64,000 nt of DNA from contig JBBHKE010002614.1 in the NCBI GenBank assembly GCA_037447655.1, positions 1 through 64,000 on the forward strand. The letters are read 5' to 3'. Positions 1-64,000 of the stretch are shown in pieces (the first letter of the stretch is position 1; every line of letters begins with the position of its first letter). The notes under the pieces were generated by a model. The model was not told the DNA's origin. It searched no databases and saw only the letters and a program-made list of their open reading frames with translations. Position numbers and translations under genes: made by a program. This DNA is from Zygnema cylindricum (Eukaryota > Streptophyta > Zygnematophyceae > Zygnematales > Zygnemataceae).

Positions 1-282
1 TTTGTACTTTTTCGTCACCTTAAATTCATATTTCATATCGGATCGCTTCGCGATCCGCCGTACATTTTCAAATGTTTGTTCGCGCCACTCACACGTAACT
101 TTAATTTTGCTCGTACACTTACTCCCCAATCCACAAATCCTTTCGAACCTCCACAGTATATAACGTAAATATATACGCACGAAACGTCGCGTGCGCATCA
201 AATTTCACATACGCACGAAACTAAATCTTCAAAAACAACACTTTTGCCCCAGTTGTTTGGTTCCCATCAAAAAGGATTCTCC
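1..282. other. Unassigned sequence with a short hairpin
   Basis: No coding frame is recognised here. A perfect 7-bp inverted repeat (GGATCGC, short loop, GCGATCC) lies near 40-56, and a few repeats of the word acgcacgaaac occur around 170-225. The sequence runs straight into the 5'-truncated Copia-B reverse transcriptase, so it may be flanking DNA or unrelated repeat debris. Confidence 0.3.
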
Positions 283-1582
283 CCAATGTTGCGGCAGCGA
301 AAGACATGGAAATACATTAGATGGATATTAAGAGCTCTTTTCTCAATGGTGAGTTAGAGGAAGAAATTTTCATGCGGCAACCAGAGGGGTTTCTGGAGGA
401 AGGAGAAGAGAGAAAGGTGTGCAGGCTCTTAAAGTCCTTATATGGGCTGAAGCACGCTCCCCGAGAATGGAATAAGAAACTAGATAAGCTTCTCACAGGT
501 CTGGGATTTATCCGGATCATCTCTGACCACTCTATCTATATGTTTGAAGATGAGAATGGTGTGATTTTTATTGCAATTTATGTGGATGATCTGTTGGTGT
601 TAAGTAAATCTTTGGAAAATATCAATAAGTTAAAGAAAAGATCTTAGAAGCAGGTTTTACATGAAGGATTTAGGGGAGGCAAGATATATTTTGGGAATTC
701 AAATGGAGAGAGATAAGGGGAAAATGAACATTAGACTTACTCCGAAAGATGCAATAGGTAACATGCTTGAGAAATTCAAAATGAAAAAGGCAAACAGTTG
801 TACTAGTCCCATGGACTTGAAGAAAGTAAGTGATGAAAGTGTAGAAGGAGGAGTGATAATTTTAGATGATCAAATAAGTCTGGAAGTGAGAGAGTTAATG
901 AAGTCTATTTCCTACAAACACGTAGTAAGAAGTATAATATACTTTATGAACTGTACCAAGCCAGACATAGCGGGAGCAGTTGGAGTACTCAGTAGGAGTC
1001 TTAATGATCCTAATAAGAGAGACTAAGAGGCAGCCAAGAGAGTCATAAGATATCTGGTGGGAACCAGAAAGTTATAGTTGCATTTGGGAGGGGAGCACAC
1101 TGATATCACTATTTGGAGTGATGCCAGTTATGGGGATGCACCTATGAGAAGATGTACTTCTGGGTATGGGTTATATGTGGGTGATGGTTCTTGATTCATG
1201 GATCACCAAGCAATAAAGGGTGGTTGTTTAGTCTACTATGGAGGCTCATTACATGGCCTCTTGTTCTGCTGTGAAGGAGTTGATGTGGGTCAAGTCCTTG
1301 TTACAAGAATTGGGGTATATGGAAGAGGAAGTTCATGAAGTGTTTTGTGATTATCAAGCTGCCATTGTAATTGAAGCTAGTCCAAAACATCATTTTAAGG
1401 CTAAACATATGGACATAAGATTGAGTTTTGGGAGAGAAAATGTTGAGAATAAGATTGTGAATCTTGTATATAGATCTGATGAGGAAATGGTGGCTAATAT
1501 GATGACAAAACCAGTGCCTTCTCCCAAGTTAAAATATTGGAGAGAAAAGTGTGGGCTAAAATTGACGTTAAAGTTAGACTAG
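283..1582 (+). pseudogene. Copia-B reverse transcriptase / RNase H, 5'-truncated and decayed
   Basis: This is the last third of a Ty1/copia polyprotein. It starts in the RT palm (MDIKSSFLNGELEE) and runs through the catalytic YVDD box (AIYVDDLLVLSKS, about 574-612) to the copia RNase H (SDASYGDAP about 1118-1145, then an EAHYMASCSAVKE box and KHHFKAKHMDIRLSF). The integrase, gag and first part of RT are absent. The frame is broken after 647, again near 1020 and around 1190. A stop replaces the expected Gln before MDIK (cattagatgg at about 312), and Trp codons appear as TAA (1024-1026) and TAG. The CDNQ RNase H motif reads CDYQ. It ends just before a polypurine tract and an LTR, as a copia 3' end should. 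Certain as a copia relic; it is not functional. Confidence 0.93.
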
Positions 1583-1595
1583 AAAATAAGGGGAG
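1581..1595 (+). other. Copia-B polypurine tract
   Basis: The purine run agaaaataaggggag abuts the putative LTR start TGTTGATATAATTAG. The Copia-A element at 44560-44574 has the identical tract before its 3' LTR, which supports its role as the plus-strand primer site. Confidence 0.8.
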
Positions 1596-2530
1596 TGTTG
1601 ATATAATTAGATTTTTAGGGTATTTTCTTGGTCTAAATAGATCAGTAAAATAGAAAAAGGAAAAAGGCGGACAGCTTGCCTCCACCTCCTCTCTCTAGCC
1701 ACCATACTTGTTGTAGTCAGTGAAAGATAGAGAGGGTGGTTGAGCTATGGTTGCCTTAGCTCCACATGCAGGACTAAAGATTGACAAAAGTCACTCTCAA
1801 CAAAAGGTTGAGTTAGGCAAGACTCGAACCTTCGACAAGCAGAGCGAGGCGTAGCCGTCAACTCTAACCGCTCTGTCGTAGAAGTCCGTTTTAGTACATG
1901 GGTTGTGATATTTATTTAAGCGTTGTTTAGAGGATCTAGATCAACCAACGGAATTACAAATATAATGAATAGATATTCCAGTACAACACGTCACACACGA
2001 AACAAATGATCCGAACATTTGTTTCAACTGCTAATACGGAAAGTCGATTTTGATCCGACGGTTGTATCATCGCCGAAATCTCGGAATGACCACATTGGCG
2101 GTTTGCAAATGTGGCATGACTTGGCGCCACATGGCTAGATGAAATTGGGACGCAAAAATCTTGGGGAGCATAAGGACGAATCATATAGGACAGGCGTCCA
2201 TTCAATGGCCTTGCCGTACACATGCCGTACAAAAAGAACATCGGCCGTAGTACCTTTCTATACTTTACAATCATGTGATTGGTTTGTACATCTTTAGATA
2301 GAGGTTGTGAGAGAGGTTTGAGACTTAGGAAAATCTGGTAGGTAGCCACCTCTCTCTTAGAGAGTTTTGTATAAACTTGGCATCTTTGCAGCCTCATAAC
2401 TTATCGGCAAGTTGGCCGTTTTTAGTGATTCATTTTGCTACGGACTTAGGGGAGTCCATACTACAAAAGTGTGTTGTCAGATTGTTAGTATGTCTGCTTG
2501 GGCAACAGTGGTTGTTGTTGTTTTGGAAAA
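1596..2530 (+). repeat. Copia-B LTR (3' LTR of the fragment at 283-1582)
   Basis: It begins TGTTGATATAATTAG directly after the polypurine tract. The layout parallels the Copia-A LTRs: a tattttctt-ggtctaaatag block, a tRNA-like antisense block (about 1805-1885), a gtacat-rich middle, a ctctctta-gagag hairpin block and a cggactta-ggggagtcc block near 2445. An inverted partial copy lies at about 6365-6660. The right border is not sharp; I place it near 2530. No second LTR or target duplication was found, so the 5' half of the element is missing. Confidence 0.7.
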
Positions 2531-2929
2531 TTTAGTTTCGTTCGTACGCAACGTTTTGTGTGTACTCGACGCAATTTTTAATGCGTAAGTACGCACAAAA
2601 TGTAATGTGGAGCTGTCGAGCGTGCCCGAGAATCCCTAGGGAAGGGCCCACAGCCCCAGGTAGTTGGCCTCGGATTCCTACAAAGAACCCCCCCCCCCCC
2701 AAATGCGAAAGGCTTCCCAGAATAATGATCATGCCCACTGCTGACCCCCCCATCCTTCCCATAGATATGCATGCAAAGATAAGAGAAACACCATAACCGG
2801 GAGTAAGAGAAAGTGCATGGGGGGGGGCAAAAACATCTCCTTCCCCCTTCCTTTCCCATTCGGCCAGGGAAAGGGATTTGGGTACTCGGTAATCGGGTCG
2901 GTCCTCCAATTTCCCCCCCTCTTAGTCAG
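2531..2929. other. Unassigned; may hold the remnant 3' LTR of Gypsy-1
   Basis: No convincing gene. It contains a 12-base C run at 2690, a G run near 2820 and a C run near 2915. Read on the minus strand, the purine run at about 2910-2925 follows the Gypsy-1 PHD finger and could be its polypurine tract, so the sequence to the left could be the start of the Gypsy-1 3' LTR, cut off by Copia-B. No matching LTR was found on the other side of Gypsy-1, so this is only an inference. Confidence 0.3.
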
Positions 2930-3120
2930 CTGTGACTAAGGAAAAGAAATAGTTACCAGCCCAATTCACAGTTCCCGCAGAACCATAGACTAGGGGATGG
3001 AGAGTGGATTCCCACGAGGAGGGGAGACAAGCTGGATGCCAACACTAGCCGCACTGATTGCAGACCAAGATGTCGTGTTGCTGGGAGGACAGGTTACATG
3101 ATGAAGAACAGGAAGGGGGA
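2930..3120 (-). pseudogene. Gypsy-1 C-terminal PHD finger (decayed)
   Basis: Downstream of the integrase C-terminus the minus strand encodes a PHD-type C4HC3 pattern: CSSSC, then LVCNQCG, a stop, CWHPACL, and, one frame away, WFCGNCEL. The stop (TAG, about 3034) lies inside the zinc ligand cluster where Gln would fit, and a frameshift separates the last Cys pair. PHD fingers read histone H3 tails, usually the K4 methylation state. Gypsy-2 carries a clearer PHD finger at the same place. The first Cys pair is spaced by three residues instead of two. I am fairly sure of the domain; it is not functional here. Confidence 0.62.
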
Positions 3121-3164
3121 TCGGCAAAGTAAGTCATGTGGAAAGTGGGTTCGTCTTCCAATCC

Positions 3165-4330
3165 TCAGATATGGCAAGGAGCCACATTGATCTGATTCTC
3201 TTTAATTCTTCGACCATCTTTCCCCTCCAAAGTCAGAACTCCCTTGTTTGAGACTCCCACCACTTTCAAAATCACCCGCCTGGCAGAAATGTCAACCGTG
3301 TCCTTTTTCTGTTGCATTCGATATACAAAACTCCTGGCATAAACCGTCGCTGTCTGGGCCCCTAATCCCCGTTCCGGCGCTGAGAATACCACAATTGATC
3401 CCGGTGTTGTGCCGCCTATAAATTCCCTATGGCGAGAGGCATCTCTCGGTGGAAGATCTTGGCACGATCGGCGATCAGTTTTTTGACAGTCCCTTTGTGA
3501 TCCATTTCGGGGAGGACCACAACTTGGGCCGAGGCAGCCCCGGGCAGAATGGGATGCCGTCCGAATAAGATGAAGTAAGGACTATAGGAGTGGAGGGAAG
3601 CCTGTCTGCTGAATCTGTATCCCATGGCAATCCAAGGCACCCTTTTGTCCCATTCTCCCAAGTCCTCTTCCACGGCATATTTCCGTAGTGACCGCTTCAC
3701 TGTTTGTACGCACCTTTCGGCCAAACCGTCGGCTTGAGGGTGGTCGCAACTGGTAAGTCGATGGTTGATGAGGCATTTCTCCAAAAGATTTGTAAATTCT
3801 CCGGAGAATTCCGATCCCTGGTCTATCAGGACCTTTGCGGGCGCTCCAAATTGTGATAGGATCCTCTGCAAGAAAGCGTCGGCGATAGACTTGGACTCCT
3901 TTCGGGGTAGAACCACAAGCTCTATCGATTTTTAGAAATGTTCAATCATGACTAGGACGAAACAATACCCACGTCTGCTGGTCGGAAGAGGTCCCAAAAG
4001 ATCTAAAGACCACCGATAAAACATCCCCCGGATAGGGAGAGAATGCAGATCAGTCCCGCTCTTTTTGTCAAAAGAGGCCTTAACTCGATCGCACGAAGAG
4101 CAAGTCTGTACGATTCGGTTGACTTGGGCCCGCAACCCATGCCACGAATACGAGCCTGTAACTGGGGAAGTGGTCCGCTTCTGCCCGAAGTGTCCACATT
4201 GCTTGTGGTGATTAGTAATCAGAGTTTCTCGATCTGATTAGGGAAGAACCACTTTCCTCGTACTGTCTGACCATTTCCGGAGGAGAACACCTCTGTCCCA
4301 TTCATATGCCGCCATCCGGGTCTGCACTCG
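3165..4330 (-). pseudogene. Gypsy-1 integrase (broken)
   Basis: Ty3/gypsy integrase in pieces. The N-terminal zinc domain is visible as HHKQCGHFGQKRT and CSSCDRVK (4090-4230). The catalytic core has Asp in WSLDLLGPLP (about 4010), Asp in VLIDQGSEF (about 3830) and Glu in GLAERCVQ (about 3725), the DDE triad. The C-terminal part (3165-3392) ends with the usual GKDGRRIKENQINV type motif. Stops break the frame at about 4246 and 3934, and the frame shifts near 3400-3416. It inserts retroelement cDNA into chromosomes. The PHD finger follows directly downstream. Confidence 0.9.
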
Positions 4331-4400
4331 GGACAATTGACCTCCAGCCAAATGGGGAAGAGGCGACTTCTGCTGGATGGATTGGAGAGCCTTAGAGTCG

Positions 4401-5003
4401 TTAGATGTCTTTCCGTCCGGCTCCAATGGGTGCCTGCCCCTCAACATCTGCTGCAAAGGTGGTCAGTGCCCCCCCCGATGGAGGAAGCCAAATTAAAGCT
4501 GAGGATGCTCGAATGAGTCCCAAACTGATTTCCGGGTCTGCGTCATGCCGAGCGCCAGTGGAATCCAGCGTAGAAGGAGCAGGGTTTCGGCTAAGTCCGT
4601 CGGCATTCCCATGGATTTCCCCTGCCCGGTGAACGATGCTGAAATCATATTGTTGCAGGATAAGCACCCATCTGGTGAGTTTGCCGGTCAACTTACTATT
4701 CTCCATGATCCATTTCAGGGTTTGGTGGTCAGTTATCACTGTGAAAGGGACCCCGTACAAATAAGGCCTGGAATGCTGGATGGCCCACACAGCTGCCAAA
4801 ATCTCCCCATGGTAACTGTTATAATTCCCCTCAGCTCGGTTGTTGCTCCGGCTGGCATAAGCCACCACATACTCGGCTCCGGCGTCGTCAACTTGGGCCA
4901 AAACCGCTCCCAATCCAAACCTGCTCCAATCAGTGTAAAGAAGAAAAGGTCTCAGGTGATCAGGCATCCGGAGCACTAGGTGTTGCTTCAGGGCATCTTT
5001 CAA
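4401..5003 (-). pseudogene. Gypsy-1 RNase H domain
   Basis: Two hundred codons open, with all four expected acidic positions of a gypsy RNase H: YTDWS, YHGEILAAVWA, ITDHQTL and NADGLSR. The connection motif YASRSNNRAEGNYNSY is typical of Ty3/gypsy. It degrades the RNA strand of the RNA:DNA hybrid during reverse transcription. It is separated from the RT only by a TAG at about 5010, where Gln fits the family. This is the best preserved catalytic module in Gypsy-1, while its RT and protease active sites are lost. Confidence 0.92.
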
Positions 5004-5943
5004 GAAGTGGAAAGCAATCTGCTATTCCTCGGCCCACAGCCATTCTTGATCTTTCCGCAATAGCTTATTTAGGGGCTGGGCGTGACTACTGAACTCAGGA
5101 ATAAACCTGCGATAGTAGTTGGCCAGGCCGAGAAAGGTGCGCAAGGCAGAAATGTCCTGCGGGAGAGGAAGAGCGTCAAGGGCTGCAACCTTAACTATAT
5201 GGGGACCCACTGTCCGAGGAGTCACCTCATGTCCGAGGTAAATAATTTTCTGCACCCCAAAAATACCCTTGCCCGGGTGACATTTCAAGCCCGCTGCTTG
5301 AAGGGCCCGGAGAACGATATGGATATGCTCCAGGTGTTCCTCAAAGGTCTTTGAGAATTTTATCACATTGTTGATGTAGCAGCGGGCACAATCAATTCCT
5401 CGGAGCGCTTCGTCCATGGCCCGTTGGAACTTGGCTGGTGCATTCTTCAGTTCGAAGGGCATATAAAGTAGCTCATAAAGTCTGGATCTGGCCCGGAATG
5501 CCGTTCTCTCCCGGTGTTTTGGTTCCATGGCAATCTGGTAAAATCCATTCTTCATATCCAGTGTGGAGAAGATGGTGGCCTCGGCAAGAGAGTCAAAAAT
5601 CTCTTCCGGGGTTGGCATTGGATAACGGTCAGAAATGGTGGCCGTGTTCAGCATGCGGTAATCCCCACACATTCGCAAATCTACAGTTTTCCCAGATGAA
5701 TCCTTCTTAGGAGGGAGACTGTGGGGGAAGCAAACCCGTGGAGTCATGTGCTTTCCTGAACTAATTCGGCAAAACCAAAGTTTTGACCTTTGCGGTGATA
5801 AACTCCTTCTCCTGGAAGCAGAGAGGGTAGTGTTTTTGCCTAACAGTTGCGGATTCGTTGATCAGGTCAATACGAAAGGGGGTTCCTTTGTATATTCCGA
5901 CATCGGTTTCTGACCAGGAGAAAACGTGATTGTTTTTGGCCAA
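5004..5943 (-). pseudogene. Gypsy-1 reverse transcriptase with YINN in place of YIDD
   Basis: Ty3/gypsy RT: KTVDLRMCGDYRMLN, FSTLDMKNGFYQI, LKNAPAKFQRAMD, GLKCHPGKG, FLGLANYYRRFIPEF. The catalytic YIDD box reads YINN (about 5365-5376), so both metal-binding aspartates are asparagine. The conserved FGLKNAP box is FELKNAP. All three changes are G-to-A if the family norm is ancestral, and both YIDD changes fall in an inferred CpG context (ATCGACGAT to ATCAACAAT). A frame break lies at 5748-5760, and 5761-5943 is the N-terminal leader of RT. The enzyme cannot be active. Confidence 0.92.
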
Positions 5944-6360
5944 GAGTTACGTTAGCTGTTCTTTCTGCTGAGGGTTAAGCTACTCCTCCAGAGTCCAGTC
6001 CATTTTTCCCTGCTCAACTGCGGCCCAAGCTTCCGGTGGTCTCCCCCAGAGATTGATGTCGAATTCTAGCCCAACCGGTGGATCCGCTACTCCTTCGGAT
6101 AATACTTTACTGCTGACAACTTCCGCTAAGGTGACCCTTTTTGAACTACCGTTCCCCCCCACTAAAAACTCTTGGGTGTAGAATTTTTCTCCTCTGTCTC
6201 CCCCCCTCAAGCTTCAAAGTGGCTTGCATTGACAACGGTTTTGGAGCTTAAAGGTAACTTCTGCGGGAATTTGGAGAATGGAGACTGGAATATGCAAGAG
6301 CGTGTTTTGTGCAATTCTGTGTCCTCCATTGGACTACATAATACAGGAAGCCTCTAGATA
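5944..6360 (-). pseudogene. Gypsy-1 linker between methyltransferase and RT
   Basis: About 75 open codons (5980-6210), preceded on the minus strand by broken sequence to about 6360. No domain is recognised. By position it corresponds to the Gypsy-2 linker, which joins methyltransferase motif X to the RT. A Copia-B LTR fragment interrupts it just upstream on the minus strand. Confidence 0.5.
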
Positions 6361-6364
6361 GTAT

Positions 6365-6660
6365 TTAACTAACCCACTTTAAGCCACGACCACTTCTGCC
6401 CAAGAAGGCAAACTGAGAATTTGATTGCACCCCTGTGTAGCCTGGACTCCCCTGAGTCCGTAGCAAAAATAATCACTGAAAACGGCCAACCAGGCGATAA
6501 GTTATGAGCCGACAAAAATGCCAATTTATACAAAGCTCTCTTAGAGAGAGGTGTCTGTCTACCAAATATTTCCTAAGTCCTAAATCCCTCTCACAACCCC
6601 TATCTACTAAAGTACGAACCAATCGTATTACTGTAAAGTACAGAAAGGTCTTGCTGTCAA
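6365..6660 (-). repeat. Inverted Copia-B LTR fragment inside Gypsy-1
   Basis: The reverse complement matches about 2230-2530: the gattggttcgtac block, the agagggattt block, the ctctctctaagagag hairpin, the cataacttatcgcc block and ctacggactcaggggagtcc. It lies between the Gypsy-1 methyltransferase and RT modules and separates them. Only the 3' part of the LTR is present, so it is a fragment and not a full solo LTR; I see no target duplication. Confidence 0.72.
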
Positions 6661-6663
6661 AAA

Positions 6664-7450
6664 TCATCCCAGCTGTTCGTTTATGTAGGCATGACTGTGA
6701 GGAAAAGAGACCAACGTGGGGAGGGCTCGGTGAGGAGTTCCGGGTGTGTTGCATTGGAAGAAAGGAGGACAATTTGGTTTGGTTACAGGTGTGGCTAGTC
6801 TCCCTTCTCCAAGTATCTGCTGTACGGAAGTCTGAGGGTCGGGGGTCTGTTTATCCAACAGTTGCCAGAGTACCGGAAGCGGGATCATATTGGTCCAATA
6901 TGCCCTGAGTCTGTGTGCTCGAGATCCCATCTGAGCAGCGTAAAAAACCAAAGGAGCTCCCAAAGTCCGGGTTACTTGTTTCCAGCTGTCTGCAACCTGT
7001 ATTCGCTTATCACCCCCCGGGTGAACGTTCTCCAGGATGTACCCCACTGGTGTGTCCTGGAGTTGCTGAATCCACGATATTATTGTAATCATTTGGTAGA
7101 AGGTGCTACTTCTGCAGTCTTGATGCCCTTTTCCTTATCCTGCGAGGGAGTATCCTTAACAAGGCCATCCTGCCACAACCAGATCAATTATGCCCAGATT
7201 GGCTAAATGGGGTGCCATAATGTTATCCATATTCTGGGGAAGACTCCGGTGAGCTTTAGAAATGGAAGACACTGGTAGTTGTTGAGGATATAGGCGGTGC
7301 AGCTGATGAAGGCGATGTTGGCTAACAGCCCGTGCTTCCAGCCAAATCTCCACGGCTGTATATGACTCCACCCGATATCCAGATTTCAAAAGTGCTTCCA
7401 AGTCGGAACTAATTCCTGAAAATAAAGATAAAATACGAATCCGGTGTCGG
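6664..7450 (-). pseudogene. Gypsy-1 cytosine-5 DNA methyltransferase domain
   Basis: Transfers a methyl group from S-adenosylmethionine to C5 of cytosine. In one minus-strand frame: motif I IRILSLFSGISSDLEALL (about 7390-7445), motif II YTAVEIW, IDLVVAGWPC (motif IV, catalytic Cys, about 7160), GYSLAG, motif VI PVGYILENVHPGGD (about 7030-7045) and motif VIII AAQMGSRAHRLRAYWTN. A conserved LPTLVSFPHSHAY block near 6680 matches Gypsy-2. TAA stops follow the PC and the SLAG motifs; the first replaces the conserved Gln of PCQG, as expected from CAA to TAA. It lies between protease and RT in the same strand order as in Gypsy-2, with quite divergent sequence. Certain as a C5 methyltransferase relic. 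Confidence 0.9.
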
Positions 7451-7646
7451 GAATTATCAATGACACCACTTGTCGATTGAAGTCCTCATTACCAGGCTTG
7501 GTTTGGAAAACATCTGACCGGGTTGTCGAATCTGTTTTCTGTAATAATGAGGCCGAGAAAGCCTGATCTACTCCCCGCCGGAGTTTTGCCACCTGCGATA
7601 ATCTATTTGTGTATTTCCCTTCCCACCGTTTGGAAATCGGGAATTT
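7451..7646 (-). pseudogene. Gypsy-1 protease-methyltransferase spacer
   Basis: A 68-codon open frame on the minus strand (7386-7592) precedes the methyltransferase and overlaps its motif I in another frame, so a frameshift lies near 7440-7470. No domain is recognised. It may once have joined the retropepsin to the methyltransferase. Confidence 0.45.
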
Positions 7647-8505
7647 CTAGCTGTCTCCTGCGATATCTATCGAACTAGCGAACAACTCCGCCGGAGAGGA
7701 GGTGGAATACACTGGGTAACAGCCAGACACCGGAACATTTGTCTTCCCTCGGTTCCATAAATCCAAAAGAATCACAACTTTGGTGCCTTCGAGATTTCGT
7801 GGGTCCCAAACTGTACATTGCTCTTTCCAAACACTTAAACTCATATTCATCCGGGTCGAAGTAGCCATTCCCAACAGGATTTCAAACTGATTCCCTTCTA
7901 CCACTAAGAAAGGAAGTTCAATTTTCACCTTGTGTCCACCATCATCGGAGAATTCAATAGTCATGGCTTTGATGATTTCATGGACCGGTTGACTTGCTGC
8001 TGACCGTGTTTAAGCAGATGTTACTTGGGCAGATTTGGGGTCTGAGTTCACCCGGCATTTTCTGCAATGCGAAAGTGGTGATAAGGTTTGGAAGTGCTTC
8101 CATGTCGACCACAGCATCTTGGTACCCGCTATATCCATTAAGCTTGAAGTTACCCGTCCGGTTCAGAATGAGCGCTACAGACAAGGTTTTGTAGTCCCTA
8201 TCCACCATAGGGGTTTTATGCTCTGCTGACAAATATACCGTCGTGGTTGGTGTTGCCCGGTTGACTTTGTTCTTGCTAGAATGAATTTCTTCTCCCAAGG
8301 CCTGAATGAGGATATCTTTGGGCACATTATGGGAGGAAGCGAGGGTCTTAACATGAGTCAAGGCATATGGCATAAGGTGCCGTACTAGCATGACAACAGG
8401 CTTTGAACAAGGGAGTGGTGCCCTCGAAGAGGAAGCCGGCGAATCTGGCTCCAGTTCCTTTTCGTTCCCCTCCTTGTAATCACTTTTCGAACCGGAATCG
8501 AGCAT
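7647..8505 (-). pseudogene. Gypsy-1 aspartic protease with altered active site
   Basis: Retropepsin-type region. The flap-side active site, normally DTGA in a hydrophobic setting, reads AVVDMEALPNLI (about 8090-8125). The second half of the fold shows LPFLVVEGNQFEILLGMATS (7830-7930), the usual hydrophobic-DxLLG pattern. DTG to DME needs ACG to ATG and GGA to GAA, both transitions, so the catalytic Thr-Gly is lost. A stop or frame break lies at 7965-7978. The protease would cut the Gag-Pol polyprotein. Domain assignment rests on motif and position. Confidence 0.72.
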
Positions 8506-8599
8506 TGGTGGGGTTTTGGGTGCCTCCTCGTCTGGACGTTCAGCCAGAAACCGCTCAAACCAATCCTGAGTTCTCTGTTTGTCCTCTTCCAGTGATTTC

Positions 8600-9860
8600 T
8601 TCTCCTACTGTAGTTTCTCGCTCTTGTAATTCTCGAAACCGGGAGGCAGTTTAGGCTTAAGAGGAGGAGGAGGAGGTTGAGTGGGCTTGATTCCAAGACC
8701 TGTGTCACTGTTCAGCACTACTGCCCGGGGCGTGAAAGATAAAGGCCTGATGGCCTTCCGGTTGTGGTCCTTCTTGCTCATTTTCTGCCTGTCTCTCCTC
8801 TGATCAGAGGTTGAAGAGCGGAGTTGTCTACGACAATCTCCTACTCCCACATTCCACGCTCCATGAAGTAAACTGCTTGCATGGTGGGCATTTGGGGGTT
8901 CCAAATCCCAGCCCATCATATCGTCTTCGTTAGCACCCGATGTGCTTTGAAGCTCAAGCTCCGCTAGCTTTTGTAGTAACTCTTGCTTTTGTCTTTGGAG
9001 TCGTTGCGCTGCCGTAAGAGGAGCAGGCCTGTAAGTCGATCCCAAACGAAGAGCAGCCAATTCTGCAGCCATGGCAGCCATCTGCTGACTCTGCTGTTGG
9101 ATTATTATTTCCGGTGTAAGTCTTGCTGGAGCAGTCGTTAATTGTTCAGGTGTCACTAGTGTAGGCAGCACTGGGCGCTCCCAAGGGTAAAGGAGTTGTA
9201 GGGGAAGAGGGTTAACGGTAGTCTCTCCTCCTTCCGTGAACAGAGCAAATTGCATCATTTCCTTCGGGATCCCGTTCTTCCGGAAACATTGCCCCTCTTT
9301 GTGCCCCATAAAACCACAGGCCTCGCATTAGTGACCCTTGGTGGTATACGTGCTCCGAATCTCGTTGGAGATATGAGCATCGTCAAACTTGGGCAGTTTG
9401 ATTTGCCGCAGTTGGGACTGGGACATTTTCGAAGTTTCGCTCCGTGGAGTGGGTCGGTAATTGTTCTTAGTGACCGGTGTTCTCTCCCCCCCCCAACTCC
9501 TTTGAGCCGGTTTCATGCTGCTTCTAGCTCCTTTCTGAACGCTCTACATCCCATTCTTTCAGCTTGAGTGCTAGCTCCGGTTTGAGTTTCTTGCTGCAGC
9601 GTTTCCATCCATGTCTTGGTTGTTGGTAATTTAGGCAATTGTACAGAATTACCCGATCGTCTGCCCCCATTGCAGGTTTGGGCCCGCTGTCTACTGCTTG
9701 CTTCCCTTTAAGCTTCCGCAAAGCTTGGAGTTCCGCTTGTTCTTCCCCACTTAAGGAAGTCTCCCCAGCGAATCCTGCAAAATTTGCTCTTGCCTTGCCG
9801 GTCACGACTTTTTCTCTAGCCTCACTGTGAACGAAATGGTCGTATAACTTCATGGCCACC
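8600..9860 (-). pseudogene. Gypsy-1 gag C-terminal half with zinc knuckle
   Basis: Contains one CCHC zinc knuckle, CEACGFMGHKEGQC (about 9290-9332), the nucleocapsid signature that binds element RNA. A TAA directly precedes it, and a TGA lies at 9521-9523 between this piece and the gag part at 9524-9859. The part after the knuckle is Gln-rich (QQQSQQMAAMAAELAALRL) and likely coiled coil; the tail is Pro-rich (PPPPPLKPKLPPG). All pieces keep one frame, separated by stops. Confidence 0.8.
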
Positions 9861-10019
9861 AGGGATATGTCCTTGGCCGAGGGATTTATGTCCTGGATTG
9901 CATGTCCCGCAATCCTGTTATCTAAGGCAGTCAGCCTTGTCGGTCAAAAGGAATTACGGACAGCAATGAAATACTTCGTGGCCATTGCAGAAAGATCAAT
10001 GGTCGACAACTTAGCTTTT

Positions 10020-11207
10020 CTAGCACAGGCTTGATAGACGGTTAAAGAGAGTTTGGGGTGTCTCGCTCTTCAGGCATCGAAATTGCGTGAATTCCTTGAT
10101 GGGCGATTCGTTCCTCTCGGTGTAGAGGAGTCGCCAAATATTTAGAAGAGTGGTACAAGGGGTGGGATTGGCAACCATGAGTGTTGCCGCCCGAGCTGCC
10201 TGAATAGCTTGCAGTTGGTTAACATGGGCCCTTCCTTGGGCCTGGAGTTTCATATCATCGGTGAATGTGGCTGTCACAGAGGTGGCCGCCGCTGAAGCCA
10301 AGTCAGCCTCTGCTTGAAAAACGGCCGCATCAAGAGTGGGATCAGATATCTTGATGTTAGGAGCCATCAAAAGAGGTTGACGCTCCTTATAGTCTGCCAA
10401 CGCCCCTCTAGAGAGATAGTTGACCATCATGGGAAAGAGGATCGTCTCGAAGTCATGCAGCACTGCTCCTCCCTTGTACTTATTGATTTCAGATTGGGTG
10501 AACGATTTCCACAACAACTCGAAATCTGAGAAAGCGATCCCCGAGCTGTCCCCTGTAAATATTCGAATATCCCCCATTTCTTTCTCTTCTTCCACTGATT
10601 GGGTGAACTGAGAAAAAGAAAGGCCGGTGGGACTGACGAACTGTGCCGGCGAACTGATCCCTTTGTCCTCTTCTTTGGGACCGGGACCGCCTTCTCCTCC
10701 GGTGGGAGGTGTTGCTCTGCGAGGTGTGGATACTCCTCTCGCCGAGGAAGTACCAACCCCTGAAAGGATGGCTGGAGGAAGGGTATTCCTCTCGAGAAGA
10801 ACTCCTGGCCTCCTGGGTGCAGATGGTAGCTGCGTCTGAAGACTTGTCTGGCCTGGTGTTGCAGAAGGAAGGGCCCACTCCCCTTCGTCCACTCCTTGAT
10901 ATCCACGGGAATACCTTTCGTACTTAAGAACTTCCTCCTTAAAAGGGATGTGGATCCGAGGTTTGTTAAAAGGTTGATCTCTAGGCAGGGATGGAGAAGA
11001 AGACGACGAAGACCAGTTCTGAAGAGAAGGAGTTCTTCTCCGGAAAGGGGTCTGTTTCCGGGGCCGTGTTTGGGAGGTTTCAGGAGGCGGAGTTCCGGAA
11101 ATGGAGGATGGGGAACTCCGGTGAGGAGGAGAATAGACGTCTGACTTGTGTTGATTTGAGGCAGCTGGTGCCACTGAAGAAGATGAAGAAGCACCGGCAG
11201 TTGCCAT
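10020..11207 (-). pseudogene. Gypsy-1 gag N-terminal half
   Basis: About 395 codons open from ATG at 11207 (MATAGASSSSS). The first 180 residues are Ser/Pro/Arg-rich and disordered; the last 180 residues are more ordered and likely the capsid region (FSDFELLWKSFTQSEIN, then IKEFTQFRCLKSETPQTLF, the latter resembling the end of a gypsy capsid domain). The open frame ends at 10020, and gag continues in the piece starting at 9859. The identity of the capsid is inferred from position upstream of the zinc knuckle. Confidence 0.7.
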
Positions 11208-12138
11208 GATAATCAATTGTGCAAAGAGGAAACTCTCACGAAATCCCACAAACAACCAACTTCACAATGAAGCCCCAAACAAACCAGACACACCCTAGGT
11301 CTGCAAATTTGCCACAATATAAAATATACACCAAAGAAACCACATGCAGAATTTCACAAAGTTTTGCCAAAAGATCACAATGATCTTATAATTCAAACAC
11401 ACCATAAAACTGCTTCGCAGTTTTTCCTACACAGCAATCCTACTTTTCTTAAAGTAATCTAAGTCCTATATATACAAGTGAGCCTACGATTGATCACACC
11501 GTACTACAAATAGCGTGGTCAAATGGTACACTACTCTTCATTAACAAAAATCCCACCGTCGAATGCACATAATTATTTCCACCAATCAGATAGCAGCTAG
11601 AAATGAAATAGTACGCGGTTAAAGTTCGTCCGCTGAAATGACGGTACAGTCAATACTTCTCTTCCAAAAATGACGGCGGACTTCGTCCGCTTTCCACGTA
11701 TTCTTTCATCAACGAAGATGAACCTCCACGTATAAATTTGGTCCTCAAATGTAACTGTACCTTTTCTTCTAGAACAACCAAACTTGACTTTCTCACGGAC
11801 CGACACGTGTGCCTAAAGTGCACCGAATCTGTGTACTCCCTTTCGAGTTACATACTCACTAAATCATGTCCCTGTCAATTTATCTTCACACAAACTGACT
11901 CATATTCAGAACACCTTTCTTGCGCAGACTGCTATGCATGCTATGACTGCTATGACTGCTATGACTGCTATGACTGCTATGATCTGTCAGCGCAGCTGTG
12001 ATATTAGAGCAGCGCAGCTGCGATGTCAGATCAGAGCACCATAGCAGCACAGCAACAAGTGTAGAGTGCTCAAGGTTTCTAGCTACGATGTCACACTTAG
12101 CGCAGCATGGCAACATAGCAGCAAGATATAGAGAGAAC
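11208..12138. other. Gypsy-1 leader or LTR candidate, no gene
   Basis: Non-coding between Gypsy-1 gag and the large ORF upstream. A TATA-like stretch (tatatatacaa, about 11468-11480) lies about 260 bases upstream of the gag ATG on the minus strand. The region includes the nonamer array at 11930-11985 and a degenerate block of cagcgcagct words around 11985-12120. It is where a 5' LTR and leader are expected, but I found no second LTR copy to prove it. Confidence 0.4.
11930..11990. repeat. Nonamer tandem repeat (TATGACTGC)n
   Basis: About five direct copies of tatgactgc, the first one degenerate (tatgcatgc), ending in tatgatctg. A simple minisatellite in otherwise non-repetitive DNA. Confidence 0.9.
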
Positions 12139-13839
12139 TTAAGGTTTCCAAAACAACAACTTGTAGGGTAAATTCAGAGGACCTGGTGACCCACGGGCTT
12201 CTCCAGTAAGGGAAACGTAAGGTGAGGGAGAGGAGATGGGATTGTCCCGGGGTTTTGCTGCCGGATCCTGGGAGTGAAAGGTAGGAGGATGAGGAGGATC
12301 ATGGGACAGTCTGGGTGGAGGCGAAGGAGGTGTAGACGGTCTCAAGGGTATTTGAATTCTTTCATCTGGTCGCAACTCCACTAAGGCCTCAACAGCTTGA
12401 GAAACCTCCACCGAAACAAAAGTAGGCTCTCCCCGTGGAGCTCCTGCGAATTCAGACGGTGAATCTGCACCCAAACCCCCAATATTAGGTCTTGTGTCTG
12501 CCCCTTCTTTCCGCTGAAGAGGAGGTTCCTGACCAATCTCCGAGAAAGGAGCCTGGGGTTGAGCTCCAGACGGGGGTTCCGCTACTGGTGTTGGAGGAAT
12601 CCGCCCACTGAGGATCCCATTTGACCTCCGCCGAGCTTCCCGGATGAGGATCAATTCATGCTCCCACAACTTTCTCCATTCTTCCTCCAAAGCCTCCCAA
12701 TCTACGGTGACAGGTCCAGCCCCCGCCGTAGCCTGGCCCTGAGATTTCAAAATTCCCACTAGTTCCTTAGCCCTTTCCACTACTCCGGTCAAATCAGCTA
12801 TCCCTGCTCCTAGAATTTTTGGATCTGTAGGCCTGGCTCTCCACAATCCCTCGGACAACTCTTCCGGTTCTGTTTCCGGAACCTCTGAGTCAGTGTGTTC
12901 GGGTCGCAAAAACCCTCTGTCAGGGCGAACACGGTGTGCCATAGGGGAAGATCTCTCGACGGAGACTGGCGCCGGCGTTCGGGAAGGTTCTTCCTTGGGA
13001 AGAGGTGCAAATCTACCCTTACTATCCCTGTGGTCAAACTTCTTCCCCCTCATCGGCTCTGGAAGCCCTCTCTTGCTGCCACTTGCTCCCCAACGAGACC
13101 TCGAAGCAGGGCGCACTCGGAACGGTCGGCTTGCTGCAGTGTCTTGGGAAGAAGATGGAGGAGGGCGAGAAGGAGGAGCCCTCCTGGGCCTTTCCTGCAA
13201 GGACTGTGAGGAACCACTCTCTGAAGAGCTGCTGAGAATCTCCACCACCCCTCCCGCTGGTTTAACCACCCGGGGTCGATCTGACCGAGCCACTCTCTGC
13301 ACCAACTCTTGCTTCAACTTCAGTTCATGAAGATCATGAAGGGCAAGGAGTTCCTTTCGACCAGGGCGGCTGGGATCCGTCAAAACCGCAGGGTCAATCT
13401 GAATTTCGGCCCTGGGAATCTTTGATCTGGTGTGAAGCCCGACCTCCGGAAGAGGACCCAAAAGGGGCTTCCGCTGAGCTTGCCTCTTTGGCCTGGCCCG
13501 GGGTGACACTCGGTTACTTTCTTGAGCCTGTGCTCTGGACTCCTTTCTTTCCTCGGCAAAGGTTCTGGAGGCCTCCGCCAATGAGGGAAAATGTTCAGGA
13601 GTGAGGCTAGGACGAAAAGGGGGCGAAGTTTGCGGTTCGGGCGGTTTAGGAGAAGTCTCAACTTTAACAGGCTCAGGCATCATCCCCTGGAGAAACCGCT
13701 CTATGTTTGCCGACGAGGTGAAAAGGACGGATTCTTCGGGAACTTGTGACTCTTCTTTTGGTGCCACCGCTTCTTGATTCGCCCGTTTTTTCGGCCGGGC
13801 ACCGTAAAGATTCTTATCTTGGGCTTCGCCTCCCCCCAT
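12139..13839 (-). CDS. Intact 566-codon disordered ORF upstream of Gypsy-1 gag, unknown function
   Basis: I do not recognise this protein. ATG at 13839 (MGGGEAQDKNLYGARPKKRA) is the first ATG in the frame; the open frame extends upstream without another ATG. It is rich in Pro, Ser, Arg and Glu and mostly disordered, with basic patches (RPKRQAQRKP), a short helical stretch (ELLALHDLHELKLKQELV, about residues 163-180), a VVEILSSSSES segment (about 198-208) that resembles a SUMO-interaction motif, and a second predicted helix WEALEEEWRKLWEHELILIR. No stop in 1.7 kb is striking beside the stop-ridden Gypsy-1. It could be an extra gag-like ORF of a retroelement, by strand and position, or a captured host gene. 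Its GC-rich codon use differs from the AT-rich DNA around it. Confidence 0.55.
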   Translation of the reverse strand: MGGGEAQDKNLYGARPKKRANQEAVAPKEESQVPEESVLFTSSANIERFLQGMMPEPVKVETSPKPPEPQTSPPFRPSLTPEHFPSLAEASRTFAEERKESRAQAQESNRVSPRARPKRQAQRKPLLGPLPEVGLHTRSKIPRAEIQIDPAVLTDPSRPGRKELLALHDLHELKLKQELVQRVARSDRPRVVKPAGGVVEILSSSSESGSSQSLQERPRRAPPSRPPPSSSQDTAASRPFRVRPASRSRWGASGSKRGLPEPMRGKKFDHRDSKGRFAPLPKEEPSRTPAPVSVERSSPMAHRVRPDRGFLRPEHTDSEVPETEPEELSEGLWRARPTDPKILGAGIADLTGVVERAKELVGILKSQGQATAGAGPVTVDWEALEEEWRKLWEHELILIREARRRSNGILSGRIPPTPVAEPPSGAQPQAPFSEIGQEPPLQRKEGADTRPNIGGLGADSPSEFAGAPRGEPTFVSVEVSQAVEALVELRPDERIQIPLRPSTPPSPPPRLSHDPPHPPTFHSQDPAAKPRDNPISSPSPYVSLTGEARGSPGPLNLPYKLLFWKP

Positions 13840-15139
13840 GATGACAAATGTCTCGAAAGAAGAAGAAACGAAAGTAAACAAAACTCGCTTACGCCGGGCG
13901 GGCTTATAAAGTCAAAAACTCCTATCCCCTCTAATCCGAAGGAGACAGTTGCTTTTCAGTACTGTACTTATTCACGGGAAGTCTATAGCATTTGTTCCCT
14001 GAAAAACCACTGTTTTGATACAAGGAAGAGGTAGTTTTACTCCGGGGAGTTCACGCCAAAGCAAAAGAAACTACAAGCGAATACACATATGCACTACCAC
14101 GTGGACACATAGAAAATAAATAGGAATGGCTGTTTCAGATTTAACAATATCACCTTGACCACAGAAATAAAATATAAGATGGAAGATATAAAACATGGCG
14201 AAGCAAGCTTAACATACCCCGGCAATTTACGAGGACAAAGAGACAAGGGCGAACTCTCTCCGGATGGTAGTGTAAATAGGTATGGTACTCCTTCAACCCT
14301 AGGTGTCCACAGTTCGAAACCGACCGGACTCTTCTCAGTTTCAAGCAGCGAAAGATCAAAAAATCACCCAAAGGGACGATAGTGCCAACTACCAGCTCGA
14401 ACTATGATTTCCACAATGGACAGATCCAAAACAAAGATGGCAATAGAGTCAAACAAAACAAAGATTCTTCCCAAAAAAAGTTTGTTGGATTTTCTGAGGG
14501 TTTTCACAAGAGACAGTACTGAAAAGCAACCTGTCTTCTTCTGCCCCAAGTGCCTTATACAGCAAAAGCTTGTCCAGTTTCAGGTCCAAAAGTCAAACCT
14601 ACGCTATTAGCCAATGAGCGGCCACCAACGGCAACCGAACTGACATAAGACAAAATAATGTGTACTACACTTGGGGCAAAAAGTTGGACCTTTGACTACG
14701 GCTAGATCCGCGGCCTATAGTTATTATTTGTTCCATAGCTTTTAAGACAAAGTACTAAAAGGACACGGAAGTGCCAAGCTTTGACTTAATGTAATAAATG
14801 ACCCACTGGTTAGCTGAACCTGAACTGAATTGCTAGAGACAGCTAACAGCATAATCTAGATTACAGTCCGGAAGTCTAAGTGGCAATCCACAATGTACCC
14901 CCCACTGGGGCTGGTGGAAGCTAGTGCTATGTAACGGAACTGCGATCTTTCAGACGGTAGAACTTTGTCGTCCGGCCCCCGTTAGGCACGAAATAAAGTG
15001 CGTCTTGTTCCGTAGAGGAAATCCTATAATCCTTCCGGCTGGTTGTGCTTGCTTCTCCGAAGTCTGAGAACAGTACGGGTAGGAAAGGTACGGAAATCCT
15101 CGGTAAATAAAATGGGTGCGTGAAAAGCACTCGAGCTTG
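13840..15139. other. Unassigned, no gene seen
   Basis: No frame with recognisable protein similarity. It may include the 5' flank or LTR of the element that carries the ORF at 12139-13839 and, at its right end (about 14,880-15,139), sequence upstream of the truncated Copia-C RT. Confidence 0.3.
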
Positions 15140-16658
15140 ATATCAATGCGAGATGAAGTCGATTATGGAGGCACAGACATGGGAGCTGGTGGACCTGCCC
15201 CCGGGGAGGAAAGCCATTGGGAGCAAGTGGGTCTTCTAAGTCAAACTGAATCCCGACAACACTATTGAAAGGTATAAGGCGAGACTTGTGGCCAAAGGGT
15301 ATAACCAGAAAGAAGGTATTGACTTTGAGGAAACCTTCTCCCTAGTCGTCAGATTTCCTACAGTCAGAATTTTGTTAAGTTTAGCTGCTATAGAAAACAT
15401 GGAAATACATCAGATGGATGTTAAAACAACCTTTTTGCATGGAGAGTTTGAAGAAACTATTTATATGCAGCACCCTGAAATGTACGAGGAAAGAGGGAAA
15501 GAAAACTTAGTCTGCAAACTGATAAAATCCCTGTATGGGCTGAAACAAGCCCCTAGACAATGGAATCTGAAGTTAGATGAATTTTTGACTAGTCTAGGAT
15601 TCAAAAGAATTAATTCAGACCATTCAGTCTATGTCTTACAAGGGGAGGATGGGATTCTTTATATCGCTGTATATGTGGATGATCTTTTACTAATAAGTAA
15701 ATCCATAAATGAAATAAATCGTATTAAAGCAGCTTTGAGGTATAGGTTTGAAATTAAAGACATAGGTGAGGCCAAATATATCTTGGGCATACAAGTTGAA
15801 AGGGATAGAAATAATAGATTTATTATGCTAACCCAGAAAGAAGCTATAGGGAACATGCTGGAAAAATTTGAGATGAAAGATGTGAAGGGATCTGTAACTC
15901 CCATGGAATTTAGATAGAAGCTGGAGGGGAGTGAATCAAACTCGGGCATAATGGTTAGTGAAAGCTTACAGTCAGGGGAGCAAGAGTTTATGGCTACAAA
16001 GCCATACGAGCAAGTAGTGGGGAGTCTTATTTATTTTAGGAATTGTACGAGACCTGATATTGCTGCAGTTGTGGGAGTCCTAAGTAGGAGTCTTCAAAAT
16101 CCTAAGAGAGCAGATTGGGAGGCAGCAAAGAGGGTACTGAGATACCTGGCAAGTACCCGAAACCTCAAGCTTATAGTCGGAGGAGGAGAGGTAAAATTAC
16201 AGACTTGGAGCGATGCCAGCTATGGAGATATGCCAAGACGGAAATCAACAACCGGTTTCGTTTTGAAAATTGGGAATGGAACATGCTGCTAGAGCAGGAA
16301 ATTACAGAAGGTCACGGCTCAGTCCACGATGGAGTCGGAATATATGGCAGCCAGTTCTGCCCTCAAGGAACTCCTATGGGTTAAGGCCACTTTGCAGGAA
16401 CTTGGGTATATGCAAACCGGTCCTCAGGTTATCTGGTGTGACAACCAGGCAACAATTGACATTTCCTCTAACCCTAGTTATCATTTTAAAAGCAAACATA
16501 TGGATGTTAGACTACACTTTGTGAGAGAAAATGTGCTTGCAAGAGTGATAAAAATGAGTTATTTACCGGATGAAAAGATGGTGGCTGAAATGATGACTAA
16601 AGCTCTTCCAGCTCCTAAGTTGAAGTATTGCAGACAGTCTATTGGGTTGAGTGAGTAA
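15140..16658 (+). pseudogene. Copia-C reverse transcriptase / RNase H
   Basis: Nearly complete copia RT and RNase H. RT begins near MEAQTWELVDLPPGRKAIGS (15168), with YKARLVAKGYNQKEGIDFEE, IHQMDVKTTFLHGEFEE (15408), GLKQAPRQWN and the active site AVYVDDLLLISKS (about 15668). RNase H has SDASYGDMPRRKST, then MESEYMAASSALKELLWVK, WCDNQATIDIS and KHMDVRLHFVRE, ending LPAPKLKY and TAA at 16656-16658. Stops: TAA near 15236 (Tyr expected), TAG at 15915, and TAG near 16290 where the family has Trp. Unlike the other two copia lineages here it keeps Gln in IHQMD. Gag, protease and integrase are missing upstream. Confidence 0.93.
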
Positions 16659-16681
16659 GTGAGTCTAAAGATTTAGGGGAG

Positions 16682-17618
16682 TTTTGAAATTAGAAATCTT
16701 AATACTTAGTAAACAAAGCTCTGAGGAGAGACCAAGTACTTCGAATATTTTTGGTCTAGGTAAGTTATAATACTTATCTCATTTAGTGTGACAGTAGCAG
16801 TAGTAATTTTGAGTGTATTGTACTTTTGCAGGGACACGCGTTAGAAAATGAACATCATACGGGTTTTCGGAAAGGCGCGAACACACTTTACCACGCGTCA
16901 CATATCGAACGAATACTGTTGAAGAATCGAACGGACGGAGATTCAATCCATTGTCTGTGAAGATAGTGGTACAACATTTAACGACGACCGTAGATGTGAA
17001 TCGAGTGAACGGACGAGATTCACATGGGACCATAAAATGACTCGTCACTTTGTACGACCTCAGGTGACTTGGAGCACTTGATCAACAGTCGGCTGGACGC
17101 TAGCATCCATTGTTGACTAAGCACCTTGAACACTACTGTACAAGAATCTATTTGCATATCCGAAACATAATAGGTTTTACTTAGCGGATTAAAATGTAGT
17201 GTTCCACTAAGTATATGTTTGTCTAGTAATCAAATATGGTTTGGACGTACTCACAGTACAAATAGCGTACTTATTCGGTACCTTGTCGTAGTGTAGTACA
17301 GTATTGTTGTTCCAGGTGTAGACATGGATTAGTTAGTTTTCAATAGACACTCTTTGTGAGTATAAAGTTAGGACTTAGCCAAAATTGTAATTATCCAGTA
17401 TTGAGATCTAACTCTCTAAGGAACAATTTTTGGGAAACTTCCAAGTGTTACATCTTATGGTTTACTAATTTAATTGGGCTGCAATTTTGGGAATTGACAG
17501 ACTGTATGTGATATTGTATTAGTGTGGATTTTGGTGTTATTTGAACACCTCAAGTGATTTCTGTGTTATATCAAAGTTGGTTGTTTGAAAGGATTTCTGG
17601 TAGCTTTTGCTAAAGTCT
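16682..17618 (+). repeat. Putative Copia-C LTR
   Basis: It starts right after a purine-rich tract (gatttagggga, 16670-16680) downstream of the Copia-C RNase H stop, which is where the 3' LTR should begin (gttttgaaattagaaatc). No second copy exists in the window, so the borders are estimates. The right border is placed before an ATG at 17619. The middle contains several gtac-rich and acgcg-rich blocks. Confidence 0.5.
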
Positions 17619-17677
17619 ATGTCTACATCTACTACTACCGGTGGTCCTCCACCTGCAACTGTGGTTGTAGAACAACA
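17619..17677 (+). pseudogene. Possible gag start fragment after the Copia-C LTR
   Basis: ATG at 17619 opens a short frame (MSTSTTTGGPPPATVVVEQQ) of gag-like N-terminal composition that is cut at 17678, where a repeated segment begins. If correct, the order here is RT-RNase H, LTR, gag start, as in tandem elements sharing one LTR. Confidence 0.3.
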
Positions 17678-18060
17678 ATGCGCATAAGCAAATAGAAATA
17701 AATACAAAATCAGAAGAAATAAAAACAACAAATCAATAATCCCAATATGCAACTTCCACACTAATAAAAGCTCAACCACAGCCAGGAAAAGTAGTTTGTG
17801 TCGTGAGAACGCGGTTGAAATCCACTCAAAAGGACGAGAAAGTGAAGGGAAACTGTGTAGGTCTTGGCCGAAGCTGTATAGATTAAGTTGTAAGGCTTTT
17901 CAAGATATTGATAATGTAATGGAAAACTAGACGCTTCACGCAAAGGCAGAAAATTGCCTCTAAGCTGTCCGGACAATTTCACAAATAAAAAGATGGCTGC
18001 AGAAAATCCTCAATACTGAAAATATATAAAACGAATAATTCCTGCACTTGAAAATTGTGT
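17678..18060. repeat. Direct repeat, copy 1 (partner 27206-27575)
   Basis: From gcataagcaaatagaaataa to attcctgcacttgaaa, this matches 27206-27575 in the same orientation with only scattered differences. The two copies bracket the whole left-arm Gypsy-2 element. Copy 2 is the right part of an element with 16-bp terminal inverted repeats; copy 1 lacks the left terminus. Copy 1 ends in its own small palindrome (cctgcac, 9 bases, gtgcagg, 18043-18066). Confidence 0.85.
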
Positions 18061-18935
18061 GCAGGAAATGATCCGAAATGAACTAAGTAACTAAAACTAC
18101 GCCTAGTGAAAACATGCCAATCAGAGTACAGCGTGCTATGTAAGTATTTGCGTCTAGTTTGGATTCGGCCAATAGGAGGCCAAAATCTTATGCCCTACGT
18201 TACAGATTCTATAACCTACGGATTAAAACCCTTCCTATCTACATGTGAACGCGTGAACCTCCAAATGGTCCACTACTTAAAATAGTCTAATCGCGTAGCT
18301 TCGTCAACACTGACAACCGATTTGTCTGTCATTTGCGTCAACGTTCCAGATGTGAAGTTACGAAAATTACATAATCAGCATCGACAGCCGGGATGCTACT
18401 CCACGCGAAATGATTAAAAAATGTCGTCGGCCGGGATTTCGGGAAATGAAATTAGGTACGGTAGGATCGAAGGTACGGTCCAATTTGTAGTCGCGGGAAT
18501 TTTGGGTAATGTAAGTCGTACGGTAAATGTAAAATAATCGAATCCATCGTCGACGGAAATCGCAGAAAATATATGTCGTACGGTAGGACCAGGAGTACGG
18601 TCCAAATCGTCATCACGAAAATTGCGGGAAATATAGGTCGTACGGTCGAAAATACATATCTACGGTCGACGCGTACGGCGATGTAAAAATGTATGGTCGA
18701 CGCGAACGCGAAATGTAGGTATGTACGGTCCTGTAAAACCCAAATAATACCCAAATACAAATTAGTGTGGCAGTTGCTCGTCCTAATCCATAAATATAAA
18801 CAATTACAATGGCCGACGAGATGCAGCATAACAGCTGTCGTGCATGTGTCAAACAACGTAAAAATGCATGCAATATTATCAGCTGTGCTCCACTTAAACC
18901 CAAACGATGAAAATATATTGTGAATGAAATAAGAC
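18061..18935 (-). other. Gypsy-2 left-arm 3' tail, probable LTR remnant
   Basis: Non-coding. The right part (about 18,640-18,935) precedes the PHD finger on the plus strand, that is, downstream in element orientation. Its segment with acagctgtcgtgcatgtgt resembles the Gypsy-3 tail (about 47,445-47,475), so it belongs to the same non-coding 3' region. No paired LTR was found. Confidence 0.4.
18415..18690. repeat. Degenerate ~62-bp minisatellite
   Basis: Four to five diverged units with the core words tcgtacggt and ggagtacggtccaa, followed by cgcgggaattttggg-type words. Unit starts lie near 18415, 18480, 18545 and 18603. The words gtacggtc and cggtcgacgcg recur to 18,700. Confidence 0.7.
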
Positions 18936-19064
18936 ATGAAAGAGAAAAATGAATAAATATAACAACAGGCAAGGTGAAAGAAAAAGAAAGGACAATGACT
19001 TAGCTGGTTATAGTTAGGTCGGTTTATTCCCCCCCCCCAGCTCTTTAGCCGGCAAAGAAGCTGG
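18936..19064 (-). other. Gypsy-2 left-arm sequence after the PHD finger, with polypurine-like G run
   Basis: Read on the minus strand, the frame ends in a run of G residues (c-tract at 19030-19038 on the plus strand) followed by aataaaccgacc. This is the likely plus-strand primer site. In the right arm the equivalent G run is exactly where Copia-A2 inserted (38333/45638). Confidence 0.55.
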
Positions 19065-19270
19065 CCAACACGATCGGTAGCTCGCGACATCTGTGGCAAA
19101 ACTAGTGACCATCCGGAACTGCCAACAATGGTGGCACCAAACACTCCATGTGAAACCTCTGATTGCAATGATCACAAAGTAACATGGTAGTTTCCCCGTC
19201 CGATCGATGACAAAAGGTACATGCTGTTGCCTCGGTAATCGACATCCGCATAGGATCCATATCCTACGAC
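19065..19270 (-). pseudogene. Gypsy-2 PHD finger (left arm)
   Basis: A full C4HC3 zinc signature: CTFCHRSDGETTMLLCDHCN, then FHMEC, LVPPLL and FCHRC. The order CxxC, CxxC, H, C, CxxC with the aromatic FH and the LxPPL segment is diagnostic of a PHD finger. One TAG precedes FCHRC, where PHD fingers have Trp (TGG to TAG). PHD fingers bind histone H3 tails, so this domain likely steers the integration complex or the element's products to chromatin, much as chromodomains do in other gypsy elements. It is read in a different frame from the upstream integrase tail. Homologous copies occur at 38110-38260 and 47700-47850. Confidence 0.82.
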
Positions 19271-19402
19271 AAATCTGGTAAGTAACATAGAGCACAATTC
19301 TTGGAGTGCTCTCGAAAAGTCCGTGTGTCCGCTCTTTGTTATCCAGCATTCCGTTTGGATGAACCTGGATGATCCGTAGGATGTGTGCAGAAACATCAGT
19401 GT

Positions 19403-20640
19403 TCAAAGTGTTGAAAGATTGTCTCCAAAGATAAACATAGTCTCCCACCCAATAGGGCTTCTGTTGCGGCCTGTAACCACCGCTGCGAGTGGTGGCAAAC
19501 CAAGTGTGTCCCGATGCTGGGCAATCTGCAAGTTATCAAAATCCATGGTCATTTCACGGGAAAAAAACAAATCACAACGAGTGATTTCTTCCAAAAAGAT
19601 AGTGTCAGACATGACTAAAAGTGGAAAGCTTGCAGCTTTCTGAATATTGCAACCGAGCAACGGTTGTCGCCCAAATAAAACATAGTACGGGCTGAAATTA
19701 GCCAGACTAGCTTGAACTGACATGCGATATCCCATGGTAATGTAACCGAGGGACTGGTTCCAAACCGAAATGTGTTTCTCTAAGCAATGCTTACGCAAGG
19801 CACGCTTAAATGTCTGGACAACCCGTTCAGCCAATCCATTGGCCTGGGGGTGATCCAGACTAGTACGGCGATGATCGATGAGAGCCTCATCAAGCATCTC
19901 TTAAAATTCTCCCCGAAATTTTGTACCTTGATCCGTAAGGACCTTGGCTGGGGCATCGTAACTCATAAAGACGTGTTTCTTAAAAGTTGCGGTGGTTAAC
20001 TTAGCTGTCTTGTGAGGCAGGGCTACGACTTTTACCCACTTATTGAAATTTTCGATCATAATCATGATGTATTGTTTCCCTTTACGTGAGATAAGAAAAG
20101 GTTCGACCAAATCGACCGACCATCGATAGAACAAACCCGTAATAGGTAGAGGTTGGAGCGTAGTCTGCCGGTTAGAAAAAGAAGTTCGGAGACGGTCACA
20201 GGTGGCACACTTGTGCAGAATAGCAGAGACATCAGTTTGCATTCCTGACCACCAATACCATGCTTGAACTAGAGTTAACGTTCGCTTGGTACCGTAGTGA
20301 CCAAGCTCAGTGTGAATCTGCTCAATGAGAGAAAGACGCTCGATAGGCCGTGGAACGTGCCTATGGCTTCCGTCTGCCAACAACCGAACTAAAGATCCCC
20401 CGAGCCAAAGGTAACTTTTGGCCCTCTTTTTCACTCGGTCTTCTTCGTCAGAGGTAATGCCGAACCTGAAGGTTTGGGAGGATAGGAAAAGAATGAGAGG
20501 CCCATCACGCCAAGGATCTGTGGCGGGACGGGGGTTCGGAATAGACGCCAGGCAGGAAGTAAGATAAGAACCCATTGATATGACGGGAACATCGTCGTCA
20601 TCGAAATCCTGTCGAACTTTGTTATGTGTTGTTTTGGGCA
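19403..20640 (-). pseudogene. Gypsy-2 integrase (left arm)
   Basis: HHCC zinc domain (HTELGHYGTKRT, then CATCDRLRTSF, about 20190-20320). Catalytic core: Asp in YRWSVDLVEPF, Asp in VLTDQGTKFRGEF (about 19930), Glu in GLAERVVQTFKRAL (about 19810-19850). All three DDE residues are present. A TAA at about 19898-19900 splits GEF from EMLDEALIDH; Gln fits the family. The part at 19403-19700 carries the C-terminal domain. A frame change leads to the PHD finger. The TAA is shared with the right arm. Confidence 0.92.
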
Positions 20641-21109
20641 AAGGATTTCGAGAAATTCCGTATGCGTTTAGACTAAGCAGACCTGGTCGGTGAATTATTT
20701 CAACTTCATATTCTTGTAAGATTAAAGCCCATCGGGCTAGCTTCCTGGAAAGCTTATCGTTTGTCATCAGCCAATATAAGGGCTGATAGCCAGTTAGGAG
20801 TATGAAAGGTTTTCGGTACAAATAATGGCGGAAGTGAACGACTCCCCAAATCGCGGCTTGACACTCTCCTTCGTAGCTACTATAATTTGATTCAGCCCGG
20901 TTATTGCTTCTACTCGCGTAAGCAACTACAGATTCCTCTCCGCTCAACTCTCTTTGTGTCAAAATGGCTGCGATTCCGGGTTTCCCAAAATCTATTTGAA
21001 GACAAAAAGGGAGTTTGTGATTGGGAGGACGAAGAATTGGAGCACTCGATAAAGCGGTTTTTAATTTTTGAAATGCGGAAATCTGATCGGGACCCCATAT
21101 AAACGCCAC
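20641..21109 (-). pseudogene. Gypsy-2 RNase H (left arm)
   Basis: Recognised by YASRSNNRAESNYSSYEGE and the surrounding gypsy connection pattern. The catalytic set is damaged: QIDFG keeps Asp and YEGECQA keeps Glu, but the third motif reads LLTGYQPL where TDHQPL is usual, and the fourth reads NAYGISRN where NADGLSR is usual. Two of four acidic residues are gone, in both arms, so the loss predates the arm duplication. Confidence 0.88.
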
Positions 21110-21858
21110 TTCTTTCTTGAGAAAGTCGTTTAACGGAGATGCGATGGTGCTAAAAATAGATAAAACCTGCGATAATAATTAGCAAGTCCGAGAAAGGCTC
21201 GCAGACTTGTGAGGTCCGTGGGAGCAGGCAATTTACTGATTGCCTCTACCTTTGCTTCGCGAGGATTGATCCCCTCAGCCGAGGTAAAATAGCCGAGGTA
21301 AGGCACTCCTTCAGCCCCAAAGATGCATTTCGTTGGATGACATTTTAATCCGACCTTTTTTAATTCAGTCAATACCCATTCGATGTGAGCAGCGTGCTCT
21401 TCGATAGTAGCCGAGGCAATGATGAGGTCATCGATGTAACATCTAGCAAACTTATAACCTCTAAGAACGGAGTCCATGACTTTTTGAAATACTGCTGGAG
21501 CATTTTTCAGTCCGAATGGCATTACGACCCATTCCCATCGGCCGTCGCTACCCCAAAAGGCATTTTTATGCCGGTCTTTTTCCTCTATCTCAATTTCATT
21601 AAATCCTTGACGGAGGTCAAGGATACTAAAATACTTTGCTCCGCCTACATGATCAAATATTTCTTCGGCAAGAGGCATGTGATGACGATCTTGAACCGTT
21701 CTTGCATTTAGTTCACGATAGTCACCACACATTCGACGTTCAGTAAAATTACCCTCGAAATCCTTTTTCCGAGGCATGACAGTGGGAGTTGCTAATGTGG
21801 AGTCTGACCGATAAATTAGGCCAGCTTCCTCTACTTCACCACATCGCTTGTCTACCAT
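21110..21858 (-). pseudogene. Gypsy-2 reverse transcriptase (left arm)
   Basis: 242 open codons (21130-21858) with RRMCGDYRELNARTV, FSILDLRQGFNEIEI, MPFGLKNAPAVFQKVMD, the intact active site CYIDDLIIAS (about 21430) and FLGLANYYRRF. The frame is lost just after YRRF, and the thumb-RNase H connection continues in another frame. The same frameshift exists in the right arm. Except for that break, the catalytic residues look sound, unlike Gypsy-1. Confidence 0.93.
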
Positions 21859-22479
21859 TTCCTATTCAATTTTTGACAAACGAAATGTTTTTGTTTAAAT
21901 ATCGGAGGTTAATCTTCGAGATCTATCGACATCTTATAAGCGGTGTGATGACCCAAATCATTCATAGAAAAGGCAAAGGCATCGATATTTCGTAAAACTA
22001 CGTCATTTAGTAACTCTTGTTTCGCCTTTGTTAGGTTGGTGCCAAATTTCCATTTAGGAGCATCGGAATTTCCGATTGTCATAGATTCAATAGCTTGTGC
22101 AAAGGCCAGCTTCTCATCTGCGATAAGCGTTTGACCTAACTCGTAAGCTAAAGGTGTCTGTTTAAGGCAATTAACCGAATGATTCCAACTGCGTGTTGGA
22201 AAAACAACACTCGAATGAGGAGTGGGTGGAATATGCATAGGACTTGTAGACTGGACAGCCGTGTATGCGAGAATAGACCTGGACATATGGCTAGGATTGA
22301 GGAAATCGTAGATAGAGATCTCTAGGATTGGTGGAATTGGAGAAGGAAAGAGGAAAAATTGAAATGTGGTCTCTTGGAGAGTGGGACGGAAAGATTTTCT
22401 TAGTGAAGCATCCCCCCCCCCAGCTGGTTGAGACGCATGTGCCTGAGAGTGGCGACCAGCTGTAAACTTGAGACCTAAA
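21859..22479 (-). pseudogene. Gypsy-2 methyltransferase-RT linker (left arm)
   Basis: Open (with the preceding methyltransferase motif X) from 22580 to 21909. It begins with low-complexity SLRKSFRPTL-type sequence and ends with VVLRNIDAFAFSMNDLGHHT, which is the family leader of gypsy RTs. A run of nine G residues on the minus strand lies at about 22410-22419. Confidence 0.75.
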
Positions 22480-23411
22480 ACAAAAGACAAAGCCTGAGGG
22501 TCCATGACACGACCTAATAAAGTGCATCTTTGACGTTCTATAATACCAGGAGCGGCCGTAGTGCCAGGAATAAAATGCATGAGGTGTTCGCGTTTCGTAG
22601 AGGTATGCTCTTCGAGCTCACCGGTATGAATGTTTCAGAGCATGCTAGGACCGTCATTAGAGAATGCATGTGAATGTGGGTAAGAAACTAAGGTAGGAAG
22701 CACCTTGGAAGGTTGACCTAGGACATTGACACTGAAATTAGGGGGACAGTCCTTTTGAATGCAAGGCTGCACCTTATGGAAAGGAAGAAGGGCGGTCTGA
22801 ATTTCTGTAGGAGGAGGACGAACTAACAAGTTGGCCTCACGGAGTCTACCAATATCGATCAGGTTCATCCATTTGGAGCGAACTCGATGTGCTAGTGAAC
22901 CATGGCGAGCCGCGTCAATAATAAAAGGCTGACCAATTAATTGTCCGATTCGTTGATAATCAGCTAAGACTGTAGATCTTCGATCATTATAGGCTGCGAA
23001 ATTTTCCAAGATATACCCCATAGGATGATCTAAAGTTTGTAGAAAATTCAAGATTCAAACCAATTTAAAAAATAATTTGGTGCACGGATCGGCTAATCCG
23101 AGGCCTTTTCCGGCCCTAGACACTCCTAGGCACTCCCATCCGCCAAAAACTAGATCGATTGGACCAATCTCCAATAAATGATGGTTGCCCACAATATGAA
23201 TGTTTTGTGTGAGGGCAGTATGCATATGCTCGTATAAAGATTTTGGTAACAAATGCGGGTATTGGGAATGCAACAAATTACAATGATGTAATTGTGCTTT
23301 CCTTGCTAACGGATCAATCTCAACTGAATAATAAAATCGGATTAATAATCCATTCCGCAAACATGCAGAAGGGAAGTGCCTATTCCAGCGAAAAAGGTCA
23401 AAAATCACCAA
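22480..23411 (-). pseudogene. Gypsy-2 cytosine-5 DNA methyltransferase domain (left arm)
   Basis: Order on the minus strand: LVIFDLF (motif I start), a scrambled glycine loop, YYSVEIDPLARKAQLHH (motif II), IGPIDLVFGGWECLG (motif IV; Cys kept, Pro replaced by Glu), SRAGKG, MGYILENF (motif VI), HGSLAHRVRSKWMN (motif VIII), LPTLVSYPHSHAF and IIERQRCTLLGRVMDPQAL (motif X-like). The last two resemble the DNMT3 C-terminus (PT..T block, LLGR..). The glycine loop AGIGTS is present only in a second frame, between two compensating shifts. A TGA at about 23052 separates motif IV from motif VI; CGA to TGA fits. Certain as a methyltransferase; dead as it stands. Confidence 0.9.
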
Positions 23412-23428
23412 TCCATTTGGATGAGGTT

Positions 23429-24319
23429 TTAATTGGACCGGATTCCAATAAATGGAAAGGACCCATAAGAGTCTGTAGGGACTAGGATTGTGGGAGAGAC
23501 CAGAGAAAGTGGAATTGACAAGGTTTGGTTATAGATTCGGTCAAATTCCCTTCTATCAATAAGAAATCCTGGGTCAAACAAAATTTCTGGTAAGTAAGAA
23601 CTATCAGGCAGAATTTCTTTTGTTAACAATGAATGAAATATTTCGGCCCCCACCGAATTCCCTGAAAATGCAGGTATAGATGTGGTTGAATTTGCCATAA
23701 TAGGCATGGGCTTCCTAGCGGAAATTAGCGGAATGCAGATTTTGTGTTCTGGGAAGTTAGTGGGCCTATAAGAAAATTTCTGATCATGCATGTCAACACT
23801 ACCCCCTACGCGAAATATAACGTCCTGTCCCACTAGGCATTCATAGTCACTACTTTTAGTGACTAGAGCGTGAACCGAGATTTCAGCAAAGTTTGTGGCT
23901 GTTCCGTTTTGGAACCTGAAAACAAGCGGTGCCTTAGTGATTCTTAGGACTGTCTCGGTTGTACGCGCTGATGTTAACAATTGAGTAGAAGTGGACTAAA
24001 GCTTGTCCAGAGTTAGACTCAGCTTCATTGCAAAGCTAGAGCCCAATATCACCGGCTTTGCACCATTATCCATGAGAGGCAGGGAAGGGGCTATACCATT
24101 GATCAATAATGCACTCTTCCCATTATCCAAAAAACTGATGTGAGGATCGAGGGACTTTCGTTCCTCTATGGAAATAGGCTGAATAGCAGCAAGATTTCTG
24201 TGCAGCTGAAGTGCTTGTAACGCGGCAGCTGCAGCTGAGCTATCGGAGGTAAAGGAGATAGGGGAGATTTTTGGTGAGTCAAAAATCATAATGAATAGAA
24301 TACACAAGCGTTCCTTCAC
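23429..24319 (-). pseudogene. Gypsy-2 aspartic protease region (left arm)
   Basis: Retropepsin signature LPLMDNGAKPVILGSSFAM (about 24030-24080): the DTG/DSG triad reads DNG. The second half of the fold shows YECLVGQDVIF (about 23820-23850), as in gypsy proteases. A TAG (23997-23999) divides the two halves. The C-terminal tail (LIDRREFDRIYNQTLSIPLS) leads by a frameshift into the methyltransferase. It should mature Gag-Pol. Confidence 0.78.
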
Positions 24320-24340
24320 GCGGTGTGCCTCGTGTATAGT

Positions 24341-26089
24341 TCAATCCACCATGTTGAGAGCTTCAACCGCAATGGATGAAGCGGTTTCGGGCAATGGAGG
24401 AGAAGGTTCTTTAGTGAATGACAAAGGAATGCGTGTGTTAGGGGTTTTACCGTCATGGCTTTGATCGGTCCAACCTTTGTGGAACGTAGCCTCTCGTTGG
24501 TGGATGGTGGAATCTCGTAAGATTCGACCTGCCAACATGGGCATGGGTAGAACAATGCGAGCCATGCCAGTAAATTGTGGTTTCATTTGAGTCATGAAGG
24601 CTGTGAATTGTTCCTTCATCATAGCCGCCATTTGCTCTTGCATTTCTAAACGCTCTCTCTCTCTTCGAGATACCTTAGGTGGAGTGGTGTCCTTCTCCTG
24701 TTCTTTAGTCGGTTGAAACGGTTTTGCAGATCGAGCGGGGATGCCACCATTTTTAATTTGGTTTTGATAGGAAAATTCCGGGTTCTTTATATGACAACGT
24801 TGGACATAGTGTCCGGTTTGCTTGCAATGTGTACAGGTAACGATTTTGTCTGGACACATTCGGGCATCATGCCCCGTCTTCCCACATTGGAAACATAAAC
24901 GGTTTTCAGGAGCAACAGGTGGGGTTCCCATGGCCGGGACTTTAGGCAGCTGGTTGTTAAGACAAGGATTGTTCCATGGTGGAACAATCGGTTCTTTCGG
25001 GACCGCTTTAGGTCGGTCATGGGCTTCCTACCAACAATTTTGCATTTCATATTCCACGGCATGCTGGGCGGCTTCGTCGAAAGTGAACTTCAAGCCGTAC
25101 GTTTGAGTCAAGTGACTTTGAATAAATTTCTTAGACTGACTCGGAAACTGTTCTACAAATTCCTCGACAGCTTCAACATCCGACATTAAGTCCGACAATG
25201 CTTCACGTAGAGCTTCCATACGAGCACGCATGGCAGGGGCGGTCACTCGTGATTTCCGTTCGAAGTTCATTAACTCACGAACTTGGTCAGGGTTTTGCAT
25301 ACGGTATTTCGCTTGCAACATGTCAAACATGACAGAGAGTGGATTCAATATAGGGATCGTCATCGCTAGTCGTGCTGGAAATCCAGCACGTGCGGCTATA
25401 GCAAACTATTGCGGTATATCATCAACTGCTGCTGTAATAACATCGCCGTTGAGATCAAAGACTTTCGGGATAGCCGGTTGATAAGGAATTTCTGGTTGTC
25501 CTATAATAGCAGGACTATCAGCAAACGGTGGAGAAAACTTCGTCATCGCAAGTACTGAATCATACTTGCCGGAATAAAGAGTAAGGGTTAAACCGCGGAG
25601 GTAACGGCCTAAAAGAGAGAAAGCGGCCCGTAGGTCGAACTGATCTTGGTACCGAAATGCAAGATCACGCATTTCGGTATCGAATAGCATCCGGAAATGC
25701 AATAAAGTCATGGTGTCCTTCATTCTTGCAAAACAGAAATGAAGGCGACCCCCTCCCTCGGATGTGGAAGCCATTTCCAATAATGGAATGCTAGGGGATA
25801 AAAATGGATTGGTAATTTGTGGAAACCAAAAAGATAATGAATTGGAATCCGACTCGTCAAGGGAATCGTGGTCAGATTCCTCTTCGAAAAATGTGGAAGA
25901 GACTGATGATAAGAAAGATACCGAGGTGAGAGTAGATTGAACCGAAGGGGAAATTTCACCTGAGATATTTAGGATTGGATGGTCCAAAAGACTAGATAAA
26001 TCTGATGGTCCGGATTCAGTGGGCCTAAACGAAGCTGACGATCGGGTGGTTCCGACATGATAATCGAGATTATCCCAATCAGTGGGCAT
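24341..26089 (-). pseudogene. Gypsy-2 gag with two zinc knuckles (left arm only)
   Basis: One frame from ATG near 26089 (MPTDWDNLDYHV), interrupted by TAG at about 25403 and 25025 and TGA at 24338, each explicable by C-to-T. The N-terminal part is acidic and Ser-rich. The middle (RELMNFERKSRVTAPAMRAR) is probably capsid. Two CCHC knuckles follow, CFQCGKTGHDARMC and CTHCKQTGHYVQRC (24790-24900), then a basic segment (RRERERLEMQEQM). Gag packages element RNA. The right arm lacks gag altogether. Confidence 0.88.
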
Positions 26090-27002
26090 AAAATATGATA
26101 ACCCCAAATGATGACTAGATAACAAAATTGATCAATCCGATATGCTTCAAATGCCACGCCACACCACTCTTTGTCCAATCAGCCAAAAAACCTCTAACAG
26201 GGCCTCGGTGGCCAGATCTATAAAGAAGCCGTATTACCAAAACCTTATACCCTGCAAACAAGGGGACAAGGATGAAGCGCTAGATCTATAAAGGCAAATA
26301 ACTTTCTATCCAATCACTCTCAAGTGCAGATCTAAAGCAGCACAATCCACGAAAGAGCTAACCACTACCTCCAACAATAAGATCTATGGAAGAAATCCCA
26401 CACCGGGCAAAGCAAACTCAGCCAAGGCCACTCAGGGCAAGATACCCAGCAGGGAAAGCTGGACAAATGCAATGCTCAATACAAGTGGATCAACACTAAT
26501 CCACTCCAAACACGATCCCTCTATACGATCAACCGACTACCTTAGCACGCGCCTGTACCCGCAAGGCATCTTGATACTTACATAACACTCTTAGCAATCT
26601 GGTGATTGCGAAGGGTGAACTACGGTTGTTCGCTACAACCAAAGTTTTGTAGAGCTCCCAAGAACGGATCCGCTCCACTAACTCCACTCATTAGTGAAGT
26701 ATGTCTCAATCTCAGCAAACGATGCCCATTATATATAACAAAGAAAATGGGAAAAACAAAAACCAAATACTTAAGTTAGCGGAGTATATCGTTGGCCGAA
26801 AATTGGCTAATAAGATAAAATGTCAACTAACAAGCAAAAATTATATATGAAAAGCTAGTTATAGATTTTTGTAGAAATGTATCTATAAATATATATTTTT
26901 GATTATTTTTTTAAATATTTTTGTTTTTGTTTTTTTCTTTAGATAAAAAGAAAACCGAAATTGAAATAAAAACAAACAAGGGAGAAAAGAAAATACGACA
27001 AT
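26090..27002 (-). other. Gypsy-2 5' leader or LTR candidate
   Basis: Non-coding and AT-rich. It contains a repeated gatctataaa word (26216, 26283, 26380 as a variant), a tatatat stretch near 26733, and a long T-rich/A-rich stretch at 26840-26985. It lies immediately upstream of gag in element orientation. It does not match the tail at 18,061-18,935, so the LTR pair cannot be shown. Confidence 0.4.
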
Positions 27003-27575
27003 TTTCAAGTGCAGGAATACTAAGCCGATGGATGACCACTAGGCCCTACGGTCAATTTATATTCCTTGCAGGAGTTATCAGGATAATCTGAATTTATACT
27101 TAAATAAAACAAATCAAAACATAAACAAATGAGAAATACAAACAACAAACTAATAATGACAATATGCCCGACACTGATGATGTTTGAGATAACCAAACTT
27201 AAAAGGTGTGCATAAGCAAATAGAAATAAATACAAAATCACAAGAAATAAAAACAACAAATCAATAAACCCAACATGCAATTCCACACTAATAAAAGCTC
27301 AACCACAGCCAAGAAAAGAAGTTTGTGTCGTGAGAACGCGGTCGAAATCCACTCAAAAGGACGAGAAAAGTGAACGGAAACCGTGTAGGTCTTGGCCGAA
27401 GCTGTATACATTAAGTTGTAAGGCTTTACAAGATATTGATAATGTAATGGAAAACTAGACGCTTCACACAAAGGTAGAAAATTGCCTCTAAGCTGTCCAG
27501 ACAATTTCACAAATAAAAAGATGGCTGCAGAAAATCCTCAATACTGAAAATATATAAAACGAATAATTCCTGCAC
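27003..27575. mobile_element. TIR-bounded non-coding element at the palindrome spacer
   Basis: Starts tttcaagtgcaggaat and ends attcctgcacttgaaa: perfect 16-bp terminal inverted repeats about 570 bp apart. The interior has no credible protein. Its right 370 bp are repeated at 17678-18060. The right arm of Gypsy-2 starts at its right terminus. Size and structure fit a small non-autonomous DNA transposon; a target duplication is not clear. Confidence 0.55.
27206..27575. repeat. Direct repeat, copy 2 (partner 17678-18060)
   Basis: Same orientation and nearly the same sequence as 17678-18060; differences include single-base changes and one or two indels (for example acgagaaaagtgaacgg versus acgagaaagtgaaggg). 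Confidence 0.85.
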
Positions 27576-27576
27576 T

Positions 27577-27886
27577 TGAAATTCCGCTAATTTCCGCTAG
27601 GAAGCCCATGCCTATTATGGCAAATTCAACCACATCCATACCTGCATTTTCAGGGAATTCGGTGGGGGCCGAAATATTTCATTCATTGTCAACAGAAGAA
27701 ATTCTGCCCGATAGTTCTTACTTACCAGAAATTTTGTTTGACCCAGGATTTCTTATTGATAGAAGGGAATTTGACCGAATCTATAACCAAACCTTGTCAA
27801 TTCCACTTTCTCTGGTCTCTCCCACAATCCCAGTCCCTACAGACTCTTATGGGTCCTTTCCATTAATTGGAATCCGGTCCAATTAA
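27577..27886 (+). pseudogene. Gypsy-2 right arm: protease tail, abruptly 5'-truncated
   Basis: Starts ttccgctaatttccgctagg, which is the reverse complement of about 23,711-23,731 in the left arm, and runs in the protease C-terminal frame (MPIMANSTTSIPAFSGNS) to a TAA at 27884. Gag, zinc knuckles and the DNG active site are missing. The truncation point abuts the terminus of the TIR element at 27575. Confidence 0.9.
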
Positions 27887-27894
27887 AACCTCAT

Positions 27895-28835
27895 CCAAAT
27901 GGATTGGTGATTTTTGACCTTTTTCGCTGGAATAGGCACTTCCCTTCTGCATGTTTGCGGAATGGATTATTAATCCGATTTTATTATTCAGTTGAGATTG
28001 ATCCGTTAGCAAGGAAAGCACAATTACATCATTGTAATTTGTTGCATTCCCAATACCCGCATTTGTTACCAAAATCTTTATACGAGCATATGCATACTGC
28101 CCTCACACAAGACATTCATATTGTGGGCAACCATCATTTATTGGAGATTGGTCCAATCGATCTAGTTTTTGGCGGATGGGAGTGCCTAGGAGTGTCTAGG
28201 GCCGGAAAAGGCCTCGGATTAGCCGATCCGTGCACCAAATTATTTTTTAAATTGGTTTGAATCTTGAATTTTCTACAAACTTTAGATCATCCTATGGGGT
28301 ATATCTTGGAAAATTTCGCAGCCTATAATGATCGAAGACCTACAGTCTTGGCTGATTATCAACGAATCGGACAATTAATTGGTCAGCCTTTTATTATTGA
28401 CGCGGCTCGCCATGGTTCACTAGCACATCGAGTTCGCTCCAAATGGATGAACCTGATCGATATTGGTAGACTCCGTGAGGCCAACTTGTTAGTTCGTCCT
28501 CCTCCTACAGAAATTCAGACCGCCCTTCTTCCTTTCCATAAGGTGCAGCCTTGCATTCAAAAGGACTGTCCCCCTAATTTCAGTGTCAATGTCCTAGGTC
28601 AACCTTCCAAGGTGCTTCCTACCTTAGTTTCTTACCCACATTCACATGCATTCTCTAATGACGGTCCTAGCATGCTCTGAAACATTCATACCGGTGAGCT
28701 CGAAGAGCATACCTCTACGAAACGCGAACACCTCATGCATTTTGTTCCTGGCACTACGGCCGCTCCTGGTATTATAGAACGTCAAAGATGCACTTTATTA
28801 GGTCGTGTCATGGACCCTCAGGCTTTGTCTTTTGT
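27895..28835 (+). pseudogene. Gypsy-2 cytosine-5 DNA methyltransferase domain (right arm)
   Basis: Same motif order and same lesions as the left arm: LVIFDLF at about 27903, the AGIGTS loop out of frame at about 27930-27947, YYSVEIDPLARKAQ, GPIDLVFGGWECLG (about 28153-28190), TGA at 28258, MGYILENF, AHRVRSKWMN, LPTLVSYPHSHAF and ERQRCTLLGRVMDPQAL (about 28773-28820). A few residues differ from the left arm (for example QDIHIV versus QNIHIV and NDRRPTV versus NDRRSTV). Sharing the two frameshifts and the TGA shows that the arms were copied after inactivation. Confidence 0.9.
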
Positions 28836-29406
28836 TTTAGGTCTCAAGTTTACAGCTGGTCGCCACTCTCAGGCACATGCGTCTCAACCAGCTGGGGGGG
28901 GGGATGCTTCACTAAGAAAATCTTTCCGTCCCACTCTCCAAGGGACCACATTTCAATTTTTCCTCTTTCCTTCTCCAATTCCACCAATCCTAGAGATCTC
29001 TATCTACGATTTCCTCAATCCTAGCCATATGTCCAGGTCTATTCTCGCATACACGGCTGTCCAGTCTACAAGTCCTATGCATATTCCACCCACTCCTCAT
29101 TCGAGTGTTGTTTTTCCAACACGCAGTTGGAATCATTCGGTTAATTGCCTTAAACAGACACCTTTAGCTTACGAGTTAGGTCAAACGCTTATCGCAGATG
29201 AGAAGCTGGCCTTTGCACAAGCTATTGAATCTATGACAATCGGAAATTCCGATGCTCCTAAATGGAAATTTGGCACCAACCTAACAAAGGCGAAACAAGA
29301 GTTACTAAATGACGTAGTTTTACGAAATATCGATGCCTTTGCCTTTTCTATGAATGATTTGGGTCATCACACCGCTTATAAGATGTCGATAGATCTCGAA
29401 GATTAA
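28836..29406 (+). pseudogene. Gypsy-2 right arm: methyltransferase-RT linker
   Basis: Continues the open frame to a TAA at 29404. It contains the G run at 28892-28900 and the RT leader VVLRNIDAFAFSMNDLGHHT. Almost identical to 21909-22479. Confidence 0.75.
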
Positions 29407-29456
29407 CCTCCGATATTTAAACAAAAACATTTCGTTTGTCAAAAATTGAATAGGAA

Positions 29457-30185
29457 ATGGTAGACAAGCGATGTGGTGAAGTAGAGGAAGCTGGCCTAAT
29501 TTATCGGTCAGACTCCACATTAGCAACTCCCACTGTCATGCCTCGGAAAAAGGATTTCGAGGGTAATTTTACTGAACGTCGAATGTGTGGTGACTATCGT
29601 GAACTAAATGCAAGAACGGTTCAAGATCGTCATCACATGCCTCTTGCCGAAGAAATATTTGATCATGTAGGCGGAGCAAAGTATTTTAGTATCCTTGACC
29701 TCCGTCAAGGATTTAATGAAATTGAGATAGAGGAAAAAGACCGGCATAAAAATGCCTTTTGGGGTAGCGACGGCCGATGGGAATGGGTCGTAATGCCATT
29801 CGGACTGAAAAATGCTCCAGCAGTATTTCAAAAAGTCATGGACTCCGTTCTTAGAGGTTATAAGTTTGCTAGATGTTACATCGATGACCTCATCATTGCC
29901 TCGGCTACTATCGAAGAGCACGCTGCTCACATCGAATGGGTATTGACTGAATTAAAAAAGGTCGGATTAAAATGTCATCCAACGAAATGCATCTTTGGGG
30001 CTGAGGGAGTGCCTTACCTCGGCTATTTTACCTCGGCTGAGGGGATCACTCCTCGCGAAGCAAAGGTAGAGGCAATCAGTAAATTGCCTGCTCCCACGGA
30101 CCTCACAAGTCTGCGAGCCTTTCTCGGACTTGCTAATTATTATCGCAGGTTTTATCTATTTTTAGCACCATCGCATCTCCGTTAA
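29457..30185 (+). pseudogene. Gypsy-2 right arm: reverse transcriptase
   Basis: 242 codons matching the left arm with one visible residue change near the end (EGITPREAK versus EGINPREAK). The active site CYIDDLIIAS lies at about 29875-29905. The frame ends at the same frameshift after YYRRF as in the left arm. Confidence 0.93.
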
Positions 30186-30205
30186 ACGACTTTCTCAAGA
30201 AAGAA

Positions 30206-31544
30206 GTGGCGTTTATATGGGGTCCCGATCAGATTTCCGCATTTCAAAAATTAAAAACTGCTTTATCGAGTGCTCCAATTCTTCGTCCTCCCAATCACAA
30301 ACTCCCTTTTTGTCTTCAAATAGATTTTGGGAAACCCGGAATCGCAGCCATTTTGACACAAAGAGAGTTGAGCGGAGAGGAATATGTAGTTGCTTACGCG
30401 AGTAGAAGCAATAACCGGGCTGAATCAAATTATAGTAGCTACGAAGGAGAGTGTCAAGCCGCGATTTGGGGAGTCGTTCACTTCCGCCATTATTTGTACC
30501 GAAAACCTTTCATACTCCTAACTGGCTATCAGCCCTTACATTGGCTGATGACAAACGATAAGCTTTCCGGGAAGCTAGCCCGATGGGCTTTAATCTTACA
30601 AGAATATGACGTTGAAATAATTCACCGACCAGGTCTGCTTAGTCTAAACGCATACGGAATTTCTCGAAATCCTTTGCCCCGAACAACAGATAACAAAGTT
30701 CGACAGGATTTCGATGACGACGATGTTCCCGTCATGTCAATGGGTTCTTATCTTACTTACTGCCTGGCGTCTATTCCGAACCCCCGTCCCGCCACAGATC
30801 CTTGGCGTGATGGGCCTCTCATTCTTTTCCTATCCTCCCAAACCTTCAGGTCTGGCATTACCTCTGACGAAGAAGACAGAGTGAAAAAGAGGGCCAAAAG
30901 TTACCTTTGGCTCGGGGGATCTTTAGTTCGGTTGTTGGCAGACGGAAGCCATAGGCACGTTCCACGGCCTATCGAGCGTCTTTCTCTCATTGAGCAGATT
31001 CACACTGAGCTTGGTCACTACGGTACCAAGCGAACGTTAACTCTAGTTCAAGCATGGTATTGGTGGTCAGGAATGCAAACTGATGTCTCTGCTATTCTGC
31101 ACAAGTGTGCCACCTGTGACCGTCTCCGAACTTCTTTTTCTAACCGGCAGACTACGCTCCAACCTCTACCTATTACGGGTTTGTTCTATCGATGGTCGGT
31201 CGATTTGGTCGAACCTTTTCTTATCTCACGTAAAGGGAAACAATACATCATGATTATGATCGAAAATTTCAATAAGTGGGTAAAAGTCGTAGCCCTGCCT
31301 CACAAGACAGCTAAGTTAACCACCGCAACTTTTAAGAAACACGTCTTTATGAGATACGATGCCCCAGCCGAGGTCCTTACGGATCAAGGTACAAAATTTC
31401 GGGGAGAATTTTAAGAGATGCTTGATGAGGCTCTCATCGATCATCGCCGTACTAGTCGGGATCACTGAACGAAGAGTGGAGACATTTAAAAGTGCCTTGC
31501 GTAAGCATTGCTTAGGAAAACACATTTCGGTTTGGGACGAGTCC
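30206..31544 (+). pseudogene. Gypsy-2 right arm: RNase H and integrase, interrupted by Copia-A1
   Basis: 402 codons open to TAA 31412-31414, equal to the left arm apart from about a dozen residue changes. RNase H shows the same losses (LLTGYQPL, NAYGISRN). Integrase keeps the HHCC domain and the first two catalytic Asp. After the shared TAA the sequence lacks about 20 bases around the third catalytic residue (the stretch encoding PQANGLA), so the arm has decayed further on its own. It stops at AGTCC (31540-31544), the target duplication of Copia-A1, and resumes at 37610. Confidence 0.9.
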
Positions 31545-32602
31545 TGTAGAAATTAATGGTCTTTTTAAAGTATTTTCTAGGTCTGAATAGAAATAAGAAA
31601 GAAGCCGAGGCAGTCTATCTCTAACTTTTCTCTCCAACTTCTCAAACTTGTCGCAGTCAGTGAGAAATTGGAGAAGGAGCTAGAGCCATGGCTACCTAGG
31701 CTATCCAGAGGTTTACGGGAAAATATATTTTAGTTAGGGGTTTAATTTACTAAAAGATATGTGCCGGCGACAGGATTTGATCCTGGTACCTGTCGGCCAG
31801 CAGACAGCCGGTAGCCGGTAGCCTTAGCCGTTAAGTCTAGGAGTAGTGTTATGTACTATATGGTTTGATAATTAGTTAAACATTTATACGTAGGATAGTT
31901 CATTTAACTATATCTGTTTACGGGAGACATATATCCAGTAAATGTAAAAGTACGGATTCTTGTACGGATAAGAAACTAATACTGCGCATTTAATTCTTTA
32001 GTGAAACGAATACCGCGTATGGATTTATTACGGCTACGATTAAATGTGAATTTAATCGGACGGCCGGAATTAACCCCGAGATCGCGGAAAAGGATTTTGG
32101 CGGTTTGTGGTCATCGCCACATCAGATGACACGTGGCGGAATAACATTGGAATGCGACATCTCTGAGGATTAAGGGAGCGAATCCGGACATACCACGTGT
32201 CGACATTATGGCCATGTCGTACAATGGCCGTACATAAAGTACACCGGCAGCTGTACTTTTGTATACGAAATTGAAATCTGATTGGCTCTGTACATCAGTA
32301 GATAGAGTCTGTGAGAGAGATAAGACTTAGAAAAATTAGAAGGTAGGACCCTCTCTCCCAGAGAGCTTGTGTACAAAAGGTCAACTTTGACCCTCAATAA
32401 CTTACTGCTTAGGGGAGCAAATTCAGAGATTATTTTTGCAATCGACTCAGGTGAGTCTTGTCTTCACAGGGGTGAAGTTGGTTAGAGTTTTTGTCTGCCA
32501 GGGTGGCAGTTATTTTTGCTGAAACACAAAGGGGTCAGGGTTATCCTAGAGGCTTGTTGGAAGCTGTCCACTTTGAGGACTTGTGGAGGTCTCAGAGTTT
32601 CA
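31545..32602 (+). repeat. Copia-A1 5' LTR
   Basis: Starts TGTAGAAATTAATGG, ends GTCTCAGAGTTTCA. Contains the antisense tRNA-like block (31763-31850), repeated gtac words, and a cccagagagc hairpin-like block near 32355-32366. Confidence 0.92.
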
Positions 32603-33026
32603 CGTTATGGGCCCAACCTTTAGGGTACCAATCTTTAATGGAACTGGCTTGATATACTTGGAAAGTATGATGATACGAGCTCTATGCGAAAAAAGGTTTT
32701 GGGGGATAGTGAGTGGACGGGTGGGGCGTCCATCAAGTTTTGGAATTCCTCCAGGGATTGGAGGAAGTAGATTCACCAGAAAAGAGGATCCACCTTCAAC
32801 GGAGGAAACAAAAGAAGGAGAGGTGGTGGACAAAGGAAAGCAGAAGGAGGCAACCACACCAATAACAACTACTTCGGCATTCATTTCAACTATTCTGAGG
32901 AACGAGGAGAATGATACTGAAACCTGGGACTTCAACAAAATGGCGGCAAAGCACTTCATCCTACGCCATCTCACTCAAGGACTTGCATGTAATCAGAGAT
33001 CATTTTTTTTTTTTTTGCGGCTTTAA
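32603..33026 (+). pseudogene. Copia-A1 gag N-terminal fragment
   Basis: VMGPTFRVPIFNGTGLIYLE and the following 100 residues match the Copia-A gag at 39385 and 49343. In those copies the frame starts at an ATG about 20 bases before the LTR end; here that codon is GTG. It keeps Trp in ETWDFNKMAAKHFI, where the 39385 copy has a TAG. It ends in a T run (33004-33016), where foreign sequence starts. A primer-site candidate TGGGCCCAACC lies at 32609-32619. Confidence 0.8.
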
Positions 33027-33491
33027 AATTTTCATTTGGCCAAGATTCACAGAAATAAAGTGGAATAAAACGACAAAACAGTGAAACACGAAACGACAAC
33101 GTAGATATATTGTGTCGGCAGCGTCAAACCATTTTGTCGTTTTGTGAAGTGCGTGTTGAAGGTCTAGCCACCTAATGGCGAAAATCCACGTGGCACCTTT
33201 CTAGCACATTTGGTACGATTTGAATTCCAATATCTGTATGGAACCAATGATGTCTCCCTCTTTGGTCAAACCTCCACCAATGAAATAGTGGGGTAAATTG
33301 CTCTACGTCCGTACGTTTTTTTATTTGTGTACTTTTTTTTAATAACATGTTGACTAAGAACCTTCCTAGATTCTTCAAGCTTCGTAGGCGTCAACATCGA
33401 CCGTTAGATTTGTTTCAATCTTTTTCAAGATTCATGCGCGTAACTAATGACCGTTAGATATTTCTAATGACTTTTCAAGCTTTTTAGGCGC

Positions 33492-33712
33492 TACACCGTG
33501 TATCTCTATTAGTGTTGATAATTTTTTCGCCACTTAAAACATCTTTTCTCCGTACACACATGTCCAATTTTCAATTTGAGACCTTCAATCGGAAGCTGAG
33601 AATCTTATCATTCAATATTCACCGTCAGATCTAAAAACTGACATGTGTGTACGAAGAAACTATATTTTAAGAGACGAAAATAACATTAACACTAATGACG
33701 ATTTACGGTGTA
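33492..33712. mobile_element. TACACCG-family MITE
   Basis: 221 bp with inverted termini TACACCGTGTATCTCTATTA and the matching end ...cgatttacggtgta, including TA at each end. The interior ttaaaacatcttttctccgt and the following block match 52332-52465, linking it to the MITE cluster at 51.8-53.8 kb. Confidence 0.8.
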
Positions 33713-34489
33713 CTATTGACCGTTAGATCTGTTCTTTTCCTCATCTGCGACAAAATCGCTCTCTATCCAATCAATTTGTTTCTAAGAAGTACACTCGTCA
33801 CAAAATGGACGTCTAGTCGTCTACACTCTACAATTTGTTGGGATATTGTCGTTTCGCGGTATTTCCGCGAAGCGTCATACCAACATTTAATTGTTGACGT
33901 GAAGTACCACGTCATCATACGAAACGTACGATGTTTGTTTCGTGGTACTTTTTTTTGAAGCGTCCGCGAATGAAACATACTATTTCGTTTCGCGTGACTT
34001 TTGTCTTCATGTTTAGATGTTTGATTTTGCGTGTAGGTGTACTTGTGAAGCGACACGTATAAAGTCAACATTTGGAGTTAGAGGTTTCGAAGGAAGAAGC
34101 GTGTGTGCCTTCCTTCGAGGATTTTTCATTAAAGAGTGCACAGTCAGCTAGGGGCAGACTTCGTCGCTACGCTAAGTTCTGCTTGTCTTATCTTGTTGTC
34201 TCTTAGTGCAGAGTAGCGAGTATATATATGCAGCAGTGTACATGTGCAGAGTATCTATCGAATTAATTAATTATATCTTACATGATTGAATCATAGAGGA
34301 TTTGATATTGGGGTAAGAGATTATTTAAAGAGGATAGAGAAGAGAGAGAAGAGAGAAGAGAGATGATGTAAAGAGGCTTCGGCCAAAAACACTTTTAATT
34401 TTTTTTGGTTGAATATTCCTCTTGTCTTTTATGAGCTTCCGCTGTGTAATGATTTATGTTTTATGAATTATTTTAAGTGAAACTCTTTT

Positions 34490-34645
34490 GCTTAAGATCC
34501 TACATTGAAGGCACATACGGAACGGAGGCCGTACCATGTTACCAGCATGGATTCAGATTGCGGTACGGCATTGAATGTCGCAAATTAGAACGGCTCCAAA
34601 CCTAACATATTGTGGACTCAAACGACTACAAACCTGACACATGTC
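34490..34645 (+). repeat. Gypsy-3-type LTR/tail fragment
   Basis: Segments such as ccgtaccatgttacc, ttgcggta-ggcat and gaacggctccaaacct match the reverse complement of 47208-47345. It is a dispersed piece of gypsy non-coding sequence. Confidence 0.65.
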
Positions 34646-35181
34646 CTATTGAAAAGTAAGCTTTAGTAAGTCTTAGAAATTTGAGTTTGAGACTGAGAAT
34701 ATTTTTGGAATACGAATTGTTCAATATTGACCAAATTTAGTGTGGATTTTTTGTAGTATCTACACGAATAGTTATCTTTGAGTAAATTAGTGTCCAAGGC
34801 CGCCAAGAATGTAGACGTGATAAGAATCACCCGAATTTTTAGGGTATAGATATTATTAGTGGACAATTCTGGTCCAAACACTTAGATTTTTGTCAGTAGA
34901 TTGTCTAGTGAACCTTGTACCTACGTTTTAGATATTATGAAGATCGTTAGAGTATTTAATTCAACTAGGAATGATCAGTTTGATACAGAATGTACATTCT
35001 ACACAAGAGTTAAGGAAATGAGAGCACTGAGTGCAGTTGAAGGTGTTTTGTGCTCTATCGTCTTTGATTTGTTTGTAGTACATGTTTGTATGGTTGAAAG
35101 ACCTCTTTCATTTGGAGTTACATATCTTACACTATAGATCTAGTCTACTAGGCATTTCTCTTTGGGCTTGCTTTTGCTAAG

Positions 35182-36547
35182 ATGTTGGATAATGGCTCTG
35201 TTCTCGCTGGTGCAAGCGTGACTCCTACTGGGAGTGGATCAGAGCCAAGTGAGAATGCTTATAACATTAAACAGGTTATGGGCCCACCGCCCAAATTGCC
35301 TATTTTTGACGGAACTGACTACTTATACAGGGAAGATATGTTGAGCTCATATTTCAAAGAGAGGGACTTGTCACCCATTGTGGAAGGAACAGCGGATGTG
35401 ACCGCGCCGGATTGGAGAAAGAAGAATCTCCAGTGCCTCAACGTCTTCAAGCAGTCAATAACAAAAGACTTGGTAATGTCGTATCTTGAGATGAAAAAAG
35501 CCTCTGAAGTTTGGTTTAGTGTACGTGCTATGTATCTTCAGCTAGATGTTACTGTGCAGACTAACATAGCCACTCAGATTTTTGAATTTAAGTATTCTGG
35601 AGGTAGTTTGTCAGATCATTGCCATGCTATGAAAAGGTTGTTCCTTTAGAGTAGTAGTGCAGGTGCGGACTTTTCACCACCTCAGCTGGCTATATTGTTG
35701 ATGAGAACTTTGCCCGATAAATATAAGGGAGCCATGGATAGGCTTAGGGCTATTCCACAACGTCAATGGAACATAGCATTAGCAATTCAACTTATTTTGA
35801 GTGAAGAACCTAACCAGATGTCACAAAGAGGTAGTAGTAAGTCTGTTCAGGCACTAGCTAACCAGTTTTCGAATTCTAAGATTAGCACTGGAAGTGGTAG
35901 AGGTAGTGGTCCTAGAAGGTCACCTTTGACATGCTATTACTGTGATGAAAAATGGCATGTGTTCAGAATGTGGAATGCATACAAAAGAGCGAAAGCCACA
36001 CGAAATTTTTGCTCTGGATGGGACGAAAGCCGAGTTCCTTCTCAATCAGGTAGTCGTCCAACTGCTCTGTTCAACGAACTTAAGGAGGAGGACGTGAGCA
36101 GCTTTCCCGACAACAGTGAAAAGAAATACTTTGCGATGGCAAAAGCAACGGAAGACGTGGAGGAACACGAATGGATTATAGACTCCGGCGCATCTGCCCA
36201 CATGTGCCGCAATCGCCATCTATTTGAGAGTATTCAATCTATTTCACCCATCAAAATTTATTTTAGTGATGATACGTTTGTTGAGTTGAAAGCAAAGGGG
36301 ATGGTGTCACTTATGTTGAATGTAGATGGAAAACCTGTGAAAAGGGTCTTGGAAGATGTGTTGCATGTCCCAGCTTTTAAAATAATGTTTTTCTCTACGT
36401 CAGTGGTAGAAAAGGAAGGTTTTCAAACTATATTTGAGAATGGGAAGAAGTCAGTGTGTAAGAATGGGAAAATAGTTGCAGAGGGATTTGCTGGAGGAAA
36501 CAATTTGTATCGGTTGAGTCTTGCAAATGATAATGACAATGATATTA
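35182..36547 (+). pseudogene. Second copia gag-protease (different family) inside Copia-A1
   Basis: ATG at 35182. Gag domain with VMGPPPKLPIFDGTDYLY, DWRKKNLQCLNVFKQSI and LMRTLPDKYKGAMDRLR, the usual UBN2-like copia gag pattern. The zinc knuckle is damaged: CYYCDEKWHVFRMW lacks the last Cys. The protease active site is intact (WIIDSGASAHMC, about 36172-36207), with the C-terminal LEDVLHVPAFK pattern. One TAG at 35647 breaks the gag (Gln would fit). The 3' LTR of Copia-A1 begins within its final codons. It differs from the Copia-A gag, so Copia-A1 is a composite. Confidence 0.88.
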
Positions 36548-37604
36548 TGTGCATAAATTAAGGGTTTTTAAAAGTATTTTCTAGGTCTGAATGGAAATAA
36601 GAAAGAAGCCGAGGCAGTCTACCTCTAACTTTTCTCTCCAACTTCTCAAACTTGTCGCAGTCACTGAGAAATTGGAGAAGGAGCTAGAGCCATGGCTACC
36701 TAGGCTATCCAGAGGTTTACGGGAAAATATATTTTAGTTAGGGGTTTAATTTACTAAAAGATATGTGCCGGCGACAGGATTTGATCCTGGTACCTGCCGG
36801 CCGGCAAACAGCCGGTAGCCGGTAGCCTTAGCCGTTAAATCTAGGAGTAGTGTTATGTACTATATGGTTTGATAATTAGTTAAACATTTATACGTAGGAT
36901 AGTTCATTTAACTATAACTGTTTACAAGGACATATATCCAGTAAATGTAAAAGTACGGATTCCGGTATAGATAAGAAACCAATACCGCGCATTTAATTCT
37001 TTAGTGAAACGAATACCGCGCATGTATTTATTACGGCTACGATTAAATGTGAATTTAATCATACGGCCGGAATTAACCCCGAGATCGCGGAAGAGGATTT
37101 CGGCGGTTTCTGGTCATCGCCACATCGATGACACGTGGCGGAATGACATTGGATCGCGGCATCTCCGAGGATTAAGGGAGCGAATCCGGACATACCACGT
37201 GTCGACATTTTGGCCATGTCGTACAATGGCCGTACATAAAGTACACCGGCAGTTGTACTTTTGTGTACGAAACTGAAATCTGATTGGCTCCGTACATTAG
37301 TAGATAGAGTATGTGAGAGAGATAGGACATAGAAAAATTAGAAGATAGGACCCTCTCTCCCAGAGAGCTTTTGTACAAAAGGTCAACTTTGACCCTCCAT
37401 AACTTACTGCTCAGGGGAGCAAATTTAGAGATTATTTTTGCTATCCACTCAAGGGAGTCTTGTCTTTACAGGGGTGAAGTTGGTTAGAGTTTTTGTCTGT
37501 CAGGGTGGCAGCTATTTTTGCTCAAACACAAAGGGGTCAAGGTTATCCTAGAGGCTTGTTGGAAGCTGTCCACTTTGAGGACTTATGGAGGTCTCAGAGT
37601 TTCA
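36548..37604 (+). repeat. Copia-A1 3' LTR
   Basis: Begins tgtgcataaattaaggg and ends GTCTCAGAGTTTCA. Length 1,057 against 1,058 for the 5' LTR, with a few per cent differences, so the insertion is not very recent. Confidence 0.9.
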
Positions 37605-38333
37605 AGTCCCTCGATTACATTACCATGGGATATCCAATGTCAGTTCAAGTTAGTCTAGCTAATTTCAACCCGTATTATGTTTTATTTTGGCGATAACCGT
37701 TGCTCGGTCGCAATATTTTGAAGGCTGCAAGCTTTCCACTTCCGCTGATGTCTGACACTATTTTTTTGGAAGAACCCACTCGTCGTGCTTTTCTTTTTGC
37801 ACGTGAAGTGCCCATGGCTTTTGATAACCTGCAGATTGTGTAGCATCGGGACACACTTCGGTTTGCCACCACTCGAAGCGGCAATTACAGGCCGCAACAG
37901 AAGCCCTATCGGGTGGGAGATTATGTTTATCTTCGCAAGCAATCTTTCGACACTTTGGACACTGTTGTTTTTGCACACATCCTACCGATCATTGAGGTGG
38001 ATCCAAACGGAATGTTGGGATTAGAAGGAGCGGACACACGGACTTTTCGAGAGACTCCAATAATTGTGCTCTATGTTACTTACCATATTTGTCGCAAGAT
38101 ATCGATCCTATTCATTTGCCGATTACGGAGGCGACGGCATGTACGTTTTGTCATCGATCAGACGGGGAAACTACCATGTTACTTTGTGATCATAGCAATA
38201 AGGGGTTTCACATGGAGTGTTTGGTGCCACCATTGTTGGCATGTTCCTCATTTTCACTGGTTTTGCCACGGATCTCGAGAGCTTCCGGTCGTGTTGGCCA
38301 GCTCCTTTGTCGGCTAAAGAGCTGGGGGGGGGG
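37605..38333 (+). pseudogene. Gypsy-2 right arm continued: integrase C-terminus and PHD finger
   Basis: After the AGTCC duplication the sequence resumes with LDYITMGYPMSVQVSLANFN and the integrase C-terminal part (to about 37,990), then the PHD finger at about 38,128-38,260: CTFCHRSDGETTMLLC, DHSNKGFHMEC, LVPPLL. Here the fourth Cys is Ser (CDHS), and the last pair is damaged. The segment ends in a run of G residues (38325-38333), where Copia-A2 inserted. Confidence 0.88.
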
Positions 38334-39404
38334 TGTACAAATCGATGGTTATTTTATTATTTTCTAGGTCTAAATTGGAATATAGATAGAAGCTGAGGAA
38401 ATCTGCCTCTAACTTCTCACTCCAACTCCCACACTTGTTGCAGTCACTGAGAAGTTGGAGAGGAAGCTGAGCCATGGCTACCTAGACTATTCAGATGTTT
38501 ACGAGAAATAAATTAGTTAATTTACAGATAGATAGGTTTATTTACTAAAAGGTATATGTCAGTAACAGGATTTCATCCTGGTATTTGCCGACCGTCGGAA
38601 CGCCGGTAGCCGGTACCTGGTAGCCTTAGCCGTTAAGTCTAGAAGTTACGATACATGTTATTGGGTTTGATATTTATTTAAATGTTACCACGTAGGAAAA
38701 TTCATTTAACGTCGAATGTTTACGGTTACATAGATCGCGTTATGTAAATATACGGATTTTGGTATGGACAAGAAACAAGTACCGCGCATTTTGTTTCTTT
38801 TACAAAATAATTACCGCACAAGCATTTACGACGGCTACGATTGAAATTTGCATTCAATCGGACAGCCCAAAACAAAGCCGAGATCGCGGAAGAGATTCTC
38901 AACGGTTTGTGGTCATTGCCACATCGGATGACACGTGGAAGAATTACGTTGGATCGCGGCATCTCCGGGAATTACGGGACCGAATCCGAATATGACATAT
39001 GTCGACATTTAGGCCATGTCGTACAAATTATGAACATGAAGTACACCAACAACTGTACTTTTATGTACGGCAATGTAATATGATTGGTGCCATACACCAG
39101 TAGATAGAGTTTGTGAGAGAGATAGGACTTAGAAAAATTGGTAGATAGAACCCTCTCTCCCAGAGAGCTTTTGTACAAAAGGTCAACTTTGACCCTCCAT
39201 AACTTACTGCTCAGGGAAGCAAATTCAGATATTCTTTTTGCTATAGACTCAAAGGAGTCTTGCCTTTACAGGGGTAAAGGTGGTCAGAGCTTTTGTCTGC
39301 CAGGGTGGCAGTTATTCTTGCTGAAACAGAAAGAGGTCAGGGTTATCTTAGAGGCTTCATGTGAGCTGCCTACTTTGAGGTCCTATGGAGGTCTCAAAGT
39401 TTCA
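38334..39404 (+). repeat. Copia-A2 5' LTR
   Basis: TGTACAAATCGATGG to GTCTCAAAGTTTCA. It shares its subvariant (atcgatggttattttattat start) with the 3' LTR at 44575, as the two LTRs of one element should. Confidence 0.92.
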
Positions 39405-40412
39405 GGTTATGGGCCCACCATCTAGGGTGCCCATATTCAATGGAGTTCGCTTCATATACTGGGAAAGTATGATGACAGGAGCTTTATGTGAGAAACGGTT
39501 TTGGGGAATAGTGAGTGGACGGGTGAGGCGTCCGTCCAGTCTTGGGATACCTCCACGGTTTACAGGAGGCAGATTCACTAGAGATGCAGATTTATCTTCA
39601 ACGGAGGAGACAAAGGAAGGAGAAGTGGTGGACAAAGGAAAGGAGAAGGAGACAATCACACCAATAGCAACCAGTTTGGCATTCATGTCACCTATTCCGA
39701 AGAACAAGGAGAATGATAGTGATACCTAGGACTTCGACAATATGGCGGCAAAGCACTTCATCCTCCGCCACCTTACTCAAGGACTTGCATGTCCTCATTC
39801 GCAGGTAGAAAAGGCATTTGATCTTTGGATTGCTCTCATAGAGATGTAGCGAAGTGGTACGATTTAGCAACAACAATAGGCTGATCAAACAGTTAAGGAG
39901 TACGCATACAAAAGGGGGAAAATGGTGGATTTTTGCAATGAACTTGCTACACTTTTCATGGAGCTAGAGAGTGCTAGAAAATATTTTAGTGAAAATGAAA
40001 AGGTTAATTGTCTACTGATGAAGTTACTTGATGAGTTCGAGAACATAGTGAACTGTGTGCAGGACTTGCCAAACTCAAGGTGGATATGGAACTCAACGTT
40101 AGGAATGATTCTCGTTTAGAGAATACAATTGAGATCCGAAGGGGAGGAAAGAGTGGGCAAGCCTTGTCAGCTAGGACTGACTGGAGGAACAAGGATTCCT
40201 GGAGACCGGTGGAAATTAACAGAGAGGGGGAGTTGAAAAATCAGACCGGCGAGTTCGGACTTAGGGCTCCCAAGGGTTTATGTCATTTTTGTAAGAAACC
40301 AGGGCACTATATGGCGGAGTGCACTAAACCAACCGAGCTTCAGTTAAAGGAGGGGCACACCGGTGGAACCCCGAGAGGAAAGAAAAAGGCCCTTGTGACA
40401 CAGGTATATTAG
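39385..40412 (+). pseudogene. Copia-A2 gag with zinc knuckle
   Basis: ATG at 39385, inside the last 20 bases of the LTR. N-terminus VMGPPSRVPIFNGVRFIYW. Stops in frame at about 39727 (TAG where the A1 copy has Trp), 39847, 39865 and 39877; after frame changes the nucleocapsid knuckle CHFCKKPGHYMAEC lies at about 40280-40322. The frame ends at 40410-40412. The homologous gag at 49343-50095 has fewer stops in the same stretch. Confidence 0.85.
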
Positions 40413-41671
40413 GTGGAATCCGAAGACGAGGACGATGAGCTCCTATTAGATGAGGAGTTGGAAGCGACAAACGAGGTAGGTATTCCACGAAAGCAGAAAT
40501 GTGCTTTCGGTGGATTGAAATGTAAAGCAGGCTAGATTGAGATTCATGTGCCTCAATGCACATGTGTAAGGATAAACACGTGTTCACTAAGATAAGAAAG
40601 ATTCCCACCGTAGAGATAGAGTACAGGGATGGGAGGATAGTCACTACTACTCTTGTAGGATCGGTAATTCTGAAAGTGTTAGTAGAAGGAAAGACATCCA
40701 TAGTTACATTCTCCGATGTATTGTTTATTCCGAAGTTGAACAAAAACCTCATCTCTACATCTGTATTAGATGATAAGGGTTTTGATACTAGCACTAGGAA
40801 AAGAGTCTTTAATGCTAGTTTTGAGGAGGAAGTTTATTTCACCGCTTAAAAAGGTAGCCAAGGGATGTTTAGGCTGATTTTAAACAATGAAAAGAAGAAA
40901 CTTTATTATACTAGTGTTCATCATATAATGATGTGACATTAGAGGCTTGGGCATGTGAAACTAGATAAGCTAAGAGATATGAAAAAGATGAGAGTGGTGG
41001 AAGGAATTCAATTCTGTGAGAGTGAAAATCTAAGTGATTGTAGTGGATGTGCTCAAGGTAAAGCACAGAGATTGCCCATTCCCAAAACAGCCACCTATAA
41101 GGAAGAAAAAATTCTAGATTTAGTACACACAGATATTTCGCGACCGGCCAAAGTGCCCTCACCGGGGGGGAAGAGATTTATGATGACTATCACTGATGAT
41201 TGGTCTCGGTATTCCACGGTGTATTTTTTGAAAAATAAGTCAGAAGCTCAGGATTGTTTTGGACAATATAAAGCATGAAACGAAAAACTCCATGAAACTC
41301 CAATCAAGAGAGTAAGGAGTGACAATTGTGGAGAGTATACTTCTAACTAGTTTGAGGATTTTATAAGGGAAGATGGAGTCCAACACCAAAAGACAGTTCC
41401 AAAAAACCCAGAACAGAATGGGGTAGCTGAAAGGTTAAATAGAACACTAAGTGATAGAGCTAGAAGTATGTTGTCGGACAAAAAGATAGGAAAAAGGTTT
41501 TGGGCTGAAGCAATAAACTATGCTAATTACCTCAAAAATAGAATTCTTACTTCAGCTATAAAAGATCAAACACCTTATGAGAGATGGACAGGCCGAAAAC
41601 CAGACATATCTCACTTAAGGTTTCTGGCAGTCAAGTATTCAATCTAGATACAGATCGGTCTAATAGGAAGC
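40413..41671 (+). pseudogene. Copia-A2 protease and integrase
   Basis: The protease region keeps a context like DSCASMHMCKDKHVF (about 40540-40580): the DSGA active site reads DSCA. Integrase: zinc domain RLGHVKLDKL with CSGCAQGKAQ (about 40940-41070), core Asp in VHTDISRPAKV and ITDDWSRY, SDNCGEY (SDNGGEY expected, about 41320) and Glu in PEQNGVAERLNRTL (about 41410-41450). Stops are scattered (40849, 40935, 41276, 41347). It is cut at GAAGC (41667-41671) by a solo LTR, and the frame resumes exactly at 42707. Confidence 0.87.
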
Positions 41672-42701
41672 TGTAGAAAAAAATGTTATTTTAGTATTTT
41701 CTAGGTTTTGCAAAATGCAGAAAAAAGCCGAGGCAGTCTGCCTCTAACTTCTCTCTTCAGCTCCCACACTTGTCGTAGTCACTGAAGGTTGAAGAGGGAG
41801 CTAGAGCCATGGCTGCCTATGCTGATTAGAGATAGATTTACAGGTTGTAGAAGTTTGGTAGATTTACCAAAATAGAAATTGACGGATCCTGGATTTGAAC
41901 CTGGTACCTACCGTCCGTCAACATAGCCGGTAGCCTTAGCCAATTAGTCTAGCATCATGGTTGGACATATAGGGTTTCGTAATTATTTAGATGTTAACAC
42001 GTAGCCTATTTTCATTCAACGGAATATTTAGACATAGATACAGTTATAATGTACGGCCACGGATCATCCGAAACGGATACCGCGCATTTTGTTTCGAAGG
42101 CGAAACAAATAGTGCGCAAGTATTTATGACGGTCACGATTGTAATCCGACTTCATCGGACGGCCACGAAGCATGCCGAGATCGCGGAATGAGTTTTCGGC
42201 GGTTTATGGTCGACGTCACATGAATTGCCACGTGGCACAATCACATTGGATTTCGGCATCTCTGGGGATTCCGGGAACGAATCCAAAAATGACATGTGTC
42301 AACTTGTTGGCCATGTTGTACAATGGCCGTACACAAAGTACATCGGCACATTTACCTTTATGTACAATACACTCTTATGGTTGGTGCTGTACTTCAGTAG
42401 ATAGAGTTTTAGAGAGAAATAGGACTTAGAAACTTTTGATAGATTAGACTATCTCTCCCAGAGAGCTCTTGTACAAAAGGTCAACTTTGACTCTTCATAA
42501 CTGACTGCTCAGGGGAGCAAATTCAGATATTCTTTTTGCTATAGACTCAAGGGAGTCTTTCCTTTATAAGGATAAACGTGGTCAGAGTTTTTGTTTTCCA
42601 GGGTGGCAGTTATTCTTGCTGAAACACAAAGGGTCAGGGTTATCCTAGAGGCTTCGTGTGAGCTGCCTACTTTGAGGTCCTATGGAGGTCTCAGAGTTTC
42701 A
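41672..42701 (+). repeat. Copia-A3 solo LTR inside Copia-A2
   Basis: A single 1,030-bp Copia-A LTR, TGTAGAAAAAAATGTT to CTCAGAGTTTCA, flanked by a perfect 5-bp duplication GAAGC (41667-41671, 42702-42706). Removing it with one duplication rejoins a single reading frame across the junction (DTDRSNRK then LDLKGKPGYLLGYDED). It is the most diverged LTR copy in sequence, yet the insertion came after Copia-A2. It also has the best B-box match in its tRNA-like block (41891-41901). Confidence 0.93.
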
Positions 42702-43241
42702 GAAGCTAGATCTTAAAGGAAAACCTGGATACTTATTAGGATATGATGAGGATGTTAAAGGATATAGAGTTTATGATCTAAAAATGGAAGATATAATCTT
42801 AGTTAAGCATCTAGTTGTTATGGATGAAGGAAAGTCCGTGGATCCCTTCAAGTATACAAAGTCAGTTAAAATCAGATTTGAGTCAGAAAATTCCTATGAC
42901 TTTGAATTTCCTAGCTATCCAGGTTTTAGAGAAGATGACATTCTTGCAGGTGCAAATCAGACCGAAAAGGACTCGGCTGCAAAAACTCCAGTGACAACTC
43001 TACCTGAAGCGGAAGACGTGATGGAAATTAATTCGAAATCAAGGGATAGGGGAGAAGCCGAGATTGTTCGAAAGAACCCACGACAACCATCTATTCTGGC
43101 CACAGATTTTGAGGGGGGGAGGAAAAGTTATAAAAGATTACATCAAAAACAGGTTAATAACAAGGTAACAAAACTATCTCATCAAGATGAACCTCAAATT
43201 TATGGAGAGGCGATGACTTATCTAAAAAGTATACATCAATG
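42702..43241 (+). pseudogene. Copia-A2 integrase-RT connection
   Basis: LDLKGKPGYLLGYDEDVKGY is the usual copia segment after the integrase core. About 170 residues of acidic linker follow to TGA at 43240. The start of RT (the KARLVAKG box) is missing, indicating a deletion at about 43,230-43,245. Confidence 0.8.
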
Positions 43242-44560
43242 AGGAGATTTCCCTTCGTCCGCATACTTCTTAGTCTAGCTGCAGCGAAAGACATGGAGGT
43301 GCACTAGATGGACATCAAGACAACCTTTTTGCATGGAGAATTGGAAGAGGAGATCTTCATACGACAACCCGAAGGATTTGTGGAGGAAGGAGAGGAGAGT
43401 ATGGTATGCCGGCTGATTAAATTCCTTAATGGTTTGAAACAGGAGCCTCGACTGTGGAATAAGAAGCTTGATGAGTTTCTTACCGGTCTGGGATATATCC
43501 GGATCAGCTCAAATCACTCAATCTATGTTTTTGAAGATGAGGAAGGTTATATATTTATTGTAATTTATGTTGATGATTTACTTGTTTTAAGTAAATCAAT
43601 GGAAAAAAATAATAAACTGAAAATCGATCTTAAGGGGAGATTTGAAATGAAGGATATAGGAGAAGCAAAATATATTTTGGGAATTAAAGTAGAAAGAGAC
43701 TGGAAAAAAAAGATTATAAGATTGACTCAAAAAGAAGCAATAGGGAACATGCTTGAAAAATTTCAGATGGATAAAGCTAATAGTTGTACAACTCCAATGG
43801 AGTTAAAAAAGGGAAGTAATGGGAGTGAGGCAGAAGGAGTCATATTCTTAGATGAGGAATTAAGTCATGAAGAACAGAAGTTCATGCAAACTATTCGTTA
43901 AAGGCAAGTAGTGGGAAGTCTAATCTATTTTATGAATTGTACCCGGTTGGATTTAGCTGCAGCTGTAGGAGTGCTGACTAGAAGTCTAAATGCTCCCACT
44001 AAGAGGGATTGGGAGGCAGCTAAGAGAGTCCTTAGATATTTGATAGGAACTAGGGATCTATGGTTGCATTTGGGTGGGGAGAATATTGACATCGCTACTT
44101 GGAGTGATGCTAGTTATGGTGATGCTCCGATGAGGAGATGCGCTTTTGGATATGTATTATACGTGGGTGATGGGGCTTGCTGTTGGAGTAGCAAACAACA
44201 AAAAGTTATTGCATATTCCACCATCGAGGTTGAGTATATGGCCTCTTGCTCAGCTGTAAAAGAATTGATGTGGGTCAAGTCTTTGCTTGGTGAGCTGGGT
44301 CACCTAAAGAGTGGTGTGCATAATTTTTTTTGTGATAATCACGCAGTAATCGTTATTTCTGCCAATCCTAAACATCATTTTTAAGCTAAACACATGGACA
44401 TTTGACTCAGCTTTGTTAGAAAGAAAGTAGAAAACAAAATAATCAGTTTATTGTACCTACCAGATAGTGAGATGGTAGCAGATATGATGACCAAACCTTT
44501 GCCTTCCCCTAAACTAATTTTCTGCAGGGAGAAGTGTGGTTTGAAATTAAAGATTGACTA
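43242..44560 (+). pseudogene. Copia-A2 reverse transcriptase / RNase H
   Basis: Starts within RT (RILLSLAAAKDMEVH, TAG, MDIKTTFLHGELEEEIF), with the active site VIYVDDLLVLSKS (about 43565-43603). A TAA at 43899 falls in the IPYRQ box. RNase H: SDASYGDAPMRRC, WSSKQQKVIAYSTIEVEYMA, FCDNHAVIVIS (CDNQ expected), then TAA and TGA at Lys and Arg positions (HHF-AKHMDI-LSF), ending at TAG 44558-44560, followed by the polypurine tract. The TAG before MDIK equals the lesion at 312-320 in Copia-B. Confidence 0.92.
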
Positions 44561-44574
44561 GAAAATAAGGGGAG
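44560..44574 (+). other. Copia-A2 polypurine tract
   Basis: agaaaataaggggag directly before the 3' LTR start TGTAGAAATCG; identical to 1581-1595. Confidence 0.85.
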
Positions 44575-45637
44575 TGTAGAAATCGATGGTTATTTTATTA
44601 TTTTCTAGGTCTAAATTGGAATATAGATAGAAGCCGAGTAAGTCCGCCTCTAACTTCTCTCTCCAACTCCCACACTTGTTGCAGTCACTGAGAAGTTGGA
44701 GAGGAAGCTAGAGCCATGGCTACTTAGGCTATCCATGTGGTTACGGGAAATAGATTAGTTAATTTACAGATAGGTAGGTTTATTTACTAAAAGGTATATG
44801 TCAGTAACAGGATTTCATCCTGGTACCTGCCGACCGTCAGAACGCCGGTAGCCAGTAGCCTTAGCCGTTAAGTATAGAAGTTACGATACATGCTATTGGG
44901 TTTGATATTTATTTAAATGTTACCACGTAGGAAAATTCATTCAACTGCAGATGTTTACGGTTACATAGATCCCGTTATGTAAACGTACGGATTTCAGTAT
45001 GGACAAGAAACAAGTACCGCGCATTTTGTTTCTTTTACGAAACAAATACCGCACAAGCATTTATGACGGCTACGATTGAAATTTGCATTCAATTGGACGG
45101 CCGAAAAGAAAGCCAAGATCGCGGAAGAGATTCTTGGCGGTTTGTGGTCATTGCCACATCAAATGACACGTGGCATGATTGCGTAGGATCGCGGCATCTT
45201 CGAGAATTACGGGACCGAATCCGGATATGACATGTGTCGACATTTAGGCCATGTCGTACAAATTCTGTACATAAAGTACATCGGCACCTGTACTTTTATG
45301 TACGGCAATGTAATATGATTGGTGCCGTACACCAGTATATCGAGTTTGTGAGAGAGATAGGACTTAAAAAAATTGGTAGATAGGACCCTCTCTCCCAGAG
45401 AGCTTTTGTATAAAAGGTCAACTTTGTCCCTCCATAACTTACTGCTCACGGGAGCAAATTCAGCGATTCTTTTTGCTATTGACCGAGGGGAATCTTGCCT
45501 TCACAAGTTAAAGTGGGCAGAGCTTTTGTTTGCTTGGGTGGCTGTTATTCGCGCTGAAAGACAAAGGGGTCAGGGTTATCCTAGAGGCTTTGTGTGAGCT
45601 GCTTACTCTGAGGTCCTATGGAGGTCTCAGAGTTGCA
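44575..45637 (+). repeat. Copia-A2 3' LTR
   Basis: TGTAGAAATCGATGG to GTCTCAGAGTTGCA. Followed by GGGG and the resumed gypsy tail (aataaactgacctaacc). Confidence 0.92.
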
Positions 45638-45764
45638 GGGGAATAAACTGACCTAACCATTACCAGCTAAGTCGTTGACCTTTCTTTTTCTTTCACCTTG
45701 CCTGTTGTTATATTTATTCATATTTCTCTTTAATATCTTATTTCATTCACAACATATTTTCATC
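45638..45764 (+). other. Gypsy-2 right-arm tail after Copia-A2
   Basis: Matches the reverse complement of about 18,910-19,035 (gggaataaactgacctaacc, then ctttcaccttgcctgttgtt and cattcacaacatattttcatc). It ends where a foldback element copy begins. Confidence 0.85.
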
Positions 45765-46795
45765 ATTGGAGGTACGAGACCCCTACAAATTTTTTTCCGT
45801 TTTCCGTACATGCACGTGACGGGCAGGGAGAAAAATAGCGAGTACTCTCCCTTGTCCTAAGATTTTCCCTCTCGTGTGGCGCGTGCGTGGGTCATTTTTC
45901 ATTCGCTGTTTGGGTGGTTCTTTCCCTGAAATCAAGTCGCGAGGTGATTTTTTATGAAGTTTTTTGACGGGCTGGATTCTCTTGCCTGGGGGTCGAAAAA
46001 AGAGAAACGCCAAAATGCGTTCACATGACGACATACATGAAGTACATTCAAAGTATTGACTTGAGGTTTGTTGTAATTTTAAATAATTGATTTTTTAGTA
46101 CAGCTAAAGTTTTTCTCGTACGGAACTGCTTTTTCGGTGAAAATGATAGATTAAAGTCGATACTTTAATACACGGGGACGTACTCTAAAATTCAGGGAAC
46201 TTTGACAAAAAAATTAGCCGTACGAGAATATCATTTTTACCAAAGTAGAGTGAACATCAATTCATACTTTGGATGTACGTTGTGTTTGTCGTCATGTGAA
46301 CGCGTTTTGGCATTTACCCCTTTTCGACCCCTGGGCAAGAGAATCTAGCCCAAAGAAAATCTTCATCCAAAATCACCTCGAGGGGGTGATTTTTGTTTAA
46401 GTACCGCCCAAAAAGCGAATGAAAAATGACACACGCCACGCTACAAGAGTGGGAAAATTTTAGGACGAGGGAGAGTCCTCTCTATTTTTTTGCATGCCCG
46501 TCACGCGCATGTACGGAAAAAAAGTTGCAGGGGTCTCGGACATCCACTTTCATTCATAGGGTCTTTTGCAAAATTTTGCGCGGTCGTCGCCTCTCCTCTC
46601 CCTCTCACACTGTCCCTTTTATCTCACACTATTTAGAATGAGACACGACAATATTGGTATAAAATGAAAAATATTATAAAAATATTATTTTTGACAATTT
46701 TAAAGTTTTTTTTTAATAGCAAATCAAGTGAAAAAAGTAGACAAAGCGAAATCAGGAAACCATGGCGGAAAGTTACTGAATTAGTGACGTAATTG
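45765..46795. mobile_element. Foldback element, copy 1 (left end truncated)
   Basis: Nearly identical to 50497-51530: ggaggtacgagaccc..., the gtgacgggcaggga block and its inverse at about 46,497, and the ccatggcgg end at about 46,765. It lacks the outer 400 bp of the left arm. The two halves are diverged inverted repeats of each other (left half 45765-46140, right half 46160-46600 and beyond). No transposase is encoded. Confidence 0.8.
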
Positions 46796-46796
46796 T

Positions 46797-47447
46797 ATCA
46801 TTTTTCCCTCTTTACCTACTAAACTTGTCGTTGTACTTTTATTTGTTTGTTTGTTTTCTTCAGTTGATCCATTAATATTTCAGTTGGTATATATTCTTTG
46901 CCCTTTGGTTTAAGCATACATATGTGCGGTCCATTCATTCTTGGCAACGCTAATTGGGTATGATGCATGTCATTTAACGATTGTGTACTCATGCACGACA
47001 CATTTGCGACAGTAGCCACTAGGCCGCCTATCGTACAGCTACACTAATTTGTATATGTCTTTGAGCAAGCGGCTTTCTATATACAAACGCTGCCAGTTTC
47101 TAGGGGTGGCCGCTACGTGGGCACCTCGGGACGCCTTACATCTACACCTCGAGGATGAAAACCCTCCCTACGTTACAAAAATAATGCATGAACCTTCGAG
47201 GGTTCACGACTTGGACATGTGTTAGGTATGTAACCGTTTGAGTCGATAATAAATAAAGGTTTGGAGCCGTTCGAATTCGCGAATTTCGATGCCTTACCGC
47301 AATTTGATTTCGTGTCGGTAACATGGTACGACCTCTGTTCCGTCCGTACCTTTAACTAAACACTCCGCCACTGACCTGTAATATTCCCTTATACCCCAAT
47401 TAGTATAAGAATCAACAATAATACTCGCCGACGTCTTGCGGTATGAC
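46797..47447 (+). repeat. Gypsy-3-type non-coding tail, plus orientation
   Basis: 46,800-47,005 is an inverted copy of about 47,448-47,650 (tttttccctctttacctacta, ttgccctttggtttaagcat). The remainder to 47,447 holds the sequence whose reverse complement recurs at 34,490-34,645. It is probably LTR or 3' untranslated sequence; no gene. Confidence 0.6.
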
Positions 47448-48324
47448 AGCTGTTGTGCATGAGCATACATGCATCATACCGAATAAGCGTTGCCAAGAAT
47501 GTATAGACCGCACATATGTATGCTAAAACCAGAGGGCAAAGAATATATACCAACAGAAATTTTTATGAATCAGCTCAAGAAAACAAAGAAACAAATATAA
47601 GTACAACGACAAGTTTAGTAGGTAAAGAGGGAAAAAGGATGGAATCCCCCCCCCCCGGGCTCCTTAGCCTGCAGGGGAGCTGGGAAGGACAGCCGGTAGG
47701 TCGCGACATCCGTGGCAAACCACTGTCCAACCGGAATAACATGCAAAGGTAGGACCAAGCACTCCATGTGAAATCCTAGATTGCAATAGTCATAGAAAAG
47801 CATCGTCGTTTCTCCGTCAGACCGCCGATAGAACTGACACTCGGTGGCCTCGCTTATCGGCATCCGCCACGGATACATACTGTGGGAGAGATCACGTAGG
47901 TAGCTAGGAGCACAATTTTTCGAATATTCTCGCAAATTCCACATGTTGGTCCCTTGTAGGCTTAATAATCCATTGGAGTCGATTTTGGTGATCCTCAATA
48001 TGTGAGACCAGACATCCGTGTCGATTGTGTCAAATGTTTGCCGACGCGAATATACAAAGTCCCCCACCCGATAGGGTTTTTGTTGTGGCTGGTAACTGCC
48101 ACTGCGAGTTGTTGCAAACCGTAAGGAGTCGTGATGTTGAGTAATCTGCAAGTTTTCAAAGGCCATTGGAATTTCCCTAACAAAAAGCAAAGCCCGGTTG
48201 GTTATTTCTTCCAAAAAAAAAGAATGTGACATAAGCGGCAAAGGAAAACTAGCTGCTTTCAATATATTTCTACCGAGCAGTGGCTATCGACCAAATAACA
48301 CATAATAGGGACTGAAATATGCGG
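47448..48324 (-). pseudogene. Gypsy-3: integrase C-terminus, PHD finger and tail
   Basis: An open frame of 215 codons (47615-48262) reads SFFLEEITNRALLFVREIPM, an integrase tail with YQPQQKPYRVGDFVYSRRQT, then a PHD-like segment: ECQFYRRSDGETTMLFYDYCNLGFHMECLVLPL. Several zinc ligands are changed (CTFC to CQFY, CDHC to YDYC), but the Trp before the final Cys pair is kept (GQWF) and a one-base loss shifts the final CxxC. The tail (47448-47650) contains a C run (47647-47658). It is truncated at 48325 by a Copia-A LTR. This is the third independent copy showing integrase followed by PHD. Confidence 0.8.
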
Positions 48325-49362
48325 TGTAGAAATTAATGGTATGTTTAAAGTATTTTCTAGGTCTAAATAGAAATATGGAAAAGCCGAGGCAGTCTACGTC
48401 TAACTTCTCTCTCCAACTTCTCAAACTTGTCGTAGTCACTGAGAAATTGGAGAGGAAGCTAGAGCCATGGCTACCTAGGCTATCCAAAGGTTTACGGGAA
48501 ATATATATATTAGTTTATTTACCGATTAGAGGTTTATTTACTAAAAGGATATGTGCAGCCACTAGGATTTGATCATGGTACCTGCCGGACGGTAAGCAGC
48601 CGGTAGCCGGTAGCCTTATCCGTTATGTCTTGACCAAGTGTTACGTACTATAGGGTTTGATATTTACTTAAACATTTCCACGTAGGATAATTCATTTAAC
48701 TGAAACTATTTGTGGGATACATACATTCAGAAATGTAAAAGTACGGATTGTGGTACGGATAAAGAAACGAATACCGCGCATTTATTTATTATGGCTACGA
48801 TTAAATGTGAATTTAATCGTCGGTCGGAATGAACGCCGAGATCACGAAAGAGGATTTCGGCGGTTTGTGTTCATCGCCACATCGGGTGACACGTGGCGGA
48901 ATAACATTGGATCGCGGCATCTTCCAGGATTAAGGGAGCAAATCCTGATATACCACGTGTCAACATTTAGGCCATGTCATACAATGTCCGTACAAAAAGT
49001 ACACCGACAGCTGTAATTTTGTGTACAAAAGTGGAATATGATTGGCTCCGTACATCAGTAGATAGAGATTGTGAGAGTGATAGAACTTAGAAAAATTGGT
49101 AGATAGAACCCTCTCTCTCAGAGAGCTTTTGTACAAAAGGTCAATTTTGACCCTCCATTACTTACTGCTCAGGGGAGCAAATTCAGAGATTCTTTTTGCT
49201 ATCGACTCAAGGGAGTCTTGCCTTCACAGCGGTGAAGTTAGTCAAAGTTTTTGTCTCCCAGGGTGGTAGTTGTTCTTGGTGACACACAAAGGGGTCATGT
49301 TTATCCTAGAGGCTTCTTAGAAGCTGTCCACTCTGAGGACTAATGGAGGTCTCGAAGTTTCA
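48325..49362 (+). repeat. Copia-A4 LTR (5' LTR of a truncated element)
   Basis: TGTAGAAATTAATGG to GTCTCGAAGTTTCA, followed directly by gag. No 3' LTR is found; the element is cut at about 50095 by the second foldback copy. Confidence 0.9.
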
Positions 49363-50095
49363 AGTTATGGGCCCACCCTCTAGGGTACCAATCTATAATG
49401 GAACTGGCTTCATATACTGGGAAAGTATGATGATAGGAGCTTTATGCGAAAAAAGTTTTTGGGGGATAGTGAGTGGAAGATTGGGGCGTCCATCAATTCT
49501 TGGAATCCCTCCAGGGTTTGAAGGAAGCAGATTCACAAAGAAAGCAGATCCATCTTCAACGGAGGAGACAGAGGAAAGAGAGGTGGTAGACAAAGGAGCT
49601 GAGAAGGAGTAACCACACCAATAGCAACTGGTTCAGCATTCATGTCACCTATTCCGAGGAACGAGAAAAATGATACACCAATCTAGGACTTCAACAATAT
49701 GGCGGCAAAGCACTTCATCCTACTCCATCTTACTCAAGTACTTGCATGTCCTCATTTGCAGGTAGAAAGGGCATCCGATCTGTGGATGGCTCTCATAGAG
49801 ATGTACCGAAGTGGTACGATTCAGCAACAACAGTTGGTTGATCAGAAAGTTAAGGAATATGTATACAAACGGGGGAAAATGTTCGATTTTTGCAATGAGC
49901 TTGTTACACTCTTCATGGAGCTAAAGAGTGCGGGAAAAGATTTTAGTGAAAAATAAAAGGTTAACTGTTTATTGATGAAGTTACCCAATGAGTTCAAGAA
50001 CATAGTCAACCGTGTGTAGGACTTGCCGGACTCAAGGTGGATATGGAACTCAGTGGTAGGGATGATTCTTGTTTTGGAGAATACGAAATGTTTTG
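49343..50095 (+). pseudogene. Copia-A4 gag fragment
   Basis: ATG 49343 in the LTR end; VMGPPSRVPIYNGTGFIYWE. TAA at about 49610 and TAG at about 49684 (where Trp is expected), then an open stretch MAAKHFILLHLTQVLACPHL and RGKMFDFCNELVTLFMELKS to a TAA at 49954. The sequence is lost at 50095 where the foldback element starts. Confidence 0.85.
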
Positions 50096-51735
50096 AAATG
50101 TGACAGTTAAAGACGTAGGTACAACTTTGAAGACGACTACGAAATTGGTGACGTCAAGAAAAACAACGACAGTTGAAGACATCTACCTTTTTGTAATTTT
50201 GTGACATGGCCGATGTTTAAGGTTTTGTAACTTGTGACGTCACGCTCACTTATGACGTCGCAGATTCAATAAATTTCGGCCATGGATACCCGATTTCGTT
50301 TTCTCTAGTTTTTCGCTCTACTTGCCGTAAAAATATACATAAAGGTAGTCAAAATAATTATTTTTCAAGTATCTTTCATTCCCTACCATTTTTGTCGTGC
50401 CTCATTCTAAAAAGTGTGAGATAAAAGTGATAGTGTGAGAGGGAGAGGGGAGAGGCGACGACGACGCAAAATTATGCCGAGGACCCATGAATGAAATTGG
50501 AGGTACGAGACCCTTACAGATTTTTTTCCGTACATCCTCGTCTTTTCCGTACATGCACGTGACGGGCAGGGAGAAAATAGCGAGTACTCTCCCTGGTCCT
50601 ACGATTTTCCCTCTTGTGTGGTGCGTGCGTGGGTCATTTTTCATTCGCTGTTTGGGTGGTTCTTTTCCTGAAATCAGGTCGCGAGGTGATTTTTTATGAA
50701 GTTTTTTGACGGGCTGGATTCTCTTGCCTGGGGGTCGAAAAAAGAGAAACGCCAAAATGCGTTCACATGACGACATACATGAAGTATATTCAAAGTATTG
50801 ACTTGAGGTTTGTTGTAATTTTAAATAATTGATTTTTTAGTACGGCTAAAGTTTTTCTCGTACGGAACTGCTTTTTCGGTGAAAATGATAGATTAAAGTC
50901 GATACTTTAATACACGGGGACGTACTCTAAAATTCAGGGAACTTTGACAAAAAAATTAGTTGTACGAGAAAATCATTTTTACCAAAGTAGAGTGAACGTC
51001 AATTCATACTTTGGATGTACGTTGTGTTTGTTGTCATGTGAACGCGTTTTGGCGTTTTCCCCTTTTCGACCCCTAGGCATGAGAATCCAGCCCAAAGAAA
51101 AACTTCTTCCAAAATCACCTCGAGGGGGTGATTTTAGTTTAAGTACCCCCCAAACAGCGAATGAAAAACGACACACGCACGCGCTACAAGAGTGGGAAAA
51201 TTTTAGGACGAGGGAGAGTCCTCTCTATTTTTTTGCGTGCCCGTCATGCGCATGTACGGAAAAAAAGTTGTAGGGGTCTCGGACATCCACTTTCATTCAT
51301 GGGGTCTTTTGCATTATTTTGCGCGGTCGTCGCCTCTCCCCTCTCCCTCTCACACTGTCGCTTTTATCTCACACTATTTAGAATGAGACACGACAATATT
51401 GGTATAAAATGAAAAATATTATAAAAATATTATTTTTGACAATTTTAAAGTTTTTTTTTAATGGCAAATCGAGTGAAAAAAGTAGAAAAAACGAAATCGG
51501 GAAACCATGGCGGAAAGTTATTGAATCACTGACGTTGATGTTGTCACAAGTGAGCATTACGTCACAATGTCACCAAACCCTAAACATCTACAATTTGTCA
51601 ATTTCACAAAAATATAGATGTCTACGAATGTCGCTGTTTTTGTTGGCGTCACTAATCGTCGGAAGTTTTGTAGTCCTCTTCAATCGTCATAGGTTGTACC
51701 TATGTTTACAACTGTCACATTTCAAAGTTCCGAAT
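50096..51735. mobile_element. Foldback element, copy 2 (complete, ~1.6 kb inverted repeat)
   Basis: Left end tttgaaatgtgacagtt, right end aactgtcacatttcaaa. The left arm (50096 to about 50,900) pairs with the right arm (about 50,930-51,735) almost throughout, for example gtgagataaaagtgatagtg with its inverse near 51,365, and gtacatgcacgtgacgggca with its inverse near 51,240. The structure is a long-TIR (foldback) non-autonomous DNA transposon. There is no protein of its own. The target duplication is unclear. Confidence 0.85.
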
Positions 51736-51785
51736 TCACTTTCGCTCATAGGGACGCTCTTCAAAGTAGTATGGAGAATCTTCAC

Positions 51786-52290
51786 TACACCGCGAATCGT
51801 AATTAGAGTAATTTACTCTAGTTCTGTCGCTCGAAATTTCGACTCTATCACATGAAATAGAGTAAATGATTCTAATTTTTTCATTACCCTATTCAAGGTA
51901 AAGTTTAATTAGCGTTTTTAATTCTAATATAGGTTCGTTTTAAATAGTGTGGAGTACGGACGACCTCCGACCGTGCAAAATTGCACTTTATTCAGTAAAA
52001 AAGTACAAATAATGATTTAATACAGGCTGTTATCATGTAACTGCGTTTTAACAAACCGCGTAGTGCAAACGTCATAGTGACGAGAAACTGTACGTTTTGC
52101 CAAATTCTGTACGAATACCTTATTTACAGTAGAGGATATTAGCGAGCCAAATTAGAGTACTTAAATAAATTAGAGTAAACTTCATAGTTGAAACAACACT
52201 ATCACAAAAATTAGCGTTCATTACTCTAATTGTTTTTTTTAGTTTGTGCACTCTAATTTTTTCATTTCTCTAATTACGATTTGCGGTGTA
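51786..52290. mobile_element. TACACCG-family MITE, cluster member 1
   Basis: TACACCGCGAATCGTAATTA at the left, inverted as taattacgatttgcggtgta at the right (to 52290). 505 bp, TA at both ends. The interior is AT-rich with several tagagtaa words. Confidence 0.8.
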
Positions 52291-52502
52291 CAGTCCAAAA
52301 TACTTTATCAAAGTACCGATTACATGGGGACGTACCCTAAAACATCTTTTATCCGTACACACTTGTCCGATTTCCACTTTGAGACCACCAATCGGAAACG
52401 TCAAAACGCAACCGTCAGATCCACAATCCGACAAGTGCGTACGGAGAAAAAATGTTTTAAGTGGCAAAAAAAACATTAACACTAATAGCGATTCGCGGTG
52501 TA
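52289..52502. mobile_element. TACACCG-family MITE, cluster member 2 (left end atypical)
   Basis: The right end aacactaatagcgattcgcggtgta (to 52502) is a family terminus; the interior (acatcttttatccgtacacac, tcggaaacgtc) matches the MITE at 33492-33712. The left end near 52289 lacks the family terminus. It shares its right TA with the next member. Confidence 0.65.
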
Positions 52503-53262
52503 CACCGCGAATCGTTATTAGTGTCAAATTTTAACAGTGTTGAAGAAAATTTACCGTACTTTATGCTAATTAAGAATTTGAAATTTTTCAAAAAAAATGT
52601 GTATTCTAATTTAGGCGTTAATGCTAATTTGGGAACAACAAAAATGGAATATTCGCCGTACGATTATACACATTAATATATGTATTCGTGCAAAATATAA
52701 GAAATTGTACGCCGTTGAGAATTTATAGTATCCGTACATGACATACTAATTTACGTGCCAGTCTAATCCCGTTTTTTTGAGCGCACGTTCCTATGCGTGC
52801 GCGTCTGATTTAATTCATTTTTTGTAAATTTTCACTTGAAAAGGTACAGTCTGACATCGACCGTACACCACACTATTTAGATTTTACTGTACACCGCCAA
52901 TCGCTATTAGCGTTGTGTACGCTATTCCCGTCCTGCTTTTTTTTGTTTTTATTCTCAAATAGAATTATCCACACTATTTAAAAAAAACCCTAATTCCTAA
53001 TTAGAGTAATCGATTTCTTCCAAATTTTCCAAATTCCCAATTAGCGTACACCACGCTAAATAATAGTATACGCTAATCAAACCTACACGCTAATAGCGAT
53101 CGGCGGTGTAGTTTCGGGTTTACGCTATTTCTTTGGTACGGTACCTTAATTAACGTCAAGAAAAAAAAAAAATTAAAATCATGTATCCTATTTGAAAAAA
53201 ACAAAAACATTTTGTAAGAACCCCAATTTAGTTATTGACACTCAATAGCGATTCGCGGTGTA
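52501..53262. mobile_element. TACACCG-family MITE, cluster member 3 (host of a nested member)
   Basis: TACACCGCGAATCGTTATTA at 52501, inverted as caatagcgattcgcggtgta ending 53262. 762 bp including the nested 221-bp MITE at 52890-53110. Confidence 0.72.
52890..53110. mobile_element. TACACCG-family MITE, nested
   Basis: TACACCGCCAATCGCTATTA at the left, taatagcgatcggcggtgta at the right, 221 bp, the same length as 33492-33712. Confidence 0.8.
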
Positions 53263-53797
53263 ACCGTGAATCGCTATTAGCGTACGAAACGTATAGCGTA
53301 ACGAAAACACCATTGAGCGTTATTTTACGGTGAAATTGGGAATATCGTTTTTTCGGAAATTATTATTTTTTTTTCTAATTTTCGCTAATTCTAATTTTGT
53401 AAACTGCTTTGTAAAATTTTCGGTGCAGAATATCTCCACACTAAACTATGCATGTAGGAAATTGTTCAAAACTTCTGAATCGTACGCCGTCGCGTTTTTT
53501 TGACATCCGCGAATGCCGGAAATCAGCATGTTTACGCATTCACATGTTAGTGCGACTACGGACAGCGTGAATATCTTTCTGTACTTTCATGAAAAGTACA
53601 AAATGTACGCTCTTGACAGACCGTACATCGCACACTCATTTATGATTGCACTATATTAGAGTCATGAATCCTATTTAATGGGCTACCTCAAATTATGTGT
53701 AGAAACATTTAGAATGTTTAATTCTATTTGAGAATTTGCCGAAAAAAACAGGGTACCTCAATTAGCGTTCAACACGCTAATAGCGATTCACGGTGTA
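53261..53797. mobile_element. TACACCG-family MITE, cluster member 4
   Basis: Left terminus taaccgtgaatcgctattag (one base short of the family end), right terminus ctaatagcgattcacggtgta (to 53797). 537 bp. It shares TA with the previous member. Confidence 0.72.
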
Positions 53798-54359
53798 CTG
53801 TTCTGGTGTCACAAAACATCTGTCCCACCAGTTGGGGACAGTTTTCATAAATCGACAGCCGCAGAAAATGGTATTTTCACCGAAAAGCTCTACCTTTTTG
53901 AAGTTTGAACACATCAACGAACTATAATTTGACAGCTTTTACATACCTGTTTTGACCCAATTCTTTGTTAACGACAGTTTCGTCAGATGGCGTGTAACCA
54001 TTGTAAAACCCTAATTAAAAGTTTGAAATTCGAAATTAGAAAAAAAATCTTTTTCGCCTCATTGTGAAACTCGTTTACCTTTTGAGCCGAAAGCTTAAAA
54101 ATAAAGATTTGCAAATTCCACAATAAAAACGCACAATTCTTCACACCAAAAAAAAAAGATTCAAAAAAAAAAAACCACTAATTGTTCATAAGTCTAAAAT
54201 TTAAAAAGACATTTCTTATACAGTTGTTCTTGGAGAAATTTTGAACATATATAGGAACAGTGAAAAAAAAAAAAAAAAAAAAAGTGAAACAGAAAAAAAA
54301 AAGTGTGATTGAAACTGAGTTTAGAGCAAACTGTTACTAAAAACCTTAATTATACCGCG
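53798..54359. other. Non-coding upstream region of CTU1
   Basis: No gene. AT-rich with A runs at 54149-54160 and 54263-54301. The CTU1 promoter should lie here or in the following repeat, but no clear TATA element is placed. Confidence 0.4.
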
Positions 54360-54615
54360 AATTGAAACTGAGACTGTAACTAAAACTTTCACCGAGACTG
54401 AAACTGAAACTGAAACTGAATCAGCAACTTTTACTGAACTAAACTGTAGCTGTTACAGAGACTAAAACTGATTCTCTAACTTTTACTGAGCTTGAAACTG
54501 AAAATGCAACTGTTACAGAACTGTAACTGTAATCGTCAGCGAGACTAAAAACTGATTCTGTAACCGTTATCAAGGTTAAATACTAAAACTGAAACTGTTA
54601 CTGAGCCTGAAACTG
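54360..54615. repeat. Degenerate ACTGAA hexamer minisatellite just before the CTU1 start
   Basis: Many copies of aactga/actgaa/actgtaac words, best preserved at 54403-54421 (four tandem ctgaaa units). The array ends 9 bases before the ATG at 54624, so it forms the 5' untranslated or promoter-proximal sequence. Confidence 0.85.
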
Positions 54616-54623
54616 CTCTTCCC

Positions 54624-54692
54624 ATGGTTCGCACGTGTGTCCTTTGCAATGAAAGGAGGGCGATGTTACGGCGTCCGAAAACAGGGCAGCAG
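54624..54692 (+). CDS. CTU1: CTU1 exon 1
   Basis: Codes [20 protein letters not shown] then GQQ, the family N-terminus with the first CxxC pair. By homology the exon should end after GQQ (54692), but the border there is ttacc, not GT. A normal GT donor (gtaagc) lies at 54780, in phase with exon 2, and would add 29 residues. Confidence 0.85.
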
Positions 54693-57433
54693 TTACCACT
54701 TGGAAGCTCCCATTTTGGATTATCTCCAAGGAATATTCTTTATTCGTATATTGCTTTAAGAATCAGTCAATTTTTGTTTGTAAGCGGTTCCTTTGTTCGA
54801 TTAATGTTTGATTAATGTATTTGAGGATTATATATATGTATATATCACACGCATAGTTGTATATATGTACACAGTCTGGAAGATACTGTAAATTCCGGGA
54901 AAAAATATTTAAACTGACAAGAAAAAGGTACAAACCCCTGAGAAATATAGGAAACCCTTCGGAAAGTCAAAGAACTTCAAGGAATTTAACATGGATTAGC
55001 TTGTTGGAATTTCTGAAGAAGAAGAAGTTTTGAAGATTATTTGAAACTTGAAAAGAAGTCAAGATTTTCTCTTTAGCAATCCTCAAGGAAAACTACGTCT
55101 GAAATTCTTTCTTATAAAATTTGAGCCAAAGTTTGCTGAATTTGTTGACTTTTATGTGGTTACAAACTTTTTCTTCCGACTAGCTGTTATGGAATAATTT
55201 TAAAGAAAGGGGAAAAAAACCCCAAAAAACAAAAAAATGTCATTTTTTTTTGGCAAAATCCAAGGTAAAAAAAAACAAATTAGAAATGTATACACAGTAA
55301 TAATAATGATAGTAGTAATATAATGTAGTATTTATGTATATGTAAAAAAGAACCAAAATAGAATATATTACTTAGAATTAGAATAATATTATTATAGTGT
55401 GTGTGTGTGTACACACACACACACACACACATTTTGGTGTTTACCACTATTAGTGTGTACCCCAGGATTTCAAATTCCAATTTATCTAGGTTTTTCTAAA
55501 TTAATCTAAAATTCACATTTTTGAATACAATTGTAGCAAAATTGAATCATGTTAACCCACATTAAATTGAATTTGTATAATCTTTTTTCCTCCCTTTTTT
55601 CCTTATGCATGAAATTTTTGTGTCCACAATAACCTGATTTTGATTGAAAATGCAAAAAAGAAAAAAAACGAATTCGCACTCTTTTTGAATCTACATTTGG
55701 ACTTTTTTCTGAATCTGCAATATATTTTTGAAATCCACATTATTTTTGAATCCACAGTATTGAAATTCTGAAATATCTGAAGCATGTACCTTTTTTTAAA
55801 TCTGAATTTTCAGAAATACAATCTTATAACAGTAGTAATAGTTAACGAGGTGCAAAATTCTTGGTATAACAGAGCTGGATAATAGTTGTCTCCCCTCTTG
55901 CCTTTCCCCCTCCCTCCCTCCCTCCCCTCCCTCCCCCCCTCCCTTTTTCTCCCCCTCCTCGCGCCCTCACTCTCTCTCTCTCTCACTCCATTGTACTAAG
56001 ATTTATGTCTCGTGTGTATATGTTAGGCAGGTTGCTGAATGCTGCTCTTGTGCAAACTTTTTTCAACCCGGACGAGTATTGGCAAAGCTTGGAAGTGGCC
56101 CATGACATCACGTTTGGGTACAAATATCAAATCAAACTCTATGGATTAGGAATTGTTTATCATTTGAAAGCAATCGACTAATATGCATACCCCAGTTAGA
56201 TTTTTTCGTATTTGGGAATTTTGAATGTTGAAATGGGTGTCTATAAACCGAGAATTTGACTACACGTAATTATTTCGATGTATGCTTATTAGTAAGTGAC
56301 TGTTATTTATCAGCGTAGGTCCCACTCATGTTTTTTCAGAGAATCAATCACATTATTCAGCATCGATGTTGTGTATTTGAGCTTATAGCCATTAATACAT
56401 TTGAGAGGTTATTGTCTTTGACGATGTTTCAGTTATGGACTACGGACATGGGAATGGGAAATGGGTCTTCGGGGTTACACCCATCCTCTCCTTTTCGCTT
56501 TTCTCTACAAAATGCTCTCTCTCGTTCGATGCGACTCTCCGTTTCTGTTGGTAACTTTCGTTCAATATTGATTTTTTAAAGATGTAATTCTTCAAGTTCT
56601 TTGTTGTGTTCAAGCGTTAGTTTTCCACATTTTACGTTGTTAACTGTTAGATCCTTTCACCTTTTTCTTCATGTAGCTGACAAGTGTTCACAGCTAGTTG
56701 ATTATAAATGTTAATTGTTAATTTTCTATTTGGTATTCATCTCATTATTTGTCTAGTCGTGACGAGAGTATCAGCGTGATAAAGGAAAGTAAAATCAAAG
56801 TAAAAAAAATAAACGTCTTTTAGAACGTCTTACGTCTTAAACTAACTGTTGAATAAGCATTAAGTTAATGTTTTTAATGCAACCATTCTTGGGTTTTGAG
56901 TCATATTGTTTCTGCGGACAAAATCTCTCGGAAAAAATGTTAGAAATTTGCACAATAGTGGCTACAATTTGCACCATAGTTAACGTGCGTTATGCTGATT
57001 TATTTGCATTATTACAATATCCACACAATGCCTTCCGTGCAAATTTCACATGAGGTGCAGTTCACATTAATTCCTACTCTATATTAGTCCATGCGTCTTG
57101 ATGATTTTTCCTTATACACCACTATCTGCATAGAATAGTAAAAAACTGTGCTGTGTGCAATTTACATTGGACTATTTTGTAGCTCTTAAAATCAGAATTG
57201 TTCTTGTGATCGTAACCAAAGTACCCAAATTTCATTTGTTCGTTCCTTTCTTTGTGTGTGCAGCGAGTTGCCCCAAAAATGGTACAAAGTGCTTTTGCAG
57301 CCTTGGGAGACCTTTATCTCTTCCGCCTCTCTGCGCTTGTGTTCTCCTCAGAGCTGACGGGCTGGTGGGCCGTATCCTCTGGTTTTCTATTTCTTTTGAC
57401 ACACAGTAGATTAATTGAGCTACACTGTCCTGA

Positions 57434-57502
<69 letters not shown>

Positions 57503-60500
57503 TTCTCCCCCTTCATTTTCCACTTCCCTTTCATTGTCATTTTCCGTTCTTTTCCCTGTTTCTTCCTGTCTGCCCTGTTTCCCTCTTTTCAATCTTATGT
57601 TATGTTCTTATACATATGTATTCGATACAATTTATAATATATTATACATAATCTGATATACAATGCATTTAATGATACAATATAATATCACAAATAAAAT
57701 ATATTCATTTTTTTTTCCTCCTCCCCTTTCTTTTTTCTTTTTCTTTTAGGTCTGTAAAGATTGTTTTTTCAAAGTTTTTGAAGATGAGATCCACACTACA
57801 ATTGTGGAAAATCAACTTTTCAGTCCTGGAGACAGAGTGGCGATTGCTGCCTCAGGGGGGAAAGGTCTGTCTCTCTCTCTCTCTCCTTCGCCCTCGCCCT
57901 TGCCCTCTCGCTCGCCGTCTCCCTCTCCCTCGCCCTCTTCCTCTCCCTCTACCTCTCCCTCTTCCTTTCCTTCTCCCTCTCCCTCCTCCCTCTCCTTCTC
58001 TCTCTCCCTCTCTCTCTTGCTCTCCCTCTCTTTCTCCCTTTCCCTCTCCCTCTCCCTCTTTTCCTCTCCCTCTCTCCCCTCCGCCTCTCTCTCCTGCTCC
58101 TCTCCCGCCGCTTCCCACCTCCTCTCTCGCTCCCCTCCTCTCTCGCCTCTCTCTTTCTTTCTCTCTGGCGCTGTCTCTCTCTGCCCTCTTTCCCTCTCGT
58201 ACTTAAAAAGCAAAAAAAAAAAGATTTGACAGTCCTTGCCCATTTGACGACTCTTTTAAGCAATCGACATGACTCGATACGGACTTTATTTTATTTTTCC
58301 TTTTTTTTGTTTATTTATTTTTATTTTTTTATTTTGTTTTTTTATTTTTATACCTTAAAGAAAAAGAAAGGTTCTTGCCCATATGATGACTCTTTTGAAT
58401 GATCGTCAAAAGTACGGACGTGTTAATTTTCTCCCTTTTTTTTGCTTCTATTTATTATTATTTTTTCTTTTTATATTTAAAAAAAAAGGAAATTCGACGG
58501 TTCTTGCCATTTGATGACTCTTTTAAACGATCGCCACAAATACGGAGTTGTTAATTTTTCCCCTTTTATTTGTTTTTCATTCTTTTTTTTTCCTCTTGTT
58601 TGTTTTTTTTTTTTTTTTTAATACTTAAAAAAAAAAGATTCGACGGTTCTTGCCCATATGATGACTCTTTTAAACGATCGCCACAAATATGGACTCGATT
58701 TATTCCTCCTCTCTATTGACGAAGGAATCTCGGGATATCGAGACGATTCTTTGGAAACTGTTAAACGGAACGAAAAGCAGGTAATTTCCATGCGTGATTC
58801 ACTACATCTTTTTTTTTTATATATATTTTTTTAAACCCGAATGTTTTTCCTCCAGCTTTTTCCGGGATTTCGAGAGAATTCCTTGCCAACTCTAAGACTT
58901 ATCGAAAATAACACAAGCAAATTCCATGCGTGATTTACTACCCCTTTTCTTTTTTCCTTTTTTGCTTTTTGGTTTTTGTCTTTCTTAACCCGAACGCTAA
59001 GTTTTTTTTTTCTCCCAAATTTTTCCTAAAATTTTGTCTTATGGAAAATTAGTGGGACAATGAAAATTTTGAAAAATGGATAATGAAAAATATGAAAAAA
59101 TGTGAAAAATGTCAGAATTTCAAAAGATATGGAAAGGGAAGAGAATATGAAGAATATGAAAAATGAAGAAAAACAGTGTAGACCAAACCTTGGTTTTAGA
59201 TTTTTTTTTTTTTTTTAAATTAAAAAATAATTGAATGCAAATGATTATATAATCTTCGAATATTCTTCAAACAATGACAATTATTAAGACAAGTATTTAT
59301 GACTCTACTTCTTTTTTTCGATGTTTTAAGACTCTAGTCAACAAAGATTTTAGATTCACATAATCTAAATATATTTCCATTTCTATCTACCGGAGAAAAT
59401 GAATAAACAAAAATTAAAAGGAGAAAGAAAAAACACCAGGAATTTTAAATTTGTGGAATATTTCCACGATAGTCTTTATCAATTCACCCATGCAAAAATT
59501 AGTATAAAAAACAAATATAAAATAGAAAACTTTTGGAAGAGTTATTCCCCCCAATTTTTTCTTTGTGTAGAGGTGTGGACCTTAAAATGCGTGTTAAAGT
59601 ATTTGTGGTCCACATTAGTTTTGGTGATAGATGGAGAGGGAAATATTTGAGGGAAATATTTGTGGAAAGGTTTAAATTTGAAAACCCGAATTGATCTTTC
59701 ATCCTAAGTTGCGAGAAGGATTTAAGATTTTTATATATGGATGTGTATATATATATATATACAAAAAACACACAAAAGTATGAAGCCGGCATTTTTTTTT
59801 TATTATTTTTTTTTTCTTTCAGGTTTTGACATGCTACAAAAAAAAATAAAAAATTATAATTATAACTTGTTTCTTTGAAAACCCAAAATATCCTAAAGTT
59901 CCTGTATGCTCATTTGGGTCATTATTCTTTTAAATTCCAAAAATTAAAACGTTTTTAAAAAATCTCTTAATAACTCCAATCAGTATGAATTGCAAATTCT
60001 TTTTCTTTTTGGTTGGTATAAGGTTTGTTAGGATTTTAACACTTAAATCTTTAAAAAAAAGCAATTGTTTAAAACAAAAAGAGAGGAACTTACAAAATTT
60101 TCAATAAACACTTATCCACGAAACTTCGTTTTCTTCTTTTCTTATTTGAGTGGGCGTGAGTGCCCATGTTTTTTTTTTTTTTTTTTTTCTTTCATTCTTT
60201 ATTCTTTTAACCCTTTTTTTTTTTTTTCTTGTCTCTCCAGTATGAGATTCCTTTAAAAATTTTGTCATATAAAACTCTTTATGGGTGGACAATGGATGAA
60301 ATCGTAAAAGCGATTGGTCGAAAAAATAATTGCACTTTTTGTGGAGTTTTTCGGAGACAGGTAAAATTATGCCCTTTTCTTTTTGTTTCATTTGTCGCAC
60401 ATTTTTGAGATTTTCAGTTTTTTTTCAAAATTACCTTCAAATTGTAAAATTATTAGTGTAAAATATTGAGTCTCCTTGCCCACTACTTTCATCATTTCTG

Positions 60501-63500
60501 TTTCCATTTTCATTTCCGTTTCCGTTTCCTTTTCCATTTCCATTTCCGTTTCTGTTTCCCTTTTCGTTTCCTTTGTCGTTTCGGCTTCCGATTCCCTTTT
60601 CATTTTCTTTTTCATTTTTGTTTCCCTTTCCGTTTCGGGATCAAAGCTCTAGAGGGATATGTGAGTTTCTTAACCGCTTCAAACAATATTGTTTTTGGAA
60701 ATACAGTAAAACCTCTCTAAAACAATAACCCAATTCACTGCCTAATTCAATAACCCCCATAATTCAATTACCAGCGCCCGGGCCGGAGATTTCCCTTTAT
60801 AAACTCTGACCCTTCTTAATTCAGTAACCAGTCTAGTTCAATACCGATCCTCGCTCTCAAGAGGATTGTTTTAGAGGTTTTACTGTATGCAAATTGTCAA
60901 ACGATTATAATGTTGAAATAGTATTGATTTTATTTTTCTTAATATGTATTTTCCGTTTCATGGATGTCTTCATGTTCATCCTTTTTGAAAGGAATTTATA
61001 TCCATCGCTCGTTTTTTCTCTCGTTTCCTGTTCAGGTTCTGTTTCCGTTTCCGTTTCTCTTTCCATCCTGTTTTTGTTTCCGTCTCAGTGTCTGTTACCG
61101 TTTTCTGTTTTCCCCTTTTTCTTTCTGTTTTTTTTTTTATGTGTGTACGTTTTAGATGGAGTGTCTGCCCTCATGAAAGCTATTATTACCAAAATTAATG
61201 TGGAAAATTCTAGTCTCCTTAGAAGAGTGACTCTTTCAGTTCATAAAAATTGTAGGTTTTGGAAACTCTGAGACCGTTTCGGTTCGTTTTATGGGTTTTT
61301 TTTTTTAAGTTTTAATTAGTTTTATTAAGTTTAATTGATTTATGGTTTTTTTTTTGAAGCTTAATTAGTTTTATGGTTTTTTTTTAGAGTTTTTAGGCTC
61401 TAGACCGAGGGGCGAGTCTGATGAAGGCCACAAAAATGGCAACTGGACACAACGCCGACGATATGGCGGAAACCGTCCTTCTCAACCTGCTTAGAGGAGA
61501 TGTGGCGAGGTCAGCTCTCTCTCTCTCTCTCTCTCTCTCTCGATCTCTCTCTCTTTCCTTCACCACTCCTCTGCTCCCCTCTCTCCTCCCCTCTGACCCC
61601 CTCTCTCTCCCTCGTTCTCCAATCCTTGTACCCCCTCTCTCCCCGAATCTCCCCTTCTTGCGCCATCTCTCTCCTTCCCTCCCCTCTCTCTCCTACTCTG
61701 CTTTCTCCCTCTCTCCCTCGTTCTCCAATCCTCGTACCCCCTCTCTCCCCAACTCTCCCCTTCTTGCGCCATCTCTCTCCTTCCCTTCCCTCTCTCTCCT
61801 ACTCTGCTTTCTCCCTCTCTTTTTTCTCTCCCTCTTTCTCCTTCTCTGTTCCTCTCCCTCCCCTCTCCTTCCCCTCCCCCTTCCCACCTCCACCTCCCCC
61901 TCCATAAATCCCCCTCCCCCTCCCCCCCTTCCCCCTCCCCCTCCCTCTCCCCCTCCCCCTCCCCCTCCCCCTCCCCCTCCCCCTCCCCCTCCCCCTCCCC
62001 CTCCCCCTCCCCCTCCCCCTCCCCCTCCCCCTCCCCCTCCCCCTCCCCCTCCCCCTCCCCCTCCCCCTCCCCCTCCCCCTCCCCCTCCCCCTCCCCCTCC
62101 TCTCCCCTCCCCTCCCCCTCCTCCTCCCCCTCCCCCTCCCCCTCCCCCTCCCCCTCCTCTCCCCTCCCCCTCCCCCTCCCCCTCCCCCTCCCCCTTCCCA
62201 CCTCCACCTCCCCCTCCATACATCCCCCTCCCCCTCCCCCCCTCCCCCTCCCCCTCCCCCCCCCCTCCCCCTCCCCCTCCCCCCCCTCCCCCTCCCCCTC
62301 CCCCTCCCCCTCCCCCTCCCCCTCCCCCTTCCCCTCTCGCTATATTATCGTAAGCACTAAGCACTGTTTTTTCTCGCTTTCGATGAATAGATTTTTTTTT
62401 TTTTTCGTTTGTTATCGTTTCTCACTTTGCAACATCAAACCTAATTGCATAAATTACAAAAAAAAAAAAAAAAAACAATTTTAGGCTAAAAAGGTATAAA
62501 CCTAAAAGGGGTATGAGTGCATAAAACCAAAAATGAACCCTAAAAAACCAATAAAACCCTAAAAAAATTGTAAAAATCAAAGTCAATTATCGCGATATTA
62601 TTAATCGTTATATTGGACCGATACATTGGTCATGTATCTCCATATTTTTTCCATTCATATTTCGAACCAATATATCGATTATTGATGGGTCAAAAAAAGT
62701 TATATACCGATTATCTGTGCGAGGCTATCGATATACAACACTACACCGTGAATCCTTATTAGCGTTTATAAATTATTAGTGTTCATAATTAATTAGTGTT
62801 ATTAATGCTAATTTGAGTTTTGCAACATTTCAGAAAAAAAGTTTAATTCTCATTGATCCATAACGCTGATTTAGGTACACCGGAACTGCTGTAATTATAT
62901 ATACAGTAAAATAGGTAGATGTACAAAATCTGACAATCCGTACAACGTCGCGTAATTAATCCATAATTCTAGTTTGAGTTTCCGGGTTAATTATTAATAC
63001 GCCGTTCATACTTATACACTAAAATAGGTACAAGTATATTCTAAGCGCAGTTCTGTATTTTTCCGACATAAGTTAACTACATTTTCCGTACGATTTTCCG
63101 TAACGAAGTACATTGTTGTACAAAAAACACCTTCCGTACACCACACTATTCAGGAAATGCGTACATTATAATTGTTAACGCTAATTTACAAGAACCGTAA
63201 TTAACGTCAAAGAAAAATTAGTGATGTTAATTCTATTTCAGGTTTCGAGGTCAGAATTTGGGGGCGCCGATATAGAGTACATAACGCTTATAACGATTCA
63301 CGATGTACTATATACGATGTACTCTATAGCATATAATATATTGTATTATATTGTGGATAATATATTCTGTATAGTATATAATAGGTGTAGTATGTAATAC
63401 GTATAGTACATAGTGTATTGTGTATATAATATTGTATATATATACTGTATCCTACATAGTTTATGCTATGTAGTGTATAAGCATAAACTATATAGTATGT

Positions 63501-63912
63501 AGTATACACTATGTAGTATATAGTATATAGAGTATATAGTATAGTATGTATAGTATATATAGTATATATAGTATATACTAAATACTTATAATGCTATCTA
63601 TTATATATGCAAATGTATCGGCAATAACAATTTGTTTGTCACGAAACCATATATTGGGCCCCTTTGCCGTTTGCTAATCGATTATGTCAGTTTTCAAAAA
63701 TATTACGATAGGCAAAAACCCGATATCCACACTTATAGTATATATATATATAAGATTTTAAGGTTTAAAATGTATTTTTTGAAGGTTTTAAGGTTTTTCT
63801 TTGGGGTATTTATATGCAGACTGAGCCGTTGTTCCACTATAGTGACGGGAGAGGACGGAGCTCTCCCTCGATGTAAACCGTTTAAATACACTTACGAAAA
63901 GGAGATTGTTAT
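54624..63912 (+). CDS. CTU1: Cytoplasmic tRNA 2-thiolation protein 1, multi-exon, 3' end beyond the window
   Basis: CTU1 (NCS6 in yeast) adenylates U34 of tRNA Lys, Glu and Gln and, with CTU2, inserts sulfur delivered by URM1, giving s2U. Six exons are visible: 54624-54692 (or to 54779), 57750-57864, 58638-58780, 60241-60360, 61397-61509 and 63820 to about 63907/63912. The product shows CxxC pairs of a zinc finger (CVLC; CKDC), the ATP PP-loop SGGKDST across exons 2 and 3, [11 protein letters not shown], the [10 protein letters not shown] motif, [19 protein letters not shown] and [13 protein letters not shown]. Introns 2-4 have GT-AG borders and the exons join in phase; intron 5 has a GT donor and AG acceptor and is also in phase. 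About 215 residues are present; the family C-terminus (further CxxC pairs) must lie to the right. Identification is secure. Confidence 0.95.
55397..55431. repeat. (GT)7(AC)10 palindromic microsatellite in CTU1 intron 1
   Basis: Alternating gt from 55397 to 55410, immediately followed by ac to about 55431. The two halves are perfectly complementary with no loop and could extrude a cruciform or adopt Z-DNA. Confidence 0.95.
55885..55990 (+). repeat. Pyrimidine-rich TCCC/CT tract just upstream of the PIG-B start
   Basis: ctccctccctccctccc words and a short (TC)n run end about 15 bases before the ATG at 56005. It may act as a TATA-less promoter element or a 3' splice-site polypyrimidine tract. 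Confidence 0.7.
56005..56117 (+). CDS. PIGB: PIG-B/GPI10-like exon 1, inside CTU1 intron 1
   Basis: PIG-B adds the third mannose to the GPI anchor in the ER membrane. ATG 56005 opens [20 protein letters not shown], then [18 protein letters not shown], the hallmark N-terminal motif of GPI mannosyltransferases (PDE with EYWQSLE). The donor gtacaa follows at 56118, phase 2. It lies on the same strand as CTU1. No stop; codons look normal. A GPI mannosyltransferase is certain; PIG-B among its relatives (PIG-M, PIG-V, PIG-Z) is the best fit by sequence. Confidence 0.85.
56433..56550 (+). CDS. PIGB: PIG-B/GPI10-like exon 2
   Basis: Acceptor ttcag ends at 56432; the exon joins in phase (GG + T) and reads [20 protein letters not shown] then [19 protein letters not shown]. 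The TWEW and RGYTHP/RSYxxP motif is characteristic of PIG-B and related GPI transferases. Donor gtaact at 56551. Confidence 0.85.
57264..57371 (+). CDS. PIGB: PIG-B/GPI10-like exon 3, then the gene stops
   Basis: Acceptor gtgtgcag ends at 57263. Reads [36 protein letters not shown]: the PK.(L/V)Q...A..D.YL(Y/F)(K/R)L segment of PIG-B. The donor could be gtatcctct at 57372 (resembling a U12-type site) or gtagatt at 57406. No later PIG-B exon (RTLSNxxE motif and beyond) was found up to 63,900, so most of the protein is missing. Confidence 0.75.
57436..57494 (+). repeat. (CT)n microsatellite
   Basis: About 29 CT units in CTU1 intron 1, downstream of the last PIG-B exon. Confidence 0.97.
57750..57864 (+). 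CDS. CTU1: CTU1 exon 2
   Basis: Acceptor cttttag at 57743-57749. Reads [38 protein letters not shown] plus one base. Second CxxC pair and the start of the PP-loop (SGGK). The donor gtctgt at 57865 opens an intron of CT-rich sequence. Confidence 0.96.
57870..58200 (+). repeat. Intronic polypyrimidine (CTCTCC/CTCGCC) tract
   Basis: More than 300 bases of almost pure C and T on the coding strand within CTU1 intron 2, built from ctctccct and ctcgccct words. Both strands give long low-complexity frames that are not genes. Confidence 0.95.
58201..58637 (+). repeat. Three tandem decoy copies of the 5' part of CTU1 exon 3
   Basis: Each unit has an A-rich stretch ending in AG or GG, then an exon-3-like start and a T-rich stretch: exon-like parts at about 58224-58286, 58371-58425 and 58491-58551, before the real one at 58638. 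Copy 1 would read [15 protein letters not shown] in frame; copy 2 has lost the DST codons; copy 3 has a one-base loss. The spacing of the shared word is 139, 129 and 146 bases. Confidence 0.9.
58638..58780 (+). CDS. CTU1: CTU1 exon 3
   Basis: Reads [48 protein letters not shown] after joining the G of exon 2. It completes the PP-loop SGGKDST that grips ATP. The acceptor is AG at 58636-58637, preceded by A and not by pyrimidines; the donor is gtaatt at 58781. It is the last and only intact copy of a tandemly repeated exon. Confidence 0.96.
58862..58945 (+). repeat. Decoy copy of the 3' part of CTU1 exon 3 and its donor region
   Basis: ccgggatttcgagagaattc... to ...attccatgcgtgatttacta repeats 58730-58805 about 132 bases downstream. 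The donor is lost: the real caggtaattcc-type border reads caaattcc here. Confidence 0.85.
60241..60360 (+). CDS. CTU1: CTU1 exon 4
   Basis: Acceptor ctctccag. Reads [20 protein letters not shown] then [20 protein letters not shown]. The CTFC motif carries the conserved Cys pair proposed to take part in catalysis or metal binding. Donor gtaaaa. Phase 0 at both ends. Confidence 0.97.
60497..60640 (+). repeat. TTTCCG/TTTCCA hexamer repeat
   Basis: Degenerate tandem array of tttccg, tttcca and tttcgt words in CTU1 intron 4; a second, shorter patch of the same words lies at about 61036-61090. Confidence 0.9.
60704..60885. mobile_element. Pogo/Tigger-like MITE in CTU1 intron 4
   Basis: 182 bp starting CAGTAAAACCTCTCTAAAAC and ending ...ttttagaggttttactg, with TA on both sides (60702-60703, 60886-60887). 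CAGTAAAACCTC termini and a TA target are typical of the pogo/Tigger branch of Tc1/mariner. There is no coding capacity. Confidence 0.88.
61155..61270 (+). repeat. Possible degenerate copy of CTU1 exon 5
   Basis: After ttttag, the stretch atggagtgtctgccctcatg and the following aaagct reads DGVSALMKA, close to DRGASLMKA of the real exon 5 start 240 bases downstream; the rest diverges. T-rich spacer units between them (61290-61390) are also repeated. Weak on its own, but it parallels the exon 3 decoys. Confidence 0.35.
61397..61509 (+). CDS. CTU1: CTU1 exon 5
   Basis: Acceptor tttttag. Reads [37 protein letters not shown] plus AG of the next Arg codon. GHNADD is a signature of this thiolase family. 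The donor gtcagc is followed at once by a (CT)n run. Confidence 0.97.
61516..61556 (+). repeat. (CT)n microsatellite at the start of CTU1 intron 5
   Basis: Uninterrupted CT units begin five bases into the intron, with one cga interruption. Confidence 0.95.
61860..62335 (+). repeat. CCCCCT hexamer satellite in CTU1 intron 5
   Basis: Almost pure (CCCCCT)n from about 61,918 to 62,330 with short variants (a near-duplicate block ccacctccacctccccctcc occurs at 61886-61905 and again near 62,197-62,216). The other strand is (AGGGGG)n, which can form G-quadruplexes and triplex DNA. It yields meaningless poly-Pro and poly-Gly frames. Confidence 0.97.
62742..63307. mobile_element. TACACCG-family MITE in CTU1 intron 5
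   Basis: TACACCGTGAATCCTTATTA at the left and ataacgattcacgatgta at the right, 566 bp, TA-ended. Same termini as the cluster at 51.8-53.8 kb. Confidence 0.72.
63308..63620. repeat. AT-rich tatagtat repeat
   Basis: A 300-base run of tatagtat, atatagtat and gtatata words with many self-complementary stretches. No gene. Confidence 0.9.
63820..63912 (+). CDS. CTU1: CTU1 exon 6
   Basis: Acceptor atatgcag; A completes the Arg codon begun in exon 5. Reads [30 protein letters not shown]. The donor is either gttata (exon end 63907) or, better for the conserved EIVMY continuation, atatccta at 63913 after two bases of the next codon. The remaining exons lie beyond the window. Confidence 0.92.
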
Positions 63913-64000
63913 ATATCCTAAACTTTTTTCTTTTTTTTCATATTTTTTGGTTTTTTTTTTTTTTTGTGGGAATTTTGGCTTTTTGGAATGCTGGGAGGGG

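Follow-up and report, generated by a model that had tools for sequence, protein, structure and literature searches.

Gypsy elements with a methyltransferase are already known. In Klebsormidium nitens, KnitGypsy-Dnmt3 encodes a Gypsy Pol with a Dnmt3-type methyltransferase (MTase), according to the main text of de Mendoza et al. (2018, PMC5890265). The same text describes SymbioDIRS-Dnmt3 and SymbioLINE-Dnmt of dinoflagellates, likewise retroelements bearing a DNMT, with a domain order that varies between families; the original prediction had named both groups of hosts. In that main text, the part of the paper covered here, the term PHD does not occur. Chromoviruses place a chromatin reader, the chromodomain, at the integrase C-terminus (PMC6338049, sections covered). 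A Gypsy-type integrase with a C-terminal PHD finger is found in Ginger1-9_HM; Ginger1 elements are DNA transposons with Ulp1, and the sections covered of PMC2836005 mention no methyltransferase in them. A pairing of Gypsy MTase and PHD finger was not met in the literature searched, including with PHD among the search terms.

The window analysed comprises 64,000 nucleotides of Zygnema cylindricum (contig JBBHKE010002614.1). It contains a decayed LTR retrotransposon, Gypsy-2, present as one long copy, an inverted partial copy and tail fragments:

17679..27581, minus strand: Gypsy-2 copy 1, decayed LTR retrotransposon (domain order and LTR match)
27207..27581, minus strand: 5' LTR of copy 1 (part matching the 3' LTR)
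23432..26131, minus strand: upstream frame, gag-like with putative protease, in five pieces (open frames, Pfam)
22461..23366, minus strand: C5-methyltransferase domain with GWECLG loop, ILENF and AHRVR (relatives' profile, iE 6e-69)
21262..21768, minus strand: reverse transcriptase, RT (domain search)
20705..21097, minus strand: RNase H (domain search)
19643..20362, minus strand: integrase (domain search)
19081..19233, minus strand: PHD finger, C4HC3 ligands present (relatives' profile, iE 4e-18)
17679..18053, minus strand: 3' LTR, matched part, apparently shortened (LTR match)
27581..31465, plus strand: Gypsy-2 copy 2, incomplete, inverted and nearly identical to copy 1 (alignment)
27949-28854, plus strand: MTase of copy 2 (relatives' profile, iE 7e-70)
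29547-30053, plus strand: RT of copy 2 (domain search)
30218-30610, plus strand: RNase H of copy 2 (domain search)
30953-31486, plus strand: integrase of copy 2 (domain search)
38128..38244, plus strand: PHD finger in a Gypsy-2 tail fragment of about 37605-38364 (profile, iE 3e-13, and Pfam)
47618..48283, minus strand: tail fragment whose single open frame (222 aa) contains the integrase C-terminus (by eye) and the PHD (47714-47848, iE 3.6e-12)

The order RT-RNase H-integrase with H2C2 and rve, together with a direct LTR pair (95.7% identity over 376 columns), gives Gypsy-2 the features of a Ty3/Gypsy LTR retrotransposon. By eye, the 5' LTR continues to about 27010 and its end is the inverse of its start. 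The flanks of the element are rearranged. In the window, RT, RNase H and H2C2 exceeded the Pfam cut-offs, while rve was slightly under (31.8 vs 32.6) in the decayed copy. The two copies differ by 45 substitutions in 3906 columns. The range 22480-28835, originally put forward as one element, does include the MTase, yet it covers two copies of this domain, pointing in opposite directions, and leaves the PHD outside. The PHD fingers themselves were found where they had been predicted, near 19065-19270 and 38,128-38,260. The MTase, RT, RNase H and integrase of the predicted domain list were recovered as well; the gag and protease domains were not, as neither gave a Pfam match in four window pieces or in the K. 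nitens protein P0037. A CCHC zinc knuckle was detected within 24344-25027 (25.5 bits vs a cut-off of 20.8), and the protease of Gypsy-2 was assigned by position. In a second K. nitens polyprotein, P0048, the protease match was weak (17.0 bits, cut-off 24.3). Rfam and tRNA scans gave no matches.

A second element, Gypsy-1, from about 3 kb, differs from Gypsy-2 and repeats the order from methyltransferase to PHD:

6655..7428, minus strand: C5-methyltransferase with GWPC*GYS loop, ILENV and AHRLR (relatives' profile, iE 9e-62)
5205-5708, minus strand: RT (domain search, Pfam)
4644-5036, minus strand: RNase H (domain search, Pfam)
3536-4252, minus strand: integrase (domain search, Pfam)
3015..3104, minus strand: degraded PHD (relatives' profile, iE 2.8e-5)

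The window copies of both families are dead, broken by stops and frameshifts. The MTase frame of Gypsy-2 is interrupted by two TGA codons and its motif I is legible solely in another frame, the upstream frame is in five pieces, and the PHD of copy 1 has a stop at the position where relatives have Trp.

Relatives P0002-P0008 make up the MTase profile; the window copy was used in finding and aligning these relatives and is itself excluded. PF00145 alone was weak on the decayed Gypsy-2 MTase (E 2.3e-4, 21.2 bits, cut-off 22). For PF00628, with a cut-off of 24 bits, the PHD at 38 kb passed (26.6) and that at 47 kb failed (19.3). Among relatives, PHD scores reached 44.7 (P0012), 33.7 (P0036), 46.0 (P0050) and 41.5 bits (P0040), P0016 had no Pfam PHD match, and P0036 and P0050 exceeded both cut-offs. 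Chance resemblance of either domain is ruled out by the profile E-values. The MTase motifs follow the unrearranged order I-IV-VI-VIII-X with the catalytic Cys present. By sequence the domain is nearest to DNMT3 (profile of eight, window copy included). Since the broken window MTase gave an AlphaFold model with a mean pLDDT of 39, relative P0002 was used in its place (469 residues, mean pLDDT 79.2, 307 residues at 90 or above), and the predicted fold is close to DNMT3 in the PDB. Phage and giant-virus C5-MTases were matched in BFVD, with weaker E-values than PDB DNMT3. The retroelement PHD is nearest to fingers of the CHD4/KMT2/KDM5 type; an acidic residue lies within four residues before the first Cys in 55 of 90 PHDs, which is not decisive.

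DNMT3A and DNMT3B combine a writer with a PHD-like reader of H3, the ADD. They have the same MTase fold as the P0002 model and are host enzymes, unlike the retroelement MTase. The PHD finger described here also differs from the ADD in lying at the far end of Pol and in its CHD4/KMT2/KDM5-type resemblance.

The relatives studied were the 120 listed out of 415 protein matches. Both domains occur in one predicted, stop-free protein in 53 of these 120, which bears out the proposal of a writer and a putative reader in one polyprotein; among the listed matches of at least 1600 aa the figure is 45 of 59. Proteins P0072 and P0121 of Haematococcus lacustris are stop-free with both domains. Given such unbroken relatives in green algae, the pairing is considered real. 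Judged by sequence, two families of one Ty3/Gypsy lineage, which occurs in green algae and streptophytes, are represented in the window by dead copies. The predicted Pol of this lineage consists of DNMT3-like C5-methyltransferase, RT, RNase H, integrase and PHD, with gag and presumably protease upstream. Two slots for the MTase are seen among relatives: one precedes RT (Gypsy-2, Klebsormidium), the other follows RNase H and precedes integrase. In a separate clade, three of four proteins (P0125-P0127) join the PHD to a Dam-type adenine methyltransferase; the pairing thus seems to have originated more than once. Viral contig searches with P0036 and with alignment A3 found no relative.

The closest published element is similar in design, as both KnitGypsy-Dnmt3 and Gypsy-2 hold a Dnmt3-like MTase inside a Gypsy Pol. 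We infer that the published element includes P0037, the K. nitens protein KFL_009030040. P0037 shows the methyltransferase-RT-RNase H-integrase order of Gypsy-2, scores 33.5 bits with PF00145 and has 46.7% pol identity to Gypsy-2. It is marked partial and ends just before the PHD position of its approximately 75% identical relatives P0053 and P0084; it is therefore quite possible that a PHD is present in the K. nitens element too. The repeats of KnitGypsy-Dnmt3 are DIRS-like according to a legend in PMC5890265, whereas the LTRs of Gypsy-2 form an ordinary direct pair. The dinoflagellate elements carry a tyrosine recombinase or a LINE endonuclease (PMC5890265, main text), in contrast to the rve integrase of Gypsy-2. 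DIRS membership was rejected on this integrase, and no tyrosine-recombinase match was obtained in window pieces or relatives. As in chromoviruses, a reader stands at the integrase C-terminus, although it is a PHD; no chromodomain was matched in five relatives (E 0.01) or ten window pieces (E 0.1), and chromovirus membership was rejected on this basis.

For the MTase tree and motif counts, rows with a profile match below 250 residues were dropped (P0009, P0012, P0057, P0083, P0093, P0101, P0107, P0112, P0116 and P0130); P0009 was restored as outgroup, the tree having just two outgroup rows. For the pol tree, P0119 and P0120 were excluded, one of the remaining 118 was lost for having fewer than two domains, and SH-aLRT was the sole support measure. 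MTase slot type A as one clade was compatible with the data (p-AU 0.47), and type B strictly as one clade was rejected (p-AU 0.003), probably due to MTase-only rows such as P0008 inside the clade. The trees point to no particular ancestral slot; the MTase may have been captured once or more than once.

Pro precedes the catalytic Cys in ordinary C5-MTases. Here the preceding residue is Glu in 37 of 62 rows, Gypsy-2 included. The catalytic Cys and the Glu of the ENV motif are each retained in 58 of the 62, at an identity to P0002 of 23-54% (29 sequences compared). Eight polyproteins, from two algal clades, lack the catalytic Cys: four of the 62 rows, in one clade (P0056, P0059, P0066, P0073), and four of the nine too-short dropped polyproteins, where it is unrecognisable (P0083, P0093, P0101, P0116) and which share a clade with P0117 in the pol tree. 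Among the other dropped rows, P0130 has the Cys, P0012, P0107 and P0112 end before it, and the alignment of P0057 misses it. Catalysis is therefore dispensable in these two clades. P0048 (2087 aa) lacks the MTase, with a pol 66-72% identical to that of the MTase-bearing P0037, and Closterium P0068 has an integrase tail apparently without PHD, by eye. The refutation envisaged at the outset, copies without one domain, thus holds in part, and on these comparisons neither domain is obligatory across the wider group.

The best explanation, held with somewhat better than even confidence, is a lineage of writer-plus-reader elements with cDNA marking and H3 tethering. The MTase would remain with the RT/RNase H module inside the particle and carry out de novo methylation of newly made double-stranded cDNA; the inserted copy would thus arrive already marked. 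The integrase PHD would recognise the tail of H3, probably when K4 is unmodified, and tether integration to nucleosomes, a part that chromodomains play in chromoviruses. Together, the two domains would direct copies to quiet chromatin and make them look host-like. The self-methylation, camouflage and targeting suggested at the outset are likewise putative. Several observations speak against this mechanism, namely the Cys-less clades, perhaps the Glu-Cys replacement, and the CpG observed/expected ratio of Gypsy-2, which at 0.92 is near 1 and indicates little trace of long CpG methylation (Gypsy-1, 0.65; window 50-60 kb, 1.08). Proteolysis may also separate the MTase from the PHD.

The same replacement, the two clades in which the catalytic motif is lost but an MTase remnant and the PHD persist, and the failure of SymbioLINE-Dnmt to give DNA methylation in yeast (PMC5890265, main text) would suit an MTase that serves mainly to bind DNA or RNA, without catalysis, or acts on RNA like DNMT2, with the PHD mattering most for targeting. 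This is rather unlikely, given the retention of the catalytic Cys and the ENV Glu despite low identity and the close predicted match to the DNMT3 fold. The MTase might instead, with no link to the PHD, shield the element against editing or nuclease defence on the part of the host, or protect the cell against DNA viruses; a protective role of this kind was put forward by Morozov et al. (PMC6338049, sections covered). The MTase-less sibling P0048 is in keeping with it, as are the 32 of 120 listed frames with RT-RNase H-integrase-PHD, many of which, by eye, begin inside pol, where an upstream MTase would go unseen. We regard it as more doubtful still, because an adenine MTase without homology to this one likewise occurs together with a PHD, a hint that the pair matters. 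Finally, the window is crowded with nested, broken elements, and MTase and PHD could stem from different elements or host genes. This is extremely improbable: Gypsy-1 shows the same order, integrase tail and PHD share the open frame at 47618-48283, and the single predicted proteins bearing both domains rule out a nested-element artefact.

A broader form of the writer-plus-reader explanation is offered tentatively, at somewhat less than an even chance. Among the Gypsy elements found in green algae and early streptophytes, a DNA-methyl writer and a histone-tail reader would have been built into Pol repeatedly. One combination joins a C-terminal PHD to a DNMT3-like C5-MTase, the latter in either of two slots; the other, which arose separately, is a Dam-type adenine MTase with a PHD between RNase H and integrase. 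Each incoming copy would receive its epigenetic state from the element itself, which would also select the chromatin for it. If true, this would be a retroelement counterpart of the ADD-MTase pairing of DNMT3.

With these relatives, the Gypsy DNMT of Klebsormidium changes from an oddity to part of a wider lineage with stop-free members, as in Haematococcus lacustris, in which the methyltransferase is linked to an integrase bearing a chromatin-reader finger. The findings suggest that algal PHD and DNMT gene counts may be inflated by transposons. The pairing may help the elements to manage chromatin, and the lineage provides testable material on why transposons would carry the silencing mark of their host.

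In the window, the two decayed Gypsy families Gypsy-2 and Gypsy-1 both showed the order DNMT3-like C5-methyltransferase (MTase), reverse transcriptase (RT), RNase H, integrase and PHD finger.

Features of Gypsy-2 and Gypsy-1
27581-27207 and 18053-17679, (-): Gypsy-2 copy 1 LTR stretches, mutual match 95.7%
5' of the MTase, (-): copy 1 upstream frame with CCHC knuckle
23366-22461, (-): copy 1 MTase
21768-21262, (-): copy 1 RT
21097-20705, (-): copy 1 RNase H
20362-19643, (-): copy 1 integrase
19233-19081, (-): copy 1 PHD
27581-31465, (+): copy 2, inverted, partial, nearly identical; MTase present, end inside integrase
38128-38244: PHD of a Gypsy-2 tail fragment
47714-47848: PHD of a further tail fragment; PHD and integrase tail (by eye) in one 222-aa open frame
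7428-6655, (-): Gypsy-1 MTase, same profile, iE 9e-62
Between MTase and PHD, (-): Gypsy-1 RT, RNase H and integrase, same profiles
3104-3015, (-): Gypsy-1 PHD, degraded, same profile, iE 2.8e-5

The original prediction had also listed gag and protease for Gypsy-2; its other domains were recovered, while neither gag nor protease had a Pfam match in four upstream pieces scanned in addition to the one with the knuckle, and a protease is presumed from position. The Gypsy-2 upstream frame is split into five pieces by in-frame stops, the MTase frame carries two TGA, motif I (FFAGIGTSLL) is readable in another frame only, and the PHD has a stop at the position of the relatives' tryptophan. The Gypsy-2 copies in the window are incapable of action. 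Gypsy-1 shares 48.6% pol identity with Gypsy-2 (533 columns) and is therefore a separate family of the same domain order. The nearest relative of its region (2900-14000, (-)) was the protein P0016 (73.8% pol identity).

The inverted 3.9 kb duplication (19850-23734 vs 27581-31465) differed by 45 substitutions in 3906 columns, less than the copy 1 LTR pair, and adjoins the LTR end at 27581. Possible origins are fold-back or self-integration at a later time, or else the assembly. Gypsy and Copia-type pieces are interspersed with simple repeats in the window, where tRNA and Rfam scans gave zero matches. Between 31551 and 51535, repeated pieces of several families, 66-100% alike in register, surround a polyprotein fragment of Copia type (Pol_BBD, 35650-36558). 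Long, strongly strand-skewed arrays of repeats 9-12 bases in length occupy 57877-58155 and 61736-62263.

A search with the Gypsy-2 MTase yielded one relative; adding that relative to the query gave eight proteins, of which the seven P0002-P0008 were close. The RNaseH-integrase part retrieved 415 proteins; the counts rest on 120 listed of these, scored by profiles built in this analysis. MTase was detected in 62/120, PHD in 96/120 and both in 53/120; among the 59 listed proteins of at least 1600 aa, the numbers were 51, 50 and 45. Both domains passed the Pfam cut-offs (PF00145, 22 bits; PF00628, 24 bits) in P0036 (MTase 33.2, PHD 33.7 bits) and P0050 (38.1, 46.0 bits). In P0040 the PHD passed (41.5 bits) and PF00145 fell below (18.7 vs 22); only the PHD passed in P0012, whose MTase is cut off, and only the MTase in P0016. 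The predicted Gypsy polyprotein with both C5-methyltransferase and PHD was thus borne out, and extended, by the window order and by single proteins of relatives; judged from sequence, the pairing is genuine, and among the listed relatives it is common.

Domain orders among the 120 listed relatives (MT, MTase; RNH, RNase H; INT, integrase)
RT-RNH-MT-INT-PHD: 45
RNH-MT-INT-PHD: 3
RT-RNH-MT-INT: 5
MT-RT-RNH-INT-PHD: 5
MT-RT-RNH-INT: 4
RT-RNH-INT-PHD: 32
RNH-INT-PHD: 6
RT-RNH-INT: 13
RT-RNH-PHD-INT: 4
Other orders: 3

Seventeen of the 22 relatives without a called PHD also lacked the VGDxVY-like integrase-tail motif, which is due to an incomplete frame or a diverged tail. Two proteins without a called PHD had a C-terminal cysteine cluster (P0128) or a divergent, cysteine-rich end by eye (P0016). 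Many of the 32 MTase-less RT-RNH-INT-PHD frames begin within pol (by eye) and so may have an upstream MTase; P0014 begins within an apparent last MTase motif. Klebsormidium nitens P0048, without MTase, and Closterium P0068, without PHD, look like genuine exceptions. The K. nitens protein P0037 (KFL_009030040, record marked partial) ends just short of the site where P0053 and P0084 (~75% identical) bear the PHD. It is the same kind of protein as that behind the published KnitGypsy-Dnmt3, and probably that element itself.

A different enzyme was found in P0125, P0126 and P0127, long Gypsy proteins of the order protease-Dam-RT-RNase H-PHD-integrase. Their Dam-type N6-adenine methyltransferase (43.0, 41.7 and 47.1 bits; cut-off 28.1) is placed between the protease and the RT; a fourth member of their clade, P0124, has a PHD and no Dam match. 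This pairing looks separate: the Dam-type and C5 enzymes are not related, and the PHD lies between RNase H and integrase, unlike in the window elements.

The best solved matches of the PHD were CHD4, KMT2D/C, Drosophila Lid (KDM5), WSTF, KDM5B/A, ATXR5, DPF3, BAZ2 and UHRF1. Many of these fingers recognise an H3 N-terminus whose K4 or R2 is unmodified, and in ING/BPTF fingers a tryptophan completes the H3K4me3 cage. At that position 87/90 PHDs carry Gly, which together with the nearest solved fingers points to a putative reader of unmodified H3. Ordinary C5-MTases usually have a catalytic Pro-Cys; Glu-Cys replaced it in 37/62 MTase rows, Gypsy-2 among them. The catalytic Cys has disappeared from two groups that retain an MTase remnant and the PHD: P0056/P0059/P0066/P0073, with Pleodorina P0059, and P0083/P0093/P0101/P0116, with P0083 and P0101 from Tetrabaena.

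The MTase adjoins the RT-RNaseH module in both C5 domain orders, which favours a role in methylating fresh cDNA, as proposed by de Mendoza et al. (PMC5890265). The PHD sits on the integrase and would therefore serve target choice. Where the MTase is inserted between RNase H and integrase, it might remain joined to the PHD in a single mature protein. CpG o/e was 0.92 in Gypsy-2, 0.65 in Gypsy-1 and 1.08 at 50-60 kb of the window; the Gypsy-2 value argues against its strong CpG methylation in this host. In the titles, abstracts and passages of the open-licence papers listed by the searches, no Gypsy element with both domains was found. The functional story of MTase and PHD is plausible, if putative. 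A passage on the repeat-rich Zygnema cf. cylindricum gives PHD 'regulators' as at least 9-fold more numerous (PMC9915684), and PHD-bearing Gypsy proteins could lie behind this raised count.
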